Below are positions 1 to 64,000 of a DNA stretch of 64,000 nt, piece after piece. Source of the DNA: Plumapathes pennacea (Eukaryota > Cnidaria > Anthozoa > Antipatharia > Myriopathidae); assembly GCA_964036295.1 (NCBI GenBank), contig OZ038468.1:19622683-19686682 (forward strand), in the 5' to 3' direction. How positions within the stretch are numbered: the first letter of the stretch is position 1; every line of letters begins with the position of its first letter. The notes under the pieces are model-generated. The model was not told where the DNA came from. It searched no databases and saw only the letters and a list, made by a program, of their open reading frames with translations. A program made the translations under genes and the position numbers.

Positions 1-329
1 ACAATTCGGGATGAATCAGAAACTGATCCTTGCACTGCAACTTGGAAAATGTTGTGGCGTAGTTTGTATTGTGGCAGAATTTATAATGAGGAATGAATCG
101 ACCGTCATTTCTGTAAGTCAGCCAAGCTACAAGCAAAACAACACCGAGATGAGTGATTTTCTGATTATAACAATTTCAAACTATCGAAGTAACATGGTAT
201 ACCATTTATCGAATTGTTAGGATACCCTAGAAAACATGTGAGTCGACAAGAAGCAACAAACACGTCGCACAACCGAATGAAACACGAGGATGAACCCTCT
301 CTGTGTATTTATATGGTCACGTTTCTCAC

Positions 330-685
330 CTCAGGACTCGAAGACCACTGGAACTTCACTGATCCTACGGAAGCTGGCAAGGGTGCCATAAACTTAGCAA
401 AAGCTCTTGGGTTCTTTAGAAGAGTAGCCGGTTCTCCATCGCGAATTATGTAAAGATCAGATTCGAAGTTCCACTCTACAAAGGAACACAACACCACGAA
501 TTAAATATGCAAGCCCAAACAAAGTCAAAAGTCTGCACTTTGGACATGAATACCAAGTTCTTCAACTTACCTAATTCATTATTGGCAAACTCCTTCGATA
601 TATACAAGTTCAGGCTGGCACTTGAACTATAAAACAGGGCAAAAAGCACAACCACAAGCAACCACGTTGTTCGTGCAGTCCGCAT
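330..685 (-). CDS. WIF-domain protein, first two coding exons (RYK- or WIF1-like)
   Basis: Two minus-strand exons join cleanly: 685-571 (ATG at 685-683, donor AG|GTAAGT) and 475-330 (acceptor TTTGTAG, donor GAG|GTGAGA). The joint rebuilds a GAG codon. The protein starts with a signal peptide (MRTARTTWLLVVVLFALF, hydrophobic core) followed by LNLYISKEF, then LYIIRDGEP and SVKFQW. This is the pattern of the N-terminal half of a WIF domain, which binds Wnt ligands outside the cell in WIF1 and in the RYK receptor. The spacing YIIRDG...P.P....V.F.W fits both families, so I do not choose. The remaining WIF exons must lie left of position 1. What is seen: signal peptide, motif and splice sites. What is inferred: Wnt binding. 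The gene appears intact as far as it is visible. Confidence 0.72.
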
Positions 686-1119
686 GTTTTCGCGAACGGC
701 GAAACGCTGTTTTCCACATTCAAAATCCTCAGTCCGTACTTAATACGTCATACACCAAGCTTCCGAACACTGATACACATGTTTTAAATCAAAGTTGACG
801 TAACTTCTGCAGGAATTCTGAGTAAAGTGCTTACTTGGTTTCAAAACATTATAACGCCTCCACACTCACAACTTTGGTGGGGCCCTTCTACGTCACGCTG
901 GATAACCAATCAGGTGGTGGACGACTCATTATCGACTACAAATCAACAAGCAAACAAAAGACGACGACTAGAAATCGACTGCACTGCCGCTGAGCAAATA
1001 CTACAAAACCGGTCAAACCTGTCTGAAGTTGGCGCTTTTTGTGCAAATCGTGGAGCCGAACGTAAACAGCAGTAAACAGGATATTCAAGAAAACATTGTT
1101 ACTGAAACATATCAAATAT
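686..1119. other. Upstream region of the WIF gene, no gene seen
   Basis: Non-repetitive sequence directly upstream of the minus-strand WIF gene. It should hold its 5' UTR and promoter, but no clear TATA box or initiator could be picked out. The open frame at 827-1075 has no recognisable protein motif. Confidence 0.3.

Positions 1120-1148
<29 letters not shown>
1120..1148. repeat. (CA)n microsatellite
   Basis: About 14 uninterrupted CA dinucleotides followed by a degenerate CATACACA tail. Confidence 0.95.
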
Positions 1149-1152
<4 letters not shown>

Positions 1153-1254
1153 AAAAGGAGACTTTTAACGAAACATTTGTACAGTTTGTGACAAAAATGC
1201 GATCCTACAGCAAAGTTTCCGGAGTAGTTTTTATGAAGCACCACAAAACTAAAA

Positions 1255-1340
1255 GCAACAACAACAACAACAAAATTTAGCAGGGTATATTTCTTTTTTT
1301 CTTTTTTTCCCTTTCTTTTTTTTCTTTTTTCTTTTTAGAG
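1255..1340. repeat. (CAA)n and long T-rich pyrimidine tract
   Basis: About six CAA units at 1255-1272, followed at about 1290-1337 by a nearly pure T/C tract of T runs broken by single C. It is followed by a G-rich stretch (1339-1359). This is low-complexity sequence. Confidence 0.9.
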
Positions 1341-1636
1341 GGGGGAGGGGTGGGGTGGCTTATGACTTTCGCTTTCTGTTATGTGCCGGGAGTTTTTCAC
1401 ACCGCCGTAAGTAAAATACTCGCCGACTTATGTCACGTCTGGTCTTCATCTGTCATCTTCTTTCGGTTCCGACAGATCTTGCGTCACCGGCTTCTCTCAC
1501 ACTCTGATATGCGCTAAATGTGTTCAGTTGGATAAGAGTTGCAGAAGCGTGCTTTGTAATTGCCTATCTCTTTTTTGGTAGCCTGCATTCCGGCTAACCG
1601 CTTCGGTTTTGGGTTTTTCTTTGGTGCGAACAACCT

Positions 1637-1664
1637 GGGAGGGGGGGGAGGGGGGGGGGGGTGG
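1637..1664. repeat. G-tract cluster
   Basis: Runs of 8 and 12 G separated by single A within 1637-1662. It could form a G-quadruplex on the plus strand. 1341-1636 and 1665-1849 otherwise hold no recognised feature. Confidence 0.8.
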
Positions 1665-1849
1665 TGAGAGTAAAGGATAGGGTTTGTGTTACCAAGATTG
1701 CTTAGATTAGTAATATTCATTGAAAACAACATAATTTCTCTCAGAAATTGAGGAAAAAACTCCAAGGGAGGGGGAGGGTACTCCTAAAAATTTTGGGTGG
1801 GAGTGTGCCGCCCTGGACAAAAAACCCCTACCCTTCTTCAGACCAAAAT

Positions 1850-1962
1850 TTAAACGTCGAAAAAATAACGTTGAAAAGACGTTGTATTCTGGTTGTCTGA
1901 CGTCGCGACCACGTTTCAACGAAATATCGACGTTGCGACAACGTCGAATGCCTGCTGGGTTA
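1850..1962. repeat. ACGTTG-rich short element, probably the remnant of a non-autonomous transposon
   Basis: Many copies of ACGTTG/CAACGT and of palindromes such as CGACGTTGCGACAACGTCG lie within about 110 bp, ending in TGCCTGCTGGGTTA. Dispersed elements with such ends and ACGTTG repeats are common in animal genomes. No matching left end was found nearby. It abuts the DUF229 homology, so it may have truncated that copy. Confidence 0.45.
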
Positions 1963-1965
1963 TAG

Positions 1966-2758
1966 AAAGACTGCACACAAGAAACTTCTTAAACAATACC
2001 ATGCTGGTCGTAATGAGTGACCACGGCTTTAGATATGGAGAAGCGAGGTTCACATTTCAAGGAAAGTTGGAAGCAAGGCTTCCATTCCTCTCCATTACAC
2101 TTCCACCGTGGTTTCGCAAAGAATACCCACATCTAGTGAGCAACTTAAAACGCAACACAAATCTTCTTGTTACTCCATTTGATCTTCATGCGACGCTGCA
2201 ACACATTCGTACCCTAAACTCCCCCAATATATGAAGTGGGGCAGAAGCTTCTTTGACGTCATACCAGAATCACGTGACTGCAGTACAGCTGGTGTACCTG
2301 AGCACTACTGCCCATGCGTGCGCTGGCAACCTGTAGATAAAGACCACTGATCAATCAGGCAGTCGGCTCAAACCGTGGTAACCCATATAAACTCACTGAC
2401 GTCATCAGATGCCGACGGCGTAAAGTTGTGCGCTCGTTTGGAACTTGCGGAAGTTACTAGCGGCTATCAGAAAATACCCAACGTTAACATGTTGCAATTT
2501 ATACGCGCCGCCGATCGACACAGAGTGGAAAAGTTTGCTGATGGTCCGGTGCCTATTGTGGACTGTATGTATCAAGTTCAGCTTCGTACTGTTCCCGGGA
2601 ATGTGGTGTTTGAAGTATCGGTCACCCACGTGAAAGATAAATTTGAAGTGGTTGGCGAACTGAGCAGGATTAATCTTTATGGAGATCAACCGAAGTGCAT
2701 CATCGACAAGAAACCATTTTTGAGGAAATACTGCTTCTGTAAAAATTTTCAACAGTGA
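1966..2758 (+). pseudogene. DUF229 family (sulfatase-like) C-terminal fragment, frameshifted and with an in-frame stop
   Basis: Translation gives RNFLNNTMLVVMSDHGFRYG, LPPWFRKEYP, TPFDLHATLQHI, then after a frame change PEHYCPCVRW and RINLYGDQPKCI...LRKYCFC. These are the order and motifs of the C-terminal half of DUF229 proteins (Pfam PF02995), a metazoan family related to sulfatases and alkaline phosphatases. MSDHG contains the DHG metal-site motif. The frame changes by one base at the C5 run 2221-2225, and a TGA at 2348-2350 interrupts the second frame, which is otherwise open to TAG... no later than the TGA at 2756-2758. The N-terminal catalytic half is absent: upstream lies an ACGTTG element and then the opposite-strand WIF gene. 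The 790 bp carries no intron, so a retrocopy or decayed fragment is likely. Sequencing error could explain the single-base shift but less easily the stop as well. Confidence 0.75.
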
Positions 2759-3861
2759 AAATGACAATCTATGATTCATATTTGTCACGTGTTTATGCCT
2801 CATCTGTCGTTGAAAATTTCAGTGCAAAGACCGGCTCTGTTTTGAACTCAGTCAGTAGCTAGCTTTTTCAGCACCGGGTCCGTGAAACTTTGGAAAAATG
2901 TTTCTAATGCATAGGACTTGTGCGTCTTATTTATGTTATTTGGATTCGTGGAAGTCATTCCTGTGTAATTTTATTAACTCGCTCTCGCCGCAAGCACAAG
3001 GTCCTTATTTGACTGTAAAAACAGTATATCTATGCAAGCGCAAGCAAAACGATCACAACATTTTAGAGCCGTTTTCGCATGACCGTCGAAAATAATGATG
3101 TGATTGTTTTGGTTCTGCTAGCGATTGCGTCGAGTCTGTTTTTAGGGTGAAATAAGGTCTTTTGTGCTTGTCCTTATACTTGTGTTTGTCTATATTAAAA
3201 ACTTTTTATTCTGATATTCTGACAGTGCTTGACGGGATAGCAAGAACAACTGCCATAAAGAGCCCAGTCTATTGCCTTGTAACGAGGATTTCTCTGCAAA
3301 AATTCGTAGGTCTAACCTGAAAATCGCTTTGCAGAGTATTTAAATGGAAAAAATGTGAATGATGTGGTTAGGTTTTTATTAAGCTATCCCACACGGGATA
3401 TGAACGTACTCAAATCACCACGGCGTTTTTTGTCCCAGTCAGTGATTTCGAAATACAGAGTTCTCGTGCACTGTGAAAAATATATTTACAGTCCTCACAG
3501 TGCGCCATGACGAGCAAACATGTCTGCAAAACTTGATTTTTGCACGGTTTTAGTCATAACTGTTCACGATGATTGTTCGCTTTCCACTTTCTTCCTGGCA
3601 AGTGTGCAAATTTTATCACAGGGGTGAAACAACCGTCCATACTCTGCAGCACTTGTTGTCAATGACGGCTGAGGTCGCAAGCAATTTTTTCCTCGGATGT
3701 TTTCCTTCTTCTTAACGGTCATTTTCCAAGATTGTAAGCTTTAAGATCATCATAACTTAACAGTGGGCGTCCGGAACGTTTAAACTTCCCATTGCACTTC
3801 TGGGCCTTTTATGACAAACGTTTAGCAACTTTTCGAGTAATCATTTGCAAACTGATTTTGC
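2759..3861. other. No gene or repeat recognised
   Basis: AT-rich sequence. The short open frame at 2898-3095 shows no family motif and no splice context. I see nothing else in it. Confidence 0.4.
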
Positions 3862-3960
3862 GGTCCGTACAGTAAGTCATGGACCGGTAAAATTGACCAA
3901 TCAGAACGAGCGTAAAATCAATTTGAGGTCCGTACAGGAAAGTATGGACCGGTAAATTAA
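3862..3960. repeat. Two tandem copies of a ~65-bp hairpin repeat (GGTCCGTAC...GGACC)
   Basis: GGTCCGTACAG recurs at 3862 and 3927, each followed by ATGGACCGGTAAA and CCAATC. GGTCC and GGACC in each copy can pair, giving small hairpins. Function unknown; probably ends of a dispersed element. Confidence 0.6.
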
Positions 3961-3997
3961 CCAATCGTAGCGTGCGTACTATCAGTTGAAAGTTGTT

Positions 3998-4030
3998 CAA
4001 ACGTGAACGTGAACGTGAACGTGAACGTGA
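3998..4030. repeat. (ACGTGA)n hexamer microsatellite
   Basis: Five tandem copies of the hexamer AACGTG in perfect register. Confidence 0.9.
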
Positions 4031-4409
4031 TTTGACAGTTTGACTTCGAACATTTATTTCTAATCAGAGGTCACGATTAATCCAGCCTTCGCTTCAATAC
4101 TTATCTGTTTCTTTTATTAACTGAATGCGCTTCTTTCATCAGGCTTTCGAGTATTCGTGCTCTGTATCAAATATAAAATTGAAAGCGAGGAATGTAACAC
4201 GATATTTGTTTACAATATTATTGCGGTTTTGTTCACAGCGTGGTTCAGTCCATTTGAAGACTGCAAAGTCAATGTTCAGGACTATCTCGGTGTATTTTTC
4301 ATTGCTATACAATGACCACTGCGAAACAAAGGCTACATAATTGAATGGAAGAAACATTTCAACAGGCATTGTGCGATAAGCAGAAGAATTTTATGAGCCA
4401 ACAGATGTC

Positions 4410-4834
4410 GAGAGCACCCAACGAAGATATTTCTCAAAATACGTTAGTTTGCACAAATGTATGGTTATTTGTCCAAAATATAGTTTATTTTCTGCTTTTT
4501 TTACGTTGCTGGCAAACACAGAGGTGTTCCACACTCCCAGGAAGCCAATTCAGAATATCCGTTTCCCAGCAGAGCGGTCCCAGAAAATCTCCCAGCCAGC
4601 TACTTGATGGTGTACCACTTTGTCAGAAAATGTTAGCATTTCAAACGTTAGCCTGGATTGCAGTCTTGCTTGTTCCCATGCCTCCAGCGAGGCTGAAAAC
4701 GGCCATCTCTCTCCCAGCAGTCCGATTTATTTTTTTTTTCCCAGCCAGCAAAAAATCAGATAGATCTCATGCCAGCCAGGACAGGTTGCAGTGCGGAACA
4801 CATATTTTTTGGAACAGGTCCGATGGGTGCTCCT
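4410..4834. mobile_element. MITE copy 1 of the composite element
   Basis: 425 bp from GAGAGCACCC to GGGTGCTCCT. It shares near-identical sequence throughout with copy 2 at 5430-5860, including several CCCAGCCAGC motifs. The open frame that crosses it is not a gene. Confidence 0.75.
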
Positions 4835-5429
4835 CAATATTTCTAAGTCTAATGTTCGGGATCCAAGTAAGGATGGTCGGGATCCTGCTATGAACGGCGA
4901 CAGAATTTTTCTAATATAAACAAATTTTACGCTGCTGTTGCTGTAATATACATTACAAGTTTGATATCTACCTAGTCATCGCCACTGGATGTTTAACTTG
5001 GTGCACTAAAAACCCTCCAGAACCTTAAGTATTTTTAAGTCCAATGTTCGGGATCCAGCTAAGGATGGGACGGGATCCTGCTATGAACGGCGACAGAATT
5101 TTTCTATAACACATTTGACGCTGCTGCATGTTGCTGTAATATACATTACAAGTTTGATATTTACCTAGTCATCGCCATTGGATGTTTAATTTGGTGTAGT
5201 AAAAACCCTCCAGAACCTTAAGTATTTTTAAGTCCAATGTTCGGGATCCAGCTAAGGATGGGTCGGGATCCTGCTAAGGACGGCGACAGAATTTTTCTAA
5301 TATAAACAAATCTTACGCTGCTGTTGTTGTAATATACATTACAAGCTTGATATCTACCTAGTCATCGGCATTGGATGTTTAATTTGGTGCACTAATCCCA
5401 CTAAAAACCCTCCAGAACCTTAAATATTC
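4835..5429. repeat. Three-copy 192-bp minisatellite inside the composite element
   Basis: GTTCGGGATCC recurs at 4854, 5046 and 5239 (spacings 192 and 193). Each unit also contains GGCGACAGAATTTTTCTA and ACCTAGTCATCG. The third unit ends at the left end of MITE copy 2. Confidence 0.9.
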
Positions 5430-5860
5430 GAGAGCATCCAACAAAGATATTTCTCAAAATACGTTAGTTTGCACAAATGGTATGGTTATTTGTCCAAAAT
5501 ATAGTTTATTTTCTGCTTTTTTTACGTTGCTGGCAAACACAGAGGTGTTCCACACAACCAGGAAGGCAATTCAGAATATCCGTTTTGCAGCAGAGCAGTC
5601 CCAGAAAGTCTCCCAGCCAGCAACTTGATGGTGTACCACTTTGTCAGAAAATGTTAGCATTTCAAACAAAAATGTAGCCTCGATTGCAGTCTTGCTTGTT
5701 CCCATGCCTCCAGCGAGACTGAAAACGGCTATCTCCCTCCCAGCAGTCCGATTTATTTATTTTTTCCCAGCCAGCAAAAAAGCAGATAGATCTCATGCCA
5801 GCCAGGAGAGGTTGCAGTGCGGAACACATATTTTCTGGAACAGCTCCGATGGGTGCTCCT
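5430..5860. mobile_element. MITE copy 2 of the composite element
   Basis: 431 bp starting GAGAGCATCC and ending GGGTGCTCCT. It is a direct repeat of 4410-4834 with scattered substitutions. Confidence 0.75.
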
Positions 5861-6005
5861 CAGATGTCATGTACAGAGTAAAGCATAAATCGCCATTGTT
5901 TTACGGCTAAAGCTCATCCTAGCTTTGGTTTCCGTTTTCGGCCTGTTATCCTCAGAAGTATTTCGTGTCGCCACAGAAAGTTTCGTCGGGACTAAATGGG
6001 CTAAT

Positions 6006-6362
6006 TGCCGACTGCGGCTTTTATTGCTCTTTGGGGCTACGCCCCGACAAGCTTAGGATTGGAGACCGTGTCTTCATCTTCGTCATATTTTTCTGGTTTA
6101 CGAATCAGCACACGGTGATTGATTCACATTGCCACGTGATATGTGATGACGTAAGGTGACTTCGCGAACAACTTGAGATGTAGTCGATTGAATCATACGT
6201 TAATGGTTGTGTATAAAGTTATCTGTATGCCATCCAAACTCAACACCGTTTGGCTCTGTAGAACATGCACGGATAAACTAGGTTTTAGGGAACGATTTTG
6301 GCTTGCGTTCTTAAGTTCACCGTCATAGCCGTAAACAAATGTTTGATGGATTCGATTATATT
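6006..6362. repeat. Segment of the dispersed repeat in inverted orientation
   Basis: The reverse complement of about 6023-6362 matches 45410-45735: shared blocks include TTTGTTTACGGCTAT, CAGAGCCAAA, AATCACCGTGTGCTGAT and a GC-rich hairpin (GGGGCTACGCCCC here, GGGCCCCAGGCCC there). So the two halves of this repeat are head-to-head here and head-to-tail at 44.3-45.7 kb. Confidence 0.65.
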
Positions 6363-6768
6363 TAATGGCTACCGCTACAGGATTGCAAATAACTCTGTTG
6401 CCGCTAATTATTTATTAAATTTTTGATGTCGAAGCTCCGTGTCTTTCAAAGTGAAATACGTATATGTGCAACGAATACCTTGACCGCAAAGGCGGTAAAC
6501 AAATGAATCAGGAATTGGATTTTATATCATTGTTTAGTTTTAGTTTTATGATTTGTACTCGGAAGCCGTAGAAAAAAAAAGCAGCCGGGTGGATCACTGT
6601 GCGTATTTCTTGGCCAGGCGACGTACAACACATCTGTTTGGACAAAGGTTGACTTTCATAAATTTTTGCATTGAAATCTGTATATGGAGGTATTGAACGT
6701 GACCAGTCGGTCAAGGCTTTAACTGCCACAAGTGCGACAAATATGGCCTGCCAATCGTATAATCGAAC
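6363..6768. other. Unassigned sequence with one open minus-strand frame
   Basis: The minus-strand frame 6807-6508 reads through WQAIFVALVAVKALTDWSR and SIPPYTDFNAKIYESQPL. It looks protein-like, but no family is recognised and splice sites are not convincing. Its left part ends where the 172-bp unit begins at 6769. Confidence 0.2.
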
Positions 6769-6926
6769 TGGGGTTTTTAAACAAATTTTTTTCATCTCTG
6801 AATCCAACTCAAACAGAAAACAGGTAATTGAGCTAGTAACTGATAGAAATCTGCCCTTTGAATTTGAAAATGTGTTTTAATCTTGGAGATAATGATGGTC
6901 AAAGTTGGAGTTAGTTACAGGGTTTA
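6769..6926. repeat. Single copy of the 172-bp repeat unit found in tandem at 17.1-18.1 kb
   Basis: Shares TCTCTGAATCCAACTCAAAC, GAGCTAGTAACTGATAGAAA and CCCTTTGAATTTGAAAATG with each unit of the 17108-18090 array. It lies in what should be the intron upstream of the ERGIC1 exon at 7451. Confidence 0.85.
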
Positions 6927-7039
6927 TTAAACACAACATAATGGCTGCAACATTGCTAAACTGCTAAATTTTTCTGTGGAAGCATCGTTTTTGTGAAAGT
7001 TGTGAATTGGTTGCTAGTGAGCTAACTAAAGACGCTGTA

Positions 7040-7325
7040 TCCCGGGGGGAGGGGGGAGGAGTGGTTGGGATAACTCCCATATATGAGTCATACAGGTAAT
7101 ATTTGCCGTGCCAAAGACTATCGTTTTCCAGCATTTTCGTCTGAAAGTGGGTATAGATTTTTGTCACTTTGGTCTGGGAATAGAGTAGTAGATTTGGTCA
7201 AGATAAAATGGGGTACACATTTTGGAGTCAGTCTGAAATAGAGTATGGAAAGTCGTATATTTTGGTCTGAAATAGGGTATAAGAGTTTAGAGAACCGTGG
7301 GCACATCCCCCACCCAAAATTATCA
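7040..7325. repeat. Dispersed GGGGGGA / TTGGTCTGAAATAGGGTA repeat
   Basis: G-rich start (7044-7058) followed by degenerate direct repeats of a ~40-bp unit resembling TTTTGGTCTGAAATAGGGTA (7138, 7170, 7223, 7260). Low-complexity dispersed repeat, no coding. Confidence 0.5.
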
Positions 7326-7450
7326 CACGCTTCCCACACGAACCGACTTCAGAACAAAGCTTGAGTCAAGAACTGAATGAAACTGTTGCGAGTATTATAC
7401 TGAGTTAGACAATCAATTATACTAAGTGATGATATCTCTACATTTTTTAG

Positions 7451-8074
7451 CCATCTGGTTCAGGTACGACTAGTCCAATAACTGTCAAGCACACGGAAAG
7501 GCGGAAACCTCTGTATCACTTCATTACAACGGTATGTGTTATAGCACTCGTTATATGTTTCGGGATCGTGTTTGTACCTGTAACACACGTTCTTGTCCTG
7601 GCCCGTCTTTGTGAAAGAAAGATCGTAGTCTAATACTTTGTACGAATACATAATTATGTTTACGTAATCGTGTTTGTATTTTAATTTTGTTAGTTCGTGT
7701 AAATTTTAAAAGTGCTTGTGTGTTCCTGGTTGTCTACGCATAAGTTTTGTTAGGTAATTTTCACGTTTGTGTATTTGTGTACATGTAAGTGAACGTGTTC
7801 GTGTTCATGGTGTTCTTATTTGATTTACCTTTTCCATTTTCGTAAAATTAAAGTCCCGCGAAATTTTAGTTAAGAGTATTGACAAGGTGATTGTCCTAAT
7901 GTACAGTTACACTTCATTTGCTAGCGATAGACGTGTTAATAAAGAGCACCGTATGTTTCTTTCCAGGTTTGTGCCATCGTGGGTGTAACGTTTACAGTGG
8001 CAGGCATTATTGACTCTATGATCTTCACGGCCAGTGAAATCTTCAAGAAAGCCCAATTAGGAAAACTAAGCTAG
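7451..8074 (+). pseudogene. ERGIC1: ERGIC1, last two coding exons (detached 3' fragment)
   Basis: Exon 7451-7531 (acceptor TTTTTTAG, donor ACG|GTATGT) and exon 7967-8074 (acceptor TTTCCAG, stop TAG 8072-8074). The first begins CC ATC TGG TTC AGG TAC GAC (IWFRYD), then continues after loss of two bases at about 7471 as SPITVKHTERRKPLYHFITT. The second gives VCAIVGVTFTVAGIIDSMIF and ends TASEIFKKAQLGKLS. This is the C-terminus of ERGIC1 (ERGIC-32), a cargo-receptor subunit cycling between ER and Golgi; VGVTFTVAGIIDSMIF is its second transmembrane helix. No other ERGIC1 exon lies upstream; exons for the middle of the protein lie downstream at 14.1-16.9 kb. The two-base loss and the missing 5' part argue for a fragment, but an assembly indel and a misjoin could mimic both. 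Confidence 0.85.
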
Positions 8075-9230
8075 ATAACGGAAATATGTGCACTATTTTC
8101 TCTTGTGTTTAAGGAAACTTTCTTTGTCCAACATATTTGTGAACAGGTATACATGTGGTTTATGAACTGCCATGCGAAAATTAGACTATAGAATTGGCCG
8201 AATAAGATTAACTTGTCCACTCCCAAGCTTTAAAAATAGATTCTTCCAGCTTTATAAGAAGAAAATATATAAATGATGTAGTGAGAGTTTATGGTTTAGT
8301 CAGCTTTTATCTGAGCGATGTATGAAATACTGAGTCGCGAGGATCTGTTGGGGGGACATGTTGCCTCGTGTAACAGGACCTTTATGTTTAGTGTGACAGT
8401 TAATGAGTTTGATGTTTTTATGTTGGGTCAAATCCTGCGAAAAATGCTGTCAACTTTAGGCAAGCGACTGGTGTTTAACCGGCCTGTTTTGCATGGAGAA
8501 AAAAACCGTCATCTTGAAGTTTTGCGTGCTTTGATATTTATTCATGCAAAGTTATACATTGTTGAAATTTAATTCTCTATAGTTCAATAGCATAACTATT
8601 GATTACTGTGCGTTTTGCTCGCTAATTGCTAGTTAGGTTGAATTCTTGGTAGTGGGGTTTTGCATTAGCAAGGTGGGATTGATTGTGAAGCACGTTCATA
8701 ACACTGGATTATATTAAACGAATACACAAACCTCTTCACTGACCGCAAAGTTTATTGAGTTAATCAAAGGTTAACCCAATTTATTGTTCTAACAAACAAT
8801 GGTGGTTAGGATCTCTATGAACTAAGATTGAACAGAAATACGTCACGATAAAACCCATATTTGGCACTGGTCGTATGCCAGGTGACAACCCGCTTGGAGT
8901 CTCCAAATAGCGCGATACTACAGCATTAGCGTCGTGATTATTACCCTCACAGAGCTAGGGATCCCCCCTGCCTCCTCTGATATTTTTCCTCGTTGGGCAT
9001 TTCAGCCCAGGGTGAATGCCCCCTTGACTCCGGAAAGCTTAGCGGATTATGACGAAGGCGTAGAGGCAGATGTATACAGAAATAATATGGGCTTGGGAAA
9101 AAATGTCCACTCCTCCACCTCGGTTTTTGCTGTTAACCGGCCCCCCTCCTGAGTACCAAGCCCTCAAAGGAGATTGGAGAGGGAAAAATGCACTTTGCAC
9201 TTGACATGTATTGTCTTATTTTACTTTCAA
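8075..9230. other. No gene recognised
   Basis: Downstream flank of the ERGIC1 fragment. Open frames at 8318-8572 and 8934-9152 show no family motif or splice context. I see no clear repeat. Confidence 0.35.
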
Positions 9231-9420
9231 CAGGCGAAAGCAGTATGTTTATCGACTGTGAACCATTACCAATTTTGTCAATACAATGACGGCAGCAGTT
9301 TGGAATCACTAGCTACAGTGAAGTTGGTCAATTTCATGGGCTGATTATTTTATCGATGGCAATTAACTAAAAAATGTTGAAATCAATAAATAAAAACAAT
9401 TTGATGTCTAATTAAGCCGG
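9231..9420. repeat. Dispersed repeat, copy 1 (pair with 12109-12311)
   Basis: Shares TTTGGAATCACTAGCTACAG, AACCATTACCAAT and TTGATGTCTAATTAAGCC with 12109-12311 in the same orientation. The second copy has extra bases in the middle (AACATGAGATTTCTTT). Function unknown. Confidence 0.85.
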
Positions 9421-9545
9421 GTTATACAACTAACAGATTGTTGGGTAAAGCAAAGAGAAGAAAGATTGCGCGCAGTGTGGTGAATAGAGGTTTATACGGA
9501 ATTTAATACGTGCACAGTTATGTAGTTCACGGGTTATTTATTTAC

Positions 9546-9732
9546 CTGTTCAACAATCAATGCTACTCTACCCAGGGCAACACCGTACTCATCATCTCGA
9601 GTAACAACAGCGAAGCCAAGTTTTGCAATCACTTGCTTAAATCGCTTTAGTTTTTGTTCACAACAACCGGTCACGACACAGTGACTTACCACGTCTGATT
9701 CGCCCCAGATCTCTATCTGTTGGCCGAGGGCC
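9546..9732 (-). CDS. Unidentified coding exon
   Basis: On the minus strand the 187-bp interval has a good acceptor (TATTTTTCCCCAG) and donor (CAG|GTAAAT). It stays open in one frame for 62 codons, containing [20 protein letters not shown] and [20 protein letters not shown]. The composition looks like real protein (no low complexity). The alternation of hydrophobic stretches with a basic helix ([19 protein letters not shown]) faintly resembles a BRCT fold, but I do not recognise the family. Neighbouring exons were not found. An alternative acceptor is CCAACAG|ATAGAG, 17 bases further in. Confidence 0.4.
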
Positions 9733-10288
9733 CTGGGGAAAAATACTTGTGTGCTTCCCGCGGAATTTAAAACGCGAAGGCGCGCTATGAAAGGCCGTTG
9801 GCCCTGCCGTTTTCGACATCAAATTTGTATAATGTTTGTTGAGTCGCACGTGCGCCCACAGCATTCAGAAGTCGCGCTGTCCATGAAATTTCTCTGCAGC
9901 TTGGCGACTAAAAGTATACCTAAAATTAAACACATGCAGGTAACTTCAATGTGGAGTTCTGGACGGAAGGATTTGAAACGAAATTTTGCTCTTGGCTGCA
10001 TTTTGAATTTCGCGGTGCAATGCGACGCATGGCTGCGCACCAAGCATATTTAATTCTTGCTTTGAAGATTATTCTTGGATTTTACTCAAAATAAATGTTT
10101 ACGTGATGGAAAATTGGCGAGGCAACATTATCTTGTTTTGCGTGGTATTCAAGTGCAAGGAAAAACAAAATTTGGACATTTTGGCTTTTTACTAATTAGG
10201 ACCTGTTGTCTCGGTCGCTGTTGATTGACAAGTGGCTCTACGTTTCCCTGGGAAGTGCCCTTTTATAGTGCGCCCTCGTGTTTAGAAG
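9733..10288. other. No gene recognised
   Basis: Unique-looking sequence. The plus frame 9751-10053 and minus frame 10043-9819 overlap but neither shows a motif. Confidence 0.3.
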
Positions 10289-10331
10289 ATGTCGAGTATG
10301 CTCCTTCACAAACTCCTCCTCCTCAAGTCAG
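10289..10331 (+). CDS. Possible first exon (weak)
   Basis: An ATG opens a short leucine-rich frame (MSSMLLHKLLLLKS) that runs into a consensus donor CAG|GTAAGG. A TTTTATAG box lies about 25 bp upstream. It could be a signal-peptide exon, but no following exon could be assigned, so this is only a candidate. Confidence 0.18.
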
Positions 10332-10479
10332 GTAAGGTACACTATTATTTTATTGCAACACATCATACTTGATGTTGAGGGATATACACAAATTTAACGC
10401 CTGCAGTTTGTGTATGTGGTGTGTTGATACAAATATGGTGGTTCAACACGCTGCTTTCCAGTTTGACAGGGCTGCATGT

Positions 10480-10950
10480 TAGGCTTGGATAAATTATGCT
10501 CGTAAAATGGCGAATTATGCCTGCCGGCAGTGCTTGTAAAAACCGTGAATTATGCTCAAAATTATGCTCAGGGAGCAAAATTATCCTCGAACGACGCTCG
10601 GTACGAGTCTCGTCTCAGTCTCAGATTTCCGCGTATGGTTTCGCCCCCAGCCCTACGCGGCCGCTGGCTTTGAGGCGCGCTTTTATGTAATGCTGCTGAC
10701 TTTAAACTTCAGATCATGTGATGCGGGCGCGTTATAGCAGAGTTGGGTGAATCACAAGACTATATATTTTTAATTTGTTTTTAATTTGTTTTATTATTTT
10801 TTTCAGCTGTAATGCGTGTCTGTGTCTGCTGATTTCTTCAAATTATGCTCAAATTATGCTCAAAAATGAGGAATTTTGCTGGCATAATGCCCGATGCTTG
10901 AAGTGGTGAATTATGCTCGAAATTATGTCGGCATAATTTATCCAAGCCTA
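10480..10950. mobile_element. hAT-like MITE with perfect 8-bp target duplication
   Basis: Perfect 20-bp terminal inverted repeats TAGGCTTGGATAAATTATGC, flanked by CTGCATGT at 10472-10479 and 10951-10958. Length 471 bp. The interior repeats ATTATGCTC several times near each end, as subterminal repeats do in hAT elements. No transposase, so non-autonomous. The 8-bp duplication and TAG start support hAT. Confidence 0.85.
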
Positions 10951-11044
10951 CTGCATGTGTTGAGCATACATGGCCAGGTTTAAGGGCGATTAAGAGATCT
11001 TTTGACAGCTGTATGAAAAAGAGATAAAAACTACTGTAGAAATA

Positions 11045-11322
11045 ATGCATAGGTCAATTCCAGCTGTACCATCTCTCCCCCCCCCCCCCCCCCTCCCCCC
11101 TGGAAACCCTGGGGATTTTTCAGGCCTGGTTGCACCGGGGGGTGAGGAATTTGTGATAATTTGTGATAGGAATTGTAAAAAGTTAATAGGAAAAGAGTGG
11201 CAGATTTAGTTAAATTGCGAGTTTTTCTGTGCCCGGAGGCAGTGAATCTGTATCCACAGATAAAGTCACCGGGGTCAGCCTGGGGGAGAGATATGGTAAT
11301 AGCTGGAATTGACTGATGCATA
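11045..11322. mobile_element. Fold-back element with ~35-bp inverted ends and a C-tract
   Basis: GGTCAATTCCAGCTGTACCA at 11052 is mirrored by the complement of ATGGTAATAGCTGGAATTGAC ending at 11313, with CTCTCCCC on both arms. ATGCATA flanks both sides (11045-11051, 11316-11322). A C run of about 16 lies just inside the left arm. Confidence 0.65.
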
Positions 11323-11764
11323 ACTAGATTTTACCCTAGCTGAAGCACGTCGGTTACATACCTGCATGCATTGTGTCTTCAAACATCTTGTGTCTGCATG
11401 ACATTTTTAGCAGGCCTGATTGCATGCCTCACTACTGACACTAATGCCAGTTCACTTATGGGGTGGGGGTGGGGGGAAAGGGGATCGGTAGTTCAGAGGG
11501 GGTTGGTGTATGGTGACCATGCCCCAAGATCAAAACTAAGATTCTCGCTTTGGTTTCCATGACAGCAAGTCTCTTGTTCAAGGACCTTTGATCACTTAAC
11601 CTTCAAACCCTCTTACTGTGTGAGTATACAGAAATATTTGTTTGTAGCAGTTTGCCAGTTCAAGCTGCATTCATTAAAAAGAACAGAAAAGGGGAAGGTG
11701 GGGGATGGGATAGGGGTCAGGAGTGGAACCAGAATAATACCACCTCATTTACTTTTAAATATTA

Positions 11765-12480
11765 TATGCATAGAAAATATTTTGTCTTCTGAAATTACAT
11801 TTCTTGTATTTTGAGAGCATGTGTTTTAGTAAAATTTTCTATGAAATCTAAAGGTTTTATCGATGTTATATGCATAAAAAAATTCATTATCCATTTTGGA
11901 TTTTAAATATATATATAGCGCAGACATTCAAACCCCATTAGAGCTGATTTATTAAGTGAGATTTGCAAGAGCCAGAGGTAAGAACAGCTACGGGTGTCCG
12001 GGGGCTTCCTCCCCCAGAAAATTTTAAGATCTGTATCTTCTAAAATGCCATTCCCTGCATTTTGAGAATGTGTTTCAGTAAAATTTTCTATGAAATTTCA
12101 AGGCTTACAACGGGCAAAAGCGTTATGTTCATCGACTATGAACCATTACCAATATTGTCAATATAATGACAGCAGCAGTTTGGAATCACTAGCTACAGTG
12201 AAGTTGGTCAAAACATGAGATTTCTTTCATGGGTCGACTATTTTATTGACAGCAATGAACTAAAAATGTTGAAATCAATAAGTAAACGATTTGATGTCTA
12301 ATTAAGCCTGGAGATTAAGATTTGCGAGCGCTGGAGGCTCGAGCAGCTTTAGGGGGGTCCGGGGGCGTGGTCCTCCTGGAAAAGTTTAAGTTTTGCGTCT
12401 TATGAAAGAGCATTTCCTGCATTTTGAGAGCGTGATTCAGTAATATGTGCTGTGTAATCAGAAGGTTTCACCAACATAAA
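11765..12480. repeat. Three degenerate copies of a repeat around GTCCGGGGGC / CATTTTGAGA
   Basis: Blocks TGCATTTTGAGA.TGTG.TTCAGTAA..TT and AATTTTCTATGAAAT recur at about 11800, 12060 and 12420. Two copies carry a GTCCGGGGGC segment (11996, 12359). The dispersed repeat 12109-12311 sits between the second and third copies. Confidence 0.6.
12109..12311. repeat. Dispersed repeat, copy 2 (pair with 9231-9420)
   Basis: Direct repeat of 9231-9420, about 2.9 kb away. Confidence 0.85.
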
Positions 12481-13288
12481 ATGCATACTAAAATGAATAT
12501 TTGCTCTTAGTAGTGAACCTCCAGTTTCTTGAGCTTTGAAGGTGTTCACAAAAGTTTCCTTCCTTCAGGTCCTAAAGTTGAATGTCTGCACTTTGTATAT
12601 TTTTTAGTTAAAAATTGAATATTACATTTTCTATGTATAAAATGTTTATGAATATAAAGTGAGATGGGATTTTTCCACTTCATGGAAGTTGAAGAGTTAC
12701 GAAAATAGAAGTTAGCAAAGAAATGCTCAGAGGATATTACAGGTCTGTTTTAACTAACAGAATTAATATTTCAAAAAGTGGGGATTAATCTTTTGATTTG
12801 TCAGTCAGTCGACTTTGACTGATCACTGACGTAACATGGTTCTTGATAATAGGCAGGATGTTTTTTGTTGTAAGATACAGACTGTACTGTCATTTTAAAA
12901 TGTTTATTCTGATCTAACAGCAAACAATGTCAGAGTAAAGGGTGAGTCGAGAGTAACAAAGAGCAAAGAACTTCTTTGTTTGGAGTAAAGAAACGAAAAC
13001 AGCGTTTCATATTACAAATCAGCACAGCCACTTTACTAAAGTATCATATCAACTATCGTCGTCTATATATACACCCGTTCTATGCATATCAAGTTTTATT
13101 TGTTGCCTGTTTGGTGCATATTTGTTGCGGTTTGGACAGCTCTTGTGCGCGACAATTGGAAAGTCTCTTATAAATGTATTTATTGGTCGCTTCCAGATTT
13201 GCGTTTAGGAAAGCCGGCGGATACTGTAAATATTTGTTTTTGGAAATCTTTTGCAGATCTGATTTTAAGAGGTTCTGCCAAGGATGAA
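12481..13288. other. Upstream region of the TIG gene, no feature recognised
   Basis: AT-rich, with no recognised repeat. A TATATATA stretch at 13062-13071 lies about 220 bp upstream of the ATG at 13289 and could be part of its promoter; this is a guess. Confidence 0.25.
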
Positions 13289-13595
13289 ATGGCTTCGCTC
13301 ATAATCACTGTTCTATTTCTTGCGGCGGCTGCAATTGTGGAAGGTAAGTACCAAGCAGTTGACTAACTGTTCAAGTTTTGCTTAATACACAAGCCACATG
13401 TGGCCATCCAGTGATATTCGGCTACAATTCGATATGAGTTCGTGTTTAAAAGCACCCCGCACCTGGAACAAGCTTTGAAACGCTCGTCCGGCTGACATTA
13501 CACAATTTTCTCCTTTATAGGCGGACACGTCACCCATATAAGTCCAACGAGTGGAAGCAAAGCGGGCGCAACTCGATTGACTATCTTTGGAGAAG
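13289..13595 (+). CDS. PKHD1L1: Fibrocystin-L-like protein, first two coding exons (signal peptide and start of a TIG domain)
   Basis: Exon 13289-13343 encodes MASLIITVLFLAAAAIVE, a clear signal peptide, and ends in a consensus donor GAAG|GTAAGT. Exon 13521-13595 (acceptor TTTATAG, donor GAAG|GTAAGG) continues in phase as GGHVTHISPTSGSKAGATRL then TIFGEG. The pattern V..ISP..GS..G.TRLTI.G.GF is the start of an IPT/TIG domain, and a signal peptide directly followed by such a domain is how fibrocystin-L (PKHD1L1) begins. Other TIG receptors are possible. The next exon was not found: ERGIC1 exons begin at 14069, so the gene is either cut here or has ERGIC1 sequence inside its intron. Confidence 0.6.
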
Positions 13596-14068
13596 GTAAG
13601 GATCGAAAATACTGACAAGGACCCCAGGGTTATTATGGCGCACATTGAGGGATTTGTAAGATTCAATATTCGGAATACGCGCTTAACTACTGAAGTGCAA
13701 TAGCATCTTTCATACCGGCTTGACTTATGCGGTTCTCGAGTTTTCTTGGGCAGTTTTTTTGGTGGTTACCTTTGGACCGGGAGTGGCACTGTGACGGTTT
13801 TTCCAAATCACCGCTAAATCTTCCCAGAAGACAGCCGTCATTACGAGACAGCCAGCATGTATTCCAGACATTGCGTAACTCCAAACAAAACTTTGGCTTC
13901 AACTTTTGTTCTAGCCTTTCTCTTCTGAACCTTGGACATTCGTTGATGATAAACTCTCCATCTCTATTATCTTCCTTTTTGACATCCAATTTTGGGCTAA
14001 ATGCACTATAGCGAGGATTCCCAGCAGGGACATTATTCGCATACTTCAGACTATTTGTTCAGTTGTAG
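13596..14068. other. Interval between the TIG exons and the ERGIC1 exons
   Basis: Long open frames exist on both strands (plus 13727-14011, minus 13989-13687), but neither shows a recognised motif. A junction between PKHD1L1-like and ERGIC1 sequence should lie in this interval if the two were joined by rearrangement. Confidence 0.3.
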
Positions 14069-16868
14069 GACTGGATATTCAAGATGAAATGGGAAGGTAA
14101 ACTTTTCTCTATTGTGTTTTCAAAATAAATGGATGAGTAATATAGTGAAAATTAGTGCAGTGTTGCAGCTTAATGCATTTGAGACTTTATATTCCATAGC
14201 TTAGTTTTAGATGGTATTGTAGTGGTGTGTGCAAAGGTTTGTACAGTCATGTGTGAGGGTGATGTCTTTTGTAGTTACTTATATCTGACTGTGTGTATTT
14301 TTAGACATGAAGTTGGTTTCAATGAAAACACTGACAAACAAGAAATAAATGGTGGAGGTACTGTATCAACAGCATTAAAGACTGTTAGCATTATAATATA
14401 AAATTATTCAGTTTATGTTGACATCATGTATTCTAAAATAGTTGAGAAACTTCATCATCTGCGGTGTAATTTTGTGACACATTTGTCAGTGAGCACTTAA
14501 GGTCACTCCAGAGTTTCATCGGGCGCACTCCTCCATTACAAGCTTTGGATCATAATTTTTTGGGTTTAATGTGATTCCTATGAAACTATGAAACTCGTTC
14601 AGCAATAATGTGGTAGAATTACACCCAGTGAAATTGGTATATTTTTGTGTATTATCGGCTGTTTGTGTACTGTACATCACTAATGCATATTTTCTGGAAT
14701 ATTTTTGTTTTTCATTTTCCTCATTCAGATGGCTGTATCTTCACTGCAGTTTTCTCTGTTAACAAGGTAATCATGGTTTGAAAGCTCTTCAGTTTGACTG
14801 CTTGTCTTGAAGGTCCTTGGATTTATAACACACTGTCATGCAGTAACACACTGTTAATGCTCTTATAAGGCCCCCCTCTACAAATGCAATATTTTTTTAA
14901 ACAAGGCCTCCCCCTTCCTCTCATTTTCATTTCACTAAGTGTCTTCTTCAGTCTTACTTGAGATATATCACACTATACATTATCTTCACTATAGGTTCCT
15001 GGAAATTTTACATTTCTACACACGGAGCTGGACAGCAGGTACATACTTACATACAGTGACTGTTGCATATTAATTATTTATTATATAGACACGAGTGTTT
15101 TACTGGAAAATATACCGTGCGTAAAATCCATACGAAACTACATCCGGGACCTGAGTGGCGTATTTTCCATATCCTCACTAATGAGGATATCGTTTGCGTC
15201 ATTTCCCGCTTTTGCAAGGTTGTTTGTGCAATTTCTCGTAAAACACTCGTGTCTAATATAATAAAAAGAAAATTACACGGCGGCTTGAAGATATGGATTT
15301 TATTTTCTCGTGGTAAAAACAATATTTTACTCACTCGCGAAGCGCTCGTTCGTAAAATATTGTTTTACCACTCGAAAATAAAATTCATATCTTTGCGCCG
15401 CCGTGTAATATCCTCTATTTATGTAACTGTATGCTGTCAGGGAGTTTTAATTAAACAATTTCACAAAACTACCTCAGCATCATTACTAAACGTCAAGCTT
15501 TACAGGAGCAATGTAATTGGTAGATCTCTTACGGTAAACAAGCTCATTTTCGCTTTCAGAGTCTGTGTATTCACTTTTTGTTTTGATCTTCAACTCTAGT
15601 GTTAATGAGGCACAAATTATTTACAAATCACACGTTTTGTATCTTAACCCTTTGTTGTCGTTTTTTTCAGCCTTCTAATCCAGACATGAGTCAGTCAATA
15701 AACTCAGTACACTTTGGATCAGAAATTAAGGTACATGTATAACTTTACAGCACTCTTTGTGTTAGTTCTGGTCGGATGTCCCAGGGACTGCCACAGCAGC
15801 CTCATTCTAAATATTTACTTTTTTCTTTTTTCAAGGATAAGATTCCTGGTGCTTTCAATGCTCTTAAAAATCTTAGCAGAGAACATGAAAACAGTAGGTT
15901 TTTCTTCCGTTTCATTATCACTTCAGTCTATCTTATCTCCTCTTTCCCATTCTGCATTCGTCCTCTTTTTCTTCTTTCTTTAGTTTCATTTGTCAATCAT
16001 TCATTCTCTCTTGTATTCTAACTTTACTTTAGGTCTCTCATCCCATGATTACGTTATTAAGATTGTCCCAACCATCTTTGAGAGGTTGAATAGAAGTACT
16101 GCTTTCTCATATCAATATACATGGGCATATAAGGTAAGATCACTCTGAAATAAAGAAAAAAGAGCCAAAACAGACCCGTTGGCAGATGACTGTCATAATT
16201 GATCGTGTGATTGCTTTGGTTTTGTGGTTTTGTTATGCTTATAAGCAATGCAAAACCAAAACAATCACTCGTTTAATTTCAACAGTTCACGAAAACGGCT
16301 CTATTCTCAAGCAAGAATTCACTCTAGCTCAATCAATCAGGAACAAAACATCCAAACTTTGATCTTTTCATACAAGCAAGTGGCAATGGCGCTTTCTCGC
16401 ACTCCTAAATTTGGGCCAGGTAGTGGTGAAACGGAGCTTGTTTTGATTGATTTTCATAAAATCAAAGGCAAAATACGAACAGCATGAGTCATAAAGGCTG
16501 TGAAGAACAGCTTCAAATAACTTGAAGCCAAACTAATTTTAGCAATCTGGTTTTACTTTTAAGAAGGAAGTCCAATCAGCAGTGCGAGGAAACGCCATCA
16601 CCACATACTTGCTGCATAAAGACAAAGATCGCAGTTTATTTCGTTTTGTTACTGATTGACTTAGCATGGTGCAAAGTTGTCTGGACCAGTCAGAAACCGT
16701 AGTAAACACAAAAACAAAACTAAGAACAAAATTAGTTTCGACAGTCATCTGAAATCTGCGCTACTAAGTGAGTCATTGCTGAATTGGGCCATGTGTTGAT
16801 ATTTCATGGTGCTCTTGTTTGTCACCAGGATTACATTTCCTATGACAACGGGGGCAACGTCATGCCAG
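14069..16868 (+). CDS. ERGIC1: ERGIC1, eight consecutive middle exons (5' and 3' ends missing)
   Basis: Exons: 14069-14096 (LDIQDEMG), 14305-14357 (HEVGFNENTDKQEINGG), 14729-14766 (GCIFTAVFSVNK), 14995-15038 (VPGNF then HISTHGAGQQ), 15671-15730 (PSNPDMSQSINSVHFGSEIK), 15836-15893 (DKIPGAFNALKNLSREHEN), 16033-16133 (SSHDYVIKIVPTIFERLN), 16829-16868 (DYISYDNGGNVMP). All junctions have AG/GT and matching phases. This is the lumenal core of ERGIC1, which works with the other ERGIC/Erv proteins in ER-Golgi cargo traffic. Exon 14995-15038 is one base short: a C is missing after 15009 in the codon for His. Exons for roughly the first 75-80 residues (cytosolic N-terminus, first membrane helix) are not found upstream. 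The exon that should follow 16868, starting CC ATC TGG, is found only at 7451, upstream. Confidence 0.88.
15083..15260. mobile_element. MITE with ~22-bp inverted ends, in an ERGIC1 intron
   Basis: AGACACGAGTGTTTTAC at the left is mirrored by GTAAAACACTCGTGTCT at the right, ending 15260. An inner palindrome ATATCCTCACTAATGAGGATAT lies at 15167-15190. Confidence 0.75.
15272..15409. mobile_element. Fold-back MITE, almost a perfect palindrome
   Basis: The two ~58-bp arms (ATTACACGGCGGC ... AACAATATTTTAC and complement) enclose a short loop CTCGCGAAGCGCTCG. The whole 138 bp could form one long hairpin. It begins 11 bp after the MITE at 15083-15260. Confidence 0.85.
16150..16750. repeat. Intronic repeat region with a TTGGTTTTG hairpin
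   Basis: GTGATTGCTTTGGTTTTG (16207-16224) pairs with CAAAACCAAAACAATCAC (16251-16268). Further on, GGCGCTTTCTCGCACT (16388) and AGTGCGAGGAAACGCC (16579) are also inverted relative to each other. Probably one or two decayed inverted-repeat elements in the ERGIC1 intron 16134-16828. Confidence 0.5.
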
Positions 16869-17107
16869 GTAAAGTGCATTCACTCCCAAGAGTAATCAAG
16901 TACAATTCTCTCTTTTCAGTCTCCAACCAGAGATATATATACAGTATGGAGAATTCGGCATTTGATACTTTGTTACAATGACGGTTGATTACAACATTAA
17001 TTCTCGTTTCATCACTCGTACATTTTCTTATTTTAGGTATGGGAGAATTTGTATTTTGAGCTTGAGAGTGAAAGGGTTAACCACCACAAGCAAACTTCTT
17101 GTACTAA

Positions 17108-18090
17108 AGCCCCAGGCTCCTTAGAGGTTTTCAAACCAAATTTTTTTAGTCTCTGAATCCAACTCAAACATAGAAAATAGGAACTTGAGCTAGTAACTGA
17201 TAGAAATCTGCCCTTTGAATTTGAAAATATGTTTTAATCTTGGAGAAAACGACGGTCAAAGTTGCAATTAGTTAGGGGAGACCAGCCTAGACTGGCTCCT
17301 GGGATTTTAAATTTAAAATTTTGTGGTCTCTAAATCCATCTTGATTGCAGAAAATAGGAACTTCAGCTAGTAAAATTGATAGAAATCTACCCTTTGAATT
17401 CGAAAATAATGTTTTAACTTTGGAGAAAACGAATGTTAAATTTAGAGGTCAACAGGATTAGACCCTTTTTTCATCTCTGAATCCAACATGAACACAAAAA
17501 GTAGGTTACCTAAGCTAGTAACTGATAGAAATCTGCCCTTTGAACTTGAAAATGTATTTTAATCTTGGAGAAGACGACAGTCAAAGTGGGAGTTAGTTAG
17601 GGTTTAAGACCCAGGCTCCTGGGGTTTTCAAACCAATTTTTTTAGTCTCTGAATCCAACTCAAACACAGAAAACAGCTAACTGAGCTAGTAACTGATAGC
17701 AATATGCCCTTTGAATTTGAAAATGTATTTTAATCTTGTAGAAAACAACAGTCAAAGTTGGACTTAGTTAGGGTTTAAGACCCAGGCTCCTGGGGTTTAT
17801 AAACCAATTTTTTTCATCTCTGAATCCAACTCAAACACAGAAAACAGGTAATTGAGCTAGTAGTTGATAGAAATATGCGCTTTGAATTTGAAAATGTATT
17901 TTAATATTGGAGAAAACGACAGTCAAAATTGGAGTTAGTTAGGGTTTAAGACCCAGGCTCCTAGGGTTTTTAAACCAAACATTTTTCATCTCTGAATCCA
18001 ACTCAAACACAGAAAACAGGTAATTGAGCTAGTAACTGATAGAAATCTGCCCTTTGAATTTGAAAATATGTTTTAATCTGAGAAAACAAT
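17108..18090. repeat. 172-bp tandem repeat, six units
   Basis: The TCTGAATCC landmark (once TCTAAATCC) recurs at 17152, 17329, 17476, 17648, 17819 and 17991, giving spacings 177, 147, 172, 171 and 172. Units share GAGCTAGTAACTGATAGAAA and CCAGGCTCCTGGGGTTT. The array follows the last ERGIC1 exon of this block by about 240 bp, in its downstream intron. Confidence 0.92.
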
Positions 18091-18284
18091 GGGCGTTGCT
18101 AAACAGCGAAACGAAACAACGAAACAGCAAAACAGTTTCAAAATCTTAAATTTTAAAAAGAAAGGCAAAACAACATAAACCACAAATCGAGAATGGCGAA
18201 GAATGAGAACGCCTCGAGCACCAACATGGATCCAACTATAAACGCACGTAGGTTGTTCAAGCTGTTATGTCCCACAGATTCGAA

Positions 18285-18765
18285 GCGAACTTACTTGGTC
18301 AGACGGAGGGCTAAAACACCTTCGTGGCGCTATTAGCTTTTCCACATCAAATCAAACTGTGCGGCTCCGACACAGAAAGAAACATAAAGAAATCTGTTTA
18401 TAGTGTCCAGTCCTCACTCCAAAGTTGCGTCCATCCGCGCAGGATGCATCTATCCAAAAGCGAGGTCACGCGTGTGAACATTGCAAGGGCAGTGAAATAA
18501 TTGTGAACACTAATGCCTGGTTCACACTAGCGACATAACGACATAAAGAAATGATCAGTTTTTTCCTTATATCGTTATGTCCATGTCGTTATGTTACTAT
18601 TATGTCTGCATGTTCACACTCCTAACATAACGGCATTAATGTAACGACGTTATGCTCATGTTAGTATGTCGCTAGTGTGAACCAGGCTTAACAGTTTGAT
18701 GTGATGTGGAAAAGCTAATAGCGCCAAGAAGGTGTTTAGCCCTCCGTCTAACCAAGTAAGTTCGC
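18285..18765. mobile_element. Fold-back element with ~75-bp arms at the edge of the satellite
   Basis: The left arm 18285-18359 starts GCGAACTTACTTGG; the right arm 18692-18765 ends CCAAGTAAGTTCGC. The arms differ by a few bases and small indels. The satellite begins immediately after the right arm. Confidence 0.85.
18514..18688. mobile_element. Harbinger-like MITE nested in the fold-back element
   Basis: Terminal inverted repeats of ~24 bp (GCCTGGTTCACACTAGCGAC and complement), flanked by TAA at 18511-18513 and 18689-18691. A 3-bp TAA duplication is typical of PIF/Harbinger. Length 175 bp; the interior repeats ACATAACG-type motifs. Confidence 0.8.
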
Positions 18766-19849
18766 CTATGTACAGCCTTTGTCAATCATTAGATTCGCAT
18801 ACAAGTTTCAGGGAATATTTCTGAATGTTTCACAAGTGTGGTGATATACAAGATAAGATTCTATCTAAATCGATCGGGGTGCAATGAGACTTTAAACTTT
18901 GCATACCAGTCCGCCTTTTCCGGTCAAAGTTACAATAAAATTAATCTTTTCGGCATTCGCAAAAGCGAACTACAGCCCGGTCATTGATTAGCTTCGTATG
19001 AACGTTTCAGGGAATATTTCTAAATGCTTTAAGAATGTGCTGATAGGCAATGTATTATCATATCTAAATTGAACTGCGAGAGATCAGACTTCAAACTTTA
19101 CATACTAAACCGCCATTTCCGGTCAAATTTATAGAAAATTGAATTTTTTGGCTCTTCGTAAAAATTATGTACAGCCTCGGTTAATCATTGGTTTCGCAAA
19201 ACAGTTTCAGGGAATGTTTCTGAATGTTTCTCAGGTGTGCTGATGTGCACTGTGTGATTGTATCTAAATCGATCTGCGAGTAATCAGACTTCAAATTTCG
19301 CATACCAAACCACCATTTCTGGTCAAGTTTATAGAAAATTGAATTTTTTCAATTTTTTCGTAAAAATGATGTACAACCTTTGTCAATTATTAGATTCGCA
19401 TACAAGTTTCAGGGAATGTTTCTCAGGTGTGCTGATGTGCACTATATGATTGTATCTTAATTGATCTGCGAGTAAACAAACTTCAAACTTTCCCTACCAC
19501 AACGCCATTTCTTGTTAAAGTTGAAATAGAATCAATTTCTTCCTCGTTCGCAAGAGCGATCTACAGCCTCGGTCAATGATTAGATTCGCATGAAAGTTTT
19601 AGGAAATTTTTTTAAAGATTTTACAAATGTGCTGATATGTAGGGTATTTATATATCTAAATCGATCTGCTAGTAATCAGACTTCAAACTTCGCATACCAA
19701 ACCACCATTTCCGGTCAAGTTTATAGAAAATTGAATTTTTTGGCTCTTCGTAAAAACGATGTTCGGCCTCGGTTCATCATTAGATTCGCATGATCGTTTC
19801 AGCGAACGTTTGTGAATGTCGCATAAGTGTGCTAATGTTCACTGTATGA

Positions 19850-22800
19850 TTGTATCTAAATCGATCTGTGAGTAATCAGACTTCAAACTTCGCATACCAA
19901 ACCGCCATTTCTGGTCAAGTTTATAGAAAATTGAATTTTCTGGTTTTTCGTAAAAATGATGTACAACCTTTGTCAATCATTAGATTCGCATACATGTTTC
20001 AGGGAATGTTTCTGAATGTTTCACAAATGTGCTGATATGCAGTGTATTTTTATATCTAAATCGATCTGCGAGTAATCAGACTTCAAATTTCGCATACCAA
20101 ACCGCCATTTCCGGTCACGTTTATAGAAAACTGAATTTTTTGGGCTCTTCGTAAAAACGATGTACAGCCTTTGTCAATCTTTTGATTCGCATACGAGTTT
20201 CAGGGAATGTTTCTGAATGTTTCTCAGGTGTGCTGAGGTGCACTGTATGATTGTATCTAAATCTTTCTGCGATTAATCAGACTTCAAACTTCGCATACAA
20301 AACCACCATTTCTGGTCAAGTTTATAGAAAATTGAATTTTTTTGCTATTCGTAGAAACGTTGTAAAGACTTTGTCAATCATTAGATTCGCATACAAGTTT
20401 CAAGGAATGTTTCTGACTGTTTCACAAATGTGATGATATGCAGTGTATTTTTATATCTAAATCGATCTGCGAGTAATCAGACTTCAAATTTCGCATACCA
20501 AACCGCCATTTCCGGTCACGTTTATAGAAAACTGAATTTTTTGGCTCTTCGTAAAAACGATGTACAGCCTTTGTCAATCTTTTGATTCGCATACAACTTT
20601 CAGGGAATGTTTCTGAATGTTTCTCACGTGTGCTGAGGTGCACTGCATGATTTTATTTAAATCGATCTGCGAGTAAACAGACTTCAAACTTTGCATACCA
20701 CTCCGCATTTTCCGGTCAAAGTTACAATAAAATCCATCTCTTCTTCGTTACCAAGAGCGATCTACAGCTTCGGTCAATGATTAGATTCACATGAAAGTTT
20801 AAGGAAACATTTCTAACTATCTTACAAATGTGTTGAGAGGGAGTGTATTTTGATATCTAAATAGATATGCGAGTAATCAGACTTCAAACTTTCCATACCA
20901 AACCGCTATTTCCCTTCAAGTTTTTAGAAAATTGAATTTTTTGGCTCTTCGTAAAAACGATGTTCGGCCTCGGTTAACCATTAGATTCGCATCATCGTTT
21001 CAGCGAACGTTTGTTAATGTCTTACAAGTGTGCTGATGTGCACTGTATGATTTTATCTAAATCGATCTGCGAGTAATCAGACTTCAAACTTCGCATACCA
21101 AACCACCATTTCTGGTCAAGTTTATAGAAAATTGAATTTTTTTGCTATTCGTAAAAACGTTCTACAACCTTTGTCAATCGTTAGATTCGCATACAAGTTT
21201 CAGGGAATGTTTCTGAATGTTTCACAAGTGTGTTGATAGGCGCGTTAAGATTCTATCTAAATTGACCGGGGTGTAATCAGACTTCAAACTTTGCATACCA
21301 GAACGCCATTAAGTTGCAATAGAATCAATTTCTTCCTCGTTCTCAAGAGCAATCTACAGTCTCGGTCAATGATTAGATTCGCATGAAAATTTTAGGGAAT
21401 ATTTCTAAAGATTTTACAAATGTCCTGATATGTAGGGTATTTATATATCTAAATCGATCTGCGAGTATTCAGACTTCAAACTTCGCATACCAAACCGCCA
21501 TTTCCGGTCAAGTTTATAGAAAATTGAATTTTTTGGCTTTTCGTAAAAATGATGTACAGCCTCGGTTAATCATTAGTTTCGCATAAACGTTTCAGGGAAC
21601 GTTTCTGAATGTTTCAAAAGTGTGGTGATATGCACGATAAGATTCTATCTAAATTGACCGGCGAGTAACCAGACTTCAAACTTTCCATACCACAATGCTA
21701 TTTCTGTTCAAGTTTATAGAAAATTGAATTTTTTTGGCTTTTCTTGAAAAATGATGTACAGCCTCGGTTAATCATTAGTTTCGCATACCAGTTTCAGGGA
21801 ATTTTTCTAAATGTTTCTCACGTGTTCTGATGAGCACTGTATGATTGTATCTAAATCGATCTGCGAGTAAACAGACTTCAAACTTTGGACACCACTCGGC
21901 CTTTTCCGGTCAAAGTTAAAATAAAATCAATCTCTTCTTCGTTCCGAACAGCGATCTACAGCTTCGGTCAATGATTAGATTCGCATGAAAGTTTTAGGGA
22001 ACATTTCTAAAGATTTTACAAATGTGCTGATATGAAGGGTATTTATATATCTAAATTGATCTGGGAGTAATCAGACTTCAAACTTCGTATACCAAACCGC
22101 TATTTCCGGGCAAGTTTATAGAAAATTGAATTTTTTGGTTTTTCGTAAAAATGATGTACAGCCTCGGTTAATCATTAGTTTCGCATACAAGTTTCAGGGA
22201 ATGTTTCTGAATGTTTCACAAGTGTGGTGATATGCACAATAAGATTCTATCTAAATTGACCGGCGAGTAATCAAACTTCAAACTTTCCAATAAAATCAAT
22301 CTTTTCTTCGTTCCCAAGAGCAATCTACAGCTTCGGTCAATAATTAGATTCGCATGAAAGTTTTAGGGAACATTTCTGACTATCTTACAGATGTGCTGAT
22401 AGGCAGTGTATTTTGATATCTAAACCGATCTCCGAGTAATCAGACTTTAAACTTTGCATACCAAACCGCCATTTCCGGTCAAGTTTATAGAAAATTGAAT
22501 TTTTTGGTTTTTTTCTAAAAATGATGTACAAACTCGGTTAATCATTAGTTTCGCATGCAAGTTTCAGGGAATGTTTGTGAATGTTTGACAAGTGTGGTGA
22601 TATGCACGATAAAATTCTATCTAAATTGACCGGCGAGTAATCAGACTTCAAACTTTCCATACCACAACGCCATTTCCGGTCAAGTTTATAGAAAATTGAA
22701 TTTTTTGGCTCTTCGTAAAAATGATGTACAGCCTCGGTTAATTATTGGCTTCGCATAACAGTTTCAGGGAGTGTTTCTGAATGTTTCCCAGGTGTGCTGA

Positions 22801-25800
22801 TGTGCACTGTATGATTGTATCTAAATCGATCTGCAAGTAATCAGACTTCAAATTTCGCATACCAAACCGCCATTTCTGGTCAAGTTTATAGAAAATTGAA
22901 TTTTCTGGTTTTTCGTAAAAATGATGTACAACCTTTGTCAATCATTAGATTCGCATACATGTTTCAGGGAATGTTTCTGAATGTTTCACAAATGTGCTGA
23001 TATGCAGTGTATTTTTATATCTAAATCGATCTGCGAGTAATCAGACTTCAAATTTCGCATACCAAACCGCCATTTCCGGTCACGTTTATAGAAAACTGAA
23101 TTTTTTGGGCTCTTCGTAAAAACGATGTACAGCCTTTGTCAATCTTTTGATTCGCATACGAGTTTCAGGGAATGTTTCTGAATGTTTCTCAGGTGTGCTG
23201 AGGTGCACTGTATGATTGTATCTAAATCTTTCTGCGATTAATCAGACTTCAAACTTCGCATACAAAACCACCATTTCTGGTCAAGTTTATAGAAAATTGA
23301 ATTTTTTTGCTATTCGTAGAAACGTTGTAAAGACTTTGTCAATCATTAGATTCGCATACAAGTTTCAAGGAATGTTTCTGACTGTTTCACAAATGTGATG
23401 ATATGCAGTGTATTTTTATATCTAAATCGATCTGCGAGTAATCAGACTTCAAATTTCGCATACCAAACCGCCATTTCCGGTCACGTTTATAGAAAACTGA
23501 ATTTTTTGGCTCTTCGTAAAAACGATGTACAGCCTTTGTCAATCTTTTGATTCGCATACAACTTTCAGGGAATGTTTCTGAATGTTTCTCACGTGTGCTG
23601 AGGTGCACTGCATGATTTTATTTAAATCGATCTGCGAGTAAACAGACTTCAAACTTTGCATACCACTCCGCATTTTCCGGTCAAAGTTACAATAAAATCC
23701 ATCTCTTCTTCGTTACCAAGAGCGATCTACAGCTTCGGTCAATGATTAGATTCACATGAAAGTTTAAGGAAACATTTCTAACTATCTTACAAATGTGTTG
23801 AGAGGGAGTGTATTTTGATATCTAAATAGATATGCGAGTAATCAGACTTCAAACTTTCCATACCAAACCGCTATTTCCCTTCAAGTTTTTAGAAAATTGA
23901 ATTTTTTGGCTCTTCGTAAAAACGATGTTCGGCCTCGGTTAACCATTAGATTCGCATCATCGTTTCAGCGAACGTTTGTTAATGTCTTACAAGTGTGCTG
24001 ATGTGCACTGTATGATTTTATCTAAATCGATCTGCGAGTAATCAGACTTCAAACTTCGCATACCAAACCACCATTTCTGGTCAAGTTTATAGAAAATTGA
24101 ATTTTTTTGCTATTCGTAAAAACGTTCTACAACCTTTGTCAATCGTTAGATTCGCATACAAGTTTCAGGGAATGTTTCTGAATGTTTCACAAGTGTGTTG
24201 ATAGGCGCGTTAAGATTCTATCTAAATTGACCGGGGTGTAATCAGACTTCAAACTTTGCATACCAGAACGCCATTAAGTTGCAATAGAATCAATTTCTTC
24301 CTCGTTCTCAAGAGCAATCTACAGTCTCGGTCAATGATTAGATTCGCATGAAAATTTTAGGGAATATTTCTAAAGATTTTACAAATGTCCTGATATGTAG
24401 GGTATTTATATATCTAAATCGACTACTGCGAGTATTCAGACTTCAAACTTCGCATACCAAACCGCCATTTCCGGTCAAGTTTATAGAAAATTGAATTTTT
24501 TGGTTTTTCGTAAAAATGATGTACAGCCTCGGTTAATCATTAGTTTCGCATAAACGTTTCAGGGAACGTTTCTGAATGTTTCAAAAGTGTGGTGATATGC
24601 ACGATAAGATTCTATCTAAATTGACCGGCGAGTAACCAGACTTCAAACTTTCCATACCACAATGCCATTTCTGTTCAAGTTTATAGAAAATTGAATTTTT
24701 TTGGCTTTTCTTGAAAAATGATGTACAGCCTCGGTTAATCATTAGTTTCGCATACCAGTTTCAGGGAATTTTTCTAAATGTTTCTCACGTGTTCTGATGA
24801 GCACTGTATGATTGTATCTAAATCGATCTGCGAGTAAACAGACTTCAAACTTTGGACACCACTCGGCCTTTTCCGGTCAAAGTTAAAATAAAATCAATCT
24901 CTTCTTCGTTCCGAACAGCGATCTACAGCTTCGGTCAATGATTAGATTCGCATGAAAGTTTTAGGGAACATTTCTAAAGATTTTACAAATGTGCTGATAT
25001 GAAGGGTATTTATATATCTAAATTGATCTGGGAGTAATCAGACTTCAAACTTCGTATACCAAACCGCTATTTCCGGGCAAGTTTATAGAAAATTGAATTT
25101 TTTGGTTTTTCGTAAAAATGATGTACAGCCTCGGTTAATCATTAGTTTCGCATACAAGTTTCAGGGAATGTTTCTGAATGTTTCACAAGTGTGGTGATAT
25201 GCACAATAAGATTCTATCTAAATTGACCGGCGAGTAATCAAACTTCAAACTTTCCAATAAAATCAATCTTTTCTTCGTTCCCAAGAGCAATCTACAGCTT
25301 CGGTCAATAATTAGATTCGCATGAAAGTTTTAGGGAACATTTCTGACTATCTTACAGATGTGCTGATAGGCAGTGTATTTTGATATCTAAACCGATCTCC
25401 GAGTAATCAGACTTTAAACTTTGCATACCAAACCGCCATTTCCGGTCAAGTTTATAGAAAATTGAATTTTTTGGTTTTTTTCTAAAAATGATGTACAAAC
25501 TCGGTTAATCATTAGTTTCGCATGCAAGTTTCAGGGAATGTTTGTGAATGTTTGACAAGTGTGGTGATATGCACGATAAAATTCTATCTAAATTGACCGG
25601 CGAGTAATCAGACTTCAAACTTTCCATACCACAACGCCATTTCCGGTCAAGTTTATAGAAAATTGAATTTTTTGGCTCTTCGTAAAAATGATGTACAGCC
25701 TCGGTTAATTATTGGCTTCGCATAACAGTTTCAGGGAGTGTTTCTGAATGTTTCCCAGGTGTGCTGATGTGCACTGTATGATTGTATCTAAATCGATCTG

Positions 25801-28800
25801 CAAGTAATCAGACTTCAAATTTCGCATACCAAACCGCCATTTCTGGTCAAGTTTATAGAAAATTGAATTTTCTGGTTTTTCGTAAAAATGATGTACAACC
25901 TTTGTCAATCATTAGATTCGCATACATGTTTCAGGGAATGTTTCTGAATGTTTCACAAATGTGCTGATATGCAGTGTATTTTTATATCTAAATCGATCTG
26001 CGAGTAATCAGACTTCAAATTTCGCATACCAAACCGCCATTTCCGGTCACGTTTATAGAAAACTGAATTTTTTGGGCTCTTCGTAAAAACGATGTACAGC
26101 CTTTGTCAATCTTTTGATTCGCATACGAGTTTCAGGGAATGTTTCTGAATGTTTCTCAGGTGTGCTGAGGTGCACTGTATGATTGTATCTAAATCTTTCT
26201 GCGATTAATCAGACTTCAAACTTCGCATACAAAACCACCATTTCTGGTCAAGTTTATAGAAAATTGAATTTTTTTGCTATTCGTAGAAACGTTGTAAAGA
26301 CTTTGTCAATCATTAGATTCGCATACAAGTTTCAAGGAATGTTTCTGACTGTTTCACAAATGTGATGATATGCAGTGTATTTTTATATCTAAATCGATCT
26401 GCGAGTAATCAGACTTCAAATTTCGCATACCAAACCGCCATTTCCGGTCACGTTTATAGAAAACTGAATTTTTTGGCTCTTCGTAAAAACGATGTACAGC
26501 CTTTGTCAATCTTTTGATTCGCATACAACTTTCAGGGAATGTTTCTGAATGTTTCTCACGTGTGCTGAGGTGCACTGCATGATTTTATTTAAATCGATCT
26601 GCGAGTAAACAGACTTCAAACTTTGCATACCACTCCGCATTTTCCGGTCAAAGTTACAATAAAATCCATCTCTTCTTCGTTACCAAGAGCGATCTACAGC
26701 TTCGGTCAATGATTAGATTCACATGAAAGTTTAAGGAAACATTTCTAACTATCTTACAAATGTGTTGAGAGGGAGTGTATTTTGATATCTAAATAGATAT
26801 GCGAGTAATCAGACTTCAAACTTTCCATACCAAACCGCTATTTCCCTTCAAGTTTTTAGAAAATTGAATTTTTTGGCTCTTCGTAAAAACGATGTTCGGC
26901 CTCGGTTAACCATTAGATTCGCATCATCGTTTCAGCGAACGTTTGTTAATGTCTTACAAGTGTGCTGATGTGCACTGTATGATTTTATCTAAATCGATCT
27001 GCGAGTAATCAGACTTCAAACTTCGCATACCAAACCACCATTTCTGGTCAAGTTTATAGAAAATTGAATTTTTTTGCTATTCGTAAAAACGTTCTACAAC
27101 CTTTGTCAATCGTTAGATTCGCATACAAGTTTCAGGGAATGTTTCTGAATGTTTCACAAGTGTGTTGATAGGCGCGTTAAGATTCTATCTAAATTGACCG
27201 GGGTGTAATCAGACTTCAAACTTTGCATACCAGAACGCCATTAAGTTGCAATAGAATCAATTTCTTCCTCGTTCTCAAGAGCAATCTACAGTCTCGGTCA
27301 ATGATTAGATTCGCATGAAAATTTTAGGGAATATTTCTAAAGATTTTACAAATGTCCTGATATGTAGGGTATTTATATATCTAAATCGACTACTGCGAGT
27401 ATTCAGACTTCAAACTTCGCATACCAAACCGCCATTTCCGGTCAAGTTTATAGAAAATTGAATTTTTTGGTTTTTCGTAAAAATGATGTACAGCCTCGGT
27501 TAATCATTAGTTTCGCATAAACGTTTCAGGGAACGTTTCTGAATGTTTCAAAAGTGTGGTGATATGCACGATAAGATTCTATCTAAATTGACCGGCGAGT
27601 AACCAGACTTCAAACTTTCCATACCACAATGCCATTTCTGTTCAAGTTTATAGAAAATTGAATTTTTTTGGCTTTTCTTGAAAAATGATGTACAGCCTCG
27701 GTTAATCATTAGTTTCGCATACCAGTTTCAGGGAATTTTTCTAAATGTTTCTCACGTGTTCTGATGAGCACTGTATGATTGTATCTAAATCGATCTGCGA
27801 GTAAACCGACTTCAAACTTTGGACACCACTCGGCCTTTTCCGGTCAAAGTTAAAATAAAATCAATCTCTTCTTCGTTCCGAACAGCGATCTACAGCTTCG
27901 GTCAATGATTAGATTCGCATGAAAGTTTTAGGGAACATTTCTAAAGATTTTACAAATGTGCTGATATGAAGGGTATTTATATATCTAAATTGATCTGGGA
28001 GTAATCAGACTTCAAACTTCGTATACCAAACCGCTATTTCCGGGCAAGTTTATAGAAAATTGAATTTTTTGGTTTTTCGTAAAAATGATGTACAGCCTCG
28101 GTTAATCATTAGTTTCGCATACAAGTTTCAGGGAATGTTTCTGAATGTTTCACAAGTGTGGTGATATGCACAATAAGATTCTATCTAAATTGACCGGCGA
28201 GTAATCAAACTTCAAACTTTCCAATAAAATCAATCTTTTCTTCGTTCCCAAGAGCAATCTACAGCTTCGGTCAATAATTAGATTCGCATGAAAGTTTTAG
28301 GGAACATTTCTGACTATCTTACAGATGTGCTGATAGGCAGTGTATTTTGATATCTAAACCGATCTCCGAGTAATCAGACTTTAAACTTTGCATACCAAAC
28401 CGCCATTTCCGGTCAAGTTTATAGAAAATTGAATTTTTTGGTTTTTTTCTAAAAATGATGTACAAACTCGGTTAATCATTAGTTTCGCATGCAAGTTTCA
28501 GGGAATGTTTGTGAATGTTTGACAAGTGTGGTGATATGCACGATAAAATTCTATCTAAATTGACCGGCGAGTAATCAGACTTCAAACTTTCCATACCACA
28601 ACGCCATTTCCGGTCAAGTTTATAGAAAATTGAATTTTTTGGCTCTTCGTAAAAATGATGTACAGCCTCGGTTAATCATTGGCTTCGCATAACAGTTTCA
28701 GGGAGTGTTTCTGAATGTTTCCCAGGTGTGCTGATGTGCACTGTATGATTGTATCTAAATCGATCTGCAAGTAATCAGACTTCAAATTTCGCATACCAAA

Positions 28801-31800
28801 CCGCCATTTCTGGTCAAGTTTATAGAAAATTGAATTTTCTGGTTTTTCGTAAAAATGATGTACAACCTTTGTCAATCATTAGATTCGCATACATGTTTCA
28901 GGGAATGTTTCTGAATGTTTCACAAATGTGCTGATATGCAGTGTATTTTTATATCTAAATCGATCTGCGAGTAATCAGACTTCAAATTTCGCATACCAAA
29001 CCGCCATTTCCGGTCACGTTTATAGAAAACTGAATTTTTTGGGCTCTTCGTAAAAACGATGTACAGCCTTTGTCAATCTTTTGATTCGCATACGAGTTTC
29101 AGGGAATGTTTCTGAATGTTTCTCAGGTGTGCTGAGGTGCACTGTATGATTGTATCTAAATCTTTCTGCGATTAATCAGACTTCAAACTTCGCATACAAA
29201 ACCACCATTTCTGGTCAAGTTTATAGAAAATTGAATTTTTTTGCTATTCGTAGAAACGTTGTAAAGACTTTGTCAATCATTAGATTCGCATACAAGTTTC
29301 AAGGAATGTTTCTGACTGTTTCACAAATGTGATGATATGCAGTGTATTTTTATATCTAAATCGATCTGCGAGTAATCAGACTTCAAATTTCGCATACCAA
29401 ACCGCCATTTCCGGTCACGTTTATAGAAAACTGAATTTTTTGGCTCTTCGTAAAAACGATGTACAGCCTTTGTCAATCTTTTGATTCGCATACAACTTTC
29501 AGGGAATGTTTCTGAATGTTTCTCACGTGTGCTGAGGTGCACTGCATGATTTTATTTAAATCGATCTGCGAGTAAACAGACTTCAAACTTTGCATACCAC
29601 TCCGCATTTTCCGGTCAAAGTTACAATAAAATCCATCTCTTCTTCGTTACCAAGAGCGATCTACAGCTTCGGTCAATGATTAGATTCACATGAAAGTTTA
29701 AGGAAACATTTCTAACTATCTTACAAATGTGTTGAGAGGGAGTGTATTTTGATATCTAAATAGATATGCGAGTAATCAGACTTCAAACTTTCCATACCAA
29801 ACCGCTATTTCCCTTCAAGTTTTTAGAAAATTGAATTTTTTGGCTCTTCGTAAAAACGATGTTCGGCCTCGGTTAACCATTAGATTCGCATCATCGTTTC
29901 AGCGAACGTTTGTTAATGTCTTACAAGTGTGCTGATGTGCACTGTATGATTTTATCTAAATCGATCTGCGAGTAATCAGACTTCAAACTTCGCATACCAA
30001 ACCACCATTTCTGGTCAAGTTTATAGAAAATTGAATTTTTTTGCTATTCGTAAAAACGTTCTACAACCTTTGTCAATCGTTAGATTCGCATACAAGTTTC
30101 AGGGAATGTTTCTGAATGTTTCACAAGTGTGTTGATAGGCGCGTTAAGATTCTATCTAAATTGACCGGGGTGTAATCAGACTTCAAACTTTGCATACCAG
30201 AACGCCATTAAGTTGCAATAGAATCAATTTCTTCCTCGTTCTCAAGAGCAATCTACAGTCTCGGTCAATGATTAGATTCGCATGAAAATTTTAGGGAATA
30301 TTTCTAAAGATTTTACAAATGTCCTGATATGTAGGGTATTTATATATCTAAATCGACTACTGCGAGTATTCAGACTTCAAACTTCGCATACCAAACCGCC
30401 ATTTCCGGTCAAGTTTATAGAAAATTGAATTTTTTGGTTTTTCGTAAAAATGATGTACAGCCTCGGTTAATCATTAGTTTCGCATAAACGTTTCAGGGAA
30501 CGTTTCTGAATGTTTCAAAAGTGTGGTGATATGCACGATAAGATTCTATCTAAATTGACCGGCGAGTAACCAGACTTCAAACTTTCCATACCACAATGCC
30601 ATTTCTGTTCAAGTTTATAGAAAATTGAATTTTTTTGGCTTTTCTTGAAAAATGATGTACAGCCTCGGTTAATCATTAGTTTCGCATACCAGTTTCAGGG
30701 AATTTTTCTAAATGTTTCTCACGTGTTCTGATGAGCACTGTATGATTGTATCTAAATCGATCTGCGAGTAAACAGACTTCAAACTTTGGACACCACTCGG
30801 CCTTTTCCGGTCAAAGTTAAAATAAAATCAATCTCTTCTTCGTTCCGAACAGCGATCTACAGCTTCGGTCAATGATTAGATTCGCATGAAAGTTTTAGGG
30901 AACATTTCTAAAGATTTTACAAATGTGCTGATATGAAGGGTATTTATATATCTAAATTGATCTGGGAGTAATCAGACTTCAAACTTCGTATACCAAACCG
31001 CTATTTCCGGGCAAGTTTATAGAAAATTGAATTTTTTGGTTTTTCGTAAAAATGATGTACAGCCTCGGTTAATCATTAGTTTCGCATACAAGTTTCAGGG
31101 AATGTTTCTGAATGTTTCACAAGTGTGGTGATATGCACAATAAGATTCTATCTAAATTGACCGGCGAGTAATCAAACTTCAAACTTTCCAATAAAATCAA
31201 TCTTTTCTTCGTTCCCAAGAGCAATCTACAGCTTCGGTCAATAATTAGATTCGCATGAAAGTTTTAGGGAACATTTCTGACTATCTTACAGATGTGCTGA
31301 TAGGCAGTGTATTTTGATATCTAAACCGATCTCCGAGTAATCAGACTTTAAACTTTGCATACCAAACCGCCATTTCCGGTCAAGTTTATAGAAAATTGAA
31401 TTTTTTGGTTTTTTTCTAAAAATGATGTACAAACTCGGTTAATCATTAGTTTCGCATGCAAGTTTCAGGGAATGTTTGTGAATGTTTGACAAGTGTGGTG
31501 ATATGCACGATAAAATTCTATCTAAATTGACCGGCGAGTAATCAGACTTCAAACTTTCCATACCACAACGCCATTTCCGGTCAAGTTTATAGAAAATTGA
31601 ATTTTTTGGCTCTTCGTAAAAATGATGTACAGCCTCGGTTAATTATTGGCTTCGCATAACAGTTTCAGGGAGTGTTTCTGAATGTTTCCCAGGTGTGCTG
31701 ATGTGCACTGTATGATTGTATCTAAATCGATCTGCAAGTAATCAGACTTCAAATTTCGCATACCAAACCGCCATTTCTGGTCAAGTTTATAGAAAATTGA

Positions 31801-33317
31801 ATTTTCTGGTTTTTCGTAAAAATGATGTACAACCTTTGTCAATCATTAGATTCGCATACATGTTTCAGGGAATGTTTCTGAATGTTTCACAAATGTGCTG
31901 ATATGCAGTGTATTTTTATATCTAAATCGATCTGCGAGTAATCAGACTTCAAATTTCGCATACCAAACCGCCATTTCCGGTCACGTTTATAGAAAACTGA
32001 ATTTTTTGGGCTCTTCGTAAAAACGATGTACAGCCTTTGTCAATCTTTTGATTCGCATACGAGTTTCAGGGAATGTTTCTGAATGTTTCTCAGGTGTGCT
32101 GAGGTGCACTGTATGATTGTATCTAAATCTTTCTGCGATTAATCAGACTTCAAACTTCGCATACAAAACCACCATTTCTGGTCAAGTTTATAGAAAATTG
32201 AATTTTTTTGCTATTCGTAGAAACGTTGTAAAGACTTTGTCAATCATTAGATTCGCATACAAGTTTCAAGGAATGTTTCTGACTGTTTCACAAATGTGAT
32301 GATATGCAGTGTATTTTTATATCTAAATCGATCTGCGAGTAATCAGACTTCAAATTTCGCATACCAAACCGCCATTTCCGGTCACGTTTATAGAAAACTG
32401 AATTTTTTGGCTCTTCGTAAAAACGATGTACAGCCTTTGTCAATCTTTTGATTCGCATACAACTTTCAGGGAATGTTTCTGAATGTTTCTCACGTGTGCT
32501 GAGGTGCACTGCATGATTTTATTTAAATCGATCTGCGAGTAAACAGACTTCAAACTTTGCATACCACTCCGCATTTTCCGGTCAAAGTTACAATAAAATC
32601 CATCTCTTCTTCGTTACCAAGAGCGATCTACAGCTTCGGTCAATGATTAGATTCACATGAAAGTTTAAGGAAACATTTCTAACTATCTTACAAATGTGTT
32701 GAGAGGGAGTGTATTTTGATATCTAAATAGATATGCGAGTAATCAGACTTCAAACTTTCCATACCAAACCGCTATTTCCCTTCAAGTTTTTAGAAAATTG
32801 AATTTTTTGGCTCTTCGTAAAAACGATGTTCGGCCTCGGTTAACCATTAGATTCGCATCATCGTTTCAGCGAACGTTTGTTAATGTCTTACAAGTGTGCT
32901 GATGTGCACTGTATGATTTTATCTAAATCGATCTGCGAGTAATCAGACTTCAAACTTCGCATACCAAACCACCATTTCTGGTCAAGTTTATAGAAAATTG
33001 AATTTTTTTGCTATTCGTAAAAACGTTCTACAACCTTTGTCAATCGTTAGATTCGCATACAAGTTTCAGGGAATGTTTCTGAATGTTTCACAAGTGTGTT
33101 GATAGGCGCGTTAAGATTCTATCTAAATTGACCGGGGTGTAATCAGACTTCAAACTTTGCATACCAGAACGCCATTAAGTTGCAATAGAATCAATTTCTT
33201 CCTCGTTCTCAAGAGCAATCTACAGTCTCGGTCAATGATTAGATTCGCATGAAAATTTTAGGGAATATTTCTAAAGATTTTACAAATGTCCTGATATGTA
33301 GGGTATTTATATATCTA
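19850..33317 (+). repeat. 2,967-bp higher-order repeat (15 monomers), 4.5 nearly identical copies
   Basis: Anchors at 19850, 22815, 25782, 28749 and 31716 are 2,965, 2,967, 2,967 and 2,967 bp apart. Copies differ by only a few bases, e.g. T or C at 25708/28675. The first copy lacks a 2-base change (GATCTGCG becomes GACTACTGCG) present in all later ones, and its first ~45 bp are more diverged. The fifth copy stops at 33317, where it joins another position of the same repeat. Confidence 0.95.
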
Positions 33318-36300
33318 AATCGACTACTGCGAGTAATCAGACTTTAAACTTTGCATACCAAACCGCCATTTCCGGTCAAGTTTATAGAAAATTGAATTTT
33401 TTGGTTTTTTTCTAAAAATGATGTACAAACTCGGTTAATCATTAGTTTCGCATGCAAGTTTCAGGGAATGTTTGTGAATGTTTGACAAGTGTGGTGATAT
33501 GCACGATAAAATTCTATCTAAATTGACCGGCGAGTAATCAGACTTCAAACTTTCCATACCACAACGCCATTTCCGGTCAAGTTTATAGAAAATTGAATTT
33601 TTTGGCTCTTCGTAAAAATGATGTACAGCCTCGGTTAATCATTGGCTTCGCATAACAGTTTCAGGGAGTGTTTCTGAATGTTTCCCAGGTGTGCTGATGT
33701 GCACTGTATGATTGTATCTAAATCGATCTGCAAGTAATCAGACTTCAAATTTCGCATACCAAACCGCCATTTCTGGTCAAGTTTATAGAAAATTGAATTT
33801 TCTGGTTTTTCGTAAAAATGATGTAAAACCTTTGTCAATCATTAGATTCGCATACAACTTTCAGGGAATGTTTCTGAATGTTTCACAAATGTGCTGATAT
33901 GCAGTGTATTTTTATATCTAAATCGATCTGCGAGTAATCAGACTTCAAATGTCGCATACGAAACCGCCATTTCCGGTCACGTTTATAGAAAATTGAATTT
34001 TTTGGCTCTTTGTAAAAACGATATACAGCCTTTGTCAATCTTTTGATTCGTATACAAGTTTCAGGGAATGTTTCTGAATGTTTCGCAGGTGTGCTGATGT
34101 GCACTGTATGATTGTATTTAAATCGATCTGCGAGTAAACAGACTTCGAACTTTGCATACCACTCCGCCTTTTCCGGTCAAAGTTACAATAAAATCAATCT
34201 CTTCTTCGTTCCCAAGAGCGATCTACAGCTTCGGTCTATGATTAGATTCACATGAAAGTTTTAAGAAACATTTCTAACTATCCTACAAATGTGCTGAGAG
34301 GCAGTGTATTTTGATATCTAAATAGATCTGCGAGTAATCAGACTTCAAACTTTGCATACCAAACCGCTATTTCCCGTCAAGTTTATAGAAAATTGAATTT
34401 TTTGGCTCTTCGTAAAAATGATATACAGCCTCAGTTAAACATTAGTTTCGCATACCAGTTTCAGGGAATGTTTCTGAATGTTTCTCAGATGTTCTGATGT
34501 GTACTGTATGATTGTATCTATATCGATCTGCGATTAAACAGACTTCAAAGTTTGCACACCACTCGGCCTTTTCCGGTCAAAGTTACAATAAAATCAATCT
34601 TTTCTTCGTTCCCAAGAGCGATCTACAGCTTCAGTCAATGATTAGATTTGCATGAAAGTTTTAGGGAACATTTGTAAAGATTTTACAAATGTGCTGATAT
34701 GAAGGGTATTTATATCTAAATTGATCTGGGAGTAATCAGACTTCAAACTTCGTATACCAAACCGCTATTTCCGGTCAAGTTTATAGAAAATTGAATTTTT
34801 TGGTTTTTCGTAAAAATGATGTACAGCCTCGGTTAATCATTAGTTTCGCATACAAGTTTCAGAGAATGTTTCTGAATGTTTCACAAGTGTGGTGATATGC
34901 ACAATAAGATTCTATCTAAATTGACCGGCGAGTAATCAAACTTCAAACTTTCCAATAAAATCAATCTTTTCTTCGTTCCCAAGAGCAATCTACAGCTTCG
35001 GTCAATAATTAGATTCGCATGAAAGTTTTAGGGAACATTTCTGACTATCTTACAGATGTGCTGATAGGCAGTGTATTTTGATATCTAAACCGATCTCCGA
35101 GTAATCAGACTTTAAACTTTGCATACCAAACCGCCATTTCCGGTCAAGTTTATAGAAAATTGAATTTTTTGGTTTTTTTCTAAAAATGATGTACAAACTC
35201 GGTTAATCATTAGTTTCGCATGCAAGTTTCAGGGAATGTTTGTGAATGTTTGACAAGTGTGGTGATATGCACGATAAAATTCTATCTAAATTGACCGGCG
35301 AGTAATCAGACTTCAAACTTTTCATACCACAACGCCATTTCCGGTCAAGTTTATAGAAAATTGAATTTTTTGGCTCTTCGTAAAAATAATGTACAGCCTC
35401 GGTTAATCATTGGCTTCGCATAACAGTTTCAGGGCGTGTTTCTGAATGTTTCCCAGGTGTGCTGATGTGCACTGTATGATTGTATCTAAATCGATCTGCA
35501 AGTAATCAGACTTCAAATGTCGCATACGAAACCGCCATTTCCGGTCACGTTTATAGAAAATTGAATTTTTTGGCTCTTTGTAAAAACGATATACAGCCTT
35601 TGTCAATCTTTTGATTCGTATACAAGTTTCAGGGAATGTTTCTGAATGTTTCGCAGGTGTGCTGATGTGCACTGTATGATTGTATTTAAATCGATCTGCG
35701 AGTAAACAGACTTCGAACTTTGCATACCACTCCGCCTTTTCCGGTCAAAGTTACAATAAAATCCATCTCTTCTTCGTTACCAAGAGCGATCTACAGCTTC
35801 GGTCAATGATTAGATTCACATGAAAGTTTAAGGAAACATTTCTAACTATCTTACAAATGTGTTGAGAGGGAGTGTATTTTGATATCTAAATAGATATGCG
35901 AGTAATCAGACTTCAAACTTTCCATACCAAACCGCTATTTCCCTTCAAGTTTTTAGAAAATTGAATTTTTTGGCTCTTCGTAAAAACGATGTTCGGCCTC
36001 GGTTAACCATTAGATTCGCATCATCGTTTCAGCGAACGTTTGTTAATGTCTTACAAGTGTGCTGATGTGCACTGTATGATTTTATCTAAATCGATCTGCG
36101 AGTAATCAGACTTCAAACTTCGCATACCAAACCACCATTTCTGGTCAAGTTTATAGAAAATTGAATTTTTTTGCTATTCGTAAAAACGTTCTACAACCTT
36201 TGTCAATCGTTAGATTCGCATACAAGTTTCAGGGAATGTTTCTGAATGTTTCACAAGTGTGTTGATAGGCGCGTTAAGATTCTATCTAAATTGACCGGGG

Positions 36301-38918
36301 TGTAATCAGACTTCAAACTTTGCATACCAGAACGCCATTAAGTTGCAATAGAATCAATTTCTTCCTCGTTCTCAAGAGCAATCTACAGTCTCGGTCAATG
36401 ATTAGATTCGCATGAAAATTTTAGGGAATATTTCTAAAGATTTTACAAATGTCCTGATATGTAGGGTATTTATATATCTAAATCGACTACTGCGAGTAAT
36501 CAGACTTTAAACTTTGCATACCAAACCGCCATTTCCGGTCAAGTTTATAGAAAATTGAATTTTTTGGTTTTTTTCTAAAAATGATGTACAAACTCGGTTA
36601 ATCATTAGTTTCGCATGCAAGTTTCAGGGAATGTTTGTGAATGTTTGACAAGTGTGGTGATATGCACGATAAAATTCTATCTAAATTGACCGGCGAGTAA
36701 TCAGACTTCAAACTTTCCATACCACAACGCCATTTCCGGTCAAGTTTATAGAAAATTGAATTTTTTGGCTCTTCGTAAAAATGATGTACAGCCTCGGTTA
36801 ATCATTGGCTTCGCATAACAGTTTCAGGGAGTGTTTCTGAATGTTTCCCAGGTGTGCTGATGTGCACTGTATGATTGTATCTAAATCGATCTGCAAGTAA
36901 TCAGACTTCAAATTTCGCATACCAAACCGCCATTTCTGGTCAAGTTTATAGAAAATTGAATTTTCTGGTTTTTCGTAAAAATGATGTAAAACCTTTGTCA
37001 ATCATTAGATTCGCATACAACTTTCAGGGAATGTTTCTGAATGTTTCACAAATGTGCTGATATGCAGTGTATTTTTATATCTAAATCGATCTGCGAGTAA
37101 TCAGACTTCAAATGTCGCATACGAAACCGCCATTTCCGGTCACGTTTATAGAAAATTGAATTTTTTGGCTCTTTGTAAAAACGATATACAGCCTTTGTCA
37201 ATCTTTTGATTCGTATACAAGTTTCAGGGAATGTTTCTGAATGTTTCGCAGGTGTGCTGATGTGCACTGTATGATTGTATTTAAATCGATCTGCGAGTAA
37301 ACAGACTTCGAACTTTGCATACCACTCCGCCTTTTCCGGTCAAAGTTACAATAAAATCAATCTCTTCTTCGTTCCCAAGAGCGATCTACAGCTTCGGTCT
37401 ATGATTAGATTCACATGAAAGTTTTAAGAAACATTTCTAACTATCCTACAAATGTGCTGAGAGGCAGTGTATTTTGATATCTAAATAGATCTGCGAGTAA
37501 TCAGACTTCAAACTTTGCATACCAAACCGCTATTTCCCGTCAAGTTTATAGAAAATTGAATTTTTTGGCTCTTCGTAAAAATGATATACAGCCTCAGTTA
37601 AACATTAGTTTCGCATACCAGTTTCAGGGAATGTTTCTGAATGTTTCTCAGATGTTCTGATGTGTACTGTATGATTGTATCTATATCGATCTGCGATTAA
37701 ACAGACTTCAAAGTTTGCACACCACTCGGCCTTTTCCGGTCAAAGTTACAATAAAATCAATCTTTTCTTCGTTCCCAAGAGCGATCTACAGCTTCAGTCA
37801 ATGATTAGATTTGCATGAAAGTTTTAGGGAACATTTGTAAAGATTTTACAAATGTGCTGATATGAAGGGTATTTATATCTAAATTGATCTGGGAGTAATC
37901 AGACTTCAAACTTCGTATACCAAACCGCTATTTCCGGTCAAGTTTATAGAAAATTGAATTTTTTGGTTTTTCGTAAAAATGATGTACAGCCTCGGTTAAT
38001 CATTAGTTTCGCATACAAGTTTCAGGGAATGTTTCTGAATGTTTCACAAGTGTGGTGATATGCACAATAAGATTCTATCTAAATTGACCGGCGAGTAATC
38101 AAACTTCAAACTTTCCAATAAAATCAATCTTTTCTTCGTTCCCAAGAGCAATCTACAGCTTCGGTCAATAATTAGATTCGCATGAAAGTTTTAGGGAACA
38201 TTTCTGACTATCTTACAGATGTGCTGATAGGCAGTGTATTTTGATATCTAAACCGATCTCCGAGTAATCAGACTTTAAACTTTGCATACCAAACCGCCAT
38301 TTCCGGTCAAGTTTATAGAAAATTGAATTTTTTGGTTTTTTTCTAAAAATGATGTACAAACTCGGTTAATCATTAGTTTCGCATGCAAGTTTCAGGGAAT
38401 GTTTGTGAATGTTTGACAAGTGTGGTGATATGCACGATAAAATTCTATCTAAATTGACCGGCGAGTAATCAGACTTCAAACTTTTCATACCACAACGCCA
38501 TTTCCGGTCAAGTTTATAGAAAATTGAATTTTTTGGCTCTTCGTAAAAATAATGTACAGCCTCGGTTAATCATTGGCTTCGCATAACAGTTTCAGGGCGT
38601 GTTTCTGAATGTTTCCCAGGTGTGCTGATGTGCACTGTATGATTGTATCTAAATCGATCTGCAAGTAATCAGACTTCAAATGTCGCATACGAAACCGCCA
38701 TTTCCGGTCACGTTTATAGAAAATTGAATTTTTTGGCTCTTTGTAAAAACGATATACAGCCTTTGTCAATCTTTTGATTCGTATACAAGTTTCAGGGAAT
38801 GTTTCTGAATGTTTCGCAGGTGTGCTGATGTGCACTGTATGATTGTATTTAAATCGATCTGCGAGTAAACAGACTTCGAACTTTGCATACCACTCCGCCT
38901 TTTCCGGTCAAAGTTACA
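33318..38918 (+). repeat. 3,163-bp derived higher-order repeat, two copies
   Basis: Anchors 33712/36875, 33883/37046 and 35403/38566 are all 3,163 bp apart. Both copies begin with the same fusion, CGACTACTGCGAGTAATCAG, where two positions of the 2,967-bp unit about 970 bp apart have been joined. The second copy matches the first to about 38918, then changes. A third, shorter derivative follows at about 39040-40000. Confidence 0.9.
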
Positions 38919-41900
38919 ATAAAATCAATCTCTTCTTCGTTCCCAAGAGCGATCTACAGCTTCGGTCTATGATTAGATTCACATGAAAGTTTTAGGAAAC
39001 ATTTCTAACTATCCTACAAATGTGCTGAGAGGCAGTGTATTTTGATATCTAAACCGATCTGCGAGTAATCAGACTTTAAACTTTGCATACCAAACCGCCA
39101 TTTCCGGTCAAGTTTATAGAAAATTGAATTTTTTGGTTTTTTTCTAAAAATGATGTACAAACTCGGTTAATCATTAGTTTCGCATGCAAGTTTCAGGGAA
39201 TGTTTGTGAATGTTTGACAAGTGTGGTGATATGCACGATAAAATTCTATCTAAATTGACCGGCGAGTAATCAGACTTCAAACTTTTCATACCACAACGCC
39301 ATTTCCGGTCAAGTTTATAGAAAATTGAATTTTTTGGCTCTTCGTAAAAATGATGTACAGCCTCGGTTAATCATTGGCTTCGCATAACAGTTTCAGGGAG
39401 TGTTTCTGAATGTTTCCCAGGTGTGCTGATGTGCACTGTATGATTGTATCTAAATCGATTTGCAAGTAATCAGACTTCAAATTTCGCATACCAAACCGCC
39501 ATTTCTGGTCAAGTTTATAGAAAATTGAATTTTCTGGTTTTTCGTAAAAATGATGTAAAACCTTTGTCAATCATTAGATTCGCATACAAGTTTCAGGGAA
39601 TGTTTCTGAATGTTTCACAAATGTGCTGATATGCAGTGTATTTTTATATCTAAATCGATCTGCGAGTAATCAGACTTCAAATGTCGCATACGAAACCGCC
39701 ATTTCCGGTCACGTTTATAGAAAATTGAATTTTTTGGCTCTTTGTAAAAACGATATACAGCCTTTGTCAATCTTTTGATTCGTATACAAGTTTCAGGGAA
39801 TGTTTCTGAATGTTTCGCAGGTGTGCTGATGTGCACTGTATGATTGTATTTAAATCGATCTGCGAGTAAACAGACTTCGAACTTTGCATACCACTCCGCC
39901 TTTTCCGGTCAAAGTTACAATAAAATCAATCTCTTCTTCGTTCCCAAGAGCGATCTACAGCTTCGGTCTATGATTAGATTCACATGAAAGTTTTAAGAAA
40001 CATTTCTAACTATCCTACAAATGTGCTGATATGCAGTGTATTTTGATATCTAAATCGATCTGCGAGTAATCAGACTTCAAATGTCGCATACGAAACCGCC
40101 ATTTCCGGTCACGTTTATAGAAAATTGAATTTTTTGGCTCTTCGTAAAAATGATATACAGCCTCAGTTAAACATTAGTTTCGCATACCAGTTTCAGGGAA
40201 TGTTTCTGAATGTTTCTCAGATGTTCTGATGTGTACTGTATGATTGTATCTATATCGATCTGCGATTAAACAGACTTCAAAGTTTTCACACCACTCGGCC
40301 TTTTCCGGTCAAAGTTACAATAAAATCAATCTTTTCTTCGTTCCCAAGAGCGATCTACAGCTTCAGTCAATGATTAGATTTGCATGAAAGTTTTAGGGAA
40401 CATTTCTAAAGATTTTACAAATGTGCTGATATGAAGGGTATTTATATATCTAAATTGATCTGGGAGTAATCAGACTTCAAACTTCGCATACCAAACCGCT
40501 ATTTCCCGCCAAGTTTATAGAAAATTGAATTTTTGGTTTTCGTAAAAAATGATGTAAGGCCTCAGTTAATCATTAGTTTCGCATAAACGTTTCAGGGAAT
40601 GTTTCTGAATGTTTCACAAGTGTGGTGATATGCACAATAAGATTCTATCTAAATTGACCGGCGAGTAATCAAACTTCAAACTTTCCAATAAAATCAATCT
40701 TTTCTTCGTTCCCAAGAGCAATCTACAGCTTCGGTCAATAATTAGATTCGCATGAAAGTTTTAGGGAACATTTCTGACTATCTTACAGATGTGCTGATAG
40801 GCAGGGTATTTTGATATCTAAACCGATCTCCGAGTAATCAGACTTCAAACTTTGCATACCAAACCCCCATTTCCGGTCAAGTTTATAGAAAATTGAATTT
40901 TTTGGTTTTTCGTAAAAATGATGTACAGCCTCGGTTAATCATTAGTTTCGCATACAGGTTTCAGGGAATGTTTCTGAATTTTCACAAGTGTGGTGATATG
41001 CACGATAAGATTCTATCTAAATTGACCGGCGAGTAATCAAACTTCAAACTTTCCAATAAAATCAATCTTTTCTTCGTTCCCAAGAGCAATCTACAGCTTC
41101 GGTCAATAATTAGATTCGCATGAAAGTTTTAGGGAACATTTCTGACTATCTTACAGATGTGCTGATAGGCAGTGTATTTTGATATCTAAACCGATCTCCG
41201 AGTAATCAGACTTCAAACTTTGCATACCAAACCGCCATTTCCGGTCAAGTTTATAGAAAATTGAATTTTTTGGTTTTTTTCTAAAAATGATGTACAGCCT
41301 CGGTTAATCATTAGTTTCGCATACAGGTTTCAGGGAATGTTTCTGAATTTTCACAAGTGTGGTGATATGCACGATAAGATTCTATCTAAATTGACTTAAT
41401 CAGACTTCAAATTTCTCATACCAAACCGCCATTTCTGGTCAAGTTTATAGAAAATTGAATTTTCTGGTATTTCGTAAAAATGATGTAAAATTTTTGTCAA
41501 TCATTAGATTCGCATACAAGTTTCAGGGAATGTTTCTGAATTTTTCACAAATGTGCTGATATGCAGTGTATTTTTATATCTAAATCGATCTGCGAGTAAT
41601 CAGACTTCAAATGTCGCATACCAAAACCGCCACTTCCGATCAAGTTTATAGAAAATTGAATTTTTTTGCTATTCGTAAAAACGTTGTACAGACTTTGTCA
41701 ATCATTAGATTCGCATACACGTTTCAAGGAATGTTTCTGAATGTTTCACAAATATGCTGATATGCAGTGTATTTTTATATCTAAATCGATCTGCGAGTAA
41801 TCAGACTTCAAACTTTGCATACCAAACCGCTATTTCCCGTCAAGTTTTTTACAAAATTGAATTTTTCGGCTCTTCGTAAAAATGATGTAAGGCCTCGGTT

Positions 41901-43988
41901 AATTATTAGATTCGCATAAACGTTTCACGGAATGTTTCTGAATGTTTCACAAGTGTGGTGATATGCACAATACGATTCTATCTAAATTGTTCGGCGAGTA
42001 ATCAAACTTCAAGCTTCGCATACCAAACCGACATTTCCGGTCAAATTTATAGAAAATTGAATTTTTTAGCTCTTCGCTAAAACGTTGTACAGCCTTTGTC
42101 AATCATTAGATTCGCATACAAGTTTCAGGGAATGTTTTTGAATGTTTCACAAGTGTGTTGATAGGCGCGTTAAGATTCTATCTAAATTGACCGGCGTGTA
42201 ATCAGACTTCAAACTTTGCATACCAGAACGCCATTTCTTGTCAAAGTTGCAATAGAATCAATTTCTTCCTCGTTCGCAAGAGCAATCTACAGCGTCGGTC
42301 AATGATTAGATTCGCATGAAAGTTTTAGGGAATATGTCTCAAGATTTTACAAATGTGCTGATATGTAGGGTATTTATATATCTAAATCGATCTGTTAGTA
42401 ATCAGACTTCAAACTTCGCATACAAAACCACCATTTCCGATCAAGTTTATAGAAAATTGAATTTTTTGGCTCTTCGTAAAAACGTTGTACAGCCTTTGTC
42501 AATCATTAGATTCGCATACAAGTTTCAGGGAATGTTTCTGAATGTTTCTCGGGTGTTCTCATGTGTACTGTATGATTGTATCTAAATCGATCTGCGAGTA
42601 AACAGACTTCAAACTTTGCACACTACTCCGCCTTTTCCGGTCAAAGTTACAATAAAATCAATCTTTTCTTCGTTCCAAAGAGCGATCTACAGCTTCGGTC
42701 AATAATTAGATTCGCATGAAAGTTTTAGGGAACATTTCTAACTATCTTACAGATGTGCTGATAGGCAGTATATTTTGATATCTAAACCGATCTGCGAGTA
42801 ATCAGACTTCAAACTTTGCATACCAAACCGCCATTTCCGGTCAAGTTTATAGAAAATTGAATTTTTTGGGTTTTCGTAAAAATGATGTACAGCCTCGGTT
42901 AATCATTAATTTCGCATACAAGTTTCAGGGAATGTTTCTGAATGTTTACAAGTGTGGTGATGTGCACTGTATGATTGTATCTAAATCGATCTGCGAGTAA
43001 TCAGACTTCAAACTTTCCATACCACAACGCCATTTCCGGTCAAGTTTATAGAAAATTGAATTTTTTGGCTCTTCGTAAAAATGATGTACAGCCTCGGTTA
43101 ATCATTGGCTTCGCATAACAGTTTCAGGGAATGTTTTTGAATGTTTCTCAGGTGTGCTGATGTGTACTGTATGATTGTATCTAAATCGATCTGCGAGTAA
43201 TCAGACTTGAAACTTCGCATACCAAGCCGCCATTTCTGATCAAGTTTATAGAAAATTGAATTTTCTGGTTTTTCGTAAAAATGATATACAACCTTTGTCA
43301 ATCATTAGATCCGCATACATGTTTCAGGGAATGTTTCTGAATGTTTCACAAATGTGCTGATATGCAGTGTATTTTTATATCTAAATTGATCTGCGAGTAA
43401 TCAGACTTCAAATGTCTTATACGAAACCGCCATTTCTGGTCAAGTTTATAGAAAATTGAATTTTTTGGTTTTTCGTAAAAATGATGTACAGCCTCGGTTA
43501 TTCATTAGTTTCGCATACAAGTTTCAGGGAATGTTTCTGAATCTTTTGCAAGTGTGGTGATGTGCACTGTATGATTGTATCTAAATCGATCTGCGAGTAA
43601 TCAGACTTCAAATGTCGCATACGAAACCGCAATTTCCGGTCACGTTTATACAAAATTGAATTTTTCGGCTCTTCGTAAAAACGATGTACAGCCTTTGTCA
43701 ATCTTTTGATTCGCATACAAGTTTCAGGGAATGTTTATCAATGTTTTGCAGGTGTGCTGATGTGCACTCTATGATTCTATTTAAATCGATCTGCGAGTAA
43801 ACAGACTTCAAACTTTGCATACCACTCCGCCTTTTCCGGTCAAAGTTACAATAAAATCAATCTCTTCTTCGTTCTCAAGAGCGATCTAGAGCTTCGGTCA
43901 ATGATTAGATTCACATGAAAGTTTTAGGAAACATTTCTAACTATCTTACAAATGTGCTGAGAGGCAGTGTATTTTGATATCTAACTAG

Positions 43989-45740
43989 ACTGGCCTTGCC
44001 AGTGAGCTCGCGGCGTGAGTTGGGTCGAGACCAGAATATAAAATGGAAAGTAGGGGACAAGAGCGGAACTCCCAAGAGAGACTTCCAATTTCTCACCATA
44101 AAAATATCACACAGTATAGAGAACTTGGCTTTTGACACCTTGATTAAACTAAAAATTATTATTACAACACTCATACACTTGCTTCTTAAAGGTTGAGCGA
44201 CCCTGCATCTTGAGAATGCGTGACATATCTTTTTATGCACAATCGATTATGACAGTTTGACCTTGACTCATATTTCTAATCAGAGGCCACGATTAATCCA
44301 GCCTTCGCTTCACTACTTATGTGTTTTCTTTTGTTAACTCAATACGTTTCTTCTATCAGGCTTTCGAGTATTCGTGCTCTGTAACAAATATAAAATTGAA
44401 AGCGAGGAATGTCACACGACAGATGTTTACAATATTATTGCGCTTTTGTTCACAGTGTGTTCAGTCCATTTGTGACTGCAAACTCAATCCTCAGAATTAT
44501 TTCGGTGTATTTTTCATTACTGGTATTTAATGAACATTGCGAAACAAAGACTACATGATCGAATGAAAGAAACACTTCAACAGGCAATGTACGATACGCA
44601 GAAGAATTTTATGAGGCAACAGATGTCATGTACAGAGTAAGGCATAAAGCGTCATTGTTTTACGGCTAAAGCTCACCGTAGCTTTGGTTTCTGTTTTCGC
44701 CCTGTTATCTTCCCAAAAGTATTTCGTATCGCCACAGAAAGTTTCGTCGGGACTAAATACTTATCGGCGACAGAGATATTTGCAATACCCCAGAAGTACC
44801 ATCAAACATTTGTTTACGGCTATTCTCAAAGCTTGTGCGGTGAACGCGAGCCAAAATCTTTTCCTAAAATCCAGTTTATCCATGCCTATTCCACAGAGCC
44901 AAATGGCGTTGAATTTGAATGGGATGCAGTTTACTTTTTCGCTTCACTACTTATATGTTTTCTTTTATTAACTCAATACGTTTCTTTCTATCAGGCTTTC
45001 GAGTATTCGTGCTCTGTAAGAAATATAAAATTGACAGCGAGGAATGTCACACGAGAGATGTTTACAATATTATTGCGCTTTTGTTCACAGTGTGTTCAGT
45101 CCATTTGTGACTGCAAACTCAATCCTCAGAATTATTTCGGTGTATTTTTCATTTCTGGTATTCACTGACCATTGCGAAACAAAGGCTACATGATCGAAAG
45201 AAAGAAACACTTCAACAGGCAATGTACGATACGCAGAAGAATTTTATGAGGCAACAGATGTCATGTACAGAGTAAAGCATAAAGCGTCATTGTTTTACGG
45301 CTAAAGCTCACCGTAGCTTTGGTTTCTGCTTTCGCCCTGTTATCTTCCCAAAAGTATTTCGTGTCGCCACAGAAAGTTTCGTCGGGACTAAATATTTATC
45401 GGCGACAGCGGTACCATCAAATATTTGTTTACGGCTATTCTCAAAGCTTCCGCGGTGAACGCGAGCCAAAATCGTTCCCGAAAATCCAGTTTATCCGTGC
45501 CTATTCCACAGAGCCAAATGGTGTTGAGTTTGGATGGGATGCAGTTAACTTTTACACACAAGTAACGAGCAATTCACTGGCCACATCTCGAGTTGTTTAG
45601 CGAAGTCAATTACGTCATCGCCCAGCACGTGATAATATGAACCAATCACCGTGTGCTGATCCTCGACCCACAAAAAGGAAAAAAAAATAAATAAAAATCT
45701 CCATTTTTAAGCTCTCGTGGGCCCCAGGCCCCCGCGAGCA
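43989..45740. mobile_element. Insertion of dispersed repeats into one satellite monomer (locus B)
   Basis: The monomer sequence TATTTTGATATCTAA breaks at about 43988 and resumes as AAATAGATCTGCGAG at 45741; uninterrupted monomers (e.g. 34312-34330) show these joined. The insert has a unique 5' part (43989-44240), then two tandem copies of the repeat also seen at 4034-6362, ending in a GC-rich hairpin (GGGCCCCAGGCCCCC). At most 2 bp (AA) are duplicated at the ends. No transposase or other recognised protein. Confidence 0.7.
44304..45600 (+). repeat. 634-bp direct repeat, two copies inside the insertion
   Basis: TTCGCTTCACTACTTAT recurs at 44304 and 44938, with long near-identity afterwards (CAGGCTTTCGAGTATTCGTG, ATTATTTCGGTGTATTTTTC, TTTCGTCGGGACTAAATA). 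Both copies preserve the empty CAGATGTC site filled by the composite transposon at 4.4-5.9 kb. An open frame around 45319-45600 translates part of this repeat; no family recognised. Confidence 0.85.
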
Positions 45741-45838
45741 AATAGATCTGCGAGTAATCAGACTTCAAACTTTGCTTACCAAACCCCTATTTCCCTTCAA
45801 GTTTTTAGAAAATTGAATTTTTTGGCTCTTCGTAAAAA
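45741..45838 (+). repeat. Half monomer of the ~200-bp satellite, last in forward orientation
   Basis: Continues the monomer broken at 43988 (GATCTGCGAGTAATCAGACT ... GGCTCTTCGTAAAAAC) and ends at the inversion point. Confidence 0.9.
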
Positions 45839-46629
45839 CATTTTGTGGAACATTCAAAAACATTCCCTGAAACATGTAAGCGAATCTAATGATTGACAAA
45901 GGTTGTACATCATTTTTACGAAAAACCAGAAAATTCAATTTTCTATAAACTTGACCAGAAATGGCGGTTTGGTATGCAAAGTTTGAAGTCTGATTACTCG
46001 CAGATCGGTTTAGATATCAAAATATACTCCCTATCAGCACATCTCTAAGATAGTTAGAAACGTTCCCTAAAACTTTCATGCGAATCTAATTATTGACCGA
46101 AGCTGTAGATCTGTCTTGGGAACGAAGAAGAGATTGATTTTATTCTAACTTTGACCGGAAAAGGCGGAGTAGTGTGCAAAGTTTGAAGTCTGTTCACTCG
46201 CAGATCGATTTAGATACAATCATACAGTACTCATCAGAACACCTGAGAAACATTCAGAAACATTCCCTGAAACTGGTATGCGAAACTAATGATTAGCCGA
46301 GGCTGTACATCATTTTTACGAAGAGCCCAAAAAATTCAATTTTCTATAAACTTGATCGGAAATGGTGGTTTGGTATGCGAAGTTTGAAGTCTGATTACTA
46401 GCAGATCGATTTAGATATATAAATACCCTACATATCAGCACATTTGTAAAATCTTTAGAAATATTCCCTAAAACTTTCATGCAAATCTAATCATTGACCG
46501 AGGCTGTAGATCGCTCTTCCGAACGAGAAAGAAATTGATTCTATTGCAACTTTGACAAGAAATGGCGTTGTGGTATGGAAAGTTTGAAGTCTGATTACAC
46601 GCCGGTCAATTTAGATAAAATCTTATCGC

Positions 46630-48940
46630 GCATATCACCACACTTGCGAAACATTCAGAAACATTCCCTGAAACTTGGATGCGAACCTAATGATTGACAA
46701 AGGCTGTACAACGTTTTTACGAAGAGCCAAAAAATTCAATTTTCTATAAACTTGATCGGAAATGGTGGTTTGGTATGCGAAGTTTGAAGTCCGATTACTC
46801 GCAGATCGATTTAGATACAATCATACAGTGCACATCAGCACACTTATGAGACATTGAGAAACGTTCGCTGAAACCATCATGCGAATCTAATTATTAAACG
46901 AGGCCGAACATCGTTTTTGCGAAGAGCCAAAAAATTCAATTTTCTAAAAACTTGAAGGGAAATAGCGGTTTGGTATGCAAAGTTTGAAGTCTGATTACTC
47001 GCAGATCAATTTAGATATCAAAATACACTGCCTCTCAGCACATTTGTAAGATTGTTAGAAATGTTTCCTAAAACTTTCATGTGAATCTAATCATTGACCG
47101 AAGCTCTAGATTGCTCTTGGGAACGAAGAAGAGATTGATTTTATTGTAACTTTGACCGGAAAAGTCGGAGTGGTATGCAAAGTTTGAAGTCTGTTTACTC
47201 GCAGATCGATTTAAATACAATCATACAGTGCACATCAGCACACCTGCGAAACATTCAGAAACATTCCCTGAAACTTGTATGCGAATCAAAAGATTGACAA
47301 AGGCTGTACATCGTTTTTACGAAGAGCCAAAAAATTCAATTTTGTATAAACGTGACCGGAAATGGCGGTTTCGTATCCGACATTTGAAGTCTGAATACTC
47401 GCAGATCGATTTAGATACGAAAATACGCTGCATATCAGCACATTTGTGAAACATTCAGAAACATTCCCTGAAACTTGTATGCGAATCTAATGATTGACAA
47501 AGGTTTTACATCATTTTTTCGAAAAACCAGAAAATTCAATTTTCTATAAACTTGACCAGAAATGGCGGTTTGGTATGCGAAGTTTGAAGTCTGATTAATC
47601 GCAGAACGATTTAGATACAGTCATACAGTGCACATCAGGACACTTGAGAAACATTCAGAAACATTCCCTGAAACTGTTATGCGAAACCAATGATTAACCG
47701 AGGCTGTACATAATTTTAACGAAGAGCCAGAAAATTCAATTTTCTATAAACTTGACCGGAAATGGCGCTGTGGTATAGAAAGTCTGAAGTCTGATTACTC
47801 GCCGGTCAATTTAGATAGAATCCTATCGTGCATATCACCACACTTGCGAAACATTCAGAAACATTCCCTGAAACTTGTATGCGAACCTAATGATTGACAA
47901 AGGCTGTACAACGTTTTTACGAAGAGCCAAAAAATTCAATTTTCTATAAACTTGATCGGAAATGGTGGTTTGGTATGCGAAGTTTGAAGTCCGATTACTC
48001 GCAGATCGATTTAGATACAATCATACAGTGCACATCAGCACACTTATGAGACATTGAGAAACGTTCGCTGAAACCATCATGCGAATCTAATTATTAAACG
48101 AGGCCGAACATCGTTTTTGCGAAGAGCCAAAAAATTCAATTTTCTAAAAACTTGAAGGGAAATAGCGGTTTGGTATGCAAAGTTTGAAGTCTGATTACTC
48201 GCAGATCAATTTAGATATCAAAATACACTGCCTCTCAGCACATTTGTAAGATTGTTAGAAATGTTTCCTAAAACTTTCATGTGAATCTAATCATTGACCG
48301 AAGCTCTAGATTGCTCTTGGGAACGAAGAAGAGATTGATTTTATTGTAACTTTGACCGGAAAAGTCGGAGTGGTATGCAAAGTTTGAAGTCTGTTTACTC
48401 GCAGATCGATTTAAATACAATCATACAGTGCACATCAGCACACCTGCGAAACATTCAGAAACATTCCCTGAAACTTGTATGCGAATCAAAAGATTGACAA
48501 AGGCTGTACATCGTTTTTACGAAGAGCCAAAAAATTCAATTTTGTATAAACGTGACCGGAAATGGCGGTTTCGTATCCGACATTTGAAGTCTGAATACTC
48601 GCAGATCGATTTAGATACGAAAACACGCTGCATATCAGCACATTTGTCAAACATTCAGAAACATTCCCTGAAACTTGTATGCGAATCTAATGAATGACAA
48701 AGGTTGTACATCATTTTTTCGAAAAACCAGAAAATTCAATTTTCTATAAACTTGACCAGAAATGGCGGTTTGGTATGCGAAGTTTGAAGTCTGATTAATC
48801 GCAGAACGATTTAGATACAGTCATACAGTGCACATCAGGACAGCTGAGAAACATTCAGAAACATTCCCTGAAACTGTTATGCGAAACCAATGATTAACCG
48901 AGGCTGTACATAATTTTTACGAAGAGCCAAAAAATTCAAT
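46630..48940 (-). repeat. 1,200-bp (six-monomer) duplication in the reverse array
   Basis: 46630-47740 recurs at 47830-48940 with offset exactly 1,200 bp and only a few differences. The shared stretch ends where GGCGCTGTGG (47764) is replaced by GGTGGTTTGG (48964). Confidence 0.9.
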
Positions 48941-51299
48941 TTTCTATAAACTTGATCGGAAATGGTGGTTTGGTATGCGAAGTTTGAAGTCTGATAACTA
49001 GCAGATAGATTTAGATATATAAATACCCTACATATCAGAACATTTGTAAAATCTTTAGAAATATTCCCTAAAACTTTCATGCCAATCTAATCATTGACCG
49101 CGGCTGTAGATCGCTTTTGCGAACGAGGAAGAAATTGATTCTATTGCAACTTTGACAAGAAATGGCGTTGTGGTATGGAAAGTTTGAAGTCTGATTACAC
49201 GCCGGTCAATTTAGATAGAATCTTATCGCGCATATCACCACACTTGCGAAACATTCAGAAACATTCCCTGAAACATGTATGCGAATCTAATGATTGACAA
49301 AGTTTGTACATCATTTTTACGAAAAACCAGAAAATTCAATTTTCTATAAACTTGACCAGAAATGGTGGTTTGGTATGCGAAGTTTCAAGTCTGATTACTC
49401 GCAGATCGATTTAGATACAATCATACAGTACACATCAGCACACCTGAGAAACATTCAGAAACATTCCCTGAAACTGTTATGCGAAACTAGTGATTAACCG
49501 AGGCTGTACATCATTTTTACGAAGAGCCAAAAAATTCAATTTTCTATAAACTTGACCGGAAATGGCGTTGTGGTATGGAAAGTTTGAAGTCTGATTACTC
49601 GCAGATCGATTTAGATACAATCATACAGTGCACATCACCACACTTGTAAACATTCAGAAACATTCCCTGAAACTTGTATGCGAAACTAATGAATAACCGA
49701 GGCTGTACATCATTTTTACGAAAAACCAAAAAATTCAATTTTCTATAAACTTGACCGGAAATGGCGGTTTGGTATACAAAGTTTGAAGTCTGATTACTCG
49801 CAGATCGGTTTAGATATCTAAATATACTGCTTATCAGCACATCTGTAAGATAGTTAGAAATGTTCCCTAAAACTTTCATGCGAATCTAATTATTGACCGA
49901 AGCTGTAGATCGCTCTTTGGAACGAAGAAAAGATTGATTTTATTGTAACTTTGACCGGAAAAGGCGGAGTAGTGTGCAAAGTTTGAAGTCTGTTCACTCG
50001 CAGATCGATTTAGATACAATGATACAGTACTCATCAGAACACCTGAGAAACATTCAGAAACATTCCCTGAAACTTGTATGCGAAACTAATGATTAACCGA
50101 GGCTGTACATCATTTTTACGAAGAGCCAAAAAATTCAATTTTCTATAAACTTGACCGGAAATGGCGTTGTGATATGGAAAGTTTGAAGTCTGATTACTCG
50201 CAGATCGATTTAGATACAATCATACAGTGCACATCACCACACTTGTGAAACATTCAGAAACATTCCCTGAAACTTGTATGCGAAACTAATGAATAACCGA
50301 GGCTGTACATCATTTTTACGAAAAACCAAAAAATTCAATTTTCTCTAAACTTGACCGGAAATGGCGGTTTGGTATACAAAGTTTGAAGTCTGATTACTCG
50401 CAGATCGGTTTAGATATCAAAATATACTGCCTATCAGCACATCTGTAAGATAGTTAGAAATGTTCCCTAAAACTTTCATGCGAATCTAATTATTGACCGA
50501 AGCTGTAGATCGCTCTTTGGAACGAAGAAAAGATTGATATTATTGTAACTTTGACCGGAAAAGACGGAGTAGTGTGCAAAGTTTGAAGTCTGTTTACTCG
50601 CAGATCGATTTAGATACAATCATACAGTACTCATCAGAACACCTGACAAACATTCAGAAACATTCCCTGAAACTTGTATGCGAAACTAATGATTAACCGA
50701 GGCTGTACATCATTTTTACGAAGAGCCAAAAAATTCAATTTTCTATAAACTTGATCGGAAATGGTGGTTTGGTATGCGAAGTTTGAAGTCTGATTACTAG
50801 CAGATCGATTTAGATATATAAATACCCTACATATCAGCACATTTGTAAAATCTTTAGAAATATTCCCTAAAACTTTCATGCGAATCTAATCATTGACCGC
50901 GGCTGTAGATCGCTTTTGCGAACGAGGAAGAAATTGATTCTATTGCAACTTTGACAAGAAATGCCGTTGTGGTATGGAAAGTTTGAAGTCGGATTACACG
51001 CCGGTCAATTTAGATAGAATCTTATCGCGCATATCACCACACTTGCGAAACATTCAGAAACATTCCCTGAAACATGTATGCGAATCTAATGATTGACAAA
51101 GTTTGTACATCATTTTTACGAAAAACCAGAAAATTCTATTTTCTATAAACTTGACCAGAAATGGTGGTTTGGTATGCGAAGTTTCAAGTCTGATTACTCG
51201 CAGATCGATTTAGATACAATCATATAGTACACATCAGCACACCTGAGAAACATTCAGAAACATTCCCTGAAACTGTTATGCGAAACTAATGATTAACCG

Positions 51300-52600
51300 A
51301 GGCTGTACATCATTTTTACGAAGAGACAAAAAATTCAATTTTCTATAAACTTGACCGGAAATGGCGGTTTGGTATACAAAGTTTGAAGTCTGATTACTCG
51401 CAGATCGGTTTAGATATCAAAATATACTGCCTATCAGCACATCTTTAAGATAGTTAGAAATGTTCCCTAAAACTTTCATGCGAATCTAATTATTGACCGA
51501 AGCTGTAGATCGCTCTTTGGAACGAAGAAAAGATATATTTTATTGTAACTTTGACCGGAAAAGGCGGAGTAGTGTGCAAAGTTTGAAGTCTGTTTACTCG
51601 CAGATCGATTTAGATACAATGATACAGTACTCATCAGAACACCTGAGAAACATTCACAAACATTCCCTGAAACTTGTATGCGAAACTTATGATTAACCGA
51701 GGCTGTACATCATTTTTACGAAGAGCCAAAAAATTCAATTTTCTATCTTGACCGGAAATGGCGGTTTGGTATTCGAAGTTAGAAGTCTGATTACTAACAG
51801 ATCGATTTACATATATAAATACCCTACATATCAGCACATTTGTAAAATCTTTAGAAATATTCCCTAAAACTTTCATGCGAATCTAATCATTGACCGAGGC
51901 TGTAGGTCGCTCTTGCCAACCAGGAAGAAATTGATTCTATTGCAACTTTGAAAAGGAATGGAGTTGTGGTCTGCAAAGTTTGAAGTCGGATTACACGCCG
52001 GTCAATTTAGATAAAATTCTATCGTGCATATTACCACACTTGTGAAACATTCAGAAACATTCCCTGAAACTTGTATGCGAATCTAATGATTGACAAAGGC
52101 TGTACAACGTTTTTCCGAAGAGCTAAAAAATTCAATTTTCTATAAATTTGACCGGAAATATCGGTTTGGTATCCGAAGTTTGAAGTTTGATTACTTGCCG
52201 GACAATTTAGATAGAATCTTATTGTGTATATCACCACACTTGTGAAACATTCAGAAACATTCCGTGAAACGTTTATGCGAATCTAATAATTAACCGAGGC
52301 CTTACATCATTTTTACGAAGAGCCGAAAAATTCAATTTTGTAAAAAACTTGACGGGAAATAGCGGTTTGGTATGCAAAGTTTGAAGTCTGATTACTCGCA
52401 GATCGATTTAGATACAATCATACACTGCATATCAGCATATTTGTGAAACATTCAGAAACATTCCTTGAAACGTGTATGCGAATCTAATGATTGACAAAGT
52501 CTGTACAACGGTTTTACGAATAGCCAAAAAATTCAATTTTCTATAAACTTGATCGGAAATGGAGGTTTTGGTATGCGAAATTTGAAGTCTGATTACTCGC
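51300..52600 (-). repeat. Segment duplicated at 5,399-bp offset (partner 56700-58000)
   Basis: 51493/56892, 51634/57033 and 52031/57430 are all 5,399 bp apart with near-identity, including a shared small deletion (TTTTCTATCTTGACCGG). One monomer with GGAGGTTTTGGTATGCG is additionally doubled at 52405-52800 in the first copy only. Confidence 0.88.
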
Positions 52601-54240
52601 AGATCGATTTAGATACAATCATACACTGCATATCAGCATATTTGTGAAACATTCAGAAACATTCCTTGAAACGTGTATGCGAATCTAATGATTGACAAAG
52701 TCTGTACAACGGTTTTACGAATAGCCAAAAAATTCAATTTTCTATAAACTTGATCGGAAATGGAGGTTTTGGTATGCGAAATTTGAAGTCTGATTACTCG
52801 CAGATAGATTTAGATATAAAAATACACTGCATATCAGCACATTTGTGAAACATTCAGAAACATTTCCTGAAACAAGTATGCGAATCTAATGATTGGTAAA
52901 GGTTGTACATCATTTTTACGAAAAACCAGAAAATTCAATTTTCTATAAACTTGACCAGAAATGGCGGTTTGGTATGCGAAGTTTGAAGTCTGATTACTCG
53001 CAGAACGATTTAGATACAGTCATACAGTGCACATCACGACACCTGAGAAACATTCAGAAACATTCCCTGAAACTGTTATGCGAAACCAATGATTAACCGA
53101 GGCTGTACATAATTTTAACGAAGAGCCAGAAATTCAATTTTCTATAAACTTGACCGGAAATGGCGCTGTGGTATAGAAAGTCTGAAGTCTGATTACTCGC
53201 CGGTCAATTTAGATAGAATCCTATCGTGCATATCACCACACTTGCGAAACATTCAGAAACATTCCCTGAAACTTGTATGCGAATCTAATGATTGACAAAG
53301 GCTGTACAACGTTTTTACCAAGAACCAAAAAATTCAATTTTCTATAAACTTGATCGGAAATGTCGGTTTGGTATGCGAAGTTTGAAGTCTGATTACTCGC
53401 AGATCGATTTACATATATAAATACCCTACATATGAGAACATTTGTAAAATCTTTAGAAATATTCCCTAAAACTTTCATGCGAATCTAATCATTGACCGAC
53501 GCTGTAGATTGCTCCTGCGAACGAGGAAGAAATTGATTCTATTGCAACTTTGACAAGAAATGGCGTTCTGGTATGCAAAGTTTGAAGTCTGATTACACGC
53601 CGGTCAATTTAGATAGGATCTTAACGCGCCTATCAACGCACTTGCTAAACATTCAGAAACATTCCCTGAAACTTGTATGCGAATCTAATGATTGACAAAG
53701 GTTGTAGAACGTTTTGACGAATAGCATAAAAATTCAATTTTCTATAAACTTGACCAGAAATGATGGTTTGGTATGCGAAGTTTGAAGTCTAATTACTCGC
53801 AGATCGATTTAGATACAATCATACAATGCACATCAGCACACTTGTGAGACATTCACAAACGTTGGCTGAAACGATGATGCGAATCTAATGGTTAACCGAG
53901 GCCGAACATCGTTTTTACGAAGAGCCAAAAAATTCAATTTTCTAAAAACTTGAAGGGAAATAGCGGTTTGGTATGCAAACTTTGAAGTCTGACTACTCGC
54001 AGATCTATTTAGATATCAAAATACACTGCCTCTCAGCACATTTGTAAGATAGTTAGAAATACTTCCTAAATCTTTCATGCGAATCTAATCATTGACCGAA
54101 GCTGTAGATCGCTCTTTGGAACGAAGAAAAGATTGATTTTATTGTAACTTTGACCGGAAAAGGCGGAGTAGTGTGAGAAGTTTGAAGTCTGTTTACTCGC
54201 AGATCGATTTAGATACAATCATACAGTACTCATCAGAACA

Positions 54241-57120
54241 CCTGAGAAACATTCAGAAACAATCCCTGAAACTTGTATGCGAAACTAATGATTAACCGAG
54301 GCTGTACATCATTTTTACGAAAAACCAAAAAATTCAATTTTCTATAAACTTGACCGGAAATGGCGGTTTGGTATACAAAGTTTGAAGTCTGATTACTCGC
54401 AGATCGGTTTAGATATCTAAATATACTGCCTATCAGCACATCTGTAAGATAGTTAGAAATGTTCCCTAAAACTTTCATGCGAATCTAATTATTGACCGAA
54501 GCTGTAGATCGCTCTTTGGAACGAAGAAAAGATTGATTTTATTGCAACTTTGACCGGAAAAGGCGGAGTGGTGTGCAAAGTTTGAAGTCTGTTTACTCGC
54601 AGATCGATTTAGATACAATGATACAGTACTCATCAGAACACCTGAGAAACATTCACAAACATTCGCTGAAACTTGTATGCGAAACTAATGATTAACCGAG
54701 GCTGTACATCATTTTTACGAAGAGCCAAATAATTCAATTTTCTATAAACTTGACCGGAAATGGCGTTGTGATATGGAAAGTTTGAAGTCTGATAACTCGC
54801 AGATCGATTTAGATACAATCATACAGCGCACATCACCACACTTGCAAAACATTCAGAAACATTCCCTGAAACTTGTATGCGAAACTAATGAATAACCGAG
54901 GCTGTACATCATTTTTACGAAAAACCAAAAAATTCAATTTTCTCTAAACTTGACCGGAAATGGCGGTTTGGTATACAAAGTTTGAAGTCTGATTACTCGC
55001 AGATCGGTTTAGATATCTAAATATACTGCCTATCAGCACATCTGTAAGATAGTTAGAAATGTTCCCTAAAACTTTCATGCGAATCTAATTATTGACCGAA
55101 GCTGTAGATCGCTCTTTGGAACGAAGAAAAGATTGATTTTATTGCAACTTTGACCGGAAAAGGCGGAGTGGTGTGCAAAGTTTGAAGTCTGTTTACTCGC
55201 AGATCGATTTAGATACAATGATACAGTACTCATCAGAACACCTGAGAAACATTCACAAACATTCGCTGAAACTTGTATGCGAAACTAATGATTAACCGAG
55301 GCTGTACATCATTTTTACGAAGAGCCAAAAAATTCAATTTTCTATAAACTTGACCGGAAATGGCGTTGTGATATGGAAAGTTTGAAGTCTGATTACTAGC
55401 AGATCGATTTAGATACAATCATACAGCGCACATCACCACACTTGTGAAACATTCAGAAACATTCCCTGAAACTTGTATGCGAAACTAATGAATAACCGAG
55501 GCTGTACATCATTTTTACGAAAAACCAAAAAATTCAATTTTCTATAAACTTGACCGGAAATGGCGGTTTGGTATACAAAGTTTGAAGTCTGATTACTCGC
55601 AGATCGGTTTAGATATCTAAATATACTGCTTATCAGCACATCTGTAAGATAGTTAGAAATAGTCCCTAAAACTTTCATGCGAATCTAATTATTGACCGAA
55701 GCTGTAGATCGCTCTTTGGAACGAAGAAAAGATTGATTTTATTGCAACTTTGATCGGAAAAGGCGGAGTAGTGTGCAAAGTTTGAAGTCTGTTTACTCGC
55801 AGATCGAGTTAGATACAATGATACAGTACTCATCAGAACACCTGAGAAACATTCAGAAACATTCCCTGAAACTTGTATGCGAATCTAATGATTAACCGAG
55901 GCTGTACATCATTTTTACGAAGAGCCAAAAAATTCAATTTTTTATAAACTTGACCGGAAATGGCGTTGTGATATAGAAAGTTTGAAGTCTGATTACTCGC
56001 AGATCGATTTAGATACAATCATACAGCGCACATCACCACACTTGTAAAACATTCAGAAACATTCCCTGAAACTTGTATGCGAAACTAATGAATAACCGAG
56101 GCTGTACATCATTTTTACGAAAAACCAAAAAATTCAATTTTCTATAAACTTGACCGGAAATGGCGGTTTGGTATACAAAGTTTGAAGTCTGATTACTCGC
56201 AGATCGGTTTAGATATCTAAATATACTTCTTATCAGCACATCTGTAAGATAGTTAGAAATGTTCCCTAAAACTTTCATGCGAATCTAATTATTGACCGAA
56301 GCTGTAGATCGCTCTTTGGAACGAAGAAAAGATTGATTTTATTGTAACTTTGACCGGAAAAGGCGGAGTAGTGTGCAAAGTTTGAAGTCTGTTTACTCGC
56401 AGATCGATTTAGATACAATGATACAGTACTCATCAGAACACCTGAGAAACATTCAGAAACATTCCCTGAAACTCGTATGCGAAACTAATGATTAACCGAG
56501 GCTGTACATCATTTTTACGAAGAGCCAAAAAATTCAATTTTCTATAAACTTGACCGGAAATGGCGTTGTGATATGGAAAGTTTGAAGTCTGATTACTCGC
56601 AGATCGATTTAGATACAATCATACAGTGCACATCACCACACTTGTAAAACATTCAGAAACATTCCCTGAAACTTGTATGCGAAACTAATGATTAACCGAG
56701 GCTGTACATCATTTTTACGAAAAGCCAAAAAATTCAATTTTCTATAAACTTGACCGGAAATGGCGGTTTGGTATACAAAGTTTGAAGTCTGATTACGCGC
56801 AGATCGGTCTAGATATCAAAATATACTGCCTATCAGCACATCTGTAAGATAGTTAGAAATGTTCCCTAAAACTTTCATGCGAATCTAATTATTGACCGAA
56901 GCTGTAGATCGCTCTTTGGAACGAAGAAAAGATATATTTTATTGTAACTTTGACCGGAAAAGGCGGAGTGGTGTGCAAAGTTTGAAGTCTGTTTACTCGC
57001 AGATCGATTTAGATACAATCATACAGTACTCATCAGAACACCTGAGAAACATTCACAAACATTCGCTGAAACTTGTATGCGAAACTAATGATTAACCGAG
57101 GCTGTACATCATTTTTACGA
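54241..57120 (-). repeat. 600-bp (three-monomer) higher-order repeat, about five copies
   Basis: The monomer order repeats every 600 bp: anchors 54633, 55233, 55833, 56433 and 54841, 55441, 56041, 56641. Copies differ by a few substitutions. A weaker 600-bp rhythm is also visible at 49.6-50.9 kb. Confidence 0.9.
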
Positions 57121-59253
57121 AGAGCCAAAAAATTCAATTTTCTATCTTGACCGGAAATGGCGGTTTGGTATTCGAAGTTAGAAGTCTGATTACTAACAGA
57201 TCGATTTACATATATAAATACCCTACATATCAGCACATTTGTAAAATCTTTAGAAATATTCCCTAAAACTTTCATGCGAATCTAATCATTGACCGAGGCT
57301 GTAGGTTGCTCTTGCCAACCAGGAAGAAATTGATTCTATTGCAACTTTGAAAAGGAATGGAGTTGTGGTCTGCAAAGTTTGAAGTCTGATTACACGCCGG
57401 TCAATTTAGATAAAATTTTATCGTGCCTATTACCACACTTGTGAAACATTCAGAAACATTCCCTGAAACTTGTATGCGAATCTAATGATTGACAAAGGCT
57501 GTACAACGTTTTTCCGAAGAGCTAAAAAATTCAATTTTCTATAAATTTGACCGGAAATGTCGGTTTGGTATCCGAAGTTTGAAGTTTGATTACTTGCCGG
57601 ACAATTTAGATAGAATCTTATTGTGCATATCACCACACTTGTGAAACATTCAGAAACATTCCGTGAAACGTTTATGCGAATCTAATAATTAACCGAGGCC
57701 TTACATCATTTTTACGAAGAGCCGAAAAATTCAATTTTGTAAAAAACTTGACGGGAAATAGCGGTTTGGTATGCAAAGTTTGAAGTCTGATTACTCGCAG
57801 ATCGATTTAGATACAATCATACACTGCATATCAGCATATTTGTGAAACATTCAGAAACATTCCTTGAAACGTGTATGCGAATCTAATGATTGACAAAGTC
57901 TGTACAACGTTTTTACGAATAGCCAAAAAATTCAATTTTCTATAAACTTGATCGGAAATGGAGGTTTTGGTATGCGAAATTTGAAGTCTGATTACTCGCA
58001 GATCGATTTAGATATAAAAATACACTGCATATCAGCACATTTGTGAAACATTCAGAAACATTCCCTGAAACATGTATGCGAATCTAATGATTGACAAAGG
58101 TTGTACATCATTTTTACGAAAAACCAGAAAATTCAATTTTCTATAAACTTGACCAGAAATGGCGGTTTGGTATGCGAAGTTTCAAGTCTGATTACTCGCA
58201 GATCGATTTAGATGCAATCATGCAGTGCACATCAGCACACTTGAGAAGCATTCAGAAACATTTCCTGAAACTGTTATACGAAACCAATGATTAACTGAGG
58301 CTGTACATCATTTTTACGAAGAGCCAAAAAATTCAATTTTCTATAAACTTGACCGGAAATGGCGCTGTGGTATGGAAAGTTTGAAGTCTGATTACTCCCC
58401 GGTCAATTTAGATAAAATCTTATCGTGCATATCACCACACTTGTGAAACATTCAGAAACATTCCCTGAAACTTGTATGCGAAACTAATGATTAACCGAGG
58501 CTGTACATCATTTTTTCGAAAAACCAAAAAATTCAATTTTCTATAAAATTGACCGGAAATGGCGGTTTGGTATGCAAAGTTTGAACTCTGATTACTCGCA
58601 AATCGGTTTAGATATCAAAATACACTGCCTATCAGCACATCTGTAAGATAGTCAGCAATGTTCCCTAAAACTTTCATGCGAATCTAATTATTGACCGAAG
58701 CTGTAGAACGCTCTTTGGAACGAAGAAAAGATTGATTTTATTGTAACTTTGACCGGAAAAGGCGGAGTGGTGTGCAAAGTTTGAAGTCTATTTACTCGCA
58801 GATCGATTTAGATACAATCATACAGTACTCATCAGAACACCTGAGAAACATTCAGAAACATTCCCTGAAACTGCTTTGCGAAACTAATGATTAACCGAGG
58901 CTGTACATCATTTTTACGAAGAGCCAAGAAATTAAATTTTCTATCTTGACCGGAAATGGCGGTTTGGTATTCGAAGTTAGAAGTCTTATTACTAACAGAT
59001 CGATTTAGATATATAAATACCCTACATATTAGCACATTTGTAAAATCTTGAGAAATATTCCCTAAAACTTTCATGCGAATCTAATCATTGACCGAGGCTG
59101 TAAATCGCTCTTCCCAACCAGGAAGAAATTGATTCTATTGCAACTTTGACAAGAAATGGAGTTGTGGTATCCAAAGTTTGAAGTCTGAGTACACGCCGGT
59201 CAATTTACATAAAATTCTATCGTGCATATTACAACACTTGTGAAACATTCAGA

Positions 59254-59893
59254 AACCTTCCTTGGACTATAACAAGACTTTTTCAATACATTTGCCTTAT
59301 CTATCTTCATCCGTTGCGGAGATATAGCAGCTCAAACTCTCCTACTTTGCTCGAAAGGTGTGATGCTTTAATTAGTGCGTGATTTGATCTAATTTCTCAC
59401 GACGCGCGCGCTAAAAGTTTACAAAAACTATGCAAAACTCGTCGGCATAGTCCCAGCAACGATTCCTAAAAGTTTCATGCGATTATAAGATGGTCGAAAA
59501 ATGTTGGAATTTTGACAAAATAGTAAGGCTATAGCACAGGGTTTCTTGCCGATTTCGGCCAAAAACTGAAAACTCTTGAAACTTTCAGGAAACCTTCCTT
59601 GGACTATAACAAGACTTTTTGCAATACATTTGCCTTATCTATCTTGATCCGTTGCGGAGATATAGCAGCTCAAACTCTCCTCCTTTGCTCGAAAGGTGTG
59701 ATGTTTTAATTAGTGCGTGATTTGATCTAATTTCTCACGACGCGCGCGCTAAAAGTTTACAAAAACTATGCAAAACTTGTCGGCATAGTCCCAGCAACGA
59801 TTCCTGAAAGTTTCATGCGATTTTAAGATGGTCGAAAAATCTTGGAATTTTGACAAAATAGTAAGGCTATAGCACAGGGTTTTTTGCCCATTT
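59254..59893 (-). repeat. 337-bp satellite, first orientation (about two units)
   Basis: AACCTTCCTTGGACTATAAC occurs at 59254 and 59591, 337 bp apart. Landmarks: CACGACGCGCGCGCTAAAAG, GTCGGCATAGTCCCAGCAAC, CTATAGCACAGGGTTT. Confidence 0.93.
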
Positions 59894-62800
59894 TGCATGA
59901 AACTTTCAGAAATTGTTGCTGGGAAAATGCCGACGACTTTTGCATAGTTTTTGTAAACTTTTAGCGCGCGCGTCGTGAGAAATTAGATCAAATCACGCAC
60001 TAATTAAAACATCACACCTTTCGAGCAAAGGAGGAGAGTTGAGCTGCTATATCTCCGCAACGGATCAAGATAGATAAGGCAAATGTATTGCAAAAAGTCT
60101 TGTTATAGTCCAAGGAAGGTTTCCTGAAAGTTTCAAGAGTTTTCAGTTTTTGGCCAAAATCGGCAAAAAACCCTGTGCTATAGCCTTACTATTTTGTCAA
60201 AATTCCAAGATTTTTCGACCATCTCAGAATCGCATGAAACTTTCAGGAATCATTGCTGGGACTATGCCGACGAGTTTAGCATAGTTTTTGTAAACTTTTA
60301 GCGCGCGCATCGTGAGAAATTAGATCAAATCACGCACTAATTAAAACATCACACCTTTCGAGCAAAGGAGGAGAGTTGAGCTGCTATATCTCCGCAACGG
60401 ATCAAGATAGATAAGGCAAATGTATTGCAAAAAGTCTTGTTATAGTCCAAGGAAGGTTTCCTGAAAGTTTCAAGAGTTTTCAGTTTTTGGCCAAAATCGG
60501 CAAAAAACCCTGTGCTATAGCCTTACTATTTTGTCAAAATTCCAAGATTTTTCGACCATCTCAGAATCGCATGAAACTTTCAGGAATCATTGCTGGGACT
60601 ATGCCGACGAGTTTAGCATAGTTTTTGTAAACTTTTAGCGCGCGCATCGTGAGAAATTAGATCAAATCACGCACTAATTAAAACATCACACCTTTCGAGC
60701 AAAGGAGGAGAGTTGAGCTGCTATATCTCCGCAACGGATCAAGATAGATAAGGCAAATGTATTGCAAAAAGTCTTGTTATAGTCCAAGGAAGGTTTCCTG
60801 AAAGTTTCAAGAGTTTTCAGTTTTTGGCCAAAATCGGCAAAAAACCCTGTGCTATAGCCTTACTATTTTGTCAAAATTCCAAGATTTTTCGACCATCTCA
60901 GAATCGCATGAAACTTTCAGGAATCATTGCTGGGACTATGCCGACGAGTTTTGCATAGTTTTTGTAAACTTTTAGCGCGCGCGTCGTGAGGAATTAGATG
61001 AAATCACGCACTAGTTAAAACATCACACCTTTCGAACAAAGTAGGAGAGTTTGAGCTGCTATAAATCTGCAACGGATCAAGATAGATAAGGCATATGTAT
61101 TGCAAAAAGTCTTGTTATAGTCAAAGGAAGGTTTCCTGAAAGTTTCAAGAGTTTTCAGTTTTTGGCCAAAATCGGCAAAAAACCCTGTGCTATAGCCTTA
61201 ATATTTTGTAAAAATTCCAAGATTTTTCGACCATCTTAGAATCGTATGAAACTTTCAGGAATCGTTGCTGGGACTATGCCGACAAGTTTTGCATAGTTTT
61301 TGTAAACTTTTAGCGCGCGCGGTGTGAGGAATTAGATCAAATCACGCACTAATTAAAACATCACACTTTTCGAGCAAAGGAGGAGAGTTTGAGCTGCTAT
61401 ATCTCCGCAACGGATCAAGATAGAAAAGGCAAATGTATTGCGAAAAGTCTTGTTATAGCCCAAGGAAGATTTCCTGAAAGTTTCAAGAGTTTTCAGTTTT
61501 TGGCCAAAATCGGCAAAAAACCCTGTGCTATAGCCTTACTATTTTGTCAAAATTCCAAGATTTTTCGACTATCTCAGAATCGCATGAAACTTTCAGGAAT
61601 CGTTGCTGGGACTATGCCGACGAGTTTTGCATAGTTTTTGTAAACTTTTAGCGCGCGCGTTGTGAGAAATTAGATCAAATCACGCACTAATTAAAACATC
61701 ACACCTTTCGAGCAAAGGAGGAGAGTTTGAGCTGCTATATCTCAACAACGGATCAAGATAGGTAACGCAAATATATTGCAAAAAGTCTTGTTATAGTCCA
61801 AGGAAGGTTTCCTGAAAGTTTCAAGAGTTTTCAGTTTTTGGCCAAAATCGGCAAAAAAACCTGTGCTATAGCCTTACTATTTTGTCAAAATTCCAAGATT
61901 TTTCGACCATCTCAGAATCGCATGAAACTTTCAGGAATCGTTGCTGGGAATATGCCGACGAGTTTTGCATAGTTTTTGTAAACTTTTAGCGCGCGCGTCG
62001 TGAGAAATTAGATCAAATCACGCACTAATTAAAACATCACAACTTTCGAGGAATGGAGGAGAGTTTGAGCTGCTATATCTCCGCAACGGATCAAGATAGA
62101 TAAGGCAAATGTATTGCAAAAAGTCTTGTTATAGTCCAAGGAAGGTTTCCTGAAAGTTTCAAGAGTTTTCAGTTTTTGGCCAAAATCGGCAAAAAACCCT
62201 GTGCTATAGCCTTACTATTTTGTCAAAATTCCAAGATTTTTCGACCATCTCAGAATCGCATGAAACTTTCAGGAATCATTGCTGGGACTATGCCGACGAG
62301 TTTTGCATAGTTTTTGTAAACTTTTAGCGCGCGCGTCGTGAGGAATTAGATGAAATCACGCACTAGTTAAAACATCACACCTTTCGAGCAAAGTAGGAGA
62401 GTTTGAGCTGCTATAACTCTGCAACGGATCAAGATAGATAAGGCAAATGTATTGCAAAAAGTCTTGTTATAGTCAAAGGAAGGTTTCCTGAAAGTTTCAA
62501 GAGTTTTCAGTTTTTGGCCAAAATCGGCAAAAAACCCTGTGCTATAGCCTTACTATTTTGTAAAAATTCCAAGATTTTTCGACCATCTTAGAATCGTATG
62601 AAACTTTCAGGAATCGTTGCTGGGACTATGCCGAAAAGTTTTGCATAGTTTTTGTAAACTTTTAGCGCGCGCGGTGTGAGGAATTAGATCAAATCACGCA
62701 CTAATTAAAACATCACACTTTTCGAGCAAAGGAGGAGAGTTTGAGATGCTATATCTCCGCAGCGGATCAAGATAGATAAGGCAAATGTATTGCAAAAAGT

Positions 62801-64000
62801 TTTGTTATAGCCCAAGGAAGATTTCCTGAAAGTTTCAAGAGTTTTCAGTTTTTGGCCAAAATCGGCAAAAAACCCTGTGCTATAGCCTTACTATTTTGTC
62901 AAAATTCCAAGATTTTTCGACCATCTCAGAATCGCATGAAACTTTCAGGAATCGTTGCTGGGACTATGCCGACGAGTTTTGCATAGTTTTTGTAAACTTT
63001 TAGCGCGCGCGCTGTGAGAAATTAGATCAAATCACGCACTAATGAAACCATCACACCTTTCGAGCAAAGGAGGAGAGTTTGAGCTGCTATATCTCAACAA
63101 CGGATGAAGATAGATAACGCAAATGTATTGCGAAAAGTCTTGTTATAGTCCAAGGAAGGTTTCCTGAAAGTTTCAAGAGTTTTCAGTTTTTGGCCAAAAT
63201 CGGCAAAAAACCCTGTGCTATAGCCTTACTATTTTGTCAAAATTCCAAGATTTTTCGACCATCTCAGAATCGCATGAAACTTTCAGGAATCGTTGCTGGG
63301 ACTATGCCGACGAGTTTTGCATAGTTTTTGTAAACTTTTAGCGCGCGCGTCGTGAGAAATTAGATCAAATCACGCACTAATTAAAACATCACAACTTTCG
63401 AGGAATGGAGGAGAGTTTGAGCTGCTATATCTCCGCAACGGATCAAGATAGATAAGGCAAATGTATTGCAAAAAGTCTTGTTATAGTCCAAGGAAGGTTT
63501 CCTGAAAGTTTCAAGAGTTTTCAGTTTTTGGCCAAAATCGGCAAAAAACCCTGTGCTATAGCCTTACTATTTTGTCAAAATTCCAAGATTTTTCGACCAT
63601 CTCAGAATCGCACGAAACTTTCAGGAATCGTTGCTGGGAATATGCCGACGAGTTTTGCATAGTTTTTGTAAACTTTTAGGGCGCGCGTCGTGAGAAATTA
63701 GATCAAATCACGCACTAATTAAAACATCACAACTTTCGGGGAATGGAGGAGAGTTTGAGCTGCTATATCTCCGCAACGGATCAAGATAGATAAGGCAAAT
63801 GTATTGCAAAAAGTCTTGTTATAGTCCAAGGAAGGTTTCCTGAAAGTTTCAAGAGTTTTCAGTTTTTGGCCAAAATCGGCAAAAAACCCTGTGCTATAGC
63901 CTTACTATTTTGTCAAAATTCCAAGATTTTTCGACCATCTCAGAATCGCATGAAACTTTCAGGAATCATTGCTGGGACTATGCCGACGAGTTTTGCATAG
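59894..64000 (+). repeat. 337-338-bp satellite, inverted orientation (about twelve units, runs off the window)
   Basis: The GCGCGCG landmark recurs at 59964, 60301, 60638, 60975, 61313, 61651, 61989, 62327, 62665, 63003, 63341 and ~63679, i.e. 337 bp three times then 338 bp. Units share CTGAAAGTTTCAAGAGTTTT, GGATCAAGATAGATAAGGCA and AATCGCATGAAACTTTCAGG. From 60975 a four-unit higher-order pattern of 1,352 bp is visible: the GAGGAATTAGATGAAATCAC variant at 60990 recurs at 62340, and the CGAGGAATGGAGG variant at 62046 recurs at 63398. Confidence 0.95.

What the first reader, a model, noticed from the sequence alone, without database searches (positions are those of the whole stretch)
7451..16868. 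ERGIC1 is present in two pieces in the wrong order
The exon ending at 16868 stops one base into a codon (CCA G), and the exon at 7451 starts CC ATC TGG, which completes GCC for the conserved Ala before IWFRYD. They are consecutive ERGIC1 exons by phase and protein order, yet the later exons lie about 6 kb upstream of the first middle exon and on the same strand. No second copy of either set is visible. Possible causes are a tandem duplication with reciprocal losses, a translocation of the gene tail, or an assembly misjoin. If real, the gene here is broken unless its missing parts lie outside the window.
Basis: partly seen in the sequence, partly recalled or inferred. Interest (0 to 1): 0.75.

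Follow-up and report, generated by a model that had tools for sequence, protein, structure and literature searches.

The report
Scrambled dead ERGIC1 copy beside satellite
An animal genome carries a piece of the ERGIC1 transport gene with its end placed before its middle, but both parts are already broken by small deletions, so it looks like a dead, rearranged copy next to repetitive DNA rather than a working gene cut in two.

Summary
No convincing match to residues 1-79 was found in the window. (1) Both pieces are frameshifted: exon 14995-15038 changes frame after VPGNF, exon 7451-7531 after IWFRYD, with an in-frame TAG. (2) A 171-bp repeat occurs at only two places in the window: an array just after exon 16868 (17107-18092) and one copy just before exon 7451 (6768-6926). 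The outer ends are therefore probably halves of one intron, and the block a circular permutation. (3) Around it lie truncated gene pieces (a broken DUF229 end, a TIG-like gene head) and about 39 kb of 200-bp satellite. Most likely this is a dead duplicated ERGIC1 fragment, opened inside an intron and inserted beside satellite, with a working ERGIC1 elsewhere (inferred). A misjoin cannot be excluded: neither reads nor the genome were held. Permuted duplications via circular intermediates are already described (PMC7450558), so interest is low.

The parts
14050..16868 (+). Middle part of ERGIC1: 8 exons (14050-14096, 14305-14357, 14729-14766, 14995-15038, 15671-15730, 15836-15893, 16033-16133, 16829-16868), human residues ~80-226
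   Evidence: tblastn for 5 of the 8 exons, the other 3 by reading; AG/GT at each junction; Pfam COPIIcoated_ERV E 6.8e-8, profile 94-166 of 227, for the part after the frameshift; the 52 residues before it matched no family
14995..15038 (+). Frameshifted middle exon: 44 nt, VPGNF in one frame and ISTHGAGQQ in another; the following exons follow the second frame
   Evidence: exon lengths and three-frame translation
7451..7531 (+). First tail exon of ERGIC1, frameshifted: IWFRYD then TAG in frame; SPITVKHTERRKPLYHFITT in another frame
   Evidence: (hits in frames 1 and 2)
7967..8074 (+). Last exon of ERGIC1 with its stop codon
   Evidence: tblastn E 6e-11; tail piece matches COPIIcoated_ERV profile 192-227 of 227, E 7.6e-9
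17107..18092 (+). 171-bp tandem repeat array in the intron just after exon 16868, about 5.8 units, last unit cut short
6768..6926 (+). One nearly full 171-bp unit, 524 bp before exon 7451
   Evidence: found by a profile built only from five right-hand copies, E 6.9e-45; 76-91% identical to right-hand copies
13289..13595 (+). Head of another gene: signal-peptide-like exon (13289-13343) and start of a TIG/IPT-like domain (13521-13595), then cut off; likeness to PKHD1L1 is recalled
   Evidence: reading frames; TIG E 0.021, below Pfam cut-off; weak plexin and HGF receptor matches, E 0.73 and 0.86
13596..14049 (+). Stretch in which the inferred junction between the downstream end and the ERGIC1 middle must lie, if the TIG head belongs to the block
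   Evidence: inference from the flanking exons
1962..2757 (+). 3' end of a DUF229 gene, broken by a frame change near 2226-2233 and a TGA at 2348
   Evidence: PF02995 E 1.5e-31 (profile 321-408) and 1.2e-13 (423-495 of 496) in two frames; stop positions
18768..59261 (.). 200-bp satellite arrays in both orientations, interrupted at about 44.0-45.8 kb

Best explanation
The block 6.77-18.09 kb is a non-functional duplicated fragment of the ERGIC1 locus in permuted order, lying at the edge of satellite DNA. The ancestral order was ERGIC1 middle exons - intron with a 171-bp repeat array - last two exons - downstream DNA, possibly including the start of a TIG-domain gene. The fragment's ends were joined (ERGIC1 upstream intron to the TIG gene's intron, between 13.60 and 14.05 kb), as in a DNA circle or a tandem repeat. 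It was then opened inside the repeat array and now runs array-tail-downstream-middle-array. Shown: order, phase, two frameshifts, and the repeat at the two outer ends and nowhere else in the window. Inferred: the joining and opening steps, and that a working ERGIC1 lies elsewhere.
For: The two pieces are consecutive, with no overlap and no exon missing between them. The 171-bp unit occurs only at the two outer ends: 7 of 7 profile hits at E<=1, both strands, whole window (6 right, 1 left). Both pieces are frameshifted. A satellite ruler argues against base errors: at an offset of 2,967 bases, 17 of 17 500-base windows from 21800 to 30300 are 99.8-100% identical with no shift of register, so no net indel. 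At 3e-4 indels per base (about the highest rate this allows, my estimate) two or more in 631 coding bases have P 0.016; at 1e-4, P 0.002. A DUF229 piece nearby is broken in two ways.
Against: No parent locus, reads or relatives could be examined. The array ends do not abut exactly: the right end stops at profile position 147 and the left copy starts at 14, so about 37 of 171 bases are unaccounted for; circle junctions described in human show only 1-27 bp (PMC7450558 Results). The 171-bp unit could be a dispersed repeat. The ruler is local and may owe its identity to recent copying: outside it, 3 of 5 HOR comparisons had 5 to 16 gaps, 3 of 11 comparisons in the 338-bp array had two 1-base gaps each, and 11 of 66 spacings in the second 200-bp array were not 200; I take these as older divergence. 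Splice sites are all intact, which a long-dead copy need not keep.
Confidence: 0.5

Rival explanations
1. Assembly misjoin: a contig end with the ERGIC1 tail and one with the ERGIC1 middle plus satellite were joined in the wrong order, and the gene itself is continuous.
For: Satellite starts within 0.7 kb of the ERGIC1 block, a usual place for misjoins (recalled); a repeat shared by both outer ends; gene heads and tails cut at several points.
Against: No Ns; the shared array is only about 1 kb, which long reads would span (the read type is not known); a misjoin does not explain frameshifts in both pieces and in DUF229.
Confidence: 0.27
2. Tandem duplication of a segment from an ERGIC1 intron to the TIG gene's second intron, with later loss of the outer halves.
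For: The inferred junction (downstream end to middle, 13.60-14.05 kb) is what a tandem duplication gives (inference).
Against: Needs two further losses that both stop inside the same 171-bp array; no other exons of either copy found in the window.
Confidence: 0.13
3. This is the species' only ERGIC1, broken by a rearrangement: a true loss of the gene.
For: No second copy in the window; splice sites still intact.
Against: No genome to check. By recall ERGIC1 is widely conserved in animals, and dead duplicates beside satellite are commoner than loss.
Confidence: 0.05
4. Gene pieces with introns carried by a mobile element such as a Helitron.
For: Pieces of two or three genes side by side in the same orientation.
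Against: No Rep, helicase or transposase family in six frames of 1-18.6 kb with stops as X. This is weak: the same scans also missed the ERGIC1, TIG and WIF exons. Element ends were not searched for.
Confidence: 0.05

Closest known systems
Permuted segmental duplications attributed to circular DNA intermediates (Chicote et al. 2020, PMC7450558; abstract, section list and Results section read)
   Same: Two blocks kept in orientation but swapped in order, with the outer ends being neighbours in the parent locus; some derivative copies are pseudogenes.
   Different: Those are human, with ancestral sizes of 22-3918 kb and a known parent locus; here the block is about 11 kb, the parent is not available, and the opening point lies in a tandem array with about 37 bases unaccounted for.
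Patchworks of truncated gene duplicates beside satellite, as in human pericentromeric regions (recalled)
   Same: Several gene fragments with introns, cut and in part disabled, close to large satellite arrays.
   Different: That the satellite here is centromeric was not shown; duplicate and parent were not compared.
ERGIC1/ERV41 family (Pfam COPIIcoated_ERV)
   Same: Exons, phases and residues ~80-290 of the protein.
   Different: No first exons found, order reversed, two frameshifts.

Membership tests
ERGIC1 (as source gene) | Sequence match along the protein | tested here: met
   tblastn to human ERGIC1, better than to ERGIC3 for the tail (E 6e-11 vs 4.8e-6); Pfam PF07970 in the tail and in the larger part of the middle, none in the first 52 residues of the middle; no PDB match for two pieces
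ERGIC1 (as working gene) | Open reading frame in exon order with N-terminal exons | tested here: not met
   Order reversed, residues 1-79 not found, frameshifts in exons 14995-15038 and 7451-7531
Circle-mediated permuted duplication | Blocks swapped in order, same orientation, complementary | tested here: met
   (for exon order; the parent itself was not seen)
Circle-mediated permuted duplication | Outer ends adjacent in the parent, loss or gain of only short sequence | tested here: inconclusive
   Both ends lie in the same 171-bp repeat but about 37 of 171 bases do not abut
Circle-mediated permuted duplication | Intact parent locus elsewhere | not testable with these tools
   no genome held
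Pericentromeric duplicate patchwork | Several truncated gene pieces, disabled, beside large satellite | tested here: met
   DUF229 and ERGIC1 pieces disabled; the TIG-like head is truncated but shows no damage in its 44 residues; satellite from 18.77 kb
Pericentromeric duplicate patchwork | Satellite is centromeric | not testable with these tools
   needs chromosome position or CENP-A mapping
Helitron or other gene-capturing element | Transposase or helicase domain | tested here: inconclusive
   None in six frames of 1-18.6 kb, but these scans also missed known short exons
Helitron or other gene-capturing element | Element ends | not tested
   not searched for

The most novel reading that the evidence does not exclude
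A small gene-bearing DNA circle from the ERGIC1 locus of an invertebrate was opened inside an intronic tandem array and reinserted at the edge of satellite DNA, so that short tandem arrays act as the opening point.
Probability: 0.2. Interest if true: 0.4.

Novelty: new member of a known kind. Interest (0 to 1): 0.2.

Why it matters
It turns an apparently broken, conserved gene into a probable dead duplicate and warns against calling ERGIC1 lost or split in this species. If the circular history holds, it would be a compact case of permuted duplication whose joints could be read at base level once the parent locus is found.

Tried and rejected
Species identification: no genome is held for the window; a satellite motif was not found in viral contigs. 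Relatives: the ERGIC1 tail was sought in genome contigs only (135 pattern matches, none a relative) and the later part of the middle in viral contigs only (5 pattern matches, none a relative). I take the source to be an invertebrate animal by recall only. Rfam and tRNA scans of the window gave nothing. PDB searches with two ERGIC1 pieces gave no hits. Paper searches, seen as listings: ERGIC1+pseudogene (13 papers, 10 listed, none relevant by title); ERGIC1+cnidaria; ERGIC1+coral (irrelevant by title); satellite, centromere and patchwork searches (12 papers, one on DNA markers of a coral, PMC9005458, not opened). Rejected: alternative splicing as a rescue of the frames, because the frame changes lie inside exons, between conserved residues (argument, not a computation). 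One search used one exon end that was one base too long (14767) and therefore seemed to keep the frame in the middle piece; one search corrects it. The GAPT match (E 0.053, below cut-off) was taken as chance.

Full report
Observation. Of the eight middle exons, five gave tblastn rows (E 0.004, 1.3, 2.3, 0.037 and 4e-7); the other three were read from the translation, in order and between good splice sites. The same search gave no row at E<=0.05 in 20 of 20 resampled versions of 1-18768, against six such rows in the window. Exon ends are AG...GT throughout (10 of 10 acceptors, 9 of 9 donors; the last exon ends with its stop). The tail and the later part of the middle match Pfam COPIIcoated_ERV (profile 192-227 and 94-166 of 227); the first 52 residues of the middle matched nothing. 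No convincing match to residues 1-79 and no second copy was found in the window.

Both pieces are dead as they stand. Exon 14995-15038 has 44 bases, and the protein changes frame between VPGNF and ISTHGAGQQ. Exon 7451-7531 changes frame after IWFRYD, with an in-frame TAG there. Base errors are a less likely cause. In the same contig, satellite copies 2,967 bases apart agree at 99.8-100% with no shift of register in 17 of 17 500-base windows from 21800 to 30300. An indel rate of 3e-4 per base, about the most that this allows by my estimate, gives P 0.016 for two or more indels in 631 coding bases; 1e-4 gives 0.002 (its exon set was one base too long). Against this, the ruler is local. Outside it, three of five 2,967-base comparisons had 5 to 16 gaps, three of eleven in the 338-bp array had two 1-base gaps each, and 11 of 66 monomer spacings in the second 200-bp array differ from 200. 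I read these as older divergence, not errors, but cannot prove it.

The link between the pieces. A 171-bp repeat forms an array at 17107-18092, starting 239 bases after exon 16868, and one almost complete unit lies at 6768-6926, 524 bases before exon 7451. A profile made only from five right-hand copies finds the left copy at E 6.9e-45 and nothing outside these two places in the 64 kb (7 hits at E<=1, six right and one left). The simplest reading is that both are parts of the single intron that once joined the two exons. The block 6.77-18.09 kb is then a circular permutation: array-tail-downstream-middle-array. The outer ends do not meet exactly (right end at profile position 147, left start at 14), so about 37 bases of a unit are unaccounted for. 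This is weak evidence either way, and the unit could also be a dispersed repeat.

Surroundings. At 1962-2757 lies the 3' end of a DUF229 gene, matched in two frames (profile 321-408, E 1.5e-31; 423-495, E 1.2e-13) and with a TGA at 2348. At 13289-13595 lie a signal-peptide-like exon and the first 23 residues of a TIG-like domain (TIG E 0.021, under the Pfam cut-off); it is cut short but shows no damage, and its likeness to PKHD1L1 is recalled, not tested. From 18.77 kb on, the window is mostly 200-bp satellite in both orientations to 59.26 kb, with an interruption at about 44.0-45.8 kb, and then a 338-bp array from 59.9 kb. Repeats at 4.0-6.3 kb recur in that interruption. Cut and disabled gene pieces beside large satellite are what is seen, by recall, in pericentromeric duplicate patchworks.

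Mechanism. I hold most likely (0.5) that a duplicated ERGIC1 segment, closed on itself between an upstream ERGIC1 intron and the TIG gene's intron (joint at 13.60-14.05 kb), was opened within the repeat array and ended up here, then decayed. Chicote et al. (PMC7450558; abstract and Results read) describe human duplications with just this change of block order and propose circular intermediates. Their resolved junctions lose or gain only 1-27 bp, and the parent is known; here neither can be tested. A misjoin (0.27) is the main rival, tandem duplication with two losses (0.13) the next.

Verdict. Probably a real but ordinary kind of thing: a dead, permuted gene fragment next to satellite. It should not be read as a split working ERGIC1.

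Noticed in passing
window 330-685, - strand: Head of a WIF-domain gene: a signal-peptide-like exon and a second exon (joined pieces match WIF at E 5.4e-5, just below the Pfam cut-off), both open; recalled to resemble RYK.
   Followed up: partly
window 18768-59261: 200-bp satellite in opposite orientations on either side of about 45.8 kb, with 2,967-bp higher-order copies 99.8-100% identical over about 21.8-33.3 kb.
   Followed up: partly
window 59895-64000: A second satellite with a 338-bp unit, 96% matches; 59.3-59.9 kb seems, by eye, to carry related sequence in the opposite orientation.
   Followed up: no
window 44245-45676 and 4029-6349: Dispersed repeat family present at both places, 78-92% identical; at 44.3-45.6 kb it is a tandem pair of about 635 bp, 92% identical.
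   Followed up: no
window 18285-18765: Inverted-repeat element (76-nt arms, 95%) enclosing a second, smaller inverted-repeat element at about 18506-18696, right at the satellite edge.
   Followed up: no
window 4838-5395: 193-bp tandem array, 2.9 copies, between two copies of a 0.43-kb direct repeat at 94%.
   Followed up: no
window 9224-9421 and 12104-12311: Direct repeat pair, 83% identical over about 200 bp, within the stretch between the ERGIC1 tail and the TIG-like head.
   Followed up: no
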